DNA of 60,000 nucleotides from Strigamia acuminata. Lineage: Eukaryota > Arthropoda > Chilopoda > Geophilomorpha > Linotaeniidae. The position numbers and the translations under genes are program-made. The stretch covers positions 1,862,001-1,922,000 of the forward strand of contig OX442315.1 in the NCBI GenBank assembly GCA_949358305.1, given 5' to 3'. Below the pieces are notes generated by a model that was not told the origin of the DNA, did not search any database, and saw only the letters and a program-made list of their open reading frames with translations. This document shows, in pieces, positions 1 through 60,000 of the stretch. Within the stretch, counting starts at the first letter, position 1. Each line of letters opens with the position of its first letter.

Positions 1-2
1 AC

Positions 3-566
3 TTCAGACAAAATGATTTAGTCTGGCGAGAGTCTCATATTCTCTCAAATGCCGCTAAAGGAATAGCAGCAGGCATTTCACCGAAAAGGAATGGGCCTTA
101 TGTAATTATCAAAAGGTTACAAGGAGGCGCCTTTCAACTTCGACGGCTGAGTGATAATAAAATTTATCCAGCTGTTCACGGCACTGAATTAATGCCGTAC
201 TTTCCCGTTTTCAACCAAGAAATTTGGCTGGAAGGGGAGGAAGTGGGTCAAAAAACAAAAAATATTGTTAATACCTTGGATGATGCTAAATTATCCAAAA
301 TTCCTGTCGAAAACACGGAATCGAGTAAAAAATCGAAACTCAAAAATAACGAAGTCGATGAAATAAACCAGCGACTTGAAAATGTTTCTCTTGATGAAAA
401 TCTAGAAAAGGAAATGTTTTTAGAAAAAGAGAAAATTTCAAACAATGAAGTATATAACTCATCTGACATTGGAGACGATGCTGATGACAATCTAAACAAG
501 TTGGATTGTACTTCGCGAAAGTCAAAGTACAACTTGAGATCTCGCGTTCCGCGAGCCAAGACATAG
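3..566 (+). CDS. Retrotransposon Pol, integrase C-terminal end (partial)
   Basis: The frame is open from base 3 to a TAG at 564-566 and has no start in the window, so it is the end of a larger protein. Early residues read like the integrase C-terminal GPY/F module: NDLVWRESHI, then RNGPYVIIKRL, then a VHGTELMPY segment that matches the usual 'V.. .LKPY' closing strand. After this comes an acidic, lysine-rich tail of about 110 residues ending in YNLRSR. Known Ty3/gypsy and retroviral integrases use this module for DNA binding. It sits upstream of the spliced ORF and 3' LTR of the same element. The exact clade cannot be told from the C-terminus alone. Confidence 0.7.
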   Translation, partial: FRQNDLVWRESHILSNAAKGIAAGISPKRNGPYVIIKRLQGGAFQLRRLSDNKIYPAVHGTELMPYFPVFNQEIWLEGEEVGQKTKNIVNTLDDAKLSKIPVENTESSKKSKLKNNEVDEINQRLENVSLDENLEKEMFLEKEKISNNEVYNSSDIGDDADDNLNKLDCTSRKSKYNLRSRVPRAKT

Positions 567-755
567 TGTTGTCTTTCACCTTTTGGGTTTACCCAAAAGA
601 TCCGAGAAAGCAATCTCGTGACGTCATTCGTAGTACCCACTCGAATGACAACGTTAATCATACGTTATAATTAGTGACGTCACAAAGCGTCTCTAATCCA
701 AGTTCGTGTTTGCAATCAACGAACTTAGTCACTTTTTCAAAAGTTTCGAGAGTGT

Positions 756-3551
756 ATGCATCGCATCGCCTACGTTACGACCCGAATAGTTCGACAACCT
801 GATCGTAAGTAATTTTTCTGTATGAAAAATTTGATAAAACATAAGATTTATGTATTATTTCTCTTTCAAGACGAAAGAATTTCCGAAATTACCGGAAAAC
901 GAAAGAGAATGGACGAGGAAGCGATCCAACTCCAGGCGGACGGAGAAATGCCCATGGAAGGGGCAAATGAAGACGTTCAATTGACGCTTCAACAACGGGT
1001 AAATTATTAGAATAAATTTTTACCAAGTGTTTAAGTCAGAAAAATTGAGTAATTTCACTTTTCCTGACTTCAAACACAAGCCGCTAAAAAATAAAAATGG
1101 CGGCTATAAAAGTCACGTGCTTCAAGCATGTGCGAAGGGAGTTGCCATGACAACCAACATCCCTTAGTGACTCACAGCCACAAGCGCTAAGCTTAAAAAA
1201 TATTTCAAATAAGAAATTATTTGTTTATTTTTAAATAAACTAATTTATTTATTTTTCTTCGAATACAGATCGAGAGGGATCGAGAAACGCCATTCGCGCT
1301 TCCCGATCACGTGCCGACTCAGCACCCGCTGATTTTTCGAGCGGCATTGCCCGAAAAAATCAGAAGACTGAAGACGGCAAACAATACCTGGTGGAAGTTG
1401 CGCCACGACTTCAGCAGATCAGCGCTGCAAGGATTTGGTGCAAAAGGAAGATTCATCGAGCGCCTTCACGTGGACGGTGTCGACGAAATCGAGTGGACGC
1501 TCGACGAGAGCCCCCCAGGACCGCTTGCAGCAGAGTTGCTGCACAACCAGTGGCCAGTGACGCCACGAGAGCGTCACGAGCGCAGAAGAGCGCTAAAGAG
1601 TACCGGAATTAATTACGGTGCTCTAACCCAATTGAGGAAGAACCTCAAGACGACACAACGCGAAGTCGTTAAACGGTATCGCAAATCCGTTCGTGACGGG
1701 AACCCACAACTTCCCGTCACACAAACCGAGCTCCACCAGTTGGCGCTCGCCGGGTGTTTTAACGATTTTCCGGGATTTTTCCCGTCCAAAGCACTCCGAG
1801 CTGCCGCGGTGCAGCTTCGCGTCGACGAAAATCGACAACTGGCTCGAGAACACGAGGCAGAGGAGCAAGCGCGTTGCGCTCTCCCTTTTTATCAAGAAGA
1901 TGAAATTCCGGCCCCAGCGGCCATCAATCCTCCGCCGCAAGACGAGGATTTGAGGGTGGGGCAACTCCCTCCGCCGGTTCCAGTCCGACCGATGTTCCGC
2001 GAATCAAGCCGCGATCGAGAGGAACGTCAGAAGCGATCACGCCCATATTCGACTGACGCGCAGCCATCACGCCCGCAGTCGCGACGAGGACGGACACCAG
2101 AGTCGTTTGGCTCGTCGTCTTCGCTGAGTTTTGAATCGGACTCCACAATTAAGTCCGCCCGAAGTAGCCGAACCGCCTCCACGTTCAAAGTGGACAACTC
2201 GGCTACTCCATACGCCATGAGACGTGTTGTCGGTGATATTTCTCCCGACTGTAGCGTGCCAGTACCTGGACATGCTAGCCGCTTGCCCGAACAAGGATAT
2301 GTTTCCCGCTTGCCGGCTGGAGTTAGCAACCTGCAACTCCGGCCATTTTTTAGTGAGTCATTCGGCCCACAATGGACCTGCTACGAGCAGCAACCCATTA
2401 GAGCACAGCAGGAAGTGCTCCAGAAGCTGGACGCATACCAAAGCGCCCAGATCGCCGAGTCGCAGAAGGACTGGCAGAGACTAGCTGAAAGGCTAGAAGT
2501 CTCCGACATCAATACCATTGATGATCCCCGTCTGATGGATTTTCAGCGTCAGCTAATTCCGGGGATGACTAGGGTGTTGTACCCTGGTGTTCTTCCTTCG
2601 CCAGGACAGGCGTTAGCGGCCATAACGTACCTTTGGACCGCGCCGATGGGCCTGTCGGAGAAGAAAGTCGAGCTGTGGTACCACCTCAGGCTCGACCCGC
2701 CTACGATCTTAGCCGAGCTAATAAAGCAAGTCGTAGCAAACGGTGAGACCGAAGAAGAGGCCGCCGTTCGGTTGCGAACCGAGTGGTCCTTTGCGAAGGC
2801 CACGGCGCGAATGACCGGAAGACCACCGCTTCCAGTTACAAGCGCCACAGCAGCTGCGTCACTGGCTGTTTTCCAGTCGGCCCAAGAGGGCGCTGGATGT
2901 TCATTTTGGCCAGAGAACGCCGGAAGTTCTCAAACTCCAGCCGGAGTTCAACGGGTAGTCGAAACCCGTCAGCTCCCCGGTGTGGGTCGAGCACCGGGAC
3001 GAGGCGTCACACCCTCGTCAACCTCCGCACCCGCGTTGGTTTTCTTGGGCCCGCAGTGCCAGTTTGACGATGCCACGACGGAAGACTCACGTCCGCCGCC
3101 GCCGCCGCCAGCCAAGCCGGAGACGAAGGTCAAGCCGCTGAAAAAAGAGTCGGCTTTCAAGACCCTAATGCGCCTGTATCCGCACTTCTATTTGACGCCG
3201 GATACGCGAACACTGCTTAGCAACAACCACAAGTTGTCGAGGCAGGTGTTTATGTGGCTCGAGGACCACATCCGGGTGTTAAGCCCACCATCGGTGCTCC
3301 ATGATCGACTCCTGAGAGCACGATTAGCGCCAGAGGATCCAATCGAGTTCGCGGCGCTAGGATTCTTCAACCGAGCGAACTCGGCAAGAATCATCCAGGT
3401 TTGGCTTCATGTCAACCCTGGAATGGTCTCCGGACCAAACGCAGGTCGCGACCTGTGTACGGTTAACGAGCGGTCCAACCCGAGGGACGACACCACGGAT
3501 ATGATGCGCCCGTTGACGCCTGAGCGAACTCAGACCATGGACGAATCATAA
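756..3551 (+). CDS. Spliced third ORF of the retroelement, function unknown (about 819 aa)
   Basis: The large open frame 1269-3551 lacks a usable ATG at its left end but follows a splice acceptor (TTCGAATACAG at 1258-1268). A consistent model is exon 756-804, intron 805-870 (GTAAGT to CTTTCAAG, 66 nt), exon 871-998, intron 999-1268 (GTAAAT), exon 1269-3551. Phases agree at both junctions and the first exon begins with ATG. The product is arginine- and proline-rich with an acidic middle, has no signal peptide or membrane segment, and has a predicted helical C-terminal part around KESAFKTLMRLYPHF. It stands where env or an accessory gene would be, between pol and the polypurine tract. Its GC content is far above the AT-rich surroundings. 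I do not recognise the family. It could be a displaced Gag-like protein or an accessory factor. Confidence 0.55.
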
Positions 3552-3601
3552 ATTGGTTCGTTCATTTTCTCTCCATGTAAGATTCGTCTTAAATGGGGGG
3601 A

Positions 3602-4570
3602 TGTGTGGTGATCTCAAAATATTCACCAACTTAGAAGATTAAATTAATTATCTTCTAATTAATTTGACTGTGGCACACGCCAAGTCAGATCATGTGACCG
3701 AGGGGAGAAATCCTCTCTAGGCACATATCACCCCAGGTTGTCCGGGGTGAAAACGGTTATTAGCCGTTATGGTGCAATATGGTGTAATAACCACTAGTTG
3801 CACCCATTTGAGCTAAGTGCGCAGGTTTTCTGCGCAATATTGAAGCGTGCTGGGCTCGCGTCTTGGCTCAAATCGGGACTCTGAAAAATACAACAACAAC
3901 CTCAACATCACTGCTTTTGCTCCTGAAAGAAAAGTATTGATAGAGGACCGTTGTAACTCAGTTTCACCTGCTATCTTTGTGTATCAAACGCACAAAGCCA
4001 GCAATCCTGCTTGAATTAGCCGTCGCTAATTCCAGCAATCGAGAAGAGAAGATTCCCGACGATCGTGAACCATCGCCGTCGCTGTTGCGCGAACGACAGC
4101 CACCGCCATCGTACGAAAGCCGGACGCCTACAGCCGTCAACCACCGCCGCCGAGCCGTCGCACGAGCCGTAGAAGGAGCCCACGAGAACCATCGTCTTCG
4201 ACCATCGTTCGTGAGTTCGTAGAACGAAGACAATTTGCCTTCGCCTAACAACTTCAAGTTGTTTAAGCGCCATTTCTGACGCTTTGTAGCTTGCAACAGT
4301 CGTTGCAAGCCCTTCCTTTGTTTCATTGTTTCCCGCTCATTTTATTCTGTGATATTCACAATCATAATTAGTATATATTGTAATTTATCGAATAAAACAT
4401 TTGTGTGATTTTTATTACCATAATAAACTGTCTTTTTATTCCTATTTCCGTAAACTTAACCCTAGACAAGTTTCGGCCGCGATATAAGTCTTGTAAAGCA
4501 TTCACCTGCGGTTTCTGCTTAATTTATTAGAAATTAAGTGGATAAAAACCCGGATCGCAGCAACTGACAT
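3602..4570 (+). repeat. Probable 3' LTR of the 5'-edge retroelement
   Basis: This begins with TG directly after the purine tract, 50 nt past the stop codon of the last ORF. It contains two AATAAA polyadenylation signals (near 4392 and 4421) and ends with CA near 4570. Several lower-quality ORFs read through it on both strands, as is common in GC-balanced LTRs, and none is supported. The boundary on the right is a guess because the partner LTR is not in the window. Confidence 0.45.
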
Positions 4571-4634
4571 TTATCAAATTACGGTGTATAGTCACACAAA
4601 TTTATGACTACTCCACCTCATCTACTTATAGCAA

Positions 4635-4647
4635 CCCCCCCCCCCCC
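4635..4647. repeat. Homopolymer run of 13 C
   Basis: A run of 13 consecutive C lies in the non-coding stretch between the 3' LTR and the alpha/beta hydrolase gene. It is a simple repeat whose length may vary between reads or individuals. Confidence 0.9.
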
Positions 4648-4789
4648 AAATGTTGTTCAACTCAGTAAAAAATTAAAAACAGTGCAGTTCAACATAATCC
4701 GTGGCTTATTAAGCTTAAACAACTGGACTGACCGATTAAAGTGTGTCATCAGCTTATCAACGTGGACAAATTGTACTGTAATCATGTTT

Positions 4790-5863
4790 TCAACTGGTAA
4801 ATGACGAAATTAGTTTAATTTCCGATGTATATGACATTATGTCATTGTTTTTTTCCAGTATGTGCATGCTGTAATTAACATTTAACGTACTTTTATCTGT
4901 ATATTCTTTGGAATGTGTGATAAAATATTTTAATATTGAACCAAACGCTAGAGGGTTGTCTTTATCAGACGAAATCAAATAATCAAATTGTTCATTATGA
5001 ATATTTGGACAGGGTTTGTGCAACGAGCAAATAAGATATACGTGCTTCTTAAGAAATATATTATGAGGTAAAAACGACTTGAAAGTCTGTTTGTTTTTGT
5101 CTGATTCATTTTTACTTAACAAAGTTGCGAGCTGTGAGCTGTGTTTTATAATTTTGTCTCCAATGCGATTTAAATACATTGTATATGGTGTAACATCTCT
5201 GATTGCATTGCCAGAATTTAATTCTAAATTTAAAGCATTTAAAATAATTGATACAGGTTTTTCTATGTACTTCCCTGTAAAGGTTTTTAATGTATCGGAT
5301 AAGGAAGAAAAAGAATTGCTGATGATTACCTTTAAATAAACACCCAAGTCTTTATAAAATCTATACACTTCTACAGCAATCCCCCCTCCAATAGAATTTC
5401 CGAATATTATGATTTGATCTGGACTAATCCCTCTTCGTAAATAGGAATGCACCATTAAGATAGCGCTGTGTACAGAGTATTTTATATTAAAATGGAATTT
5501 TATTGTTGGTATAAATAAAATAATTAAAACCGGTAAAAGAATTAAAGTAATTACTAAGATTTTCAATAAAATATTTAAAGGCATTAAAATAAATACAATA
5601 ATGGGAACCATAAACAATGTGGCATATCCGACGTATTTATGTTTATGGCCATAAATTTCTGAATTACTGTATTCCGCAAGAAAGGGATAAGCAAAAAAAC
5701 TGACTTCTGTATTTTGAAAGTCAATACTGAGAGCAATATTTTTTACCGACTTATGGAGACTTTGTAGGTTATTATTGCCAATTCCTTGCAGATATATCAT
5801 ATATGTGCTGTCATTATTTGCCAATAAAGAAAAGTCGATTGTACTATAATGAACGCCAATCAT
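4790..5863 (-). CDS. Membrane-anchored alpha/beta hydrolase (esterase/lipase-like), viral-type
   Basis: A 357-residue AT-rich ORF. Residues 151-168 form a textbook nucleophile elbow (strand IIIF, then G-N-S-I-G-G-G, then a helix), making Ser157 the candidate nucleophile. Two adjacent hydrophobic segments at about 82-119 suggest a membrane hairpin in front of the hydrolase core, so the active domain is probably membrane-associated. The acid and histidine of the triad cannot be assigned by eye; a C-terminal histidine such as that in the FITHSKEYT region is possible. Lipase/esterase genes occur in several large arthropod DNA viruses, but the family is also widespread in hosts. Base composition, lack of introns and the neighbouring viral ORFs favour a viral origin. 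A T7AATT tract lies about 40 nt upstream of the start. Confidence 0.6.
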   Translation of the reverse strand: MIGVHYSTIDFSLLANNDSTYMIYLQGIGNNNLQSLHKSVKNIALSIDFQNTEVSFFAYPFLAEYSNSEIYGHKHKYVGYATLFMVPIIVFILMPLNILLKILVITLILLPVLIILFIPTIKFHFNIKYSVHSAILMVHSYLRRGISPDQIIIFGNSIGGGIAVEVYRFYKDLGVYLKVIISNSFSSLSDTLKTFTGKYIEKPVSIILNALNLELNSGNAIRDVTPYTMYLNRIGDKIIKHSSQLATLLSKNESDKNKQTFKSFLPHNIFLKKHVYLICSLHKPCPNIHNEQFDYLISSDKDNPLAFGSILKYFITHSKEYTDKSTLNVNYSMHILEKNNDIMSYTSEIKLISSFTS

Positions 5864-6169
5864 TTAGAAAAGGACTTCTTGGACTTTTTTTAATTATTTC
5901 AAAAAAATAAATTTTATTCAGCCATTTTAAATAGAACAAAAATCTATTGAAGATTAAATCAGTAAAACATAATATTTAATTCATTGTCTAAAGGAAAAGA
6001 AATGTATTTTTTCAATACGTAGTAAACATTGTTGTCCAACAGAAATAACAGAATTAAAATAAAGAGGCATTTGGAAAGAGAGAGAGTGAAGGAATTTTAC
6101 ACTCTCAACGACATTCCGGATATCAAGCTCAAGCCACTTCTTCTTTCAATTATGTGGCAAAAAGCAATG

Positions 6170-6418
6170 AAAGAGTTAATATTTAGAAAGAAATGAGAAA
6201 CAGAATGAATTACAAAACTTGTATTTTTTTATGTCTGATTAAATGCTAGATTGAAATTTCTATTTTCAGTTGACATTGATTTAAGCAAAGAGAACAGCAT
6301 TGTCTTGTTATTTTCCGCATTCTTGTAGTTCCAATTTTTGACGAGGGAGGGCACCAACTCGTGGCAGCTTTCCTCAGCTTTTTCCTATGTTTTTTTCCCT
6401 CATTTCTTTCTCTCGTTT
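6170..6418 (+). repeat. Dispersed repeat, copy 1
   Basis: About 250 bp closely match 56376-56620 in the same orientation. Shared landmarks include AAGAGTTAATAT, GAATTACAAAACTTGTAT, GTCTGATTAAATGCTAGATT, CAGTTGACATTGATTT and TTTCCGCATTCTTGTAGTTC, with small indels between the copies. No coding potential is seen. It is most likely part of a non-autonomous transposable element of the host. Confidence 0.75.
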
Positions 6419-8704
6419 TTAAAACATACGCTGGGTGATCGTTGTATAGTTGTTTGTGTAGATTCCATTTCCACAGCCATTTCTACCGTTCTCTATTCAA
6501 AAATGGCAATTTTGAATGATTTTCTGTTCTATGATGTGGTGTTCAAAACCATCACCAGATGGCGTCCCGAAAGGCCATTGGGAGCTTAGCAAGCAAAACC
6601 AAGGACGACTACTTGGCAAAAACAAGTCAAGGAATAATGAAAATAAATATTTACATGTAAATATTTTGAAATAAATGTTTAAAATCACATATTTAAGGTT
6701 TAAAATTATAAAATTAAAAAAAGAATTAAAATTAAATTAAATTTATTGCTAAAACTGACAAATTTGAAATTAAATTGAAATTAAATTTATTGTTAAATCT
6801 GGCAAATTGAAATTTACAAACTGTAAAGTTATTGTGCGTGTTCATTGTAAAATGTCTTTTTAATTTTGTAAAGTTATTGTTTTAAAACAAAAATTTACAA
6901 TCTTTGTAAATGTGACTTACAAAGTATTAAATGCATAAATAAATGCATAGAATATATTTATATTGAATAAAAAGCCCAAATTGGTGTAGCAAATCACCTC
7001 AGGCCTAACCAAACAAGAAGTAGGCCTGACTGCAATCATTAGAGGTGAAGGAAAGAAGTTCTCCACTGCTGGGCAAATCCTGACTCCTTCAATGGGGAGG
7101 AGAGCTTACTAATGCTCTCTACTCACGCCACATTGCTAATCCTAGGTGTGAATTGAAATGAAATAAAAACTCATGAAGTTAATGAAAACGTTTCTAGCTT
7201 CTTCTTAACAACAAATCTTAATAACCGGTGCCTTAGCAACAAAAAAACAACAATGGCACAATGCAAACTTAAATGCTGTATAACAGACAACTGCTGGTTA
7301 AAAATGCTAACAATAAATTCAAACAACAAGAACAATGCCCAAAACATTCAACCGAGGGCGCTGCAATCATCTAATTTCAAACCCTAACAACCAGGTAATA
7401 ACAAATGATAAAAGCACACAAAAATAACCATTATCATTGGTAAAATACACAAAGCAATGACTAATAATATTCCCTGTGCCGGGTTCCATCAAAAAACCCA
7501 AAATGATAACAACAGGACATCAGTGCAGCTCCAAATCCACAATGGCGCCCGTGCAACTGCTAGTTGCCGTGAATAAAGCCAAACAACGATCACTAACGAC
7601 TCCCAGGCTCTCTCAACGGTGGATCTGCACAACAGAACGGTAAACACATCTTGCACAGTGATTGGCGCTAGAAAATGACCGCACCAACTCATTTACAAGT
7701 CACACACGGCCACGAGTGGCGATACAAATCGTGCGCTTACGCCTGACACGCCTGACGCTCCTGCACGCTTGTAATTGCTCTTCAACAACCACCCAGCAAC
7801 CAGGAACACCTGTACACAACTCAAAATACCATTGCAGGTCAGTATAAATCGAAATACATAGGAAACAAGCATCAAAAGAACATTAGTGACTAATTTGAGG
7901 TTGACTACATCCCAGTCCACTTGTGCTATGGCGGCCATCTTCCTGATGTACGTCTAACTCTCTCACAAGTGAACTGGAAACAGGAGAAAACTTACAAATT
8001 CTAGAAATAACACATAAAACGAGAAATTACACATACGACGACCACAGAAGATTAACAACACAACTTTTGACCGTTCCAGGTGTGGCAAGTAAAATGACAA
8101 CCCCGTGGACTTCCAGGATCGTGACAACAAGGCAGCCAATCAACTAGACAAATCAGATATGTGTGAAAAATCTGTGCAAACTTGAAAACTAAATTAAAAA
8201 CTAATCTTCTCTTTTCCAGAAGTGACCGGCAAGTCCCAAAATTCCTTTTATTGCTCGCAACATTGGCTTAAATTACATATTTCGCAAAAATCGGTAAATA
8301 AATGCATAAATCGCCATTTTTACAAGAAAGAAACGGCGATTTATGTCTTTTCAATTTTTGCCTTTTTTTTTAAAGACACGTATCGTGTACGTATGCTTGC
8401 GTTTGGAAAACTGAGGATTTTGTCACAAACAGACACAAGAGGGAAGCCAGTAAATTAGTTGTCGTCTGAAAAAGTTTTAAGAAATAAAAAATAAAAAAAG
8501 AAAAAGGTGAAAGGCGGCTGGTGCTGCGTTGCGCGCTGTTGTTTATCGCGCCTCGTTTATTCTGTCAAAATCTGCCTCGTCGAAATCCAAGGATTTGGAT
8601 GCTGTATTTGCCGCTGCAACGCTCAAACACGTGAGGTGGAAGTGCTGCCTGCGCCACGAGACGCGCCGTCTCCTCCGTAGATCATTGCTGCCCCTGCGTA
8701 CGGA

Positions 8705-9025
8705 TTGGCTTCTCCTGTGGCTGCGGTTGCTAAAGATGCTGTGCTGCAGTGCTTCGCCGGTGCAGCTGATCTCGACACGTTGCGAACAATTTTGAAAAAG
8801 CGCGAGAACGTTTTTCGTGATGAAATTGGGCGTTACAATGTGACACCGGTGAGCATTGCTGTTGAAAATAAATTCGCCCCAATTTTTTTAAAGGCTTACC
8901 CGGTGCCACTGTCGGTTAAATCAGCGTTGCAAACTGAACTGCGGCGTCTTCAAGATTTGGGCATCATCACGCCAGTCACCGGGGCAGCTAGGGGTGGAGC
9001 CACGACAGTAGCCTGTTGGCACTGA
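8705..9025 (+). pseudogene. Degenerate Ty3/gypsy reverse-transcriptase fragment
   Basis: The translated stretch includes KFAPIFLKAYPVP followed by ELRRLQDLGIITPV. This is the entry segment of gypsy-type reverse transcriptases, where the primer-grip region precedes the fingers domain. The frame then runs into unrelated residues and stops at 9025, well before the catalytic YxDD box. It is a broken relic. A loosely similar frame on the upstream side (8529-8700) may be more of the same polyprotein after a frameshift. Confidence 0.6.
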
Positions 9026-9977
9026 GACGGTACTCTAATTTCAAAAAATAAACTGCGCCGTTCACTTACGTAAATATGTCTGATATCACCGGCAGGGTGT
9101 AAGGGACCCATCCACCACCCCCAAATAGGAACCGAAAGAGGAAGATGCATCTCCTACATGCCGCACACAGCCAGACCCATCTTGGCATTATTCCCTTCCC
9201 AAAAAAATTAGGGTCCTTACCTTCAACCACCTGCAACATAGGACCCGTCCACCATCCCCAAAAAAAAAAAGGGACCGAAAGGAAAAGATGTTTCTCATCT
9301 TGTCATACATGATATCCTATCTCGGCGTCAAATTCACCCAGCACTCCATCATTGCAGCCAGTTGTTGTCCTCGACGATGTGGCTGCATCATCATCGTCCT
9401 CACGCCTGCAGCGGTATCACGAGAAGCCCATACGCCATCAAGATACCCCAGATAAATTCCCAAAGGTCATCAAGAGAAGCAAGAAGTAGTACCACAGATG
9501 AATTGCCAAATGTAAGAGGAGAAAGAAGACCTAATTTAGTTCGCATTTATAGTTTCACCTGACAAAATTGTTGCACTTAGCAGATTTTTATTGTGTAAAT
9601 TGCACCATTAGAAATTTATAATTTTACAAATTATAAGTATTAGATACTAAAATTTCTGGGGAGTGCGGTCATGTTTCCATTAAAACTCCATAATATTATT
9701 GCTCATGCATGAATAAATGTGATAGCATTGTTCTGGTACTGTTGCGGTTAGCACAGAATTTCACTTTGATTTTGTGAGTTGCAGATATGACACCTTTAAA
9801 AATATACTTTAATGAAAGAAAAGTTAACAAGAATGAAAAGCTTTTATCTGTATTTCCGATCATAAACAGTCACTGAAAATAAATCAAATATTCATATTTT
9901 TAATTCATATTTTTGAGAATTACATAAATTAATCAAATAATTAAATTTTTTAAATTTTCTTTATTTAAAAAAAGGAA

Positions 9978-10286
9978 ATGAATTATATTATAATTTTAGT
10001 TGGAGTCATTGCATTTCTTGTACTTGCGCTAGCAATTGGCCTATTTTTCTACTTCAAGAAAGCTAAATCTTCAACAGTTGCCGAGATGAAAACCCAGATA
10101 CAGTTAGCCGCAACCGAGTTGCAAACCCAGATAGACGCAAAGAAACTTGAGTTGACTGATGCAAAAGCTAAGGCAGCTGCTGAAAACGATGCGGTAAAAA
10201 AGAAACCTCTTACTACCAAAGTTACAAACATAGAGGCAGAACTTAAAGTGCTGGACGATGATCTAAAAGTGGCAACAATTAAATGA
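9978..10286 (+). CDS. Small single-pass membrane protein with coiled coil, viral-type
   Basis: A 102-residue ORF beginning 4 nt after a TTTAAAAAAA motif that recurs before many viral ORFs here. Residues 3-26 are a strong membrane helix flanked on the inner side by FKKAK, predicting a short outside N-terminus. Residues 35-98 are rich in Ala, Lys, Glu and Leu with heptad-like spacing, predicting a coiled coil. Small membrane proteins of this shape are common in the envelopes of nuclear arthropod viruses, but I cannot match it to a named family. It is isolated by about 1 kb or more on each side. Confidence 0.5.
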   Translation: MNYIIILVGVIAFLVLALAIGLFFYFKKAKSSTVAEMKTQIQLAATELQTQIDAKKLELTDAKAKAAAENDAVKKKPLTTKVTNIEAELKVLDDDLKVATIK

Positions 10287-11336
10287 AATCTCAAAGTGAT
10301 GATTTCAGACTAATAATGTTCACAGCAGATAATATTGCCAAGCACCCCCATTATCTTTTAGTTTTCATACTTAATCGATTCTTGCACTATAAAATAATCA
10401 AGCAAGTTGCTTGACAACTTCTGCTTACTTTAACTTCTAAAAATTTCTGAGAATGAAAAAGTAGATGATTAGGAACTCTTCATTCCGTTTGAAAAATTAT
10501 AAAATTATTAAATATAAAATACAAAAAAGTTAGACCTCATCTTTATTGAATTTAAGAAATTTATATTATACAGTTAACAGTCTGGTAGATTCGAATGAAC
10601 TGTTTATTACTATACCATCATCATTTACTCCACAACGGTTAACAAAACACTCATTGCAATAAAATGTATACCTATTTGCAGTTATTTGCACAGCATAGTC
10701 GCCTTTACATTGTAAATATTGTTTTGGATTGTTAGAAAATTTAAGATGTAACTGGATTTAAACTGGCTGCTGGAGCTAGCAAGAAGCAACAATGGTTACA
10801 TTAGAATAGTTAGTGCTAAAAACAAAAACAAAATATAAGTATTTAACTGTTTATACAATTTATTTTTATCTATTTAAACTCAATTCAACTCCACTACATT
10901 TCTATACAATAAATCTCATAATACTTACATAAGACTCAGGGTTGTATGTCTCTTGGTTTCATAATAATTTCAAAACAATATAGCAAATTTGAAATACTCG
11001 GATTTCTTCACATATTGGATCGCATGTACAAACACGGCAACCATGTGACCTTAACGGACAAATCATAGAATCAAATTAATTGCCTTTGAAATGTCAGTTT
11101 GCCATTCTCCTTCTGCAACATGAGAAAATATCAAAGTTGTTTTCATGTTTTCAATAGCTATTAAGTTAGCTGGATATACAGTATAAGCAAATAGAATTAA
11201 TATTACCAGCTTATAAATTGACTGTTGCTTACTAAAGTCGTAATATCTGTATCTCCACCTAATTAGCATAATACCAATCTCAGACTAGCATAAATGCTTT
11301 TTGTAGTAAATAAAAAATTTAAAAAAAAAAGTTTCA
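10287..11336. other. AT-rich non-coding gap
   Basis: No supported gene. A 68-codon minus-strand frame (11063-11269) has one hydrophobic stretch but no start context or neighbour support. The right end carries a T3A10 tract (11318-11330) that leads into the next viral ORF. Confidence 0.5.
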
Positions 11337-12128
11337 ATGGAACATACTTTAGTTGATTTTAATCAGTTAATAAATAATCATAATATCAAATTCGATTATA
11401 CAAAAGCTACTAGCCAAAAGTTCCCAGATGATTTAATAGACATATTGGAATATTATTTCAAAAATAAACTTCACTGTCAAATCTGCATTGTTAAATCCAA
11501 CAATAAATTGATTTTCATTCGAAATTATAAACCACGAAACAACTCTTTATTATTGTATAATATTAAAAGGAGAGTACTGTACACAAATGTTCTTTTGACT
11601 ATTCGTCATCCTATATTCAATAATACTTTTATTTTTAAGTACAATACATTACCAGTTTTTTTCAAGGAAGTAAATAGAAAAATAAAACTTATCACATTAC
11701 ATCACTCTCCATCTCTTCATTATATTTACGGCTTTTTATACAAAGAAAATTATTTTATTTTACAATATCCTATGTGGTCAGTGACAAAAGGAAATATCAT
11801 TTCGGATCCACTGATGTTTGTGAATAAAACCGGTTTAAAACAAATCTTTAAGCCAGTCCTTCATGATTTTACAGAAAAAGTAAATGATTTTTATTATAAC
11901 GTACGTGTTCTAAATCATGGATTATTTATAAAACTTAATTCTGTTTTCCAGAAGACAATTTCCACCTATCATTTATCTTTGTGTGATTTGCCAGATAAAA
12001 ACAATATACAACATAAATTGCAAAATTGTTGGATTTATCCAAACTTATGGCTTCAAAATAAATTGAATGATCGGTGCAGTAACAGCAATAAAAAAAATAA
12101 ATTGAATGCCTATGATAATTTCACATAA
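11337..12128 (+). CDS. Unknown viral-type protein, 263 aa
   Basis: An AT-rich intact ORF preceded at 11318-11330 by the recurrent TTTAAAAAAA motif. The protein is basic, rich in Asn, Lys, Tyr and Phe, with hydrophobic strands such as FIFKYNTLPVFF and YIYGFLYKENYFILQYP but no clear membrane segment or signal peptide. Residues 205-240 contain a Cys/His-poor tail ending in an Asn/Lys-rich stretch. The next ORF starts 31 nt later on the same strand and has its own copy of the upstream motif, so the two look co-oriented but separately expressed. No family recognised. Confidence 0.5.
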   Translation: MEHTLVDFNQLINNHNIKFDYTKATSQKFPDDLIDILEYYFKNKLHCQICIVKSNNKLIFIRNYKPRNNSLLLYNIKRRVLYTNVLLTIRHPIFNNTFIFKYNTLPVFFKEVNRKIKLITLHHSPSLHYIYGFLYKENYFILQYPMWSVTKGNIISDPLMFVNKTGLKQIFKPVLHDFTEKVNDFYYNVRVLNHGLFIKLNSVFQKTISTYHLSLCDLPDKNNIQHKLQNCWIYPNLWLQNKLNDRCSNSNKKNKLNAYDNFT

Positions 12129-12159
12129 TTGATTTTTAAAAAAAACATACATATTGGCA

Positions 12160-12969
12160 ATGTCTATGTTAGGGGAGAAGTATATTTCGGGGTATGATGT
12201 AGACAAACTAAATAGAAACAAGATATTAGCACTAAGCAATGCATTTAACAATAATTACGCCTATACTAAGTTTGACGATAATAAAAAGAAAAGTGTTATA
12301 ATTATCCTGTATGAAACAGATGGTATGCACAACTTTCTAAAAATGACATCTTCAATTACACCGGGAGAATTATCAAAACAGATAACTACGGATGAGATTT
12401 CCGAAAAACAGATTTCGAGATACGTAGAATTATTTACAAACAGGTTTCCTTTATTTAAAAGGCCATCTGACATAACAGAGAGAGATTTTTTGCTTCAAGA
12501 ATTATCTACCAACTTTTATAGATTTCATGCCAACCCAGCAATATGGTTATATAAAACAAACAGTTACATAGATATTAATGAAACTAAGTATACATCAAAA
12601 AAAGCTCTCAAAAATGACAAATGCAATATACTTATAACAAAAATAGACTGTTTTGCGACAATGTATGAAATACTACTAAAAGATGTCGATGCAGATACAT
12701 TTGCAAACTATTATCCAGGATTAAATAATAATTTAATATCGAAATACCAACAATTTAAATACAAAATTGTATTCAATAATGATCTGTATCCCCTTGAGAA
12801 AGTGACTAATTCATTGTTTGAAGTAAAAAAACACTATTTTTATTCTGTTAAAGATTGTAGCATTTGGGGTCTTCTTTCTAAAAACCCTGAAATAAGAGTG
12901 ATTAATACGGATCAATTGACATTAATAGAAAGGTTTCTACAATTAAAACACAATACAAATGACATATAA
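12160..12969 (+). CDS. Unknown viral-type protein, 269 aa
   Basis: The start at ATG 12160 is preferred; the frame extends to a TTG at 12154 but that is not a normal eukaryotic start. A T5A8 tract at 12133-12145 precedes it. The product is soluble-looking and mixed alpha/beta, with an early charged helix region, a hydrophobic strand VIIILYETDG, and a YPLEKVTNSLFEV segment near the C-terminus. It pairs with the ORF ending at 12128. I cannot assign a function or a known viral core gene. Confidence 0.5.
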   Translation: MSMLGEKYISGYDVDKLNRNKILALSNAFNNNYAYTKFDDNKKKSVIIILYETDGMHNFLKMTSSITPGELSKQITTDEISEKQISRYVELFTNRFPLFKRPSDITERDFLLQELSTNFYRFHANPAIWLYKTNSYIDINETKYTSKKALKNDKCNILITKIDCFATMYEILLKDVDADTFANYYPGLNNNLISKYQQFKYKIVFNNDLYPLEKVTNSLFEVKKHYFYSVKDCSIWGLLSKNPEIRVINTDQLTLIERFLQLKHNTNDI

Positions 12970-13523
12970 GAATTATTTGCCCTTTAAACATGTGAGGTAT
13001 GTTAATTTTTAGCGTATACATACACACCTGACACCTATCACAAACTGTGCTGCTATCAGAACTCTGCTAAATCATTATAAATAATACTCATTAGTTTGAT
13101 TTTAAATTATACTTAAAATAAACTTTAAAGCAGGGTTAATACAACTTAATCGTCTTACAAAAATATTTTAATTTTCAGGGATAATTTTCAGATATACCTG
13201 CCAAATTAAAGCATTCGAAAATCTTGTTCTGTTTAATCATATTATTTAGCACATTTTTTTTCTTTAAATTTTATTTATTCTTTATATAATGATTCTATAG
13301 TCTCTTATTTATTTGGTTTTCTCTAGGCTACATCCTTCACCTTTGTCACACCTCAAATACATTCCCAAATAAAAATTGTCAAAAAAAACGTGAACATATG
13401 GAGGTCATGTCAAAGTTTTCATTTCAAACAGTATTTGAAAATTGGCTTTATTTAAAATATTAAAGTATAAAATAATTTTAATATTTAAATTGGAGTTGGA
13501 GATGAAACCAAACACATTTTGAA
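12970..13523. other. Non-coding gap between viral and CCCH genes
   Basis: AT-rich sequence without a usable ORF. A pyrimidine-rich stretch ending TTTTCTCTAG near 13325 could be a splice acceptor for the downstream CCCH gene, but no donor can be paired with it. Confidence 0.4.
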
Positions 13524-14114
13524 ATGAAATGTACTGAAAATCTCCGAACAGCAAACATCTACTTCCAACACAATCAACATGTCAACAACATGTTCCAGGC
13601 CAACCATCAGAATGTGATAATGACCACGCCCGACACGCCCGCTGTATGGGCGAAAACCCAGATAAGAAACAACGTCAGACAAGGGGGCGGGAACCTGAGT
13701 GAATCCTTGAATCAGGATGCCACCCACCAACAGCAACAAACACAGAGCAGCTTATCCAGGTACAAGACAGAGCTGTGCAGGCAGTACAAGGCGAACACCA
13801 AATGTAGATATGGTTCTAAGTGCCAATTTGCACACGGTGCTCATGAGTTAAGAACCTTTGCAGAACACCCAGAGTACAGAACCAAACTATGTTATAAGTT
13901 CCACATAACTGGATTCTGTTCGTACGGTCCGCGCTGTCAATTCATACATAATTTCACATGTCCAGATTCCTACAAGGGGGAGTGTTCTCTAGCCTGTAAA
14001 TTGGTTCCGCAACTCAATTTTGCGGGACTCGATTTACCGAGAAAGGGAAATACCGCAAATCAGCCAATCCTAAACCAAACAAGCTCAACTCACTGTACAA
14101 CGAATTCACAGTAA
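13524..14114 (+). CDS. Tandem CCCH zinc-finger protein of the TTP/TIS11 (ZFP36) family
   Basis: This 196-residue protein has two perfect C-x8-C-x5-C-x3-H fingers at residues 85-104 and 123-142, separated by the 18-residue linker typical of tristetraprolin proteins. Both are preceded by the family lead-in (RYKTEL and YRTKL). Such proteins bind AU-rich elements in mRNA 3' ends and recruit deadenylation and decapping machinery. Flanks are Gln/Asn-rich and short, and the total is smaller than most animal homologues. The ORF is uninterrupted and its GC content is near 45%, well above the viral ORFs, so it looks host-derived: either the last exon of a spliced gene or a retrocopy. An AATAAA lies near 14582. 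Capture by the virus is possible but unsupported. Confidence 0.85.
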   Translation: MKCTENLRTANIYFQHNQHVNNMFQANHQNVIMTTPDTPAVWAKTQIRNNVRQGGGNLSESLNQDATHQQQQTQSSLSRYKTELCRQYKANTKCRYGSKCQFAHGAHELRTFAEHPEYRTKLCYKFHITGFCSYGPRCQFIHNFTCPDSYKGECSLACKLVPQLNFAGLDLPRKGNTANQPILNQTSSTHCTTNSQ

Positions 14115-16436
14115 TTGTTTAAGTAAATGAGAGTGCGTTCACTTATTGCAAATAAGCCAATTCCAATGTTAATTAATGTCAACCCCTTCGGGTTTCACAA
14201 AAATTCAACAGTGTTTGACTGGTCCGGCAGGATACCGGAACTAAATTTGTACTCAGACCAGCCTGGAATTCAGTGTCCAATTGCGATAGTTTGAAGTCAG
14301 CAAGGCGACCTTTGACTTGCCACAGGTCAATACGACGTGGAAGAAAAGACGGTAAAAAACATTTGCGGTAGACATGTAGAAGCAGTATTTCTAGTTGCTG
14401 TACTCCGATGCGCGTGTCGCACTAAATCGATGTCGGAATGCAAAATTAGTTTGATAGTGCTGCATAGAGGTCGCGGTAGATTGACACGCACGAGAAGCCT
14501 ACAGGTAGCTCCATACCTGATTCAGTCGCCAACACTCAACTTGAAGTTTGTGTTTCAACAAGATCTAAACCAACAACGGAAATAAAAAGCTTACTAAAAG
14601 GTGAATTTCGTGTATGTTATCTGTTTTGTGCCATCACCCTATGGTAAGCTTGCTTCATTTACTTTGAATAAGCTAAAAAGGCCTTCATCGTTGGCATTTT
14701 GTTACGTAATCCCTTGTATTTATTTTATTTATTTTTTTTTGGAAGTTAAATTTTTTTTATAAATAATAACGGTTTGTTATTACAAATTACAAAATTATAG
14801 ATCTATGTTTTAATAACAAAGAACAGTTGATAGTTAAAGATGAAAAAAATGCCAAGAATTGATTTTTTTCATCTTCCATTTCTCAATATTTCTTTTTGTT
14901 TTTAATTACATTTTAAAAAAAATTTGTCAAGGTTGCAAGTAAAGATCAAATTTTCTTTGTGTTATTTTTGCGATTAAATTCATGAGAAAGGCTTAAATTT
15001 AGTAAATAAATTGTGCAAGAAATTGTCATTGAATTCAAAAAATAGATAAAGTATGTAAAATTGTGTTCCCTGCTTTCCTTATTCTCTTTAATACAATCTG
15101 TTACATCTACGTCATAAAGTCAGTCATTAATTGGTGTGGACGTAGCAACCAAATTGAAAAAAAATTGTAAATTTTTGAAGGTTTTTTTAATAACTTTTAC
15201 GTACAAAAGTTTATTTTTATTACGCACGAAGCAATCAGTATAGAGCAGTGCAAAACAGCTCTCCCTTTCCGGAGTCTGATTTTCTAATGAAACAAATTGT
15301 AAAAAAGAAATAAAAACATTAAAAATTAAATAAACCATTAATTTGTTTTTCATTAGAAAATTAATTTTTTTGAATTGTTTGAATGTAGCTGGAATTTGTT
15401 TCTTTAACTCTCCAGTCTGGACATGCAGCGTTTAGCCGAACCAGAGAGTATGTATCCATATAGAACGGACATTCCCTAGACTGGACAAGTTTGTGGGATT
15501 CGGGCTACGCAGCTTACACTATAATAATTAAAATTAAAATTACTTTATTGCATTTGTTCGTGTTTGTTCGTTATCCGATCAATAGGATTTCTTTGGATAT
15601 TTTGTTATGTAAAAATAAATGTTTTGATTCATTTATCGAATTTTTTGTGCTCGCTTCAAACAAATTTCTCTTCTCAAAACGTTATGAATTCGCTTGTTTG
15701 CAAGGAATTTTTCCACGTTTATTGGAAAATATGAATTGCCTCTATACAACAAAAAACATTTTTTTTGCTTTTAATTTACATTTTTTTTCGTTTTTCTTAC
15801 CTTTCAATTCGAGAAGTATTTTCCTGTGTTTATCAAATTCCCAATTATCGTCTCGCCAAGAACAAAATACAGGAGAAAACTTCCGTTGAGGAAATGAATC
15901 GACATCAATGGGTCTTAGCCAATCATTGCGCATCATGAAATACTACGTTCATGTCGAATGTAAACGTAGCCACTGCCTTTCCTAAAAATATTTAAAAAAA
16001 TTATTATTTTTTTTAAAACATTTGCAATAAAATTCAAAAACTTTACTTCGAGGAAAAAATCAGCATATTTCATGGTGTAGTGAGCGTCTCCAGACCTGAT
16101 GGCTTCCGAAATTACCTAAAATCAAAGTATTAATGAAAATGCTAATATTTTTGTTGTAAAATTGCAAACACGTTCGGGATATCATCTGATCTCAAGTGCA
16201 AAATGAAAGTCGAGTTTTCAAGTTCGTGTTTAACAAATGCACTGGCGATAAAAAATAATATTTTTTTTAAAAGGGCACAAAGACCCCTCTATATTTCATA
16301 GAATTCTCTATTCATGTTTAACCCTGTAATTTATCTTGGAAACCAATTGATTAACTTAAGAAAAACTAGGTGTAAACGATGATAACAATACGCTATTTTG
16401 AAATCAAGCGCTTGTGCTCGCTGATACCTTGCTGAT

Positions 16437-17306
16437 ACGGTCGAAGCTCCTTTCCTGATTTTTCGCCTCAAAAAACCTCATCGAGGCACAACTAAATCAC
16501 CAGAGTTCGAAAACAGACTTCCAACTAACAGAAACTTCCGAATATTTACCGATTTTAGTGCCCTGCTCGCTCGAACCGCACATGTAAACTCTATTCCAAA
16601 AAGTATTACAAATACTCCCATTGGTTGGGAGATTCACAGTTCAGTTGTGTCTTGAATATGATGCTGTTTTCAGATTCCAGTAGACTTGTGCGAAGATTTT
16701 TTAAAGTGTCTCAACCAACCAACCAATGGGAGTATTTGTAATACTTTTTTGGAATAGAGTTTAGTCGCAGATAGGCACAACACGACTCCCAGTGTTAAAT
16801 TTCTTGTAAAAATAATACAAAGCACATATAATGAGTCAAATAGTTTTTTATTAATATTAAAAATCACAAAATCCTTTAATGAAAATTAAACTCCAGCATT
16901 TTTGTATATTAATATTTACACTGTAGTACTACATAATCCGCCAGGAAATAACACGTGGGAGCCATGCAGGTTGCAGACAATGGCCGATACCGAGGTTTGT
17001 TTTTTTGATCCGCGAATTTAATCGATTTTATATTAATTTCTTTTGTTGTAGGATTAATATTGCGTAATTATTCGAAAGATAAAGTATTTCTCCCAGCACC
17101 GATCGCTTTTAATTTATATTTATCGAAATTGAGCACGAAAATGCTCAGTTGTAACTTCACGCACGTGTGGCCGAAGCTCCATTCCGGGATTTTCGCATCG
17201 AAAAGCTCCATCGAGACACAATTGAATCACCAGAGCTCGAAAACAGACTCCTAAGTAACAGAAACTGCCGAATATTTACCGATTTCGGTTCCATGCTCGC
17301 CCGAAC
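16437..17306 (+). repeat. Two diverged direct copies of a ~140-bp segment
   Basis: The segment 16437-16582 and the segment 17162-17306 align along their length, sharing CACCAGAG.TCGAAAACAGA, ACAGAAACT.CCGAATATTT and ACCGATTT. They lie about 725 bp apart in the same orientation. The second copy stays open as a short frame (17167-17421), the first does not. This could be a decayed tandem duplication or two fragments of one repeat family. Confidence 0.65.
16586..16762. repeat. Fold-back inverted repeat with ~43-bp arms
   Basis: The left arm 16586-16628 and the right arm 16719-16762 are reverse complements apart from one extra A/T in a homopolymer. Landmarks are CTCTATTCC and CCCATTGGTTGG on the left, with their complements on the right. 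The loop is about 90 bp. The arrangement fits a miniature inverted-repeat element or a strong hairpin. No coding sequence is present. Confidence 0.85.
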
Positions 17307-19224
17307 AGCAAAAATGAAGGTGAAATCGAAAAAAAATATACATGAATTACTGACGATTGAAGAAATGTCGCCGATGAACTGCACTACGCCGACTGTCACG
17401 GACGAACAAAACCGACTGTAAAATAATCAACGGCGAGTTATAAAGGTCCGAGCATCCCGTCAAACAATGGTAGGAAGTTATTTATTTCCAATTAATTCAA
17501 AAATCTTAGAAGGAATAATCATTGAAAATTATTTATTTGATGATGGGTTTGTATTAAAAAAAACAACAACTGGCGGCACTAGAATCTCTGAGGATGATAA
17601 GCAAAGGCTTCGGATTTTGTCATAATGGCAGGGAATTGTTCTCTCAAATATTTGAGACATTTGTGATATTTAAGATATGACATTTATGATTAATTTGAAT
17701 AGTAGCTGCGGCATAAGCTCATTTATAAAAAAAAAATTATTATTCCTTATTATACTGATTTCTTTATTGAAGAAAACAAGAACCAAGCCGTAACTCATTT
17801 ACACCATCATTTAAATTCTCCCTGCAGTTGATGTTGAAGCAAGTATATTCGGCGAGTTGGAGTTTGAACTCTGTCTTCTACCGCCAGCGCCTGTTGTGGG
17901 TGGACTAATGTTGACTACAGGATGTTATGTCAATCTGAGAACGGTGATGTACTTACAGTTGGTGTTTGTCAAATACAGCTCACTCCCATCTTGATGCTAA
18001 ATTCGAACTACAAATCACATTCAATACAGAAAACTCGCTAATTTCAATTCTTATTTAGTAGTAATAAGCCTGATATTGGGGCTAATACTGCTAAAATAAA
18101 GTAAACAAACAACAATAAACACATCTTTAAAAATCATTTACAGCGTATTACCGAAATATTATTGCTTTATTTTCTCTGTGAGCACCATGCTCGACAATCG
18201 GCATGTTAAATGTATGTACAGAATGTGATGATGCCCAGTTTGAATTTAGCATCTTTAATTGTGGGCGACCAAGTTTTGGAATATGCCGTCTTGGTAGATT
18301 AATAACATTTGGTGATTGTAGGCAACCCAAATCCGTAACTACCGCTGTCAGCGGTTTGGTTCACCTAGGAGGTTGAAAAACCGCTGCGGTCAAGTTGCAG
18401 GTGGCAGGCTATTTATTTGCTGCAAGATAGGGGCCAGTTGCTTTGGGAGCGAACCATTTCCCATCTGCGGTAAGGTATTATTCAGAGGCTGTTGTTGATT
18501 GTTAGCCGATAACAGCGCCTTTTTGCAGTTGTCAGCTAACTGCGGCTTTTTCTGTCGCAATTTGCATAAGATCCGGGGCCAGCTCCACCGGTGTCGTGAG
18601 GGTGTTTGGTCTACATTTAATATACAGTAGCTGCAACTCCGTCAACTGTCTCTTGATTCATTACTACTGTCTGTGTTGCAATATTCGAGTCAGGTGTGGT
18701 AAAATTTTCTTGGTTAGTCGGTTTGTGGTTGTTGTTTTTACTAGCATGACTTACGTCAGAGTATTGTTCATTTCTGGGGTTAACCATGCAGTAACCAAGA
18801 CAAGACTGGGGGAAGTGAGCTGAACTGATCTGGCTTAATACTGCTAAAGAAGAACCAAAGTAAAGAAATTGTCTGCACAGAATCGGATGAGCAGTACGAA
18901 TTTAACAACATTAAGATACCAGGTTCGAAATCTGATTTTCACTAAAAAAACCCTAAATATGGAAAAAAACATGCATTTGGATTGAAGTTTTGCCAAAATC
19001 ATAAAAAAAACATTAAAATTGATTTATTTTAACATGGACAAATTCAAATAGTGCACTAAAACTGTCACGCGACCGTGGCTACGATCCTGGAAACAAAATT
19101 GTTCTAAACCTAAACAATAGACTGTATATACAAGTATAGACTTCTGTTAACACACTATTTAAAATTGTAGCGATGAATAATTGAGTATTCGTTTGTTTGT
19201 ATTTAAAAAAAGTAAGTAATCAAA

Positions 19225-20748
19225 ATGGAAAAGATAAATAATATTACTATAGTAGACTATCAAAATGCAATTTACTATGCTAATCGTAGTTTTTCGAGAC
19301 TTAAATTAAACGAGTTAATAAAAACAAATAAAATATTTGCAGACGTTGTAATTAGCGATTCCATATGGCCTTCTTGGTTCCATTTGCCAGAAAAATTAAA
19401 ATTTAAACGGAATTTCAAATCTTTATTCCCAACTGAGGAGTCATGTGAAAAAATTCATTGTTATCCCTACGTAAATGGTAAAGACCTTTGTACAAATAGT
19501 ATTGGAATGCAGACATTACATATAAATGAAATGACGTATCACGCCTGTCAAGACGTATGTTTCTGTTTAGACAAATCAAAGCCTAGCTTTCCCGAAATTC
19601 ATTGGTCAAAAATAAAAAAAACGTGTGTTTTTGGAAACACCGGCTTCAAAAATTGGTGCTTGTATCCGGAAACAAGACGAGAAGAAAAGAGAAAAGGGGT
19701 GACGAATGTTGCTCCATTTAAATGGATTGACAGTTTACAAAAATGTGAAATCACGAAGAAATATTGTGATTATTTTATACTGGATTTTAATAATGAGAAA
19801 AAGGAATGTATACAACCCGGGATACTTGAAACCATCGGCGAAATTCTGATTAGTAGGACAGCTGTCCGTAAAATTAAAGAGCGGATACAATCTGATGCAC
19901 CTGTTGCGGGCGATGAGACAATAAGTGACTCTGAATACGACATGTCACTCACGATACGAGAAATATTATTGGATTTTGGATTAGACAGGGCAGATTATTT
20001 GAGTAGTAAGCTACTTGATAAAATGAGAAAAATATCAACTGTTGCTTTAAGGAGAATTGGTTTGAGCGCTTTCACAAAACTTACTTCTATTTTACCCTTG
20101 AAATTTGCAAGTAAAATATTAATCTTTTCGCTACTTGTTGATAATACAATCAAAATTTTTATCTCACAGTTAAAACTACTTTTAAGAACTATTAGCTTAA
20201 TGTATCATATTTACAATTTGACATCAATCGGTGTTATGATAGTCGATGTTGTCGACCCGGAAGGATACAACTTTATGATTACACAAGAAACATTAAATAT
20301 GATAGAAATTGAATTTTGGGATGGTTTAAGACAGGATTATGGGTTTTTTGGTGAATATCCTTACACAGTTTCTCCAGAATTACTAATGTCATTATTTGAA
20401 ACCGAAAAAGGAATCGAAGAGAATGAATTACTAATAAAAGAAATATATATATATGAATATATAATAAATTTAGAAGTGAATAGTTTGGGGCAAGTAATTG
20501 AGCACATCGGAAGTACTGAATATCTGAAACTAGACAATGATTATTTAGAAAAACAGTATTTTGTAGATTATACAACTAAAACATCTCTGCTAATGTCAAA
20601 TATTAAAAAGGATATTTATAGCCCTCCAATTATTTTTTCTTTTATTTTTTCTGTTTTGTTTATAGGGCTACTAATTTTCATAAAAGTAAAGTTTTTAATA
20701 ATTTTAATTTTAGTTTCTATTTGGTCTTTACTTCAACTTATATTATGA
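19225..20748 (+). CDS. p74: P74/PIF-0 per os infectivity factor homologue
   Basis: A 507-residue protein with the P74 layout: an N-terminal segment with PSWFHLPEKL, a Cys block (SCEKIHCYPY, then TYHACQDVCFCLD), another Cys cluster around residues 130-200, an amphipathic or hydrophobic middle ending in VDPEGYN, and two membrane helices at about residues 468-507. P74 is an envelope protein of occlusion- or gut-infecting nuclear arthropod viruses, part of the entry complex that binds midgut cells. It is shorter than typical P74 proteins (about 640-700 residues), mainly in the central region, but has no frameshift or stop. A TTTAAAAAAA motif and a GTAAG lie 13-23 nt upstream of the ATG. I read the identity from motif order by eye. 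Confidence 0.75.
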   Translation: MEKINNITIVDYQNAIYYANRSFSRLKLNELIKTNKIFADVVISDSIWPSWFHLPEKLKFKRNFKSLFPTEESCEKIHCYPYVNGKDLCTNSIGMQTLHINEMTYHACQDVCFCLDKSKPSFPEIHWSKIKKTCVFGNTGFKNWCLYPETRREEKRKGVTNVAPFKWIDSLQKCEITKKYCDYFILDFNNEKKECIQPGILETIGEILISRTAVRKIKERIQSDAPVAGDETISDSEYDMSLTIREILLDFGLDRADYLSSKLLDKMRKISTVALRRIGLSAFTKLTSILPLKFASKILIFSLLVDNTIKIFISQLKLLLRTISLMYHIYNLTSIGVMIVDVVDPEGYNFMITQETLNMIEIEFWDGLRQDYGFFGEYPYTVSPELLMSLFETEKGIEENELLIKEIYIYEYIINLEVNSLGQVIEHIGSTEYLKLDNDYLEKQYFVDYTTKTSLLMSNIKKDIYSPPIIFSFIFSVLFIGLLIFIKVKFLIILILVSIWSLLQLIL

Positions 20749-21220
20749 AAAGGCACTTACCGTCTTGTTTCTTTTTTTTTCGTACATGATATTTAATTGA
20801 AATCAAATGGTTAACGCATGTATTAAGTACATAGTACAGTATCAAATACATGAATATCCATCAGTAATGTAACTAGTTTGCAGCGTAGTAAAGACAAAGT
20901 AATTATCTTTTTCATTGACTATTAATAAAACTTAAATTTCTATTTCATTTTATTGAATTATGTATCCTGTATGAGCTGTCTTAGTAGCTGAAGAAAATGC
21001 TGGGATGCTTGAGAGTGGGGTCATTAGTCACACAGAAGATGCATTATTTTTTTTGTTAAAACTTTTTTTAAGTCAATAGTTAGCTGAAATTGTTGATGTT
21101 TTTTTTTATGAACACAAAACTTACAGTTAGGAATCAACTTTAGAATTCATTTATGTTATGTTAGCACCTATCAGTGTCATGAGAGATCTTGGAACAGCTC
21201 ACACAACTGCGACATGAGAA
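20749..21220. other. Non-coding gap
   Basis: About 470 bp of AT-rich sequence between the converging P74 and thymidylate kinase genes. No ORF, and no repeat other than short A or T runs. Confidence 0.5.
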
Positions 21221-21826
21221 TTAAACAATGTCTGTTTTCTTCGGCATTTGCGCTAATAATGAGAAAACATGGTCACAGATGTAGTCTTGTGTAGTTTGTA
21301 TATTTTCGTACACCTTTATTAATTTGGAATTTGGGATGAAATTATTTTGACACATGTACATAAATTTGTCGTACACCTTTCTTTGGAAATCATTGTCGTC
21401 GTAAATTTCTGTTTTGCAGTGTATAAGTGGCTTCTTATTTAAGAAAAAAGTGATATCTGGTATTGGTAACCCCGTTTCGGAATTTAAGTACCACTCAATC
21501 TCATTCGAACTGGATAAAGCTAAAGAGTACGCAACACCACTTGAAGAAAATCTATCAGCAACAACAATTCTTTCATTCTTTAAAGCTGTTTCGATGTATT
21601 CCGTTTTCTCCCATCGATTAGCTGAAAATATCAGATGTGAAGCACGATCAGGCATTCTTTGAATTTTTCCTTTTAATAATCTGTTTATTAACCTTCCGGT
21701 CGTGGTATTTCTGTCAGGGAAACTAATTGGTACCACATCGTATCCTCTTTTTGTAAGTGTTTGAACAAGTAATTTACAATGCGTAGTTTTGCCGACACCG
21801 TCACATCCTTCAAAAACGAAGAACAT
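21221..21826 (-). CDS. tmk: Thymidylate kinase (dTMP kinase)
   Basis: The 201-residue length is normal for the family. The P-loop GCDGVGKTT lies at residues 7-15. The dTMP-site segment FPDR is at 36-39, and the DR(F) motif at 91-93 is followed by SSSGVAYS, as in eukaryotic-type enzymes. It phosphorylates dTMP to dTDP in the dTTP pathway and would support viral DNA synthesis in non-dividing cells. It begins 3 bp after the end of the 395-residue ORF on the same strand and has no promoter motif of its own, so the pair is likely expressed together. It complements the ribonucleotide reductase subunit 9 kb away. Intact and presumably active. Confidence 0.9.
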   Translation of the reverse strand: MFFVFEGCDGVGKTTHCKLLVQTLTKRGYDVVPISFPDRNTTTGRLINRLLKGKIQRMPDRASHLIFSANRWEKTEYIETALKNERIVVADRFSSSGVAYSLALSSSNEIEWYLNSETGLPIPDITFFLNKKPLIHCKTEIYDDNDFQRKVYDKFMYMCQNNFIPNSKLIKVYENIQTTQDYICDHVFSLLAQMPKKTDIV

Positions 21827-21829
21827 TTT

Positions 21830-23017
21830 TTACTTACTTTCCTGTTTGCGTTTTTTGGGTTTATGTTGTATTGAATCGAATACTGGATCGATTGCTGCTA
21901 GCGATGGTGAAATGAGTGACGATGTGTTTAATGTAGGTGAAGCTGATGTAAATGATGCTCTGTTTGCCGAAGGTGATGTAGAAGCTAGAAAGGGTTCGAT
22001 TGATGCTCTTGAAGATGCAGGCAGTCTGGTTGTCGAATACGACGTGGAAGCCAGCGAGGGTTCGATCGATGATGTAAGCACTGAGCTGTCGTATTTTTTG
22101 TACACGTCAACAACGATTTCAGTAGTTACTCGCATGCAGATTATGCCCAATGGCAAGATTAACTGTTGTAGAAAATCGTTTGTTCTGGAGAAAGTTGTGA
22201 TTTTTTCGGACTGGAGAATGGGATCGTTCAAACTGCCACAGTTTGCTAAATAGTCTAATTGAGCAATTTGATAGTCACGTTTTATACATATTTCGTATTG
22301 ACTTTTTATTATATCATTTAATGAATTACATGCGGATTTAAATTTAGGAATTTCGCTTATCATACTAATTGTACCATTAAATGATTTATAGAGTAAACTT
22401 AGCTGATATTTAGAAGTTTCATCCAAATTAATTATATTGTTAGCATTCATAATAATTCTAATAAACTTTGTAATTTCATTATCATCGAGGTTTGTGATTT
22501 CTGCATCTTCAAAAATCTTTTTTGCAACTGGGTTTGTTCGTAATATGTATACGATTAATCGATTCAAATATTTCTTAGATTCGTCAGGTTTTGCTTCGTC
22601 GACTCTGTTTTCAGTTTGTGAATATAGTTGTGACATGAGTTCGTCCATATTACTGGAATCAGAGACAGCAGGTAGATCATCAGATCTATTATAATCATCA
22701 CTATTTGTATTTAAATTATTCAATGTGTTTGGATGTGGTCTATTAACCTCTGGTATTTCGATGCTTGATTCGTCTGGATTTATTTCACTACGATTTAAAT
22801 TATTGTTGTTGTTGTAGTCAGAATCATCATTATGAGCATCATTAGCTCCATTACCAATCTCAGCACTCCAATGTAATCTTGGATGGTCGTTTAACTCCAA
22901 AAAACTACTGTATGGGTTAATATTGTCACTATTAGAGCTAGCTTCCGTTGGAGGAGATGTTGGAGGAGAAATATTATTTTGTAATCTGGACATATAAAAA
23001 CTATCCTGTTCCATCAT
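21830..23017 (-). CDS. Unknown viral-type protein, 395 aa, disordered ends and basic C-terminus
   Basis: Starts with two adjacent ATG codons at 23017. Residues 1-125 are low-complexity, rich in Asn, Ser, Asp and Pro. Residues 145-310 form a helical core (for example NRLIVYILRTNPVAKKIF and LANCGSLNDPILQSEK). Residues 315-390 are Ser/Thr/Ala-rich and contain two copies of SIEP.LAST, and the last residues (KPKKRKQ) look like a nuclear localisation signal. Repeats and disorder suggest a structural or DNA-associated virion protein, but that is inference. It is the leading gene of a probable two-gene unit with thymidylate kinase. The function is not recognised. Confidence 0.55.
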   Translation of the reverse strand: MMEQDSFYMSRLQNNISPPTSPPTEASSNSDNINPYSSFLELNDHPRLHWSAEIGNGANDAHNDDSDYNNNNNLNRSEINPDESSIEIPEVNRPHPNTLNNLNTNSDDYNRSDDLPAVSDSSNMDELMSQLYSQTENRVDEAKPDESKKYLNRLIVYILRTNPVAKKIFEDAEITNLDDNEITKFIRIIMNANNIINLDETSKYQLSLLYKSFNGTISMISEIPKFKSACNSLNDIIKSQYEICIKRDYQIAQLDYLANCGSLNDPILQSEKITTFSRTNDFLQQLILPLGIICMRVTTEIVVDVYKKYDSSVLTSSIEPSLASTSYSTTRLPASSRASIEPFLASTSPSANRASFTSASPTLNTSSLISPSLAAIDPVFDSIQHKPKKRKQESK

Positions 23018-23049
23018 TTATTATTAATAAATATATAAATGTTACTTTT

Positions 23050-23475
23050 TTAATTACTTCGATAAATGTGATTTAGTTTAACTAACTGAGAGGCCAGTAG
23101 TTCTTTACTTATAGCAAGTGGTTTCTTTTTAAAAATGTCTGTTAGATCAAATTTACATTTTAAATGATCGAATAAATTGTTGTCATAAATATTTAAATTG
23201 GGTAAAAAAACTAAATCGTAAAAGTCTTGCTTGCTGAAATCCGTCCAGAAATAACTCGTTTTAAACAATAAAATAATTAATTCGGACTGTGAAAAGGGAG
23301 GAGCATTTTTATAATATAGCATTACTCCAGGTTGATTATTTAAAATACCGCTAACAATTTTCCTTGCGGATATAAATACAAATGATTTCCTGAACGTTTT
23401 ATTGTCGTATGTGTTGTTAGATGCTACCCACTTGACTCCAGAGTCCACTGACATAAGAAATTCAAAATCGGTCAT
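23050..23475 (-). CDS. Unknown small viral-type protein, 141 aa
   Basis: An intact AT-rich ORF 32 bp upstream of the 395-residue gene on the same strand. It has mixed hydrophobic and charged segments (SFVFISARKIVSGIL, ELIILLFKTSYFWTDF) and no signal peptide or membrane helix. Its start is 62 bp from the start of the Nudix gene on the opposite strand; this divergent intergenic space contains TTTTAAAAAAA (23489-23499), which could serve both directions. No family recognised. Confidence 0.5.
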   Translation of the reverse strand: MTDFEFLMSVDSGVKWVASNNTYDNKTFRKSFVFISARKIVSGILNNQPGVMLYYKNAPPFSQSELIILLFKTSYFWTDFSKQDFYDLVFLPNLNIYDNNLFDHLKCKFDLTDIFKKKPLAISKELLASQLVKLNHIYRSN

Positions 23476-23537
23476 TTTTTTTTAGATATTTTAAAAAAAC
23501 TAATCGGTACATAGTCACATACAATAGATCATATTAG

Positions 23538-24071
23538 ATGGATAAGGAGATATTGTCCCAAGCAACTATTCTCATTTATAAGGGAGCGGTGTTAATGTTG
23601 GAACGTAAACAACCTTATGGTATAGCTGATAATGTTGTGACTCCCCGATTCAAAAGACCATTTACCTCGAAAGAAAAACTTGATATTATTCAGTACCTTA
23701 CTGGCAAAAGATTTTCGTTTGAAGACAAGTATGATTTTCCTAAAGGACGCGGAAAGACATTTAAACATGCTTTAAAGGAAGTAGAAGAGGAGACTGGCTA
23801 TAGAATCGATCAGAGTATCATCAATTATAAAAAGGAAAATTATGGCACCGTTTCTTACCAAGGTCTGGATAACAAACATTATAAGATAGTGCTTCATTTG
23901 ATTTTTTTGTCACATCTTCCAAATAAAATACGAAAGGGCGAGACGCAAATGTTTGATCAAAAGTGGTTGGCGATTGGAAAAGTTCTGTCTATACTGACAA
24001 AGTCTAGCGATTGTAGAAATAAATATTCTAAATATTTTGACTTATTAAAAAATATTTTAAATTATATATAA
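23538..24071 (+). CDS. Nudix hydrolase, Dcp2/D10 decapping-like
   Basis: A 177-residue protein with a Nudix signature: DFPKGRG at residues 66-72 and KEVEEETGY at 80-88. The FPKG lead-in is characteristic of mRNA-decapping Nudix enzymes (cellular Dcp2, poxvirus D9/D10, ASFV g5R). The catalytic pair Glu84/Glu85 plus Glu81 is kept, but the loop between G70 and the RE-equivalent (K80-E81) is four residues shorter than the canonical 23-residue box, and the first box Glu is missing. It would hydrolyse a nucleoside-diphosphate linkage, either an mRNA cap or a small nucleotide. Three same-strand genes follow within 2.7 kb, ending with an XRN-type nuclease, which favours the decapping reading. An ADP-ribose or diphosphoinositol substrate remains possible. 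Confidence 0.75.
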   Translation: MDKEILSQATILIYKGAVLMLERKQPYGIADNVVTPRFKRPFTSKEKLDIIQYLTGKRFSFEDKYDFPKGRGKTFKHALKEVEEETGYRIDQSIINYKKENYGTVSYQGLDNKHYKIVLHLIFLSHLPNKIRKGETQMFDQKWLAIGKVLSILTKSSDCRNKYSKYFDLLKNILNYI

Positions 24072-24085
24072 TCTTTGTAATTAAA

Positions 24086-24433
24086 ATGCCAAACCCCCCA
24101 GTTGTTAAACCAGAAACGGTAGATGAACTAACTGTGTCTAAGAGTGACACCCCTGAAGTAATAGCAGTAGATGTAACAGAAACAAATAACCGAATTGATT
24201 TATCCGTTGTATCTATTCATTCGTTGTTGTGTTGTTCGATTTTGTGTATAATTATTATTATTTGTCATGCATTTGAAGTCACTGTAGCTATTACAATACT
24301 GTTGTCAATGATATTTATTTTAATTATATGCGTTCAATTAACACCTATACTATATCCCATTACTATTCACATCAATAATATAGTAAAAGATGCGTTGAAA
24401 AATATGAAATCACATATACAAATAGAAAAATAA
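24086..24433 (+). CDS. Small two-helix membrane protein, 115 aa, viral-type
   Basis: Begins 14 nt after the Nudix stop codon. Residues 1-45 are hydrophilic and acidic. Two close membrane helices (about 49-66 and 70-95) form a hairpin, then a basic amphipathic tail ends the protein. The next ORF has the same architecture (hydrophilic N-terminus, paired helices near the C-terminus), although the sequences do not obviously align. The tight spacing suggests a compact gene group with the Nudix gene. Possibly an envelope protein. No family recognised. Confidence 0.5.
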   Translation: MPNPPVVKPETVDELTVSKSDTPEVIAVDVTETNNRIDLSVVSIHSLLCCSILCIIIIICHAFEVTVAITILLSMIFILIICVQLTPILYPITIHINNIVKDALKNMKSHIQIEK

Positions 24434-24470
24434 AAAGTTTTTTTTGATTTGTTATTGTTTTGTTAAAAAA

Positions 24471-24860
24471 ATGACGAGTTACTATAAAGCTCCTGATTTT
24501 ATTAAACTTTCTCATAACCACACAAGCACTAAGCATGACACCAACGAGCATTTGTTAGAGCATAAACCTCAGAATAATCATCATCGTGGACATTCACCTC
24601 CTCGGTCTCATACTTTAAATTACATAAAGCAAAATAAAGTAAAATGGAAAGCATTGGTATCATTACGCAACACGTTTAGTTTGCTTGATAATTTCTTACC
24701 TGTTGCAATATTTATTTTGACAGTCATCGTTTATCAAGGCATATATTCATGCCTAGAGTGTAAATATAAATTGAAAACAGAAATATATTTATTATTACTG
24801 TGTTCCGGATTGATTTTATCTTTAAAATTAATCAATAAATTGTTTCATTTCATTTCATAA
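24471..24860 (+). CDS. Small two-helix membrane protein, 129 aa, viral-type
   Basis: ATG 24471 is chosen because the upstream frame only offers TTG and because this ATG follows an A-run directly (GTTAAAAAAATG). Residues 1-65 are hydrophilic and His-rich (HNHTSTKHDTNEH and NNHHRGHS). Two membrane segments lie at about 80-97 and 108-124, with a Cys pair (SCLEC) between them. The His-rich N-terminus could bind metal, but that is speculative. It sits between the Nudix and XRN genes on the same strand. Confidence 0.5.
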   Translation: MTSYYKAPDFIKLSHNHTSTKHDTNEHLLEHKPQNNHHRGHSPPRSHTLNYIKQNKVKWKALVSLRNTFSLLDNFLPVAIFILTVIVYQGIYSCLECKYKLKTEIYLLLLCSGLILSLKLINKLFHFIS

Positions 24861-24907
24861 AAAAAGAATACCGGTACTTGATAGTTTGGCAGAATAATCA
24901 ATAGGAC

Positions 24908-26206
24908 ATGGGGATACCTAAATTGTCAGCATATCTTATGTCACGAAAATGTAATCAGGGATTTAAGTTAAATAATGCAGATGGCAATGAAATTGCCAGT
25001 ATAGATTTAATTTTGTTTGATATAAATACTATTTTGCATAAACTTTGTTACAAATTACAACTCCAGAACGAATACGAGATATTTTCGTGTTTACAGTCTT
25101 TAAAGCAATCGTTAATTTATGAAATGCAAAATGTTATTAATATTGTTTTAGCAGAAAATAGGAACGGTTGTGATTCACTGGATATATTTATTGGATTAGA
25201 CGGGGTATCCCCTCCCGGTAAACGTCACTTGCAAAGGAAAAGGCGACAAGAGTTTAACATTTGGCATTCTTATCTTACTGCCGGTAGCTCATTTTTGAAA
25301 ATGTTATTCGATGAAAATTTCAAAGAAAAGTTCTTCTTTTCCTGTATGTGTGTCATCAGAAAAACTTTAAAACAACGACAGCCAAACTACAGCGTTCCAA
25401 CAATTAGGTTAATTTTTGATAATGATTTGCAACCTAATGAAGGAGAGATAAAATGTATAAATTTCCTTAAAAGACCAAGATATCACAGTTGTCTCCTTGT
25501 TTCAACTGACAATGATGTCATAGCTACGGCATTGCTTTTAAATACTAAACATATTTCTATCTTGACATCAACGAGGAATGTCGACGTGGAAGACATCTTT
25601 GTTCTCTATAACAATCAAAATATAAAAAGAATATTATTTCAGGACGACGCCAAAGCTACTCAATTGTACGGTTTACTTCTGTTTGCAGTCTTTGGTGGTG
25701 ATTATTTACCACCATTTTTGGTATCTGGCACTTTGAGACAAATGGAAGTTGTGTGTGATCTGGCAAATGATTATATTAGTGATGTACGGGATAATATGAC
25801 AAATTTGGATGAAGTGTTTTTAGAAATGGAAGTTCTGAAAACAATAATCAAATTTATTTTACGTGTATTTAAATATTTGACCAAGCACAGACGGTGTTTG
25901 AAACCCACAACCCATTCCGAGGCATCAAATATTAATGTCATACAATGCTTTTTTTCGGATTTACTGTGGGTGTATGGCCATTACAGCTGTAATGATAACA
26001 TATTGACAAATCGAAACATGTTCATAGTACAGTCTGACGTAGAATATAACAAGTTTGTAGGAATAAAAAATGAAGTGTATCTAGATGATACATTAATTGA
26101 TAAATTAGACATTGGAAAAATTAGATCGGACGCTTTATCGACAACCTGCTGCGTGGACAAGACGTGGACAAACATGGAACAATTTAGAGACGAAATATTA
26201 ATGTGA
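24908..26206 (+). CDS. XRN-family 5'-3' exonuclease (N-terminal nuclease region)
   Basis: A 432-residue protein starting MGIPKL, as XRN1/XRN2 proteins do. Blocks match the XRN_N domain in order: LFDINTILH (Asp38), LDGVSPPGK with QRKRRQEF (Asp98), PNEGEIK (Glu178, Glu180), STDNDVI (Asp201, Asp203) and GGDYLPPF (Asp265). These supply the full set of seven metal-binding acidic residues of the family. The long C-terminal region of cellular XRN1 is absent, so only the catalytic module is kept, with about 165 further residues of unclear relation. Known relatives degrade 5'-monophosphate RNA after decapping. Its position downstream of a decapping-type Nudix gene suggests the two act in sequence. It is AT-rich, intronless and intact, unlike a host XRN gene. 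A FEN1-type nuclease is excluded by the motif set. Confidence 0.8.
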   Translation: MGIPKLSAYLMSRKCNQGFKLNNADGNEIASIDLILFDINTILHKLCYKLQLQNEYEIFSCLQSLKQSLIYEMQNVINIVLAENRNGCDSLDIFIGLDGVSPPGKRHLQRKRRQEFNIWHSYLTAGSSFLKMLFDENFKEKFFFSCMCVIRKTLKQRQPNYSVPTIRLIFDNDLQPNEGEIKCINFLKRPRYHSCLLVSTDNDVIATALLLNTKHISILTSTRNVDVEDIFVLYNNQNIKRILFQDDAKATQLYGLLLFAVFGGDYLPPFLVSGTLRQMEVVCDLANDYISDVRDNMTNLDEVFLEMEVLKTIIKFILRVFKYLTKHRRCLKPTTHSEASNINVIQCFFSDLLWVYGHYSCNDNILTNRNMFIVQSDVEYNKFVGIKNEVYLDDTLIDKLDIGKIRSDALSTTCCVDKTWTNMEQFRDEILM

Positions 26207-27564
26207 ATTAAATATAATCATAGAAAGGAAGCAGCGAAACATTTGTTGTCTGGGCTCCACAGTGTTGGTTCCATTGTACAGAGTTGCAAACTAGCAACCA
26301 ACTTTTTTCCTTAGTGTATTCAAACAGTCGACTGCCATAAAGAATACATAGCTTACATACAGTTGGAACTATACTCATCCCCAGGGCCGTCTTAACACTT
26401 TCAGCGCCCCTGAGCTTAAAAATCAGCCACCACTTGTCCCTTGTCGTAATCAAAAAAAATAATTTTTACATTTACAATTTTACAAGCCCGGTCCTAGGGC
26501 ATAATCGTACTTGTAGTACACTCGTGTTTTTTTGGCATGCTGGTGTCCCACTCCCACTTCCTCCCAAAGAAGTACCGGCAAACATTTTTATGAAAAATAA
26601 ATTTGAATAAAAAAATGCTTTTTTGGACCTACAAATGCATTCCAATATAAAAATGCATCTTTAGGGGAGGCGCCCCCTGACCTGTGCCGCCCGTGTGTTC
26701 TACACACTATCAACAACGTGTAGGAACGGGCCTACAAGATTAGCTTATATTTGAACACTCATGAGAATCTTTGTGAGAGGTGTCTGGCACGCTTCTCTGC
26801 CCAGTACCCTTTTCCACCAGATGTTATTCTCTGCCAAGTACCCTTCTCCGGAGGGTGCCATTCTCTGCCTGGTCGGTGCCCCTGGGCTGCAGTCCAGTTA
26901 GCCCAATGGTAAAGATGACTCTGCTCATCCCCAATATAACAGGTATTTTGTTATTAAAGTAGTTATAGTTAATATATTTTTTGCCACAAGAGGCTACTCT
27001 CTTTTGTAAGCCAATCGTCAGTAAAGAGGAATCAGCATGTTTTAATGTCGTTGATTTTTTATTTATGACAATAATGTTAGTGTTATATTTAACCACTGTA
27101 AAAGAGATTTTTGTAATTAGAGATTTGTTTGCATCGCATTCAAAGTGACATTAAAATTTTATGAATTCTACAGCCGGGAGCATGAGTGAGAAAGAATTTA
27201 TCCCGGCCTTGAAAAACATTTTAGTACCAGATAGATGGCAGCACTTGACTGTGCAACACTGAGGAGTGCACGCTCCTCCAATACCTGGACTCAACACATT
27301 CCCGTGAAACCAAGTAGCTCTCAAAACAGCTGTTGTGGAATTTGTGTCCCGTCCGATCGTATGTTCTCTTAGAATTTATTTATGCACAGATGACAAACCA
27401 AAAACATTTAATCAAATTCTATATATGGTTAAAACACATTTACAGTTTTATTTGGAAAAACTTTAAAGTTTAAAACTAGAATTAGAAATTAGCTACATTA
27501 AATTAATTAAGTTATTACCGTAATTAAATTAAAATAAAATTTATAAAAAAAAATAGAAACAAAA
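26207..27564. other. Host-like insertion with short C-rich repeats
   Basis: No gene. Composition is more GC-balanced than the flanking viral ORFs. At 26780-26900 an imperfect 40-50-bp unit recurs (TTCTCTGCC followed by AGTACCCTT.TCC). A GGCGCCCCCTGACC stretch lies near 26667. The last 60 bp become AT-rich and end in TTTATAAAAAAAAA, leading into the next viral ORF. Confidence 0.5.
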
Positions 27565-28326
27565 ATGAAAAATAAAATATTACATTCTACCATATTTTTA
27601 TTATTACTTCTGGCAGACAGTTTAAAATCTGAATTATTTCAAATCGAAAACTATAACAGCGTTGCCACTATAATATCTGAAAATGGTACAGAAATTGGAT
27701 TTTTTCCACACATTCGCTACAGTTACAATAACGAAAAACACCTAATAAATGTAATCAATGCAACAGGCGAGGGTGATGAATTAGATCCAAATATTGACAG
27801 AATAAAATATTTAAAAGGGAATAATAGCATGCACGAGAGATTTGTTCTCAGCACTAGCATAAGGGATTATACAGAATATCCAATCTTCCGACAACACATA
27901 AATTTCAAACATTCGTTTGATACAGATTTTATGAAAGATCAGTCAGTCTACATGTTAAAATTTAATACATCAATTATCTCTTTCTTTGTGCAAGAACTAA
28001 ACGAAGACTTAGAGTTGAATAATAATTTTGTGTGCACATTGGATGAAAATTCATTTTGGATCATCAGCAACGATAAGTATGTCGTAGTGGATACTGAGAT
28101 TCTGTTTATTTTAATCATAAACTGTAACACAGTATTAATGTTCAATCCTATGTCAGAGACAATTACAACTCATTCAGACGAGTCCTTTGATTTTGTCCAT
28201 AGCACTGACACGTATACAGAGTATGTAGAATTACCGAAGAACTTATTTTATGAAAATAACTATTGCAAAATAAATGACATGTTTAATTTTAACAATATTT
28301 GTAAATACATTATTCCTTCGAATTAG
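27565..28326 (+). CDS. Secreted viral-type glycoprotein, 253 aa
   Basis: Residues 1-22 are a signal peptide (ILHSTIFLLLLLADS). There is no C-terminal membrane anchor. Several N-glycosylation sequons are present (for example NGT, NAT, NNS, NTS), with one Cys at about residue 150 and others near the end. The stretch after the signal peptide, ending GTEIGFFPHIRYSYNN, resembles the corresponding part of the 332-residue membrane glycoprotein at 58093-59091 (QQNVGIMPYLTVVSHN). That suggests two members of one family, one soluble and one anchored. A TTTATAAAAAAAAA tract precedes the ATG. Function unknown; a receptor-binding or decoy role would be speculation. Confidence 0.5.
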   Translation: MKNKILHSTIFLLLLLADSLKSELFQIENYNSVATIISENGTEIGFFPHIRYSYNNEKHLINVINATGEGDELDPNIDRIKYLKGNNSMHERFVLSTSIRDYTEYPIFRQHINFKHSFDTDFMKDQSVYMLKFNTSIISFFVQELNEDLELNNNFVCTLDENSFWIISNDKYVVVDTEILFILIINCNTVLMFNPMSETITTHSDESFDFVHSTDTYTEYVELPKNLFYENNYCKINDMFNFNNICKYIIPSN

Positions 28327-28627
28327 AGCCATCCTCGAATTCTAGCCACTATAAAAAAATAGCTGTGGTTGAATGAGCAAGAATACTATATTAGCGCTAC
28401 GGTATTATTTTATTTTTTGACGTACCGGTATTATTTTTTGACGTACGCATACGTTAAGTACTCAAAAAGTATGATTTTTTCATAAAAATGAAGTTGCAAT
28501 TGTGGCCGTCAGTGACAATTTTAAATATGAGCTTGGGTAAACATCGAATACTTAAATCTGATTGAAATTTAAGTTGAGAGAAAGTCTGTTCTGGTTGATC
28601 AACAATTACTTTTTTCTCTTGAGACAA
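28327..28627. other. Non-coding gap
   Basis: About 300 bp of AT-rich sequence with a short direct duplication (GACGTAC.GGTATTATTTT near 28420-28445). No ORF is supported. Confidence 0.4.
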
Positions 28628-29290
28628 TCAATTATTCTGTTTCTTCAGTGCATTCAAGCTTTCACAAATGCATCCTAAGGAACAAAATTCTTCGCCACGA
28701 TCACAGCTGCTTTTCATACCTGGACAACGTGGTGAATCCTGTAACTCCACATAATCTGCTGGAGGTTTGCTGACAATTATGTTCTTTGACAAATCTTCAT
28801 AATAGTCTATGGGGCAAGACCATACATAACCTCTCTGCATTTTTACTTCAGCAACATTAATTCTTCCATGTATAACTAACTTTTTCAGAACATCATCAGA
28901 TATTTTTCGTACCTTCACAACAGAAACTAATTTTGGTAATTCCTCGTAATTTCTTTTCTTCGGAGACTGATTAATATTTTCTCGACCTGCAGTTGTATCA
29001 TCAGGGGTAAGTTGTGACTGTGTGTCGTCTCGAAATGACGCTATAACGGTGGGCAACACCCCTACCTGAGCAAAAAAAAGCATTAAAACTTGAAAATTTT
29101 TTTACTTCTATTTATCTTTTACTTCAGCAGCGTTAACTTTTATAGTTGTGGTAAATTTTTCTAAATTATTAGCAGGTGTTTTCTGTACTTTAACAACACA
29201 CATCATCAACTTTGACAATTCCTTGCTCGACGAGCTCCTATTGAACGGGTACATTGTTGCTGTGGGTTGTCTCGGATGGTGAGAATACAC
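28628..29290 (-). CDS. Two exons of a host gene, tandemly duplicated exon pair
   Basis: Two minus-strand frames are joined by a 57-nt intron: exon 29123-29290 (acceptor CTCCTGTAG before it, donor GTAAAAG) and exon 28628-29065 (acceptor TTTTTGCTCAG, stop at its end). Both junctions are phase 0. The exons share an internal segment (EELPKLVSVVKVRK..INVAEVK against KELSKLMMCVVKVQK..VNAAEVK), so one probably arose from the other. The last exon ends with a Cys motif, CPGMKSSCDRGEEFCSLGCIC, which resembles the FC.LGC.C segment of the conserved domain in vertebrate MGA and related nuclear proteins; this is from memory and weak. Upstream exons are not identified. It sits between two viral ORFs, showing that host sequence interrupts the viral block. 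Confidence 0.45.
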
Positions 29291-30141
29291 CTACAGGAGC
29301 AAAGAGAAAAAACGATCAAACATTAAAGTCTGGCATTTCATAAAAAAATCCTTCAGAAATGTTCATATTTTTTACAATTTGGTTATATTTCATATACTAC
29401 ATACTACTTCCATTCTTGTTTGGGATACTTAGGCATTCTGCTTAATAACTTTCAGCACCCCAAACCTTTTTAAAAATTTTCAAAATTAAACAATAATGGA
29501 TACACATATACTCAGATGAACGTGCGTATGAGCGGGCTGGATGAATAACAAGAAGCCATTAAAGTACTACAGTTAGCGCCTGTATCTTGATGTTAAATTG
29601 AAAGCGCAGAAGTTTTCCTAACTTTTAGAGCCTCAGCTACTTGCCGACTTATCGAATAAACAAAAAATGAACGTACCGTACACTACGTCCACGAATGTGT
29701 GCTGTAGCAGCCAATTCTGAGTCAATCACAGAACAGAGAGGATGCTAAATTTGTGCCAAGCACGAAATATGCGCATGGAATTAGGGTTTCGCAAAAATGC
29801 ACTTTTTGAAAAACCGGTAGTTTAATACATTTCATGTCCCGACTAAAAAAAATTATTTTCTGATTAATATGTCTGCTTAGACCAGTTAATAAAACAGGGT
29901 GAAGTTAATAACATACTTATTTCAATTGTTTTTAATTTTGACACCATTTTAAAACGTACTTATTAACAAAATCTTTATTTAGATTTTAAATATGAAAAAT
30001 TACAAAAATCATATTTTGATTTTAATTAATTGTGGTATAAAAACTATAAATATGCTGCGTTTTAAATCACTAATACAAACAAACACAGTTATTATATACA
30101 CGACAGCAACTTTTTCTTGTATCGTCTCAAATAATATCTCA
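29291..30141. other. Non-coding gap before the RNR gene
   Basis: No supported gene. It may contain 5' exons or introns of the minus-strand host gene, but no donor/acceptor pair with a coding frame could be found. Confidence 0.4.
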
Positions 30142-30163
30142 TTTTTTTTTTTTAAAAAAAAAA
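30142..30163 (+). promoter_or_regulatory. T12A10 tract upstream of RNR2, best example of a recurrent start-proximal motif
   Basis: Twelve T followed by ten A end 7 nt before the ATG of the ribonucleotide reductase gene. Related TTT-AAAAAA tracts occur close upstream of the ORFs starting at 9978, 11337, 12160, 19225, 27565 and 34819 on the plus strand and 23475 and 32543 on the minus strand. A promoter or initiator role is inferred from position only. Confidence 0.4.
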
Positions 30164-30170
30164 CAGTAAC

Positions 30171-31175
30171 ATGCCAACCATAACAAATGATCATTTTTTA
30201 GATCTTCCATTGCCACCTTCATCCGAAACTACTCGTTTTTGTCTTTTCCCCATACGTTATCAAACCATATGGGACTTTTACAAACGTCAGGCGAGTATCG
30301 CATGGCACGTAGAAGAAATAAATTTTAAAACCGATGTTGCAGATTTCAAAGCTCTCAGTGAAGATGAGCAAGAATTTATAAAACATATCTTGGCTTTTTT
30401 TGTGGCTGGCGACGTCCTTGTTGGGGATATGTTAAAAAAAGATTTTGTAAATCTACCTGTAATTGAAGCTGAATATTTTTACACAATTCAAGCTTATGTT
30501 GAAAATATTCATTTCGAAACTTACAGTTTAATGATTAACAGTCTGATATTAGATGAGGATGAAAGAAACCGGTTATTAAATATGGCATCTACGAATCACA
30601 ATCTTAAAACCAAAATTGAGTGGATTGACAGTTATATTAATAATCCATCCGTTACTGTGGGTGAAAAAATATTAGTCACGGCAATTGCCGAAGGAATATT
30701 TTTTTCCGGAGCATTTGCTGCAATATTCTGGTTAAAAGACAGGGGTTTAATGCCAGGATTAACATTTGCAAATGAGTTAATAAGTAGGGACGAATCTCTA
30801 CATTGTGAATTTGCATGCGAAATATTCAAAAATCACATTTTTTACAAACCACCGACTAGTGTTGTGAAAGATATGCTCTGTTTAGCTGTTGACATGGAGA
30901 TCAAGTTTTACGAGGATGCGTTACCAAGAGATCTACGCAATATGAACAAAAGAACAATGAGTCAATACATAAAATATATTGCTGATCGCTTGTCCTTTAA
31001 TTTGATTGGTGAAGTGATATACGCTGCTGAAAATCCGTTTGAATTCATGACAACATCGTCGTATACAGGGAAGACCAATTTTTTTGAGAGAAAAGTGAGC
31101 GAGTATGGGAAGGTCAACATTAAAGCCGAGACGAATATACCTGGCGATAATATTTTTGGTATAACAGATTTTTAG
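30171..31175 (+). CDS. rnr2: Ribonucleoside-diphosphate reductase small subunit (class Ia R2)
   Basis: A 334-residue R2 protein. Diiron ligands are all visible: Asp81 (VAGD), Glu111 and His114 (ENIHFETY), Glu174 (AEGIFF), Glu208 and His211 (RDESLH). Tyr118 is the radical-bearing tyrosine. RGLMPGLTFANELISRDE matches eukaryotic-type R2. The C-terminal tail ends FGITDF, the kind of short acidic peptide that docks on the large subunit. The enzyme makes dNDPs from NDPs, and with the TMK gene it would raise dNTP supply for viral DNA synthesis. No large-subunit gene is in the window, so the partner is elsewhere, lost, or the host's. The N-terminus is shorter than in host R2, as is usual for viral forms. 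It ends exactly where the opposite-strand gene ends. Confidence 0.95.
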   Translation: MPTITNDHFLDLPLPPSSETTRFCLFPIRYQTIWDFYKRQASIAWHVEEINFKTDVADFKALSEDEQEFIKHILAFFVAGDVLVGDMLKKDFVNLPVIEAEYFYTIQAYVENIHFETYSLMINSLILDEDERNRLLNMASTNHNLKTKIEWIDSYINNPSVTVGEKILVTAIAEGIFFSGAFAAIFWLKDRGLMPGLTFANELISRDESLHCEFACEIFKNHIFYKPPTSVVKDMLCLAVDMEIKFYEDALPRDLRNMNKRTMSQYIKYIADRLSFNLIGEVIYAAENPFEFMTTSSYTGKTNFFERKVSEYGKVNIKAETNIPGDNIFGITDF

Positions 31176-32543
31176 TTATTTCTTGTGTAAGTACTCCATG
31201 CAAGAAGTAATCAAATCGTCCCTAGTCACAATATCTAATAACTGGTAAATATCTTTTTCATGAAATACAAAAAAATCTGTAATTTCATCTATAGTCAGTC
31301 TGCTATCGTATGTCGTCTTTTGCGTGACGTTAACTATAAAATCACGCAGATTAAATAATAATTTCTGAAACAAATCTATTTCCTGTTTGCGTTGCACGCT
31401 TTTTATGTGTATTGATTTATTTAATATCATTCTACATCTTTCAAACATGGAGCACAGAAATGTCAAATAATAAAATTGAGTACTTTTTTTGTTGGCCAGA
31501 AATATGTAATATAAGGTCTGTTGCCTGGAATCTGTGAATTCTAGTTTGTTTATAGCAAGATTATATGCCACTTCCGACCAATTTTCTTGTTTTATTTGCA
31601 TATGTATGTCATATAATTCCTGCTTTTTCAAATAAGAGCCCTTCAACCAACTCAAATTCCGTGTACGTAGTTCAGGAAAATCTAACTCTAGTACTATACG
31701 CCGTATAGATTCAATAGGGATTTCTGCCGCTTTAATAAAATCACGCTTTAGTCCGAAATCATTCATCATGCAAAGATAGCTATACATGGCATAAATTGAA
31801 TGTGTGAATCCTTTAGAGTAAGAAATGACACATATTTTTTGGCATAAATAGAAACACATGTATAAATTTTCTACTGGTGAAAATAAATCCTCCATAAACA
31901 CATTCTCGTTTTCTATTTTTGAAATCAAGTCAATATTCAAATCATTTAATAGTGTTTTAGGAAATTCCATATTTTCAAAATTTTTAAGCAACTGCTCGTT
32001 CGCAATATCACATAAATTAGGTTTGTTCTCGTTTGTGGTAGTCTGTTTAGAAGATAATAGCAAGTTCATTAAATCAAAAATTGGTTTTGTCACATTATGT
32101 TTGTCGTTTTCCAAATCTTCAAAATTTAGGTTTTCTAAATTCAACGTATCGCACGGAACGGTTCCCTTAATTCTAGTAAAAACATTTACATCCCGTTTAA
32201 AAAATAGACTTAGAAACCATGCATTCCATGCCAAAACCCGTCCGTAAAAGATTTTTACATTACCATCTATTAAAAATAGTGGTGGCTGGTTTACAAAACG
32301 GCTGCTGTTTATAAAACCTACTGCATTATATGGAAAATCACATACAGCGGTTTGTGCCAATTGATCCTCCACGGCAAATCTGTCGCTTCGTTTATTTAAT
32401 ACCTGCTCCAATTCATATAATTGATGATTAGTAGAATTAAGAGTATATATGTATGCAGATTGATTACCGATTAATACCGAGGAAACAGAATCTTGTACAT
32501 CGGGCAATAACGATTGAACAAGCCTTTTTAAATTGGACATCAT
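31176..32543 (-). CDS. Unknown viral-type protein, 455 aa
   Basis: A large intact ORF that converges on RNR2; the two stop codons abut with no base between them, a compact viral layout. Two ATG codons open it (32543 and 32540), 17 nt downstream of a TTTTTTTAAA tract on its strand. It is a soluble, mostly helical protein with no signal peptide. The middle contains a Cys-rich hydrophobic segment (LYMCFYLCQKICVISYSKG) and a helix-rich C-terminus with many aromatic residues. Size and location suggest a virus-specific structural or expression factor, but no motif lets me name it, and it does not show RNA-polymerase signatures. Confidence 0.55.
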   Translation of the reverse strand: MMSNLKRLVQSLLPDVQDSVSSVLIGNQSAYIYTLNSTNHQLYELEQVLNKRSDRFAVEDQLAQTAVCDFPYNAVGFINSSRFVNQPPLFLIDGNVKIFYGRVLAWNAWFLSLFFKRDVNVFTRIKGTVPCDTLNLENLNFEDLENDKHNVTKPIFDLMNLLLSSKQTTTNENKPNLCDIANEQLLKNFENMEFPKTLLNDLNIDLISKIENENVFMEDLFSPVENLYMCFYLCQKICVISYSKGFTHSIYAMYSYLCMMNDFGLKRDFIKAAEIPIESIRRIVLELDFPELRTRNLSWLKGSYLKKQELYDIHMQIKQENWSEVAYNLAINKLEFTDSRQQTLYYIFLANKKSTQFYYLTFLCSMFERCRMILNKSIHIKSVQRKQEIDLFQKLLFNLRDFIVNVTQKTTYDSRLTIDEITDFFVFHEKDIYQLLDIVTRDDLITSCMEYLHKK

Positions 32544-32639
32544 TGTTGTTTTTTTTATTATTTAAAAAAAATTAGACTGTTTGTACTTAAAAATAATTTT
32601 GTCCGGTTTTTTTATAACGTATAAATAGGGTAGTCTCCA

Positions 32640-32775
32640 AAATATCGAATGACAAAATGTCTAATCTATAATGTCTAAACTGAAATGTCTAATCTGAAAT
32701 GTTGAATGGACAAAATGTCTAATCAAAAAAATGTCTAATGCAAAATGTCTAGCACTTAAATGTCCAATTCCAATG
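32640..32775. repeat. Degenerate short tandem repeat (AATGTCTAAT-type)
   Basis: The core AATGTCTAA recurs about eight times with 14-20-bp spacing and many variants. It lies between the 455-residue gene's promoter side and a miniature transposon. No coding potential is supported. Confidence 0.7.
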
Positions 32776-32870
32776 TTCAAAGCAACCCATTGGTACTTCC
32801 CTGTGATGCACGAAAACACATTATGGGAACGATCATGGTGGATATTTTGTGTTAATGTGTAATTAATATG

Positions 32871-33273
32871 TACAGTCATGGACAAAAAAATTCCTTGTAG
32901 TTTAGTTGTTTTTATTTTATTAAGTTTATCTACCAGGTGGCATAAAAATCCATTGTCTTGCTCTAACAACAGTATTAAAAGATAAAAACCAGGCAAATAA
33001 TAATGTCACTAAATCTCAATGGATTTTTATACCACCTGTAGTGTTCATATATAATTAAATAACAAGTCATGTAGAGTTCACACAAGGAGAAAGACTTATT
33101 TATTGCTCGTATACTAATCCAGAGTGGCCTTGCGGTCGTATGTTACATAATATATAACCTTGGGTTGCTTATTGCGCCATCTAGTGATAACACTTAACAT
33201 CACGATACCACATCACCTGGTGATTAACTTAAAACAGCTAAACAGCAGGAAAGTTTTTTTGACCATGACTGTA
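32871..33273. mobile_element. Tc1/mariner-type miniature inverted-repeat element (~403 bp)
   Basis: Outer ends are TACAGTCATGGACAAAAAAA on the left and its near-complement TTTTTTTGACCATGACTGTA on the right. CAGTCATGG(A/C)CAAAA is the typical Tc1-like terminal sequence and the outermost TA is the expected target duplication. An internal inverted repeat (CTACCAGGTGGCATAAAAAT at about 32929 against its complement at about 33018) lies inside. There is no transposase ORF, so it is non-autonomous. It inserted between two viral genes. Confidence 0.8.
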
Positions 33274-33751
33274 CCTTGATTGAGGCTAGTGAAAGGCTAC
33301 GACGCGTTTTAACTTCCTGTATCTTGGTTCTGTCTAATGTGTAGCCACCATGTTTTAACATTATTTGAAGTGTATTCACCGTTAAAAGTGAATAAATACA
33401 CCATATTAATCTAACAGACTTTGTTTAACTATTTCAGTTTGTGTTGATTCAATTTTAATTTAAAATACAATGTGATAAGAGGAGTGTCATACTTCCATTT
33501 AAACAGAGTTTGCCTCACCTAAACTGATCTAGAAATAGAAGAAGTTCAGCAGACAATGCTTACTGCAAGGGGTAACTATGCAGCGTCCACCACGTTTAAT
33601 GTATTTCTGTTTGAAAATAATTTGTTCCCATCATTGATAGTTTGTAAGTTGATGGTTGTAAAGGGGGCGGCGCTTACTGACCTATAAATCTTCTGTATTA
33701 ATAGATACAGTAATGCTTTTTCTTTTACACTGGTATTTTAATGTTAAAAAA

Positions 33752-34765
33752 ATGAGTAAACGAACATCAAAAAAGAAAAGAAAAACGCATTTACACAGCA
33801 TTTCGATTTACGACGAGGTATTGTTTGAAACAGATAAGGAAAAATTTATAGTACATGATATAAATTTAATTCATTATGAAAATGTTTTCACACAAAATGT
33901 TGATCACGGCGACGACAGACTCTATCTGGAAAAGAAAGATTCAAGCAAAAGTGGTTTTTACATACACATTTCTCCACATATTACAGCTTGGCATAACAAT
34001 GTTCCATCGGAAATGGTATATAATAATGAATTGGCCAAGTTTGGTTTAACACCGAAGATTATTACTTGGTGGATGAACACAAATACAGAAATTGTAACGA
34101 TTTATAAATACGATGAAAAGGATGACATAATCTCGTTGTACAATTATAGAAATAAAATGGAAATAGATAAAAATAAATGTTTTAATATTACGATTCAATT
34201 CTTAATCGACTGCCTAAAATATTTAAAGGACTATGCTATCTTTCCTACCGTCATGTCTCCTAAGCGTATTTTTATAAACTTGACAAAGCAGAAATTGGGT
34301 TTTTACGAAAATGGACATTTTCAGTTTTTGCCTTGGCAAGTTAATGAATCTCTAAGAATAGTCGATGTCGTATATACACATCCAGATACTAGAACATTTT
34401 CTCCTGCTAATAAATATAAATATGCAGAATCGTTTAAATTAGACTCAAAAGTAACGGGGTTATTGAATTTTTATATCGGATCATTGACACTGCTATATTT
34501 TTGCTTGACTGGAACAGCCGTTCCAGCAAAGAATTCATTATATAAAGAAGAAAAAATAATGTGTAAATTACCAAATGGAATTTGTAAATCTACTTATCTT
34601 TATGATAATAGGTACTATGAATTTTTTCATAGATATTATTGCATTATCGGATTAAAAACTTTATCCAATACGCTTAAAACTTCATTTATGTTAAACAATA
34701 CAGCAGACGAATTCCTAAAGACGTACGAAGATTTACTGTCTTCTGCTAAACGTTTACATGAGTAA
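33752..34765 (+). CDS. Protein-kinase-like protein lacking catalytic residues (putative pseudokinase)
   Basis: The ATG at 33752 is preferred, directly after GTTAAAAAA; a further in-frame start lies at 33713. The 337-residue protein begins with a basic stretch (SKRTSKKKRK). A helix-C-like segment (MVYNNELAKFGLTPKII, about residues 88-104), a hinge-like YKYDE and the segment LKYLKDYAIFPTVMSPKRIFINL (155-177) follow the kinase pattern 'E..L...G..P.I', then 'LK.LH..gi.H.D..P.NI.I'. In that alignment the HxD positions read P and V (165, 167), the catalytic-loop Asn is Arg172 and the DFG position reads ENG. It would therefore be inactive as a kinase. Viral Ser/Thr kinases are common in nuclear arthropod viruses. 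The resemblance is by eye and could be wrong. Confidence 0.4.
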   Translation: MSKRTSKKKRKTHLHSISIYDEVLFETDKEKFIVHDINLIHYENVFTQNVDHGDDRLYLEKKDSSKSGFYIHISPHITAWHNNVPSEMVYNNELAKFGLTPKIITWWMNTNTEIVTIYKYDEKDDIISLYNYRNKMEIDKNKCFNITIQFLIDCLKYLKDYAIFPTVMSPKRIFINLTKQKLGFYENGHFQFLPWQVNESLRIVDVVYTHPDTRTFSPANKYKYAESFKLDSKVTGLLNFYIGSLTLLYFCLTGTAVPAKNSLYKEEKIMCKLPNGICKSTYLYDNRYYEFFHRYYCIIGLKTLSNTLKTSFMLNNTADEFLKTYEDLLSSAKRLHE

Positions 34766-34818
34766 TTAATTATACCATCATTCATTCCAATAACTTAAAA
34801 CATTTTTTTTAAAAAAAA

Positions 34819-35454
34819 ATGGTCATTATCTATTTAATATTTTCTGTGTTAACAGTTGGTTTGTTTGTTTTCAAATGGTTTTTTACGTTGAGCTTAAATG
34901 TAGTAGAACCAATCAATGATTTTTATAAAAACCTCTGTAAGTTTAAGGAAACGTTGATGTTTTTAGATCCTGTTCGCAATATAAGAAACTGCAGTGATGG
35001 TGGTAAGGTAGTCGACAAATTAAATCACGAAAACGAATATTGGAACAACGCAGTTTCAAAAAAGGAGCGAAACAATTGTCTGGTTTTTAATACACCTATT
35101 CCTGATCCAACGTCTATTGACCACTATATAATATGTCCATCGTTTAAAAAGTCATTTCGTGTTAAATGTCCAGATTATTTTGCCTTTGATCAAATAAAGA
35201 ACGAATGTATTTATAAAACTACATGCTTCGGGATGCCTTTCGGGGAATTAAAAAAATTTACAAATTACGATTATAAAAACAGTGATGCAGTTAAAATACG
35301 TATTGACAAGGTAGATACTGATAGAATGTATTTCATTTGCAACGGTGAAAACCGCATCCTCAGTATAAGTGATTGTAAAGGAAAAAATCAAATATTTGAT
35401 CAAACGTCTTCTTCATGTAAAGATCTAATCCTTCCTGCAAAATTAAACAAGTAG
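34819..35454 (+). CDS. Membrane-anchored protein with chitin-binding type-2 (peritrophin-A-like) domains, 11K/Ac145-like
   Basis: The start codon is the last A of a T8A9 tract. Residues 1-27 are an uncleaved-looking signal anchor (IYLIFSVLTVGLFVFKWFF). Two Cys-spaced modules follow: one at about 89-140 with PIPDPTS..HYIICP..KVKCPDYFAFD-type spacing ending FDQIKNEC, and a second at about 172-203 (YFICN, DCKG, IFDQTSSSCK). This is the pattern of CBM14 domains, which bind chitin. Baculo- and nudiviruses use such proteins (Ac145/Ac150, VP91) to act at the peritrophic matrix. Length 211 aa, intact. It fits an entry role beside P74 and the PIF-5-like gene. An alternative is a PIF-3-type anchor protein. 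Confidence 0.6.
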   Translation: MVIIYLIFSVLTVGLFVFKWFFTLSLNVVEPINDFYKNLCKFKETLMFLDPVRNIRNCSDGGKVVDKLNHENEYWNNAVSKKERNNCLVFNTPIPDPTSIDHYIICPSFKKSFRVKCPDYFAFDQIKNECIYKTTCFGMPFGELKKFTNYDYKNSDAVKIRIDKVDTDRMYFICNGENRILSISDCKGKNQIFDQTSSSCKDLILPAKLNK

Positions 35455-35578
35455 ATTATTTGTTTGTAGACAATATGTTCCTGTTGAAGTAAAAGTAGAT
35501 TCCAGAGTCCCTCGCGTGTATTGAACATCGAGCTTTTGTTTAAAAAAAAATGTTTCAACATTCTGGATGTGAGATGAT

Positions 35579-36409
35579 TCAAGTATTTAAAGCATAATGT
35601 CGTACTTGATCCACGGTGGGTCTGATATAATTACGAACAGATTTTGTTTCTGAGTGACCCATTAATTGCGCCAAAACATGAAAAGGAAATGCAATATTTT
35701 TTTCAATCATAATTGAATATTTCTTAGTGCAAAAGAAGCTTCTCATTCCATGAAATCCCTTTTTCTTTTCAACAACACCGCAGTTGTGTAATATTCGTTT
35801 CAATCTGCGTCGCCAATTATCATAAGTCGTGGGAAACAAATACTCACTTTTGAGTGAGAGAACGTATGGTCTCAGCTCATCGTGGAAGTACGGTTTATCC
35901 GTATCAGAAATGAAAACTGTTCTAGATTTATTTCCTTTTCCGCGTGTAACAATCACCTCCATCGGTGTTTTCTCACAGCCGACTAAAAAATCAGCATTTT
36001 TTATGCTCAAAATTTCGTGTATTCTTAAACCGGTTCTTATGGCTAGTGAAATGCAATGGTACATTCCCACATCTTCCACAAAACCATGTATAGATTCGTT
36101 TAGAAAACTGTTTATTTGTGTTTGGTCATAATTGTTTACTTTGGTCGACTTACTGCGATCTTTTGATGGTACGGGCATAGGTTGCAGGTTACGATTTTTT
36201 AAGACGTATGTGTTTAACGTGATAACCATCAATCTTCTGGTGTTACGTGATCTGTTATTGTAATATTGATCTACATAATTCTGAACATTTTCTGTTGTTA
36301 TTTCATTAGTTGAAAATTCATTGTAGAATTTATTCAGATTTCTGAGATAGGTCTTACAAGATTTCTCACCTAAGTTTCTACTTTCTAGAGTGTTTATAGA
36401 GATATTCAT
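35579..36409 (-). CDS. Tyrosine recombinase (viral integrase, lambda-integrase fold)
   Basis: A 276-residue protein with an N-terminal SAM-like core-binding region (residues 10-70) and a complete catalytic set: Arg129 in TGLRIHE, Lys158 or Lys161 in RGKGNKS, His220 and Arg223 in HGMR, His252 in LMGHSE, and Tyr261 in RNYIR. It would cut and join DNA through a 3'-phosphotyrosine link. Homologous integrases are core genes of nudiviruses and are kept in bracoviruses, where they excise or resolve viral DNA. Endogenous nimaviruses also carry one. It has no transposon-like flanks, and it is embedded among viral ORFs. An A/T tract lies 70 nt upstream at 36476-36494. The target site is unknown. Confidence 0.85.
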   Translation of the reverse strand: MNISINTLESRNLGEKSCKTYLRNLNKFYNEFSTNEITTENVQNYVDQYYNNRSRNTRRLMVITLNTYVLKNRNLQPMPVPSKDRSKSTKVNNYDQTQINSFLNESIHGFVEDVGMYHCISLAIRTGLRIHEILSIKNADFLVGCEKTPMEVIVTRGKGNKSRTVFISDTDKPYFHDELRPYVLSLKSEYLFPTTYDNWRRRLKRILHNCGVVEKKKGFHGMRSFFCTKKYSIMIEKNIAFPFHVLAQLMGHSETKSVRNYIRPTVDQVRHYALNT

Positions 36410-36650
36410 TTAAAATTTTTCTACACACTTTTGTCTGTTGTTACTCTTATTATTATAGAGTGTACACACTAACAATCTTTTTTTTAAAAAAAAATATATT
36501 TACTTAATTCGAATAAAGTTCAAATTTTTTAATTAAATCATTGTGTAGGAATTGAAGGGCTGATTTAGTTTTGAAACTATAATTAATAACTAGTCATTTA
36601 AAAAATACGTAGGAAAAGAATAATAATTTTATAAATTTTATCAGTTGACA

Positions 36651-37538
36651 ATGGGATTGAAAGTAATGATGAGAGCAATGCGAAAATTTCCTGGCCGCGC
36701 CGGAAAGAAATTTGGTGACCTGCATATTAAAAAGGGTAAAGGTCATTTTGATCATTTTAAGTACATGGCAAGTGTAGATAAGAAAATAAAATTATCTCAT
36801 TTTAAACAAATTAAGGAAGTGGTTGACGTAAAGAAATTTCAAAATATACAATCGAAAAAGCTGGTTGATGCTTTAGAACTCACCGATATCACCAAACCTC
36901 AATTGAAAAATGCTTTTGAAAATGCAGCTACGTTGCAGAAGTTTTTGGAAAAAAAACCAAAATTTGTAGAACAAGCAAAAGCTTATTTAAAGTTAATGAT
37001 TTACGGTACTGGTGTGGCCATTGGTGCAACAGCCTTGGGGTTTTTCTATAAACACTTGGCTGACTATGCAAATGCAAATTCGGGTTGTTTCAAAATAACA
37101 AAAAATGCAGTAGGTGAACCTGATGTTTGTAAAATACCCGATTTATCTTGTTGTTCTCCAAAGAATCATGCCGGAGTTACAATTTGTGACAACCTGGGAG
37201 ACATAACTAATAAATGTGATGGTTGGAAAGACGCCACAGACGTAGATTGTTGTAACGGCCAATGTTTAAAACCGATTGGTGACAAGGAGGACGATAATAT
37301 AACATACATTTGTCAAGAAAAAACTTTACCCGAAGCGTTTTTAGATTTTATAAAACATAATGTTGAGTATGTAGCTAAAACCGCTGGTGATTTGTTTAAG
37401 TCAATTGTATTACCTATCATCATTGCAATTTTATTTGGTGGACTTGGTATTTTTATTTCTTACATAATTATAAGAAAAATTTTATCAAGTATATCACAAC
37501 CTCCAATAATAACAACCACAGATGATTCTTCCGATTAA
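36651..37538 (+). CDS. Probable PIF-5/ODV-E56 envelope protein homologue
   Basis: ATG 36651 starts a 295-residue protein. The first 110 residues are basic and helical. A membrane-like segment YGTGVAIGATALGFF (about 119-134) precedes a Cys-rich ectodomain of about 90 residues (SGCFKIT, VCKIPDLSCCSP, ITNKCDGW, DCCNGQC, YICQE). A strong C-terminal helix (about 254-283) ends in a short tail. This order and the SGC..C..CC pattern fit ODV-E56/PIF-5, part of the per os entry apparatus, and a P74 gene is nearby. The identification is by eye and less certain than for P74. It is intact and close to a tyrosine recombinase, as in several endogenous nudivirus clusters. Confidence 0.5.
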   Translation: MGLKVMMRAMRKFPGRAGKKFGDLHIKKGKGHFDHFKYMASVDKKIKLSHFKQIKEVVDVKKFQNIQSKKLVDALELTDITKPQLKNAFENAATLQKFLEKKPKFVEQAKAYLKLMIYGTGVAIGATALGFFYKHLADYANANSGCFKITKNAVGEPDVCKIPDLSCCSPKNHAGVTICDNLGDITNKCDGWKDATDVDCCNGQCLKPIGDKEDDNITYICQEKTLPEAFLDFIKHNVEYVAKTAGDLFKSIVLPIIIAILFGGLGIFISYIIIRKILSSISQPPIITTTDDSSD

Positions 37539-37549
37539 ATTATTCATAT

Positions 37550-38107
37550 TTAATTGCTAATAATCGCCCGTTTTCCTGTAACTTGTCTTCCTATACCCTC
37601 ATGCGTCTTCCCGTTACTTATCTTCTTGTGCTCACGGTAATATTTTTTATACATGCTTGACATTAATAAAGTTGTATCTAGCAATAATTCAATTTTTTCT
37701 AATTTGTGTTGTACGGTACTGGTACGCTTTGTCATTGCAATAATGTTTTCTGCGTCTTTTTCGTCGTCTATAATAACTACATTTCCTTCAGTTAAATTGT
37801 ACAAACAGCACTTTCGGTTTTTGGGTAATTTATTTTTTATGTCGCACCATTGTTTATTGTCTAATAAGAATGGATTGTCTGTGAATTGAACGTCAACATT
37901 CATTTTTCGTTTGACAGCATCCGAAAACATACGTTGTGATATTGCACTAGATGACAACCAAAACGTATCGTCATTGTTATAACACCTGTACATACATGGT
38001 AGTATAATTTTCCCATAATAAAATAAAATAATAAAATTTTTTTCATGAATCCAAAACGGGATGTAGGTCCCCATGTCACAGAATCCATTTACATTGTACA
38101 TTAACAT
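37550..38107 (-). CDS. Unknown viral-type protein, 185 aa
   Basis: Converges on the PIF-5-like gene with an 11-bp gap. It starts at ATG 38107 (a second ATG is two codons later). The N-terminal third is hydrophobic and aromatic (YIPFWIHEKNFIILFYY), then DTFWLSSSAISQRMF suggests a small DNA-binding-like helical element, and the C-terminal half is basic. A T8A5 tract lies about 90 nt upstream. The N-terminal strand-rich part loosely recalls BRO-N domains, but the match is too weak to assign. No function given. Confidence 0.45.
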   Translation of the reverse strand: MLMYNVNGFCDMGTYIPFWIHEKNFIILFYYGKIILPCMYRCYNNDDTFWLSSSAISQRMFSDAVKRKMNVDVQFTDNPFLLDNKQWCDIKNKLPKNRKCCLYNLTEGNVVIIDDEKDAENIIAMTKRTSTVQHKLEKIELLLDTTLLMSSMYKKYYREHKKISNGKTHEGIGRQVTGKRAIISN

Positions 38108-38303
38108 CTTTATGTATGATAATAAAATGATAAACAGGAAGATTCTTATATATCCTCTGAAACAATTGTAATGAAACTAAATTGTAGATCACAATGTTTT
38201 TTTTAAAAATGTGTTGTTTTAATATTTATGTGTGAATCTATTCCTAAATAAGTATTTATTCTATTATTTATATTTATTTTAAACGTTTAATACAGGACAC
38301 CAC

Positions 38304-38347
38304 ATATCAATAGTTATTAATTAATAATAATTAATAACTATTGATAT
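38304..38347. repeat. Perfect 20-bp inverted repeat with 4-nt spacer
   Basis: Arm atatcaatagttattaatta (38304-38323) and its exact reverse complement (38328-38347) are separated by ATAA. It lies 35 nt upstream of the ORF starting at 38383 and in the divergent space before the gene ending at 37550. Such a palindrome could be an operator, a replication element like a homologous region, or a recombinase site. Its function is not known. Confidence 0.9.
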
Positions 38348-38382
38348 ATATACATCCAAACAAATAATATTGGCAGATTACA

Positions 38383-38928
38383 ATGTCTACTATAGATTCT
38401 TCTCTTGTTGATATGATATCGGATCAATGGAAATGGATTATCAATCAACATTTGTTAGAAATTATTAATCTCAACAAAGTAATTGATGTCACTCATTTGT
38501 TTAGTTTTTTGAAAGTAATAACAAACTTAGTAAAGAGTCCAGATCTAGTTCGAGGTTTGATAGTATTTGACGAATTGCAACAAAACCAAGCTTCTCTTTC
38601 TACCAGAGCTTGTCTCCTTTATAAAAAGTTCAATTTGATTCCGGTTTTCTTGATATGGAATTTTAAAGGAACATGTATCAAATTAAGTAACACATTAAAT
38701 TATAATTTATCTTTTTTAACGGAAGTAATATGTAAATCCAACCAATCCCAATTTCCTATTTTGATTAAAGGCATTAAAGGTGAAATACAATTACAAAATA
38801 TAATTAGCAGTAATATTATAAATAAAACAATTATCGTTTTTAATGGATTGTCTGATAGACGATTAAATACCGAAGATTGGTTCAAATCCTACATAGGATT
38901 ACCAGATGTAAAATTAGATTTTACCTGA
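38383..38928 (+). CDS. Unknown viral-type protein, 181 aa
   Basis: An intact AT-rich ORF starting 35 nt past a perfect palindrome. It is predicted soluble and mixed alpha/beta, with an early helix (QWKWIINQHLLEIINL), strand segments (NLIPVFLIWNFKGTCIKL, KTIIVFNGL) and a short C-terminal acidic end. No membrane helix, signal peptide or known motif. It lacks the T/A tract seen before many of its neighbours and might instead be controlled through the palindrome. Confidence 0.45.
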   Translation: MSTIDSSLVDMISDQWKWIINQHLLEIINLNKVIDVTHLFSFLKVITNLVKSPDLVRGLIVFDELQQNQASLSTRACLLYKKFNLIPVFLIWNFKGTCIKLSNTLNYNLSFLTEVICKSNQSQFPILIKGIKGEIQLQNIISSNIINKTIIVFNGLSDRRLNTEDWFKSYIGLPDVKLDFT

Positions 38929-39145
38929 ACGCAAAATAAACAATAATGTGTGGAAACCAGTTCTGAAATAAATTGAAATAAAGGACATAGAAATTAAAAA
39001 AAATCATTTAGATTTAATCTTTTATTGCTGAAGAAATATTAACATCATTAAAGTAATAGTATAATCTTTGTCATCACTGAAGTCTAATGGGCAGTTTACA
39101 ATTTAGCATAAAACTACATGTTTTTTCAATCTGCAGTCATGTCGT

Positions 39146-39379
39146 TTAATCACCACCACGTAATCTCAATACTAGATGTATTGTATTTTCTTTTTGTATA
39201 TTATAATCAGCTAATTGCCTTGAATCTTCTAGTTGTTTACCAGCATATATCAGTCTCTGTTGATCAACAGGTATTCCTTCTTTATCTTGGATTTTTTCTT
39301 TGACCGTTTCTATAGTATCGTCAGGGTTACAATCTAAAGTGATTGATTTGCCTGTAAGAGTTTTTACAAAAATTTGCAT
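39146..39379 (-). CDS. v-ubi: Divergent viral-type ubiquitin, single unit, 77 aa
   Basis: The frame reads through from further upstream, but ATG 39379 gives a canonical start [11 protein letters not shown] and a 76-residue ubiquitin ending LRLRGG plus one extra Asp, which deubiquitinases would remove. All seven lysines (6, 11, 27, 29, 33, 48, 63) are kept, as is the Ile44-type surface context. About 14 of 76 positions differ from animal ubiquitin, which is nearly invariant in hosts. That divergence is typical of virus-encoded ubiquitins (baculovirus v-ubi) and unlike a normal host gene. It is intronless. It could act as a chain modifier or in virion budding. An old decayed host retrocopy is less likely, because the frame and lysines are intact. 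Confidence 0.85.
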
Positions 39380-39520
39380 GTTTGTCTTGTTTGAGAGCTG
39401 TTTTTTTTTAATTATATGTTTCCAATAATCCTTTTTATATGTAACCTTTTTTATTTGTAAGTAATTATGTATTCTTTGATTCAAAATTATTTCATGAAAG
39501 ACAAATTATTTTTTTTAATA

Positions 39521-39563
39521 CAAGAATAATAATAATAATTAATAATAATAATAATTAATAATT
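39521..39563. repeat. AAT-rich microsatellite
   Basis: Repeated AATAAT units broken by TTAAT, upstream of the ubiquitin gene on its promoter side. Confidence 0.8.
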
Positions 39564-39581
39564 TATATAAACACAGCATTG

Positions 39582-39765
39582 TCAGCCTTACAACTTTCAG
39601 CCTCTTTATTATTAATTAATTGAATAAAATATTGAGAAGTTGCAAGCCCATTTGTTTGTCAGCCTTACACTTACTGGCCCCTTAATTTATCAGCCTTACA
39701 TTTGCCAGCCCTTTAATTAGCCAGCCCTATGTTTGCCGGCCCTTTATGTTCTAGCCTCTTTTTCT
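39582..39765 (+). repeat. CAGCC-rich tandem repeat, ~30-bp period
   Basis: Units beginning CAGCCTTACA..T..CAGCCC.TTAATTA recur at 39582, 39660, 39690 and 39720 with variants. An inverted, shorter copy (GGGCTGG..ACGTAAGGGCTGGC) is at about 48694-48720, on the far side of the young retrotransposon and TTAGG array. The repeat was probably continuous or part of one fold-back element before the insertion. Confidence 0.7.
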
Positions 39766-39921
39766 ATACGCCATGAACATCGCACGAACGTCCACGAACG
39801 CTGCATTCCGTTATTGAAGGTTTATCTGATTCCGGAGGGTTTTGCCATCGTCAAAGCGGAGTGGACTTCAGTTAAGAACTGATTTCTATAAGCCAGTGCG
39901 ATTGACATGTTCCTTGCGTAT

Positions 39922-40428
39922 TGTTACGCGGTGGACGAGCACGCTGTGAATCAGCTGTCGCCACCTCGCTTCCGTAGTTAATCATTAGAGAATAACCCCT
40001 AAAACTCTCACTAGAGTCCGCCTTAAGCGGATGAGGTAATGACTTTACCTATCACTGAATAATAGAACGATCGAGCTCTATTTAAGGTTTGACAAGAGCC
40101 AAATTGACACAGAGGTTGACAAGCAGTTATTGCTGTGGCATCTCTAGGTTTTCCCATCCCAAAAGTTATTCATGCTTATTTAGTCTTAGGTTATTCTTAA
40201 GATAGTTTTAGAATTTAGTTTAAGTTAAATTATATTTGTTTTCAGATTGTATTTATGGTTTAATAAACATACTGTTATATTTTAATAATAATACAATGAG
40301 TCCTCTTCAGTTCCTTCTTGTTAGCAACACAGTTTAAATGTTAGCTTAACTTAATGCAATTACAAACCCCCAGTTATAACAAATAAGTATTTACGTGGTC
40401 AAACAGTAGTCAGTCTGGCCACGTAACA
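39922..40428 (+). repeat. 5' LTR of the young gypsy element
   Basis: 507 bp, TG..CA ended, same sequence as the 3' LTR at 47658-48164. It contains TATTTAAGG as a possible TATA-like box near 40080 and AATAAA at about 40262. The internal part begins with AAGTGGTGGAGATTGCGG, where a primer-binding site is expected; the matching tRNA was not identified. Confidence 0.95.
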
Positions 40429-41087
40429 AAGTGGTGGAGATTGCGGTTCTTTCTATTTGAGACCCATTAATTGGCTAAAAGTAGTGAAAAGTAGTAAAAG
40501 TAAAGTGAAATTGGCCAGTTATTTGCTAAAATTAGAAGATCCATTTGAAATTCGTACAAATTTGCATTAAAATTCAGTAAAATTCAAATAAAAGTCATAT
40601 AAAATTTTGAAAAGTTGCAAACTCATTTGCATGAGTGATAAGATTGAAAGGTGACTCATTGTGAAAGTTTTCTTTTAAAGTCAATTGAAGTTGAATATTT
40701 AATTATAGTGCACTAATAAGATTTACATATTTGAATTTATTAAAGATATTTACCCAAGTTGAATTTATAATAAAATGAGGTTGTTTTGGAGGTTAAGAGT
40801 GGTGAATATTCAATGTTTGTTTAATGATAAAACTTATATTAATGATGATTCAATTATAGGAAATGTTTTCTTTTTGGTTTATGTAGAAGTTTATGTTGAT
40901 TTTGATGATTAATTTTGATTATTTTTCAGGAAATAATAATAATTTTTTTTTTGTTATTGAAATTTATTTTGGATTAGTGACTAATTGTGATAATTAATTG
41001 TGCATAAGTTTATTTCAGGGTTAGTGAAAGTTGTGAGTTGCTACAGCGTTGTGTGAATAAAGTGAAGGTATAATTAAAGGCTTAACA

Positions 41088-42443
41088 GTGGATCAGCCAG
41101 TTAAGTTATCACAGGCGCAAGTGGATAATCTACTGGACTTAAAGAATCAAGAATTAGAAAGAGAATTAGTAAGCACAGTGGATGATTCCAAAGTAGCGGT
41201 TAGGAAAAGAAAAACAACTTCACAGTCGGAACCTGGAATAAAGGAGGTTGAGCAAAATACTTCCACATTGGATGATAAACTTGTTTTTGCAACCCCATTA
41301 AAATTTGCGCAATCAAAGTCTTTTCAATCAGTATTTGAATTGTTAACACCAGTAAAATTAAAGGAATCCACATCAAAAGGAACTGTATCCAAGATGGCGG
41401 ATCCAACAACAGTTTTAACTGATCTTCTCAAGGGTATTTTGATACAAAAGCGCGAAGTTGTTTGTTATGATACGGAAAAAGGTAACATTGACCAATGGCT
41501 TGTGGCTTATGAAGCTACAATAGCATCAGATGATGAACGAGTGAAGCAATTGCCGTTAGCCCTTAAGACTGACGGACTGGCATGGTTTGTGGAACAATAT
41601 AAAACGAATCCAACCTGGACTTGGACAGAATGGAAGCCACAAATCGAAAAGAAGTTCAGGAAAAGCCAGGAAAATGTATTGAACACTCTTCATTTTATGA
41701 GGCATTCAGATGGTAAAGCCGATGCATTTATGAAGAAAGTCTTGGCCGAATGTGCTTATGCGCGACCAGAATTACCTGAGAATTTGAAGATTAATTACAT
41801 TTTTCAAGGATTGAAGCCGGAAATGCAAAAGATGTTGATTACTGTATTCCCGAAGACTTTGGCGGATATGGAAGAGAGAATTAAGTTATTCGAAAGTCAT
41901 AAAGTAAAAGATCCAGCAGATGTTCTACTTGCAGCGTTTAAAAAAATCGTGGATGAGAAGGTGATCCCAGTAACAGCAGGTAAACTGAGTGGAACTGTGG
42001 GGACCCAACCAACCCACGCTGAGTTAATAGCTGAAGTCGCTGATTTAAAGCAGCGATTATTAGAAGCGGAGTCAGTGGATTTGCTGGATGAAGAGTCAAT
42101 ATTGATACAAAATCAGTGGTATGCGCCAATAAGGAATAGGGGACAGTATAATCAAGGAGGTAGAAGTAGAGGCGGTAGACAAGGCTTTAATCCTAATTAC
42201 AATAATTATAATACTAACAATAGTAATAATTCTAATAACCGTTCATGCGGATGTTATCATCATTTCAGCTGTGAGTTTTATAATCCACCCAGGCAACAAC
42301 AACAACAACAACAACAACAACAGCAACAGGAAAGAGGTGGAAGTAACAGCTGGAAGTGGAATAAAAAGAGGAGAAGAGGTGAACAGCAAGATGGAAACCC
42401 TAATCCTCAGGCACAAACGAAGGCCCAAAATTCGAAAAACTAG
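41088..42443 (+). CDS. gag: Gag of the young Ty3/gypsy element
   Basis: The open frame reaches back to 41061 but has no ATG before 41394 (MADPTTVL), so translation starts there, at a non-ATG codon such as GTG 41088, or after splicing. The central part (WLVAYEATIASD.., FRKSQENVLNTLHFMRHSDG) is a retrotransposon capsid fold with the typical WF.....W..W pattern. The C-terminus is Asn/Arg/Gly-rich with a run of ten or more Gln, and one CGCYHHFSC cluster replaces a standard CCHC knuckle. The stop TAG (42441) directly follows GAAAAAC, one base off the A-AAA-AAC slippery heptamer. Pol is in the -1 frame and open from 42404, so -1 frameshifting within this 40-nt overlap is likely. Confidence 0.85.
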   Translation: MDQPVKLSQAQVDNLLDLKNQELERELVSTVDDSKVAVRKRKTTSQSEPGIKEVEQNTSTLDDKLVFATPLKFAQSKSFQSVFELLTPVKLKESTSKGTVSKMADPTTVLTDLLKGILIQKREVVCYDTEKGNIDQWLVAYEATIASDDERVKQLPLALKTDGLAWFVEQYKTNPTWTWTEWKPQIEKKFRKSQENVLNTLHFMRHSDGKADAFMKKVLAECAYARPELPENLKINYIFQGLKPEMQKMLITVFPKTLADMEERIKLFESHKVKDPADVLLAAFKKIVDEKVIPVTAGKLSGTVGTQPTHAELIAEVADLKQRLLEAESVDLLDEESILIQNQWYAPIRNRGQYNQGGRSRGGRQGFNPNYNNYNTNNSNNSNNRSCGCYHHFSCEFYNPPRQQQQQQQQQQQQERGGSNSWKWNKKRRRGEQQDGNPNPQAQTKAQNSKN

Positions 42444-45400
42444 TTGAACGGCCACAGAGAAATTGTTGCCACCCAAAGAAAAGGAAAAGACAAAAGAAGA
42501 AGAGTAAGATAGTCATAATTGACGTTCAGGTATCGGAGTCATTGTTGGAAATCCCAGTAATTGTAAAAGAAATGGAAATAAAAGCGGTAATGGATACTGG
42601 AGCCAAACGAAACCTTCTAAGTGAAGAAGTTGCAGTAGCCCTTCAGTTGGATTATTCACCCAGCCCTAACATTAGGCTACGTGGGATAGGAAAGGATTTG
42701 GTAGTTCCAGTGGGTAAAACAAAAATGAACATTGCAATTGGAAAACTGACCTATAGAGTGGAAGTGTTAATAGTGTCAGGATTTCATCATCAGCTTTTAT
42801 TGGGGGATCCATTCATGAGGTCAACGAGAACTGTCGTCGATTATGATTTACAAAAAATCTTTGTGGGCCGGAACAATGATAGTGGAGTAGAAGAAGCAGT
42901 TTTTCCAATAAATAAATCGTTTTCGGACCAGAGTTATGTTGCCAGAGTAATGAAGAATATTTCAATTCCACCAATGCATGAATGCGTTATACCAGTTTAT
43001 TTAAATACAAAGTTAACCACAGAAATGTTTATGGAACCTCTAGGAAACGTAATAGATAGGTTTGGAATTTTGTGTTGTAAAACATTAACAAATTTTGAGT
43101 ATGGTAAAGGAGTTCTGCGTGTGGCTAATCCAACAAACAAATCAGTCTTTCTGAAGGAGAAATCTGCAATTGGTAAGGCGTATTACATTATTGAGATTGG
43201 GTTGTTGGATGAAAAGCAAGTGCATTGCTCTGACTCCTCAACCAAAGCGGTTGAGCTGACAGATGAAAAGCAAGTGCATTGCTTTGACTTTGACTCCTCA
43301 ATTGCTAAAGATAAGATGACTAAAAGCCAACAAGAGCGGATGAAGGAGTTACTTCAAAAGAATCAAGATAGATTTGCAGCCACAGACAAAGACTTAGGTA
43401 GAGTAACAACATTTAAACACAAAATTGATACGGGGGACCATGATCCAATACATTTGCAGCCTTATAGACGTTCAATCGCAGAAAAAGAAGTAGAGGCAGA
43501 AGAGACCAGAAAGTTGCTTGAGATGGGAGTCATTAGGGAATCAGAAAGTCCATGGAGTGCACCAGTACTACTCATCAAGAAAAGAGACGGTAAATGGAGA
43601 TTTTGTGTCGATTGGAGGAGGTTAAACGCGATCACAAAGAAAATGGTATACCCACTGCCCAGGATTGATGACACCTTAGATCAACTGGCAGGGGCCCAGT
43701 ATTTTTCGATGATGGATCTTATTCAAGGATATTATCAAGTCGAAATAGATGAACAAGATCGTGAAAAAACAGCGTTTACCACTTCAAGCGGACATTTTGA
43801 GTTTAACGTCCTAGGAATGGGATTATGTAATAGCCCAGCTGCGTTTCAAAAATTGATGAACAAGGTGCTTGGTAATCTTCTTGGCAAGGTCTGTATAGCT
43901 TATATTGACGACCTTATAATCTTCTCGAAGACTTTTGATCAGCATCTGGAGGATCTCGATGCTGTCTTCAGCAAGCTGCGGTTGGCAAACTTAAAGGTTA
44001 AACTCAGCAAATGTACGTTTGGTACTAATACCATCAAATATTTAGGCCACATTGTTGATTCTGATGGAGTGTCACCTGATCCACGTAATTTGGAAAGTGT
44101 AGCTAAATTTCCAAAACCAACAAATTTGAAGCAGTTGAGAGGGTTTTTGGGTTTATGTTCGTATTATCGAAAGTTTATTCCAGGATTTGCGGACGTATCC
44201 AAGCCCTTAGCCAACTTAACTCGCAAAGATGAAGCTTTTGATTGGGGACCACCACAGGAAACAGCGTTTAAGGCCTTACGAACAGCTTTAGTTACGGTAC
44301 CAGTATTGGCACATCCAAATTTCGCTGAGCCATTCATTGTGTCTACGGATGCAAGTGCTTATGGGCTTGGTGCAATTTTGAAGCAACGTATTAACAAGCA
44401 AGAACATGTGATTTGTTACGCCAGTCGATTATTAAGTACAGCGGAACAAAATTACACAGCTACGGAAAGAGAATGTTTAGCCATAATATTCGGCATTAAC
44501 AAGTACAGACCATATCTTTACGGTAGGAAATTTACAATTGTGACAGACCATTCTGCGTTACAATGGCTGAATAAGGTGAAAAATCCCAACGGTAGGTTGG
44601 CCAGGTGGAGTTTACAACTGGTAGATTATGACTACGATGTGATGCACAAGTCAGGCAAGAAGCACACGGACGCAGATGCTCTTAGCCGAATCCAAGAAGA
44701 GATTGGTGAGGAAGAAAAAGAAATTATTCCCTTGCTACTTCTCGAAAAACTCAACTTACCTGTAGAACAGCGTAAGGACGAGAAAATTTTGGAGATCATC
44801 ACCGCAATGGAGAACATTGAGCAACTTCCAAGAAACAGGAAACGTCCTTTAAAACAGTTCGTTCTCCTGGATAATACGTTGTTTAGAAAGAAAAGTTACA
44901 ATTCTCTAAACATGGAAGGAAACCTTTTAGTAGTACCGCAGCATTTACGTAAGCAAGTGTTAGAAGAAATGCATGACGGGCTCATAGGTGCTCATCTCGG
45001 CCTAAATAAGACGTGGAAAAGAATTAGAGTAAGATTCTTTTGGCCGAGGATATACAGGGACGTAAGGAATTACGTTCTCAGTTGTCCACATTGCGCAGGA
45101 AGTAAGTCAATGACCACTCCACAAAAAGGTTTATTACAACCTTGGTCGACGATTTCAAGACCGTTCGAGAGGATTGGTATAGACACGTTAGGAAGCTTTC
45201 CAGTTTCAAATAGTGGAAATAAGTTTGTATTTGTCATCACTGATTACTTGTCGCGTGCAGTCATCGCCAGAGCGGCTCCAGCATGTACAGCGTTGGAAGC
45301 AGCGAAAACTCTTGTATTCGAGGTAATGCTCAAAGAGGGAAGTCCACGCGAGATACTCAGCGATAAGGGGACGGAGTACAGGAACGAAATGATTAATGAG

Positions 45401-46486
45401 GTATCAGCACTGTTTAAATCCCAGCACAAATCTACTTCCGGGTACCATCCAAGGACCAACGGGTTGACGGAAAGATTTAATGCAACGTTTGCCAAAATGT
45501 TGACATGTTATACTAATAAAGATCACACAGATTGGGATGAATTTTTACCATTTGTCATTTTCTCCTATAATTCAGCAGTCCATGAAACAACTGGATATAC
45601 CCCATATTATTTGTTGAAAGGTTATGAAGTTGATTTGAGTGTGGATGTGAACTTGAACCTTCCACGAAAGGAATTCACTCTTCGCACTTCTAGATTCATG
45701 CGGGAGATGCGGAAAATTGCCAACGAAAGACTAGAATGGCAGAGTGAGAAGAGCAAGAGAAGATTTGATTTGGACAGAATAGTGGTTGAATTCGAACCAG
45801 GAGAACTAGTTTACTTGAAAACCCCAAATAGGAAAGTAGGGTTGAGCGAAAAACTCCTGCCACCATTTTCTGGACCATATGAAATAGTTAGACGCACAGC
45901 GCCAAACGATTATGAAGTAAGGAATTCATCAGGAAAGAAAACTAGTATTGTCAATGTTGAGCGTTTAAAACCATACAAGCCACGAGAGGAAATTCCAGAA
46001 ACTATTCTGCAGGATTTACCACCAAAGAAAGTAACATTTTCTGATGAAGTGCAAGAAAATTCGCAAAAAGACGATCAGAATGCGGAAATTGTGAAGAAGG
46101 ACGATGATTCGCGAGATAAGCCTAGAAAAGAAGCGAAGGAAAGGTTTATTGATGATGACGATCAAATTTCGTTGCGGAATTTCTTTGAATCCGAAGATAA
46201 AGCGTCGGATTTACCAGCTCTAACTGAAAAGGAGCGACTGAAGGCAATTTACGGGCCGAAAGAAATTGAGGCACGTCGAGTGAAAAAGGAGGTTGAATTA
46301 GAACAGCGAAATCAGTTGCTAAAATCGTCGCTAGACGAAAGCAAGGAGAATCGGTCGCAGAAACCATCACCAGGTGTCGCAAGTGCTGTTGGCGCCGATA
46401 CGCATGTGCGACGTCCTGCTGAAAGTGATTTCCGGTCACGACGACTTAGATCGCAACCACGCCAGGATTACACTGCATTTTACTAG
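42404..46486 (+). CDS. pol: Pol of the young Ty3/gypsy element (protease, RT, RNase H, integrase)
   Basis: Domain order is protease (VMDTGAKRNLL), reverse transcriptase (LGMGLCNSPAAFQKLM, then YIDDLIIF), RNase H (VSTDASAYGLGAIL, TDHSALQWL) and integrase (HHCC zinc site H..H..C..C around HLGLNKTW and CPHCAG; DDE set in IGIDTLGSFP, LSDKGTEY and TNGLTERFN). The GPY/F end is PFSGPYEIVRR. A charged tail of about 170 residues follows. All catalytic residues are in place and the frame is unbroken, so the element may be active. There is no ATG at the start, consistent with production as a Gag-Pol fusion by frameshift. Confidence 0.95.
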   Translation, partial: SSGTNEGPKFEKLVERPQRNCCHPKKRKRQKKKSKIVIIDVQVSESLLEIPVIVKEMEIKAVMDTGAKRNLLSEEVAVALQLDYSPSPNIRLRGIGKDLVVPVGKTKMNIAIGKLTYRVEVLIVSGFHHQLLLGDPFMRSTRTVVDYDLQKIFVGRNNDSGVEEAVFPINKSFSDQSYVARVMKNISIPPMHECVIPVYLNTKLTTEMFMEPLGNVIDRFGILCCKTLTNFEYGKGVLRVANPTNKSVFLKEKSAIGKAYYIIEIGLLDEKQVHCSDSSTKAVELTDEKQVHCFDFDSSIAKDKMTKSQQERMKELLQKNQDRFAATDKDLGRVTTFKHKIDTGDHDPIHLQPYRRSIAEKEVEAEETRKLLEMGVIRESESPWSAPVLLIKKRDGKWRFCVDWRRLNAITKKMVYPLPRIDDTLDQLAGAQYFSMMDLIQGYYQVEIDEQDREKTAFTTSSGHFEFNVLGMGLCNSPAAFQKLMNKVLGNLLGKVCIAYIDDLIIFSKTFDQHLEDLDAVFSKLRLANLKVKLSKCTFGTNTIKYLGHIVDSDGVSPDPRNLESVAKFPKPTNLKQLRGFLGLCSYYRKFIPGFADVSKPLANLTRKDEAFDWGPPQETAFKALRTALVTVPVLAHPNFAEPFIVSTDASAYGLGAILKQRINKQEHVICYASRLLSTAEQNYTATERECLAIIFGINKYRPYLYGRKFTIVTDHSALQWLNKVKNPNGRLARWSLQLVDYDYDVMHKSGKKHTDADALSRIQEEIGEEEKEIIPLLLLEKLNLPVEQRKDEKILEIITAMENIEQLPRNRKRPLKQFVLLDNTLFRKKSYNSLNMEGNLLVVPQHLRKQVLEEMHDGLIGAHLGLNKTWKRIRVRFFWPRIYRDVRNYVLSCPHCAGSKSMTTPQKGLLQPWSTISRPFERIGIDTLGSFPVSNSGNKFVFVITDYLSRAVIARAAPACTALEAAKTLVFEVMLKEGSPREILSDKGTEYRNEMINEVSALFKSQHKSTSGYHPRTNGLTERFNATFAKMLTCYTNKDHTDWDEFLPFVIFSYNSAVHETTGYTPYYLLKGYEVDLSVDVNLNLPRKEFTLRTSRFMREMRKIANERLEWQSEKSKRRFDLDRIVVEFEPGELVYLKTPNRKVGLSEKLLPPFSGPYEIVRRTAPNDYEVRNSSGKKTSIVNVERLKPYKPREEIPETILQDLPPKKVTFSDEVQENSQKDDQNAEIVKKDDDSRDKPRKEAKERFIDDDDQISLRNFFESEDKASDLPALTEKERLKAIYGPKEIEARRVKKEVELEQRNQLLKSSLDESKENRSQKPSPGVASAVGADTHVRRPAESDFRSRRLRSQPRQDYTAFY

Positions 46487-47657
46487 CTTTCCTTGAGTGA
46501 ACGCAAGTTATTTGCAGTGAGCAAAGGGAATTGCTGTTATTCGAGACGTGATTGACGAGGATTTTGTGTAGTTTTGGAGAAAGTAGGTACTTTTGTTTGA
46601 CGAAAGTTGAAGTGAACGTAGGCGAGACGTGATGTGATTTTGATGTTGTATTTTCTTATTTTTCGAGGCGAACGCAAGTTATTTGCAGTGAACCAAGAAT
46701 AACTTGAATTTACTTGATGATTTGAACAGATTTAAGACATTTTTCATGGAGTTTGGAAGATATTAATAAAAGTCCCGAGAGTGAACAAAACGAAACGAAT
46801 CTATCGCCATTTTTCCAGCGAATAAAGCGAACTTAGCACATTTTTCGAAATGTTAACTTAGCATTTAATTTTGGAATTTAAAAGAAATAGTTATGAATAT
46901 TTAATTGGTTTAGATGAAATAATTTGAATATTGTATAAAGTTAGAAATTTAATGAAATTTAGACAAATTGATTGTATATTATATTGGTCATTAATGAATT
47001 TAATTTAATTTTTGTACATATTAAACTTGAATGGACCGTATATCGAAGACAGGGACAACATGCGCCATGGCCATCCCATCGAATTGCGCCAGCGTATAGT
47101 GTACGAAATTCTACACGAGAAGTTGATCCCATTCGAAAAGGAGGAAAACCAGCCTTAATTGGACATTAAGTGTTGTGTGTATATTATTTTTTTTGTATTA
47201 TTTGTTTCATTGTTTTGTCAATGATGTGAGCCCAGGTATACTGGAGCGAGCAGAGACATCGTATTTCTTTCATTATTTTGAAGTTGATATTATTTTTTTT
47301 GATTTTATAATTGTTTTCATTTTTCATTCACATTGAATGTAATGCATTATTTTCTTTGAATTATTAAGTTTGTATAGAAAATAGGAAAACTGTAAACAAA
47401 AAAATTAATATAAGTGAGAAAAACATCAAAAAGTGTTATCTTTAAAAAAGTGTATTGTGTTGAAATTGACATATCATTTGATTTCATAGTTTGAAATTGT
47501 GTTTGATTATTTTATTGTTTGAAATGAAGTGTGAATTATGTAAAAGCATGAATAACATGGGAAATAGACTTATAAACATGAATAACATGGTTAGCTAATT
47601 AGGTTAATTATTTAGGTATTTTGTTTTCGAGAGTCCGAAAAAGCTAAAGGAGGGGGC
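46487..47657 (+). other. 3' non-coding region of the gypsy element
   Basis: AT-rich sequence between pol and the 3' LTR with only a 65-codon frame of no recognisable content and no env-like ORF. A direct duplication (GCGAACGCAAGTTATTTGCAGTGA-like sequence, near 46498 and 46671) lies close to the pol end. Confidence 0.6.
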
Positions 47658-48164
47658 TGTTACGCGGTGGACGAGCACGCTGTGAATCAGCTGTCGCCAC
47701 CTCGCTTCCGTAGTTAATCATTAGAGAATAACCCCTAAAACTCTCACTAGAGTCCGCCTTAAGCGGATGAGGTAATGACTTTACCTATCACTGAATAATA
47801 GAACGATCGAGCTCTATTTAAGGTTTGACAAGAGCCAAATTGACACAGAGGTTGACAAGCAGTTATTGCTGTGGCATCTCTAGGTTTTCCCATCCCAAAA
47901 GTTATTCATGCTTATTTAGTCTTAGGTTATTCTTAAGATAGTTTTAGAATTTAGTTTAAGTTAAATTATATTTGTTTTCAGATTGTATTTATGGTTTAAT
48001 AAACATACTGTTATATTTTAATAATAATACAATGAGTCCTCTTCAGTTCCTTCTTGTTAGCAACACAGTTTAAATGTTAGCTTAACTTAATGCAATTACA
48101 AACCCCCAGTTATAACAAATAAGTATTTACGTGGTCAAACAGTAGTCAGTCTGGCCACGTAACA
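47658..48164 (+). repeat. 3' LTR of the young gypsy element
   Basis: 507 bp, identical as read to the 5' LTR. It is followed at once by the GTAT target duplication. Confidence 0.95.
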
Positions 48165-48372
48165 GTATACAGATAGATATTGGCTGCAAACGGTGGGCAA
48201 GGATAGATTAACTGTGTACTGTTTGCCGCATCGGCTTAACAACGCTAACTAACAACATGGAGGGTTTGCATGTCAGAGCGGTGAATTGTATGAATCAGCC
48301 GCAAACGGGGGCTCGGTTGCATGTTCATGGTTGCATGTTCGTGCCCGTGGTTGGGTCAGGGTATGTTGTGTT

Positions 48373-48670
48373 AAGTTAGGTCAGGTCAGGTCAGGTTGTG
48401 TTAGGTTAGGTCAGGTCAGGTCAGGTTGTGTTAGGTTAGGTCAGGTCAGGCCAGGTTAGGTTAGGTCAGGTCAGGTCAGGTTGTGTTAGGTTAGGTCAGG
48501 TCAGGTCAGGTTGTGTTAGGTTAGGTCAGGTCAGGTTGTGTTAGGTTAGGCCAGGTCAGGTTGTGTTAGGTTAGGTCAGGTCAGGTTGTGTTAGGTTAGG
48601 CCAGGTCAGGTTGTGTTAGGTTAGGTCAGGTTAGGTTAGGTTAGGTTAGGTCAGGTTAGGTTAGGTCAGG
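48373..48670 (+). repeat. Interstitial TTAGG/TCAGG telomere-like array
   Basis: Pentamers TTAGG and TCAGG alternate, with TTGTG spacers, in a loose 30-bp higher-order unit (TTGTG, two TTAGG, three TCAGG) that shortens toward the right, where pure TTAGG/TCAGG remains. About 60 pentamers. TTAGG is the common arthropod telomere repeat and TCAGG its beetle form, so the mix is unusual. A small reverse-strand patch (CCTAACCTAACCTAACC) also lies at 52717-52733. Confidence 0.9.
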
Positions 48671-49986
48671 TATGAAATTTTTTAGCTAGGGGAAAAAGGG
48701 CTGGAAACGTAAGGGCTGGCAAATTGCAATTAATTAGTTCATTTAATGTTATCAGTTATCACAAGTGCATTCAAAAATTCAAAAGTCAAATTAAATATTA
48801 CATGACTAGTCACCCCTAAACCACATAACAATATATTAAACAAAATGAGTCATTTTATTAGGAAACACTAATATTGCATCTGAAAAACTATTAGATAGAT
48901 TTTTAAAACTCAACTCCAAACAGATGAGGTGCACAAAAATTACATTTCAATAATGCGAGCCCGGTTTGACTACAGTGAAGCACTGGAGCATATTAACGCC
49001 ATTTTTCTCGAGTTTTAATGTTTTTAACTGCTTTTCAACAGTTGTAAATCATTTTTTTATGGTTTCTTAAGGTTTCTTTTATTTTTTTCCAGTTTAAAAC
49101 AGTTTTTATGGTTTTAATAAACTTTTTCAGTTTTAATTCATTTTGTAGGCTTTTTACATTTTTTTAAAGTTTTAATTAGGGTTTTATTTACTAATACCAA
49201 TTGTATGCCTAAGCGCCACACCGATAATAAGAATAAGAAGGTAATAACTAAGTAAATTGGTTTAAGATAGCTTTAGCTACTACACTGCTACAGGAAAATA
49301 CACAGTATAGACTGCACATCTGCCCTGCAGTAGGGGGTACCTTGGAGTCCTTCTCTCGGTGGGTGTAGAGGTCATGTCACGGTCACTGTACGCACCACAT
49401 AAGTATGCGTGGACACAGGGCAATATTTAAGTGTGAATAGGAAGCTGTGACCGTGAAGTGGAAGCTGTGAAGTATGACCAATAAACATTTGAACCCTCCT
49501 TGAATAGGACATGTTGCGCCACGTCATTGCGCCACGTGATGGAAAGATGTGGCGCTGAGCAATACAGTCAATATTGCGCTTAGACATCTACTAGGTACAA
49601 CCTGCGGCAACAATGTCAGTTGCGCTTAAGTATGTTGCGTCTAGAGCGCAGCAGCTTTCAAACTTATATTTCTTTTATTCTGTTTCAAATGATTGTAATC
49701 AATTAAGTGGAAACTGGTTCTGTGAATTAAACTTTATTCCACGCCAATTCATTCTGCGCCAATTATGAAACCGCCAATCGGGTATACTTTAAATTGATTA
49801 ATTAGTCTTGTAACTTTTGAAAAAGGAGAGATATTAGACGCGTTTCAACAGTCGAATTTTTATTGTTTTACTGTATTGAAATGATATTTATGAGGTCAGG
49901 GTTTAATTAGTGTGTCCTTCAGTGAACAAATATGTTGTGTGTTGCATGTATAGTATAATAGTCACATCCTTTGCACGTGTTCCTGA
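48671..49986. other. Non-coding stretch
   Basis: AT-rich with T-runs at 49.0-49.2 kb and a moderately GC-rich segment at 49.3-49.6 kb. The left end holds the inverted copy of the CAGCC repeat. No supported gene; a 71-codon minus-strand frame (49372-49587) shows no conserved feature. Confidence 0.5.
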
Positions 49987-50355
49987 TTAATACATTACGT
50001 CTGATTTATTACCTTTAAACATGTCTACTATTTCTACAAACTTTTGTAGTTTATGTCGCAAAACACCCTTTTGAATTAAATAGATTGGTTTTAAACATTT
50101 GGAAAAATCGCCCAACGTTAAGTGTAATTGTACCAGATCGATATTTGAATTATCAGGTTCAATCCAGATAACATAATTTTCGGTTGCTATATGAATCTCT
50201 CCACCATATATAGTAGTTATGTATATTATCAACTGGTCTAATTTAAAAATTTTGATTTCTTCTGGAAAATCATCTCTAATAATAAACATAAACGTCTTTG
50301 GCTGAGGTAGTTGTTGGATTAGTGAATCATCTTGATCATTGATGATGGTACCCAT
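49987..50355 (-). CDS. Unknown small viral-type protein, 122 aa
   Basis: An AT-rich intact ORF, acidic at its start (NDQDDSL), with a compact beta-rich core (TFMFIIRDDF, KLDQLIIYITTIYGG, ENYVIWIEP) and a basic C-terminal helix. It has no membrane helix or signal peptide. It diverges from the ankyrin gene 390 bp away. The composition resembles the viral ORFs, so it is taken as part of that set, but no motif identifies it. Confidence 0.45.
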   Translation of the reverse strand: MGTIINDQDDSLIQQLPQPKTFMFIIRDDFPEEIKIFKLDQLIIYITTIYGGEIHIATENYVIWIEPDNSNIDLVQLHLTLGDFSKCLKPIYLIQKGVLRHKLQKFVEIVDMFKGNKSDVMY

Positions 50356-50742
50356 AATTATTATTATTTACCTATTTAATTCACAGGAATGAAACTATCT
50401 TAAGATTTTATTCGATTGTCTGTGTCTTTTTTATATACAATTTTGATGTATGTGTATTTTTATTCATATTTTTGAGTTAAGATGAATATTATATGAATGA
50501 ATGTGACGAATATTTGTTATGTTAGTAGTAACAATAACAATCAAATCTTCAATCGTTCATGATTTAAATCTAGTTAATTATTGCATTTATCTAAAATAAA
50601 TACTCCGTAATATTTATATATTTAATTCAGATAATGAAGACTTATTATGATTTATTTTATTTTATGAGATCTTATAAAGTTCAAGTAATGTGATGCATTA
50701 GTCATCTTAACAACAGCTAAGGTTATTGAGCGAAGGGTAACC

Positions 50743-52080
50743 ATGCGCAAAATTAATAAACTGTTGATTGAGGCGATTGAAACCAGCGATGTGAAGCTGT
50801 TTGAATTTTGTGTGAAAAACAATGCCGATGTAAACCTGATCGACACTAGAGATGGTAACACACCACTAATGAATGTAATCGTATGCATGAGCGTTATAAT
50901 TCACGGAATTGGCGAAGAAGTTGTATTAAATCAAATGATAGCTATCCTTTTGAGCAACAATAATTTAAAAGTAAACATGCAAAACCTACAAGGTAATACC
51001 GCTTTACATCTGGCAAGTATGTTTCAAAATGAAAGGATTGTTCGTAGTCTTATACAAAGAGGTGATGTTGATGTCACCATAAGAAATCGTAAAAACGAAT
51101 CGGCAAAACATTCGGCAGACAACACACGAGCTGAACACATTGGTATAATACTCAAAAAGCATATAATAAAACAAGGAAACCTAAATAGAAAAATGTTTGT
51201 TGCACTCAAAAAGGGAAATTTAAAAGAGTTCATAAAGTATCATCGACTTGGTGCGTTCATACAGGCTCGTACGCAACATGTGACAGACACACCCTTACAT
51301 ATTGCGGCTTATTTGGGTTATATAGATGTGATGAAATATCTACTAAAAAATAATGTAGATGTCAATATACGATCTAAATATGTTAATACGCCGATCATAC
51401 AAGCGATAATTGGAGACCACATTTGTGCAGTAAAACTGCTACTTAAAAATGGTGCTAACATTAACTTAGGAGGAATAAATAATATGACTCCATTACATAA
51501 TGCTCTTCAATTAAAGAGATACAAGATCACGAATCTACTGTTGGCTTACCAGTGTAAGATTAATGTAATTGATACATTTGGGCGATCACCGTTCCATCTA
51601 TGTTCATTGAAATGGGGGAAAAAAATTATCGCAAGAATTAAAAAGGTAAATGAACGCAATCAATTTGGAAAAACATTATTGCATGTGATGATAGAGAATG
51701 ATATGACAGAATATGTGAAAGCATTATTACAAAAGAATGTAGACATTATTTCTTCAGTTGAATTTGCTTTAAAATTAGCTTTAGAAACTAATTGTACCCC
51801 AAATTATCAGATCATAACTTTGCTTTTAAAACATAAGCACACAAACATTAATACTATAACGTTTAAAAATATGAAATTTATAGATTATGTAATACGGCGA
51901 TATCAAACCAAATCATACAAAAAGTACGAAAAATGTGTTAAATGTTTAGCTATATGTTACAGCAAGATAGATGAGGAAAACCTTGTAAAAATTTCAGCCG
52001 ACTTGGGATTATTAGATATTTTGAAACAATACGCTAATGGCGAAAACAAATATGAAAACATTGGTAAAATATATGTGTAA
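50743..52080 (+). CDS. Ankyrin-repeat protein, 445 aa, viral-type
   Basis: Intact and intronless, with about eight to ten ankyrin repeats across most of its length. The clearest are GNTALHLASMFQNERIVRSL (residues 86-105), DTPLHIAAYLGYIDVMKYLL, NTPIIQAIIGDHICAVKLLL, MTPLHNALQLKRYKITNLLL and GKTLLHVMIENDMTEYVKAL. There is no F-box or other catalytic domain at the ends. Ankyrin proteins of this kind act as protein-binding scaffolds; poxviruses and bracoviruses use them to block host NF-kB or ubiquitin pathways. AT-rich codon use matches the viral ORFs, but the T/A upstream tract is absent. A host intronless ankyrin gene is the main alternative. Confidence 0.75.
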   Translation: MRKINKLLIEAIETSDVKLFEFCVKNNADVNLIDTRDGNTPLMNVIVCMSVIIHGIGEEVVLNQMIAILLSNNNLKVNMQNLQGNTALHLASMFQNERIVRSLIQRGDVDVTIRNRKNESAKHSADNTRAEHIGIILKKHIIKQGNLNRKMFVALKKGNLKEFIKYHRLGAFIQARTQHVTDTPLHIAAYLGYIDVMKYLLKNNVDVNIRSKYVNTPIIQAIIGDHICAVKLLLKNGANINLGGINNMTPLHNALQLKRYKITNLLLAYQCKINVIDTFGRSPFHLCSLKWGKKIIARIKKVNERNQFGKTLLHVMIENDMTEYVKALLQKNVDIISSVEFALKLALETNCTPNYQIITLLLKHKHTNINTITFKNMKFIDYVIRRYQTKSYKKYEKCVKCLAICYSKIDEENLVKISADLGLLDILKQYANGENKYENIGKIYV

Positions 52081-53849
52081 AAGGCACTGCGTTGTTCGAT
52101 TTCCAATTAATAATTACACGAATAGATCTAATTAATTAACTAATTTTATGTAAAAAAAAGTCCAAAGTGAATGCCATATCGGGTTTGGCCAGTAAAAATT
52201 AATGTCTATGGTAATTGAAATAAATACAAATGTAACTTTAAAAACAACACCCTTAAATAGCAAAATACAATTTAAAAAAAAACTACTGAGTAATAATACT
52301 AACACAAGGGACAAAAAGCGCGAGAACAACAAAATTGTTTGCGTGGGCGGAAACAATATGTTGAGAAAATGGCGTTGTTGCGCGAATTTGTGTAAAAACA
52401 AAGGCGTAAAATCTTGTTATTTCACGTGTTTATCTGGCGAAGGAGCCCGGACAAGAGGGCAGCTAAGTAGCTAGGCAGGGGATGCTGGCTAAAGAGCCAG
52501 GCCAGTGGAGAACCAAGGTGAGAACCTCGAGACGAAACGGAGAGAACGGCTGGCCAATCGCGTTTCTTTAAAAAATAGACGAATTCGCCAGCCGTGAAGC
52601 AAGTAGCATACAGGCGACTAAGGACAGCATTCTTGTCGCCCTCCCATTGGCCAAGATATCCGATTGTTGTCGGCACACTCGAACCCAGAGACACAGTATA
52701 CTGTGCCCATAGAGTAACCTAACCTAACCTAACCTTAACCAATGGGAGAGCGACAGGAATGCTGTCCCTGGTCGCTTCTGTATAACTTAACCAATGGAAG
52801 AGCGACAGGAATGCTGTCCCTGGTCGTTTCTGTATAACTTAACCAATGGAAGAGCGACAGGAATGCTGTCCTTAGTCGCTTCTAGTAGCATTGTCAGAAA
52901 CAACCAAGGATGAGAGACAATATTGCTACTCCTACGAACCGTTCCGATGGGCGGCCGATCCATAACGCCACGAACAGACGACATTACGTCCGCGCTAGAA
53001 ACCAAATAGTGAGTTTCAGAATTGTTCCAAAATATTCTCATATAGAGAAACCTTATGATCAACAGCCAATAATGACACTGTTTTATTATCATTTGAAAAT
53101 AAAAATAACAACATTAGACATCAAACAACCTTTATTATCTTAAAATTAGCAGCAATCATTAATACATAAATAGTGCTAAGTTAAATACATACAAGAAAAC
53201 AGTAAACGGATACTTTCTTAACCTCTTCAACTGGTATACGTAAATTTTTCTACAATACACACGTAATTAGTCAAGATTGAATGATGCATATTATTGATAA
53301 ACCTTTTGGATAACTGCCAACCGGAAATGATGAGTGAGCAACAACGTTAAACTACTTTACGAAACAATATACCAAAAAATATTTTAAATAAGATAGCTAA
53401 AACAGACAGAAATTTTTCTACATTAAATATCCACTGCTAATTGTGTGTTATCTACATTGAATGTAGCTACAGTATTAGCAAGCATCTTATTGTAGTGTTA
53501 TTGTAGTGCGCCACCATGAGTTTGATTCGTGTGTACCCCCCAAAGACAAAGACTGTCCATTAGGTGCGTTTAATGTTTTTGTTTCTATTGGTTTACTATA
53601 AAAAAAGCCAAAAAATAACGAGTTCAAAAACATCCTAACTGTTAATGTCTGTGAGGCATTTTAGTTTTATTCTGTTTAATGATTGGTTTTCTAATCATGC
53701 AAGTAGTTAACACTATTGTTAAGTTATAAATATAAAATGATAGGCACATGTTTACTAGTTTAGAATCCAACTGACACCTAAAATGAAAAAAATACCTATG
53801 GCGCAAGAATGACAATTGCTCGCCCCCTAAAAATGATTACAAAGAAAAT
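52081..53849. other. Host-like stretch with minisatellite and telomere-like patch
   Basis: No supported gene. It includes a GC-rich segment (52.4-52.7 kb), an inverted copy of the 52-bp unit (52601-52652), CCTAA pentamers (52717-52733), the 52-bp tandem repeat (52737-52884), and then AT-rich sequence to 53.85 kb. Confidence 0.55.
52737..52884. repeat. 52-bp tandem repeat, three copies, plus an inverted copy nearby
   Basis: Copies start at 52737, 52789 and 52841 with AACCAATGG.AGAGCGACAG and contain GGAATGCTGTCC. Differences are a few single bases. The reverse complement of the unit lies at 52601-52652 (AGGACAGCATTCTTGTCGCC). The CCTAA patch sits between the two orientations. Confidence 0.9.
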
Positions 53850-55411
53850 CTATTGCAAAAAATGTCTAGTTAAGGGTTCAGATGTTAATTGTGGGTGTGT
53901 AGCCATTATCTTAAGATAATCCAAACTCATTTTCTTTTCTTCATTTGCTAATCGCATCAATTCAATTTTCTCAATTGCCTTGACACGAACCAGTTCTAGT
54001 TCTATCTGCTTGATCTTCACTTCATACGACTGATTCTTGTTTCTTTCATCTAATTTACAATTATGGTGCTCATCAAAATTTTGTTTCTTGCATTTCTTCT
54101 TTTTTTCTTTTGACTTTCTACCTACTCTAGAAAATAGGTTCTTGTTGTCTCCTAGCACAGTGTCTAAGATAAAGTAGTAGTGACACCTTTTTATAACGGT
54201 ATCTAACATGTGTAAAAATAATTATTAGAAATTATAAAATGAAAATTATTCGTAACATCTAACCAGTAAAATCATCAGGGATGTCAGCGTGTCTCGATTC
54301 TTTTATCCATTTTCTAGTTAATTCATATTTTTGTCTCATGGCATTAACTTTATTTATCAATTGGACGCTATCACAATATGGAATTTTTAAAGAAGTCAGC
54401 ATTTTTTCCGCATATTGTATAAGTGTTTCTTTTACCTGCAATAAAAATTTACAAAGTGATTCCTACGGTAATAAGCTTATAAATATTTAAACAAACATTA
54501 AAATATTCTTTTTTCAACACACTTTTTTGTATTATGAGAATTTATGTTACGGCTGACAGTGCGTATTACATCACAATTCCCATTAAGTTGGAAACAAGTT
54601 GCATCATTACTTGTACAGACTATATCCCAAGAAATCTTCACGTACTTTCACACTGTTTCAGCTTACAGACTATATCCCAAGAAATCTTCACGTACTTTCA
54701 CACTGTTTCAGCTTACAGACTATATCCCAAGAAATCTTCACGTACTTTCACACTGTTTCAGCTCAAAATGAGAAGTCCATTTTTTTGCCACCGACACTTG
54801 GAGCAATATACCGTTCCTGTGTAACAGAAAGTTTAAATGCGACTTAGAGATTTTTAGTGAACTTAGAACACATTAATTTTTATAATCTAATTATAAAATT
54901 CTAAAAAAAAAATTTTTTTAATTTGAAAAGTATGTTAGTATTCGAAAGTCACAACTTTTTTTATTAGGAATTTAAAAAAATGTTCTATAGTCGCATTTAA
55001 ACTTTCTATTCTATTGACCAAAGGAAAAATAGGCTGCTCAAGCTGTTGGTATTACAAAATGAACCGCTCATTTTGAGTTGAAGCAGCGTGAGAGCATGTG
55101 TTTTATTTTGACCATGGGTGTACAAAGTGTGTAAATTGAATAAAAATTGTGAAATTTTATTACATTTTTTTTAAAAATTATTATTGATAATAAACTGAAG
55201 TACTTACTAGATTAGGTCCGAGGTAAAAATTGTCTACCAGGTGATTTGCTATCAGTGTTTCCTCGTTTTCCATCCATGAACGAACCATAATAATTTTTTC
55301 TGGTGCAATATTTTGTATTCTTCTGCGTTTTTTAACCGGTGAATGTTCTACTTCAGCTACAATTTGATTTGTATAATAACCATCCGATCTAATACACACT
55401 GATGTAGCCAT
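53850..55411 (-). CDS. Spliced host gene, Myb/SANT-like (trihelix-type) DNA-binding protein, 242 aa
   Basis: Three minus-strand exons: 55208-55411, 54264-54435 and 53850-54202. Intron 1 (772 nt) runs from GTAAGT to TTTATTGCAG; intron 2 (61 nt) from GTTAGA to CACATGTTAG. Phases are 0 and 1, and joining keeps one frame from ATG to stop. Exon 2 and the start of exon 3 show the trihelix pattern (KVNAMRQKYELTRKWIK, then RCHYYFILDTVLGD). This is typical of Myb/SANT-like proteins, many derived from Harbinger transposons or used as transcription factors. Exon 3 continues with a basic stretch (KSKEKKKKCKK) and a coiled-coil helix (ELELVRVKAIEKIELMRL). Exon 1 carries a basic nuclear-localisation-like KKRRR. 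This is a normal host gene next to the viral ORFs. Confidence 0.75.
54615..54763. repeat. 50-bp tandem repeat, three copies
   Basis: Three copies of a 50-bp unit beginning ACAGACTATATCCC at 54615, 54665 and 54715, identical as read apart from the last few bases. They lie in the first intron of the Myb/SANT-like gene. The period is not a multiple of three, so the frames seen through it are not coding. Confidence 0.95.
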
Positions 55412-56375
55412 TTCACGTTATGTTGTAAAACTAAAAAGCAGCAGTCGTAGTTGTGTTTTTTTTTGCGTTATTAAACGATTTTTTGATTGTTCTAATGACC
55501 ATTCAGTTTGTAGAAATTAAAAAACCGTTTCGCACAAGCTCACAAAATTGTTCTTCAGGGTTAAATATATGATGATGTAATGTAAATGCGCGAATTAAGG
55601 TGCATGGTGCAGGTTTGCAGAGCTTCTTTAGCAGACATGGCCAGACTCTGGCTTCAGGTGTTAGGATACTCTAGGTTCCTGTTGTGCAACTGTTATTTAT
55701 AGTGCAGGATCTTACCATTTAGGTTTTGTAGGTTTTGTTGTGTGTCTGGTTCTGTCCTGGTAGTGCAGGCGAATGCCAGGCGTGCATGTGGTAAAAGAAT
55801 AACAAGTCAGCAAGACGTCACTCACAATAATGAAAGGGGCTCTAATTAGGGTGAAAGAATAGACCCCAGTGTAGTGGTTGAAAACACTGTTGAACTGTGA
55901 TAGCACTTGTTGTTGTTTTTTTTTTCAGCCAGCTGTGAAAAGTAAAGTGTGTATGGATGTTCGGTTATTCAGGTTTGATACTTGAGTATTTATAAATGCT
56001 TAAGAAATGCTAAAATGTTGACAAATTATTTGTTGTTAATTACAAATGATAAATGAATTTCATTATTTTTTTTTCAAACTAGCAAACATTTAAAACTCAA
56101 ATTGAATTTAGAGATTTGTTCATTCATTTAATTAATTCCAATTTTATTTAATTAATTAATTCTTTCCATGTGCAATTTTTCTATTCCCACAGTCAATTGA
56201 GTATCCCAAGTCCTCATAATAAAACTTAATTTAAATATTATTATTTTTACTTTTATATGCTTATGCCATCCTAATTGGGGCTAGATATTGCTGAACCAAT
56301 TCAACCAACTCAAATGCCAAACGTCAACAAATATAATAAATGTTTTTGATAGAAATGCATTTTTTTTTAAATTGC

Positions 56376-56620
56376 AAAAGAGTTAATATGTAGAAAGAAA
56401 TGAAGAAACAAAATGAATTACAAAACTTGTATTATTTTATTATGTCTGATTAAATGCTAGATTGAAATTTACGATTTCCAGTTGACATTGATTTTTTGCC
56501 AACATTACGCATTGCCTGTGAATTTCCGCATTCTTGTAGTTCCAAGTTCTGACGAGGAATGGCAGCACCTTGCGGGCAGCTTTTCCTCCGTTTTCCACTT
56601 TTTTCCTCATTTCTCTCTTA
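56376..56620 (+). repeat. Dispersed repeat, copy 2
   Basis: Matches 6170-6418 in the same orientation over about 245 bp with scattered substitutions and small indels. Non-coding. Confidence 0.75.
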
Positions 56621-56626
56621 TGCCTA

Positions 56627-57300
56627 GTTCACACTTGAACCACTTATGTAGAAGTTGTGACTTTTAGAAAGTCTAACTTCTACAAGTGTGAATGATCTAT
56701 TTTTAGACTGTTCACACTTGATCGCTAGTTATGTAGAAATCAGTGACGTTTTTTACTTGATTATTTAAGTCTGGAAAAATGATAGATTATTTGTTTATGT
56801 CTGGTAAAATGTTATCCACTGAAAGGTAGGGGTTTGCTTTTCTAATCGTAGCTAATGATCCATTAAAAGTAGAAACTTCTACTTTTTTTTAAAAGAAAAA
56901 GGGATGCCTGTTTAGTAAACCAACATGACAAATTTGGGGCCGAAACGAAAATTCACGATCTTGTTTACACTCTATCTGTACGACCGAAACGCATTTTCGT
57001 TCGTATTTAACGAACCATTAGGGCTAGAAATGTGTACTTTTTTTTAAAAGAAAGCTTGTTGTTTTCTCTACATTTTCATGTATTTTATTAATTTTTACAT
57101 GCTTTTAAAAGTCCTTTATTTGGATGCCGAAAGCAGCGTTAAAAGTTGAATTGGCATCCATTTTATTTTTTGGATTTTGCTACAATCAGTCACATGACAG
57201 AATGGGGGCGGGACTTACAGTTGTGACGTCAAGTTGTAGAAGTGTCGCCATTTTGTTCTGAGTTTTAGAAAAACTGGAACAAGTGTGAACACACGACTTT
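56627..57300. mobile_element. Possible miniature inverted-repeat element
   Basis: The ends GTTCACACTTG and CAAGTGTGAAC are reverse complements, and the sub-terminal motif TTTTAGAAAGTC on the left pairs with GACTTTCTAAAAG on the right. Internal copies of CTTCTAC/GTAGAAG strengthen the inverted structure. There is no ORF. The element boundaries and target duplication could not be fixed. Confidence 0.5.
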
Positions 57301-58092
57301 CTAAAAGTGGGCGGGTTATGTACATAAGTACGCCAGTGCAGCTGATCACGACCCTCTCGGCAGCGATCTTGTCAGAAGCGGGAGTCAAACGCCACTGTAA
57401 GTGTGCGTGGTGGTAGTCTAATTTCGAAAAATAAATTGCACCGGCAGGGGGTAACGGTCATTCTTCTTGACTTCACTAACGGTGCCGCATATTTCGTGAA
57501 GGCTATTGGTGTAAAGATACCTTCTTCTACCACCCGATCTATCTCCCCTACATAACATTCAGTAAATCAAGTTGAAACTCTGCCAATTCAGGGTCACTGA
57601 CCAAAACAGACAGCGTTTTCGGAACAAAGCTGTGCGGTGTAGGCAAAATTTTGAGTAATAAACGAATTTATTACTCAAAACTTTGTCAGACACGGTGCAA
57701 ATGAAGGAGTTGGTCATAGCAACCCTCAATTTTGCAAGTAAAATGAGTATTTTATTTACACATTTATACACAAAAAATCATGTAATTATTTTAACATAGA
57801 ATCCTCCAAATACACTAAAATAAATTAACTGCTCAAATTACCAATTTTTTAGCATTTTCAAATAATTAGCAGGGACAGAAAAATAATTTATTTATTTATT
57901 AGATTAACTAAATTAAACCATTTATTTCTTTTACTCAAAATATTCCAAATTTATAGGAACATTTTGGATCACAACAAGGAGATATGATAAGTGAATATAA
58001 GTGTTACTAATTTACAACAATACTATGTGAACTTATTAACATTAAGCGTAATAATTATAGAATTGTTAGGCATTTGGTGCTTAACAACTTCA

Positions 58093-59091
58093 TTAAAACT
58101 CTGGAATTACAAATCTTCTATTGTTATACGCTTCACAGGTACAGTATATAATAAATACCATTAGATGTAAACATAACAAAATAATAGTTAAAACGGTTAT
58201 TACAAAATTAAGAGTGGATGAGGGTTCATTTTGTGGGGGGGGAGGTATGGGTATGGTTAATTTTATATAATTTTCAGTCATTACACGGTTTATTAAATTG
58301 TCCACATCTTCACTACGAACACACATTCCAGTGTCATACTGAGTCTCAATAAACTTTGCACTAGTTGTGAAGATTGTCCCATGTGACATGTTTCGAACGT
58401 TGGTTAGGTTCATGTTTTCAAATGTAATGTCTGAGGTGTGGTTTGTGCTGCCTTTTTCGCGTGAAGGTGTATGGAAATAAGTATCATTAGTCGAGTCAAC
58501 ATTGTTGAAATTAATGTCAATAGAAGCTTTAGGGTGAACTAAAATATTTTTGACTAACGACGTTTCAAATATCGCACTTCTAGTATTCCGTACACGAGCT
58601 GTCGGAAACAAAGTGATGTCACTATACAATTGACTATTCGATGCAGCTTTGAATTGGTTGTTTTTTCCGTCCCTTGTCAAGTTAAAGGTCTGGCAAGTAC
58701 TGTAATTGTAACCATAAAATGTTCTACCTCCAATCAAATAAGGAATATATATTTTTAAATCGTTATAAATACACGCTTGTAATACTGGACACAAGTCCTG
58801 ACAAAATTGCGAATGGGAAAAATCACTACTAGTTTGCCTCAGAAACACTAACATGTCATACTTTTCATCTATGTAATGTATTTTCCTTCTACCATAATCG
58901 ATTATTACAATAGTTGAGGTGTTATGAGAAACAACTGTAAGATAAGGCATAATCCCCACATTTTGTTGCTTGTTGTTGTATATCCTAATTATTCTATTTG
59001 AGGGATTTATATTCAAACTTGAAAAATGTGTTTGCGTTGAAATATTACAACACAGTAAAAAAGTAATAATAAATAATTTACGTACGTTCAT
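58093..59091 (-). CDS. Type I membrane glycoprotein, viral-type, 332 aa
   Basis: Signal peptide at residues 1-20 (KLFIITFLLCCNIS), an ectodomain of about 270 residues with about eight N-glycosylation sequons and a Cys set (CQDLCPVLQAC, STCQTF, GMCVRSED), then one membrane helix (about 295-316) and a 16-residue cytoplasmic tail. A Pro run (IPPPPQ) stands before the helix. The first ectodomain part (NVGIMPYLTVVSHN) resembles the soluble protein at 27565-28326, suggesting a family. AT-rich, intronless and intact. Its function is unknown; an envelope protein is the natural guess. It lies outside the dense viral block, 6 kb beyond the ankyrin gene. Confidence 0.55.
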   Translation of the reverse strand: MNVRKLFIITFLLCCNISTQTHFSSLNINPSNRIIRIYNNKQQNVGIMPYLTVVSHNTSTIVIIDYGRRKIHYIDEKYDMLVFLRQTSSDFSHSQFCQDLCPVLQACIYNDLKIYIPYLIGGRTFYGYNYSTCQTFNLTRDGKNNQFKAASNSQLYSDITLFPTARVRNTRSAIFETSLVKNILVHPKASIDINFNNVDSTNDTYFHTPSREKGSTNHTSDITFENMNLTNVRNMSHGTIFTTSAKFIETQYDTGMCVRSEDVDNLINRVMTENYIKLTIPIPPPPQNEPSSTLNFVITVLTIILLCLHLMVFIIYCTCEAYNNRRFVIPEF

Positions 59092-60000
59092 GTTTTTTAT
59101 ATTGCAAACATTTAAAAGAAAGTTGTCAACAGCATAGTGGAAATCATTTGCATAAAGTAAATTTATACTCAGATAATTAGTGTAAATCTATTTAAATATT
59201 TATCTGTTTCTGCCATTAACCGTGTGTTATTGTCTAAAAAAAATACTACTGGCCTACTGGCTAATCAATATTAATTATACTGTCAATAATTAATTAATTA
59301 TTCTCCGGTCGCATATAATATGTTTTTTTTTCCAAATGTTGATGATGTCAGTTCAAATTTGGAAAAAGTTGATCGATATACAGGGTGCTTCGTTTAAGAC
59401 ATCCCAGTCAATTTCCAGAATAAGTATATGCTTTTTTTTAAAAACCAAGCAGATTATCCTACAGCAAAGTAGGGATGACTAATCCAATGATGTAATAAAA
59501 TTTCATGACAGACATGCAACAATGTATTTTTCATTTGCTAACTCGCTAACTGGTTGAGATAGAGCAAAATTTTCAATTATAAAGTTGTAGAGCACCATCA
59601 AATTAGTACTATCCAACTTAACTTAGTCTCGTTATGAAAATATTCAAACTGCCTCTATCTCCAATTTCAAAATTACGAGCAAGAGGCATGTAAATTCGTT
59701 TACAAACAATAATTGTCGTGAGAAACAGAAAAAAGGCATGAAAGAATATCCGATATGCTTTCCATTTTTTGTATAGAAGGACCACATTGGTTGTTAAACC
59801 ATCCTAGTTCAAATCTTAATAACCAATGAGTAAGGACATGTGAAGATGTTAACAGGAATTTGTGTACTTTAGCATAATTTATAAGAATATTAAATCAGAA
59901 TCAAACTCAGTAAATGAGCAGACATTATAGTAAATATTTTTATTAAATCATCATTAGCAGACGATGATTTGTACTTTTTTTTTTCCTTTTCTCCTGGTGT
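59092..60000. other. Non-coding end of the window, possible transposon start
   Basis: No ORF. ATACAGGGTG at about 59377 followed by CTTCGTTTAAGACATCCCAG resembles the ends of several insect transposons, which often start with an ACAGGGTG motif. If so, the element runs out of the window. A GT-TATTTGTT context to its left gives no clear target duplication. Confidence 0.3.

Follow-up and report, generated by a model that had tools for sequence, protein, structure and literature searches.

A Nudix-type gene and a core-only XRN-family gene close together in a probable PIF-type viral cluster within arthropod DNA

Can a virus bring both steps of 5'-to-3' RNA destruction, uncapping and degradation, by itself? 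The question is raised by a Nudix-type gene and an XRN-family gene in a 60,000-base stretch of arthropod DNA (the window, meaning the whole stretch analysed), which an earlier note had read as a viral decapping-plus-exonuclease cassette. Poxviruses uncap RNA and then work with cellular Xrn1, as passages of PMC8478210 describe. A virus of another class with its own XRN and an adjoining Nudix protein would, if the reading is true, drive RNA decay independently of host Xrn1, and a module of two small proteins is directly testable.

Gene layout and viral setting

The earlier note had located both open reading frames (ORFs) correctly, and its gene order and counts were right (Table 1). Both begin with ATG and contain no internal stops. 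The pair spans 2,669 bases, with XRN the third gene downstream of Nudix and 836 bp from Nudix stop to XRN start (24072–24907; 840 bp in the note). Between them lie the two small membrane-type proteins that the note had described (115 and 129 aa, both with hydrophobic stretches); all four ORFs are on the + strand, separated by spacers of 14, 37 and 47 bp. In 200 first-order Markov simulations of 19001–39500, the longest stop-free stretch reached at least 177 codons in 3 and at least 432 codons in none, and residual doubt about the reality of the ORFs disappears because homologues were recovered independently. Third-position GC (GC3) is 0.31 in the Nudix gene and 0.32 in the XRN gene, in line with their neighbours (0.22–0.35) and unlike a Ty3 pol ORF (0.38) or a GC-rich ORF at 1311–3551 (0.59).

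Table 1 Features of the locus and of its surroundings in the window
Feature	Position	Strand	Evidence
p74 / PIF-0	19225..20748	+	Pfam Baculo_p74 E=1.7e-12, Baculo_p74_N E=2.2e-7, both above cut-off
Thymidylate kinase	21221..21826	-	Pfam E=6.8e-32
395-aa ORF, compact cluster member	21830..23017	-	ORF list, Pfam scan
141-aa ORF, divergent from Nudix gene, 62 bp apart	23050..23475	-	ORF list
Nudix-type protein, 177 aa	23538..24071	+	ORF list; Nudix signature
Membrane-type small protein, 115 aa	24086..24433	+	Hydrophobic stretch 37-96; Pfam: no match
Membrane-type small protein, 129 aa from ATG (138 aa from upstream TTG)	24471..24860	+	Hydrophobic 68-97, 103-125; Pfam: no match
XRN-family 5'-3' exoribonuclease, 432 aa, core only	24908..26206	+	Pfam XRN_N, alignment, model
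Ribonucleotide reductase small chain	30171..31175	+	Pfam E=2.1e-82
Tyrosine recombinase	35579..36409	-	Pfam Phage_integrase E=9.3e-15
Ubiquitin, 77 aa	39146-39379	-	Pfam E=1e-31

The pair belongs to a compact viral cluster (19225–26206), in which 90% of the sequence is coding and none of the eight frames is broken. The p74/pif-0 gene in this cluster bears out the note's description of a PIF-carrying virus, here of the Naldaviricetes type (as defined in part of PMC10271883). Beyond the cluster, a chitin-binding-domain protein occurs among viral-type genes together with ribonucleotide reductase, recombinase and ubiquitin; viral ubiquitin is known in baculoviruses (PMC10223672, in part). A scan of 30 ORFs recognised no further pif gene and no DNA polymerase, in a window that holds only a partial genome. 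We conclude that the cluster probably belongs to a PIF-carrying arthropod DNA virus and that it appears to be an endogenous copy within arthropod DNA.

Arthropod telomere-like (GGTTA)n repeats occur at 48354–48671 (+ strand, mostly degenerate) and 52715–52734 (− strand, a perfect 20 bp), flanking an ankyrin-repeat ORF on both sides. According to sections of PMC10871703, (TAACC/GGTTA)n serves many endogenous nimaviruses as an insertion site, tyrosine recombinases are encoded by them, and clopoviruses have a GC content of 31–35%. The locus resembles these endogenous nimaviruses (majani-, pemoni- and clopoviruses) in being PIF-type, in arthropod DNA and with a tyrosine recombinase near such repeats, but no nimavirus core protein was identified in the window.

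We consider it very improbable that what we see is an unexpressed viral fossil, with frames that have stayed open by chance or because the endogenous copy is young. Such a reading draws on the telomere-like repeats, on the non-viral-looking GC-rich ORF and on a Ty3/gypsy element (39922–47957) with an open pol ORF and an open ORF at the gag place that has no Pfam match; its long terminal repeats (39922–40221 and 47658–47957) are identical across 300 bp and therefore indicate recent insertion. Against it stand the eight unbroken, densely packed frames and the catalytic residues, which are kept among family members down to 32% identity. Unbroken frames and conserved residues point to selection in the family rather than to activity of the copy in the window, which may be endogenous and silent.

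The XRN protein

The XRN ORF matched Pfam XRN_N with 59.3 bits (E=4.9e-16; cut-off 22.9), and all four other full-length relatives also scored above the cut-off. The seven acidic metal ligands reported in the note are all in place: D38, D98, E178, E180, D201 and D203 occupy ligand positions by alignment to Xrn1, and D265, which we take to be the seventh ligand, is placed only by its GGDYLPP motif and by its invariance in 7/7 sequences. All five full-length members retain K93, Q97, R100 and R101, presumably the 5'-monophosphate pocket, and H41, presumably the stacking histidine. The protein thus shares with Xrn1 and XRN2 (Rat1) the acidic ligands, the pocket, the stacking histidine and the catalytic-core fold, which its predicted model matches in an alignment that ends at residue 597 of the 3pie chain. 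It differs from Xrn1 in its identity of 21–23% over the N-terminal region and in its length: the ORF stops at 432 aa, without the C-terminal domains of Xrn1 proper that lie past residue ~600. The window sequence alone retrieved no XRN chain from the PDB at E up to 1, unlike the family profile, which does retrieve them.

The note had allowed that the protein might simply cluster with the host gene. A limited comparison did not show this: identity is 32–53% within the family versus 21% to a fragment of Drosophila XRN1, which serves as an arthropod stand-in for the host. Giant-virus XRNs (from CeV, Tetraselmis virus, CroV, mimivirus R528 and others) were the top named matches of the model in a viral structure library; like the window protein they are virus-encoded, and several are core-only in size, but they come from another class of virus and share 12–19% aligned identity in the first 20 rows of matches.

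XRN enzymes require a 5'-monophosphate end. Alignment and model strongly support the prediction of a core-only, RNA-directed, 5'-monophosphate-dependent 5'-3' exoribonuclease, and we think it improbable that the protein works instead on intermediates of viral DNA replication or recombination, in the manner of nudivirus FEN-1-type nucleases, and not on mRNA. Its model also weakly matches a 'Wsv139-like protein' from the Hemigrapsus takanoi nimavirus in the viral structure library (E=2.8e-3, rank 42). Part of PMC10871703 lists wsv139 among the nimavirus core genes as hypothetical; its product might be a nuclease from this superfamily.

The Nudix protein and its candidate substrates

The signature reported in the note, FPKGRG...KEVEEETGY, is present at residues 67–88, but the box is non-canonical and four residues short. 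The full box, written GX5EX5[UA]XREX2EEXGU in a passage of PMC8478210, was found in none of the five family members, all of which retain EX2EE (E81, E84 and E85 in the window protein, where E135 is also conserved). From the glycine to the residue before the glutamate there are nine residues in 5/5 members, versus 13 in 14/14 other Nudix proteins, and the box arginine position is K, R or N among members. This shortened box, compared with those 14 proteins only, is new to us and a structural puzzle of its own. The window protein scored 15.2 bits with Pfam NUDIX (cut-off 21.1) and its relatives P0001 and P0002 scored 24.4 and 29.2; all five members matched at E up to 1. Fold comparison of the predicted model, whose pLDDT is only 59, recovered the Nudix fold, with the first strand starting at residue 5 and alignments extending to residue 177.

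The note's assignment of this protein as a decapping enzyme drew on a signature, FPKG...EEETG, that we found in 7/14 unrelated Nudix proteins retrieved, and the assignment did not gain support. ASFV g5Rp tied with Ap4A hydrolases, RppH and ADP-ribose enzymes in the fold comparison, and PDB sequence searches with the protein or its family matched no decapping enzyme. Vaccinia D9/D10, ASFV g5R and mimivirus L375 differ from the window protein, which has 177 aa, a shortened box and no detected sequence similarity to decapping enzymes in the PDB. Dcp2 carries an N-terminal regulatory domain and Box B on either side of its Nudix domain; no such flanking domains were seen in the window protein, which the Nudix fold fills from residue 5 to 177 and whose length could hardly accommodate an additional RNA-binding domain. 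We put decapping by this protein at about even odds, and RNA seems to us a plausible substrate by inference.

The main rival, which we hold to be possible and somewhat the weaker reading, casts the Nudix protein as a nucleotide house-cleaning or ADP-ribose-type hydrolase that lies beside XRN by accident; XRN would then work unaided on RNAs whose caps the host had removed. It is favoured by the ADP-ribose enzymes among the PDB fold ties and by the viral structure matches, all of them weak, which include Nudix/ADPRase entries from two baculoviruses (ranks 3 and 9) and one from a hytrosavirus (rank 23). In the ADP-ribose subfamily a proline lies 15–16 residues past the box, and the NADH type carries SQPWPFPxS; both are absent here, with no prolines between residues 89 and 127, which speaks against this reading, although the signatures are weak ones. 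Baculovirus ORF38 (ac38) is likewise a Nudix gene in a PIF-carrying virus (parts of PMC10223672, where ac38 is named nudix, and of PMC9503650); its own substrate is reported as ADP-ribose (PMC9503650, in part), and it is likened to the window protein by description.

Pairing in relatives and a proposed mechanism

The note had suggested synteny of the pair across viruses as support, and this was found in part. P0001 (Nudix) and P0003 (XRN) each come from one single 8,386-base contig of the same source, and it is very probable that they share it and that the pair is repeated there, a judgement based on contig sizes and counts. Such co-location speaks against the hydrolase reading. The remaining three Nudix members (contigs of 916, 1,482 and 2,025 bases) and three more XRN members (1,406, 1,514 and 2,578 bases) are uninformative because their contigs are shorter than the pair. 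The 25,097- and 14,485-base contigs that carry the distant XRNs P0005 and P0008 yielded no Nudix match in a search that scored its best 7,999 candidates, as the hydrolase reading would have it. Of ten loci, therefore, two have both genes (one by inference), six are uninformative and in the last two XRN was seen without a Nudix match; as far as these data go, the pair does not occur throughout. Among viral contigs no confirmed relative was obtained with XRN, Nudix, p74, tyrosine recombinase, ribonucleotide reductase, the alignments A1 and A2 or the cellular Xrn1 alignment A4 as queries, nor did a profile scan of genome contigs with A2 yield one.

The reading we prefer, and hold to be evenly poised between true and false, is that a PIF-virus cluster encodes an XRN core RNase together with a Nudix protein that uncaps or de-triphosphorylates RNA for it. 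Acting on an m7G cap or a 5'-triphosphate, the Nudix protein would hydrolyse a pyrophosphate at the 5' end of the RNA and so generate the 5'-monophosphate on which XRN depends; XRN would then degrade the RNA 5'-to-3'. Both proteins would be made from neighbouring genes, whose position on one strand fits joint expression. This presumed hand-over could serve to hasten the decay of host mRNA, or else of double-stranded or read-through RNA made by the virus; poxvirus decapping is reported to serve host shut-off and, with cellular Xrn1, removal of viral double-stranded RNA (PMC8478210, in part). The note's proposal that the virus carries both decay steps stands for an XRN with an intact pocket and a Nudix gene three genes upstream, but a decapping role for the latter was not supported; the virus may bring both steps itself, with uncapping as the candidate first step.

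Further still, and unlikely in our judgement, a PIF-virus lineage would have a dedicated decay module in which a short-box Nudix protein uncaps RNA, a stripped XRN destroys it and A-rich leaders shield viral mRNAs, in parallel to poxviruses with different genes and without host Xrn1. Poxvirus decapping favours mRNAs that bear 5' poly(A) leaders, according to part of PMC7575113. In the window, TT+A6+ tracts lie within 70 nt upstream of 11/23 ORFs, the Nudix but not the XRN ORF among them; the background is 3.6% of 4,816 overlapping control 70-mers, with a Markov mean of 2.2 and a maximum of 7 in 300. This pattern was picked after inspecting the sequences, four others gave 7 to 11 of 23, and when A7+ is taken by itself the Markov simulations reach up to 12, more than the observed 11. 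The tracts are possible viral promoters or A-rich leaders.

Having both enzyme types in one virus is not new, because mimivirus has L375, a proven decapping Nudix protein (PMC8478210, in part), and R528, named a putative 5'-3' exonuclease in the viral structure library. A literature search returned nothing for nimavirus with Nudix, the main text of PMC10871703 contains neither 'nudix' nor 'XRN', and in the baculovirus, nudivirus and hytrosavirus literature the two XRN-holding papers among the matches listed concern, by their titles, human decapping and dipteran resistance. As far as these literature and main-text word searches show, both the presence of a Nudix–XRN pair in a virus with PIF genes and the tight cluster that the pair forms are new.

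Elsewhere in the window, a 196-aa ORF (13524–14114, + strand) encodes a tandem CCCH zinc finger of the tristetraprolin/TIS11 type, matching PDB 1rgo at E=7.5e-27 (42/66 identical) with exact CX8CX5CX3H-18-CX8CX5CX3H spacing. That family binds AU-rich elements and recruits mRNA decay, and by its sequence the ORF could be a third decay gene; its GC3 of 0.51, compared with 0.22–0.35 in the viral genes, suggests host sequence or recent capture. A 357-aa ORF (4790–5863, − strand) is alpha/beta-hydrolase-like, with an NCBIfam match at E=1.5e-21 but only 77 of 400 bits, far under the cut-off.
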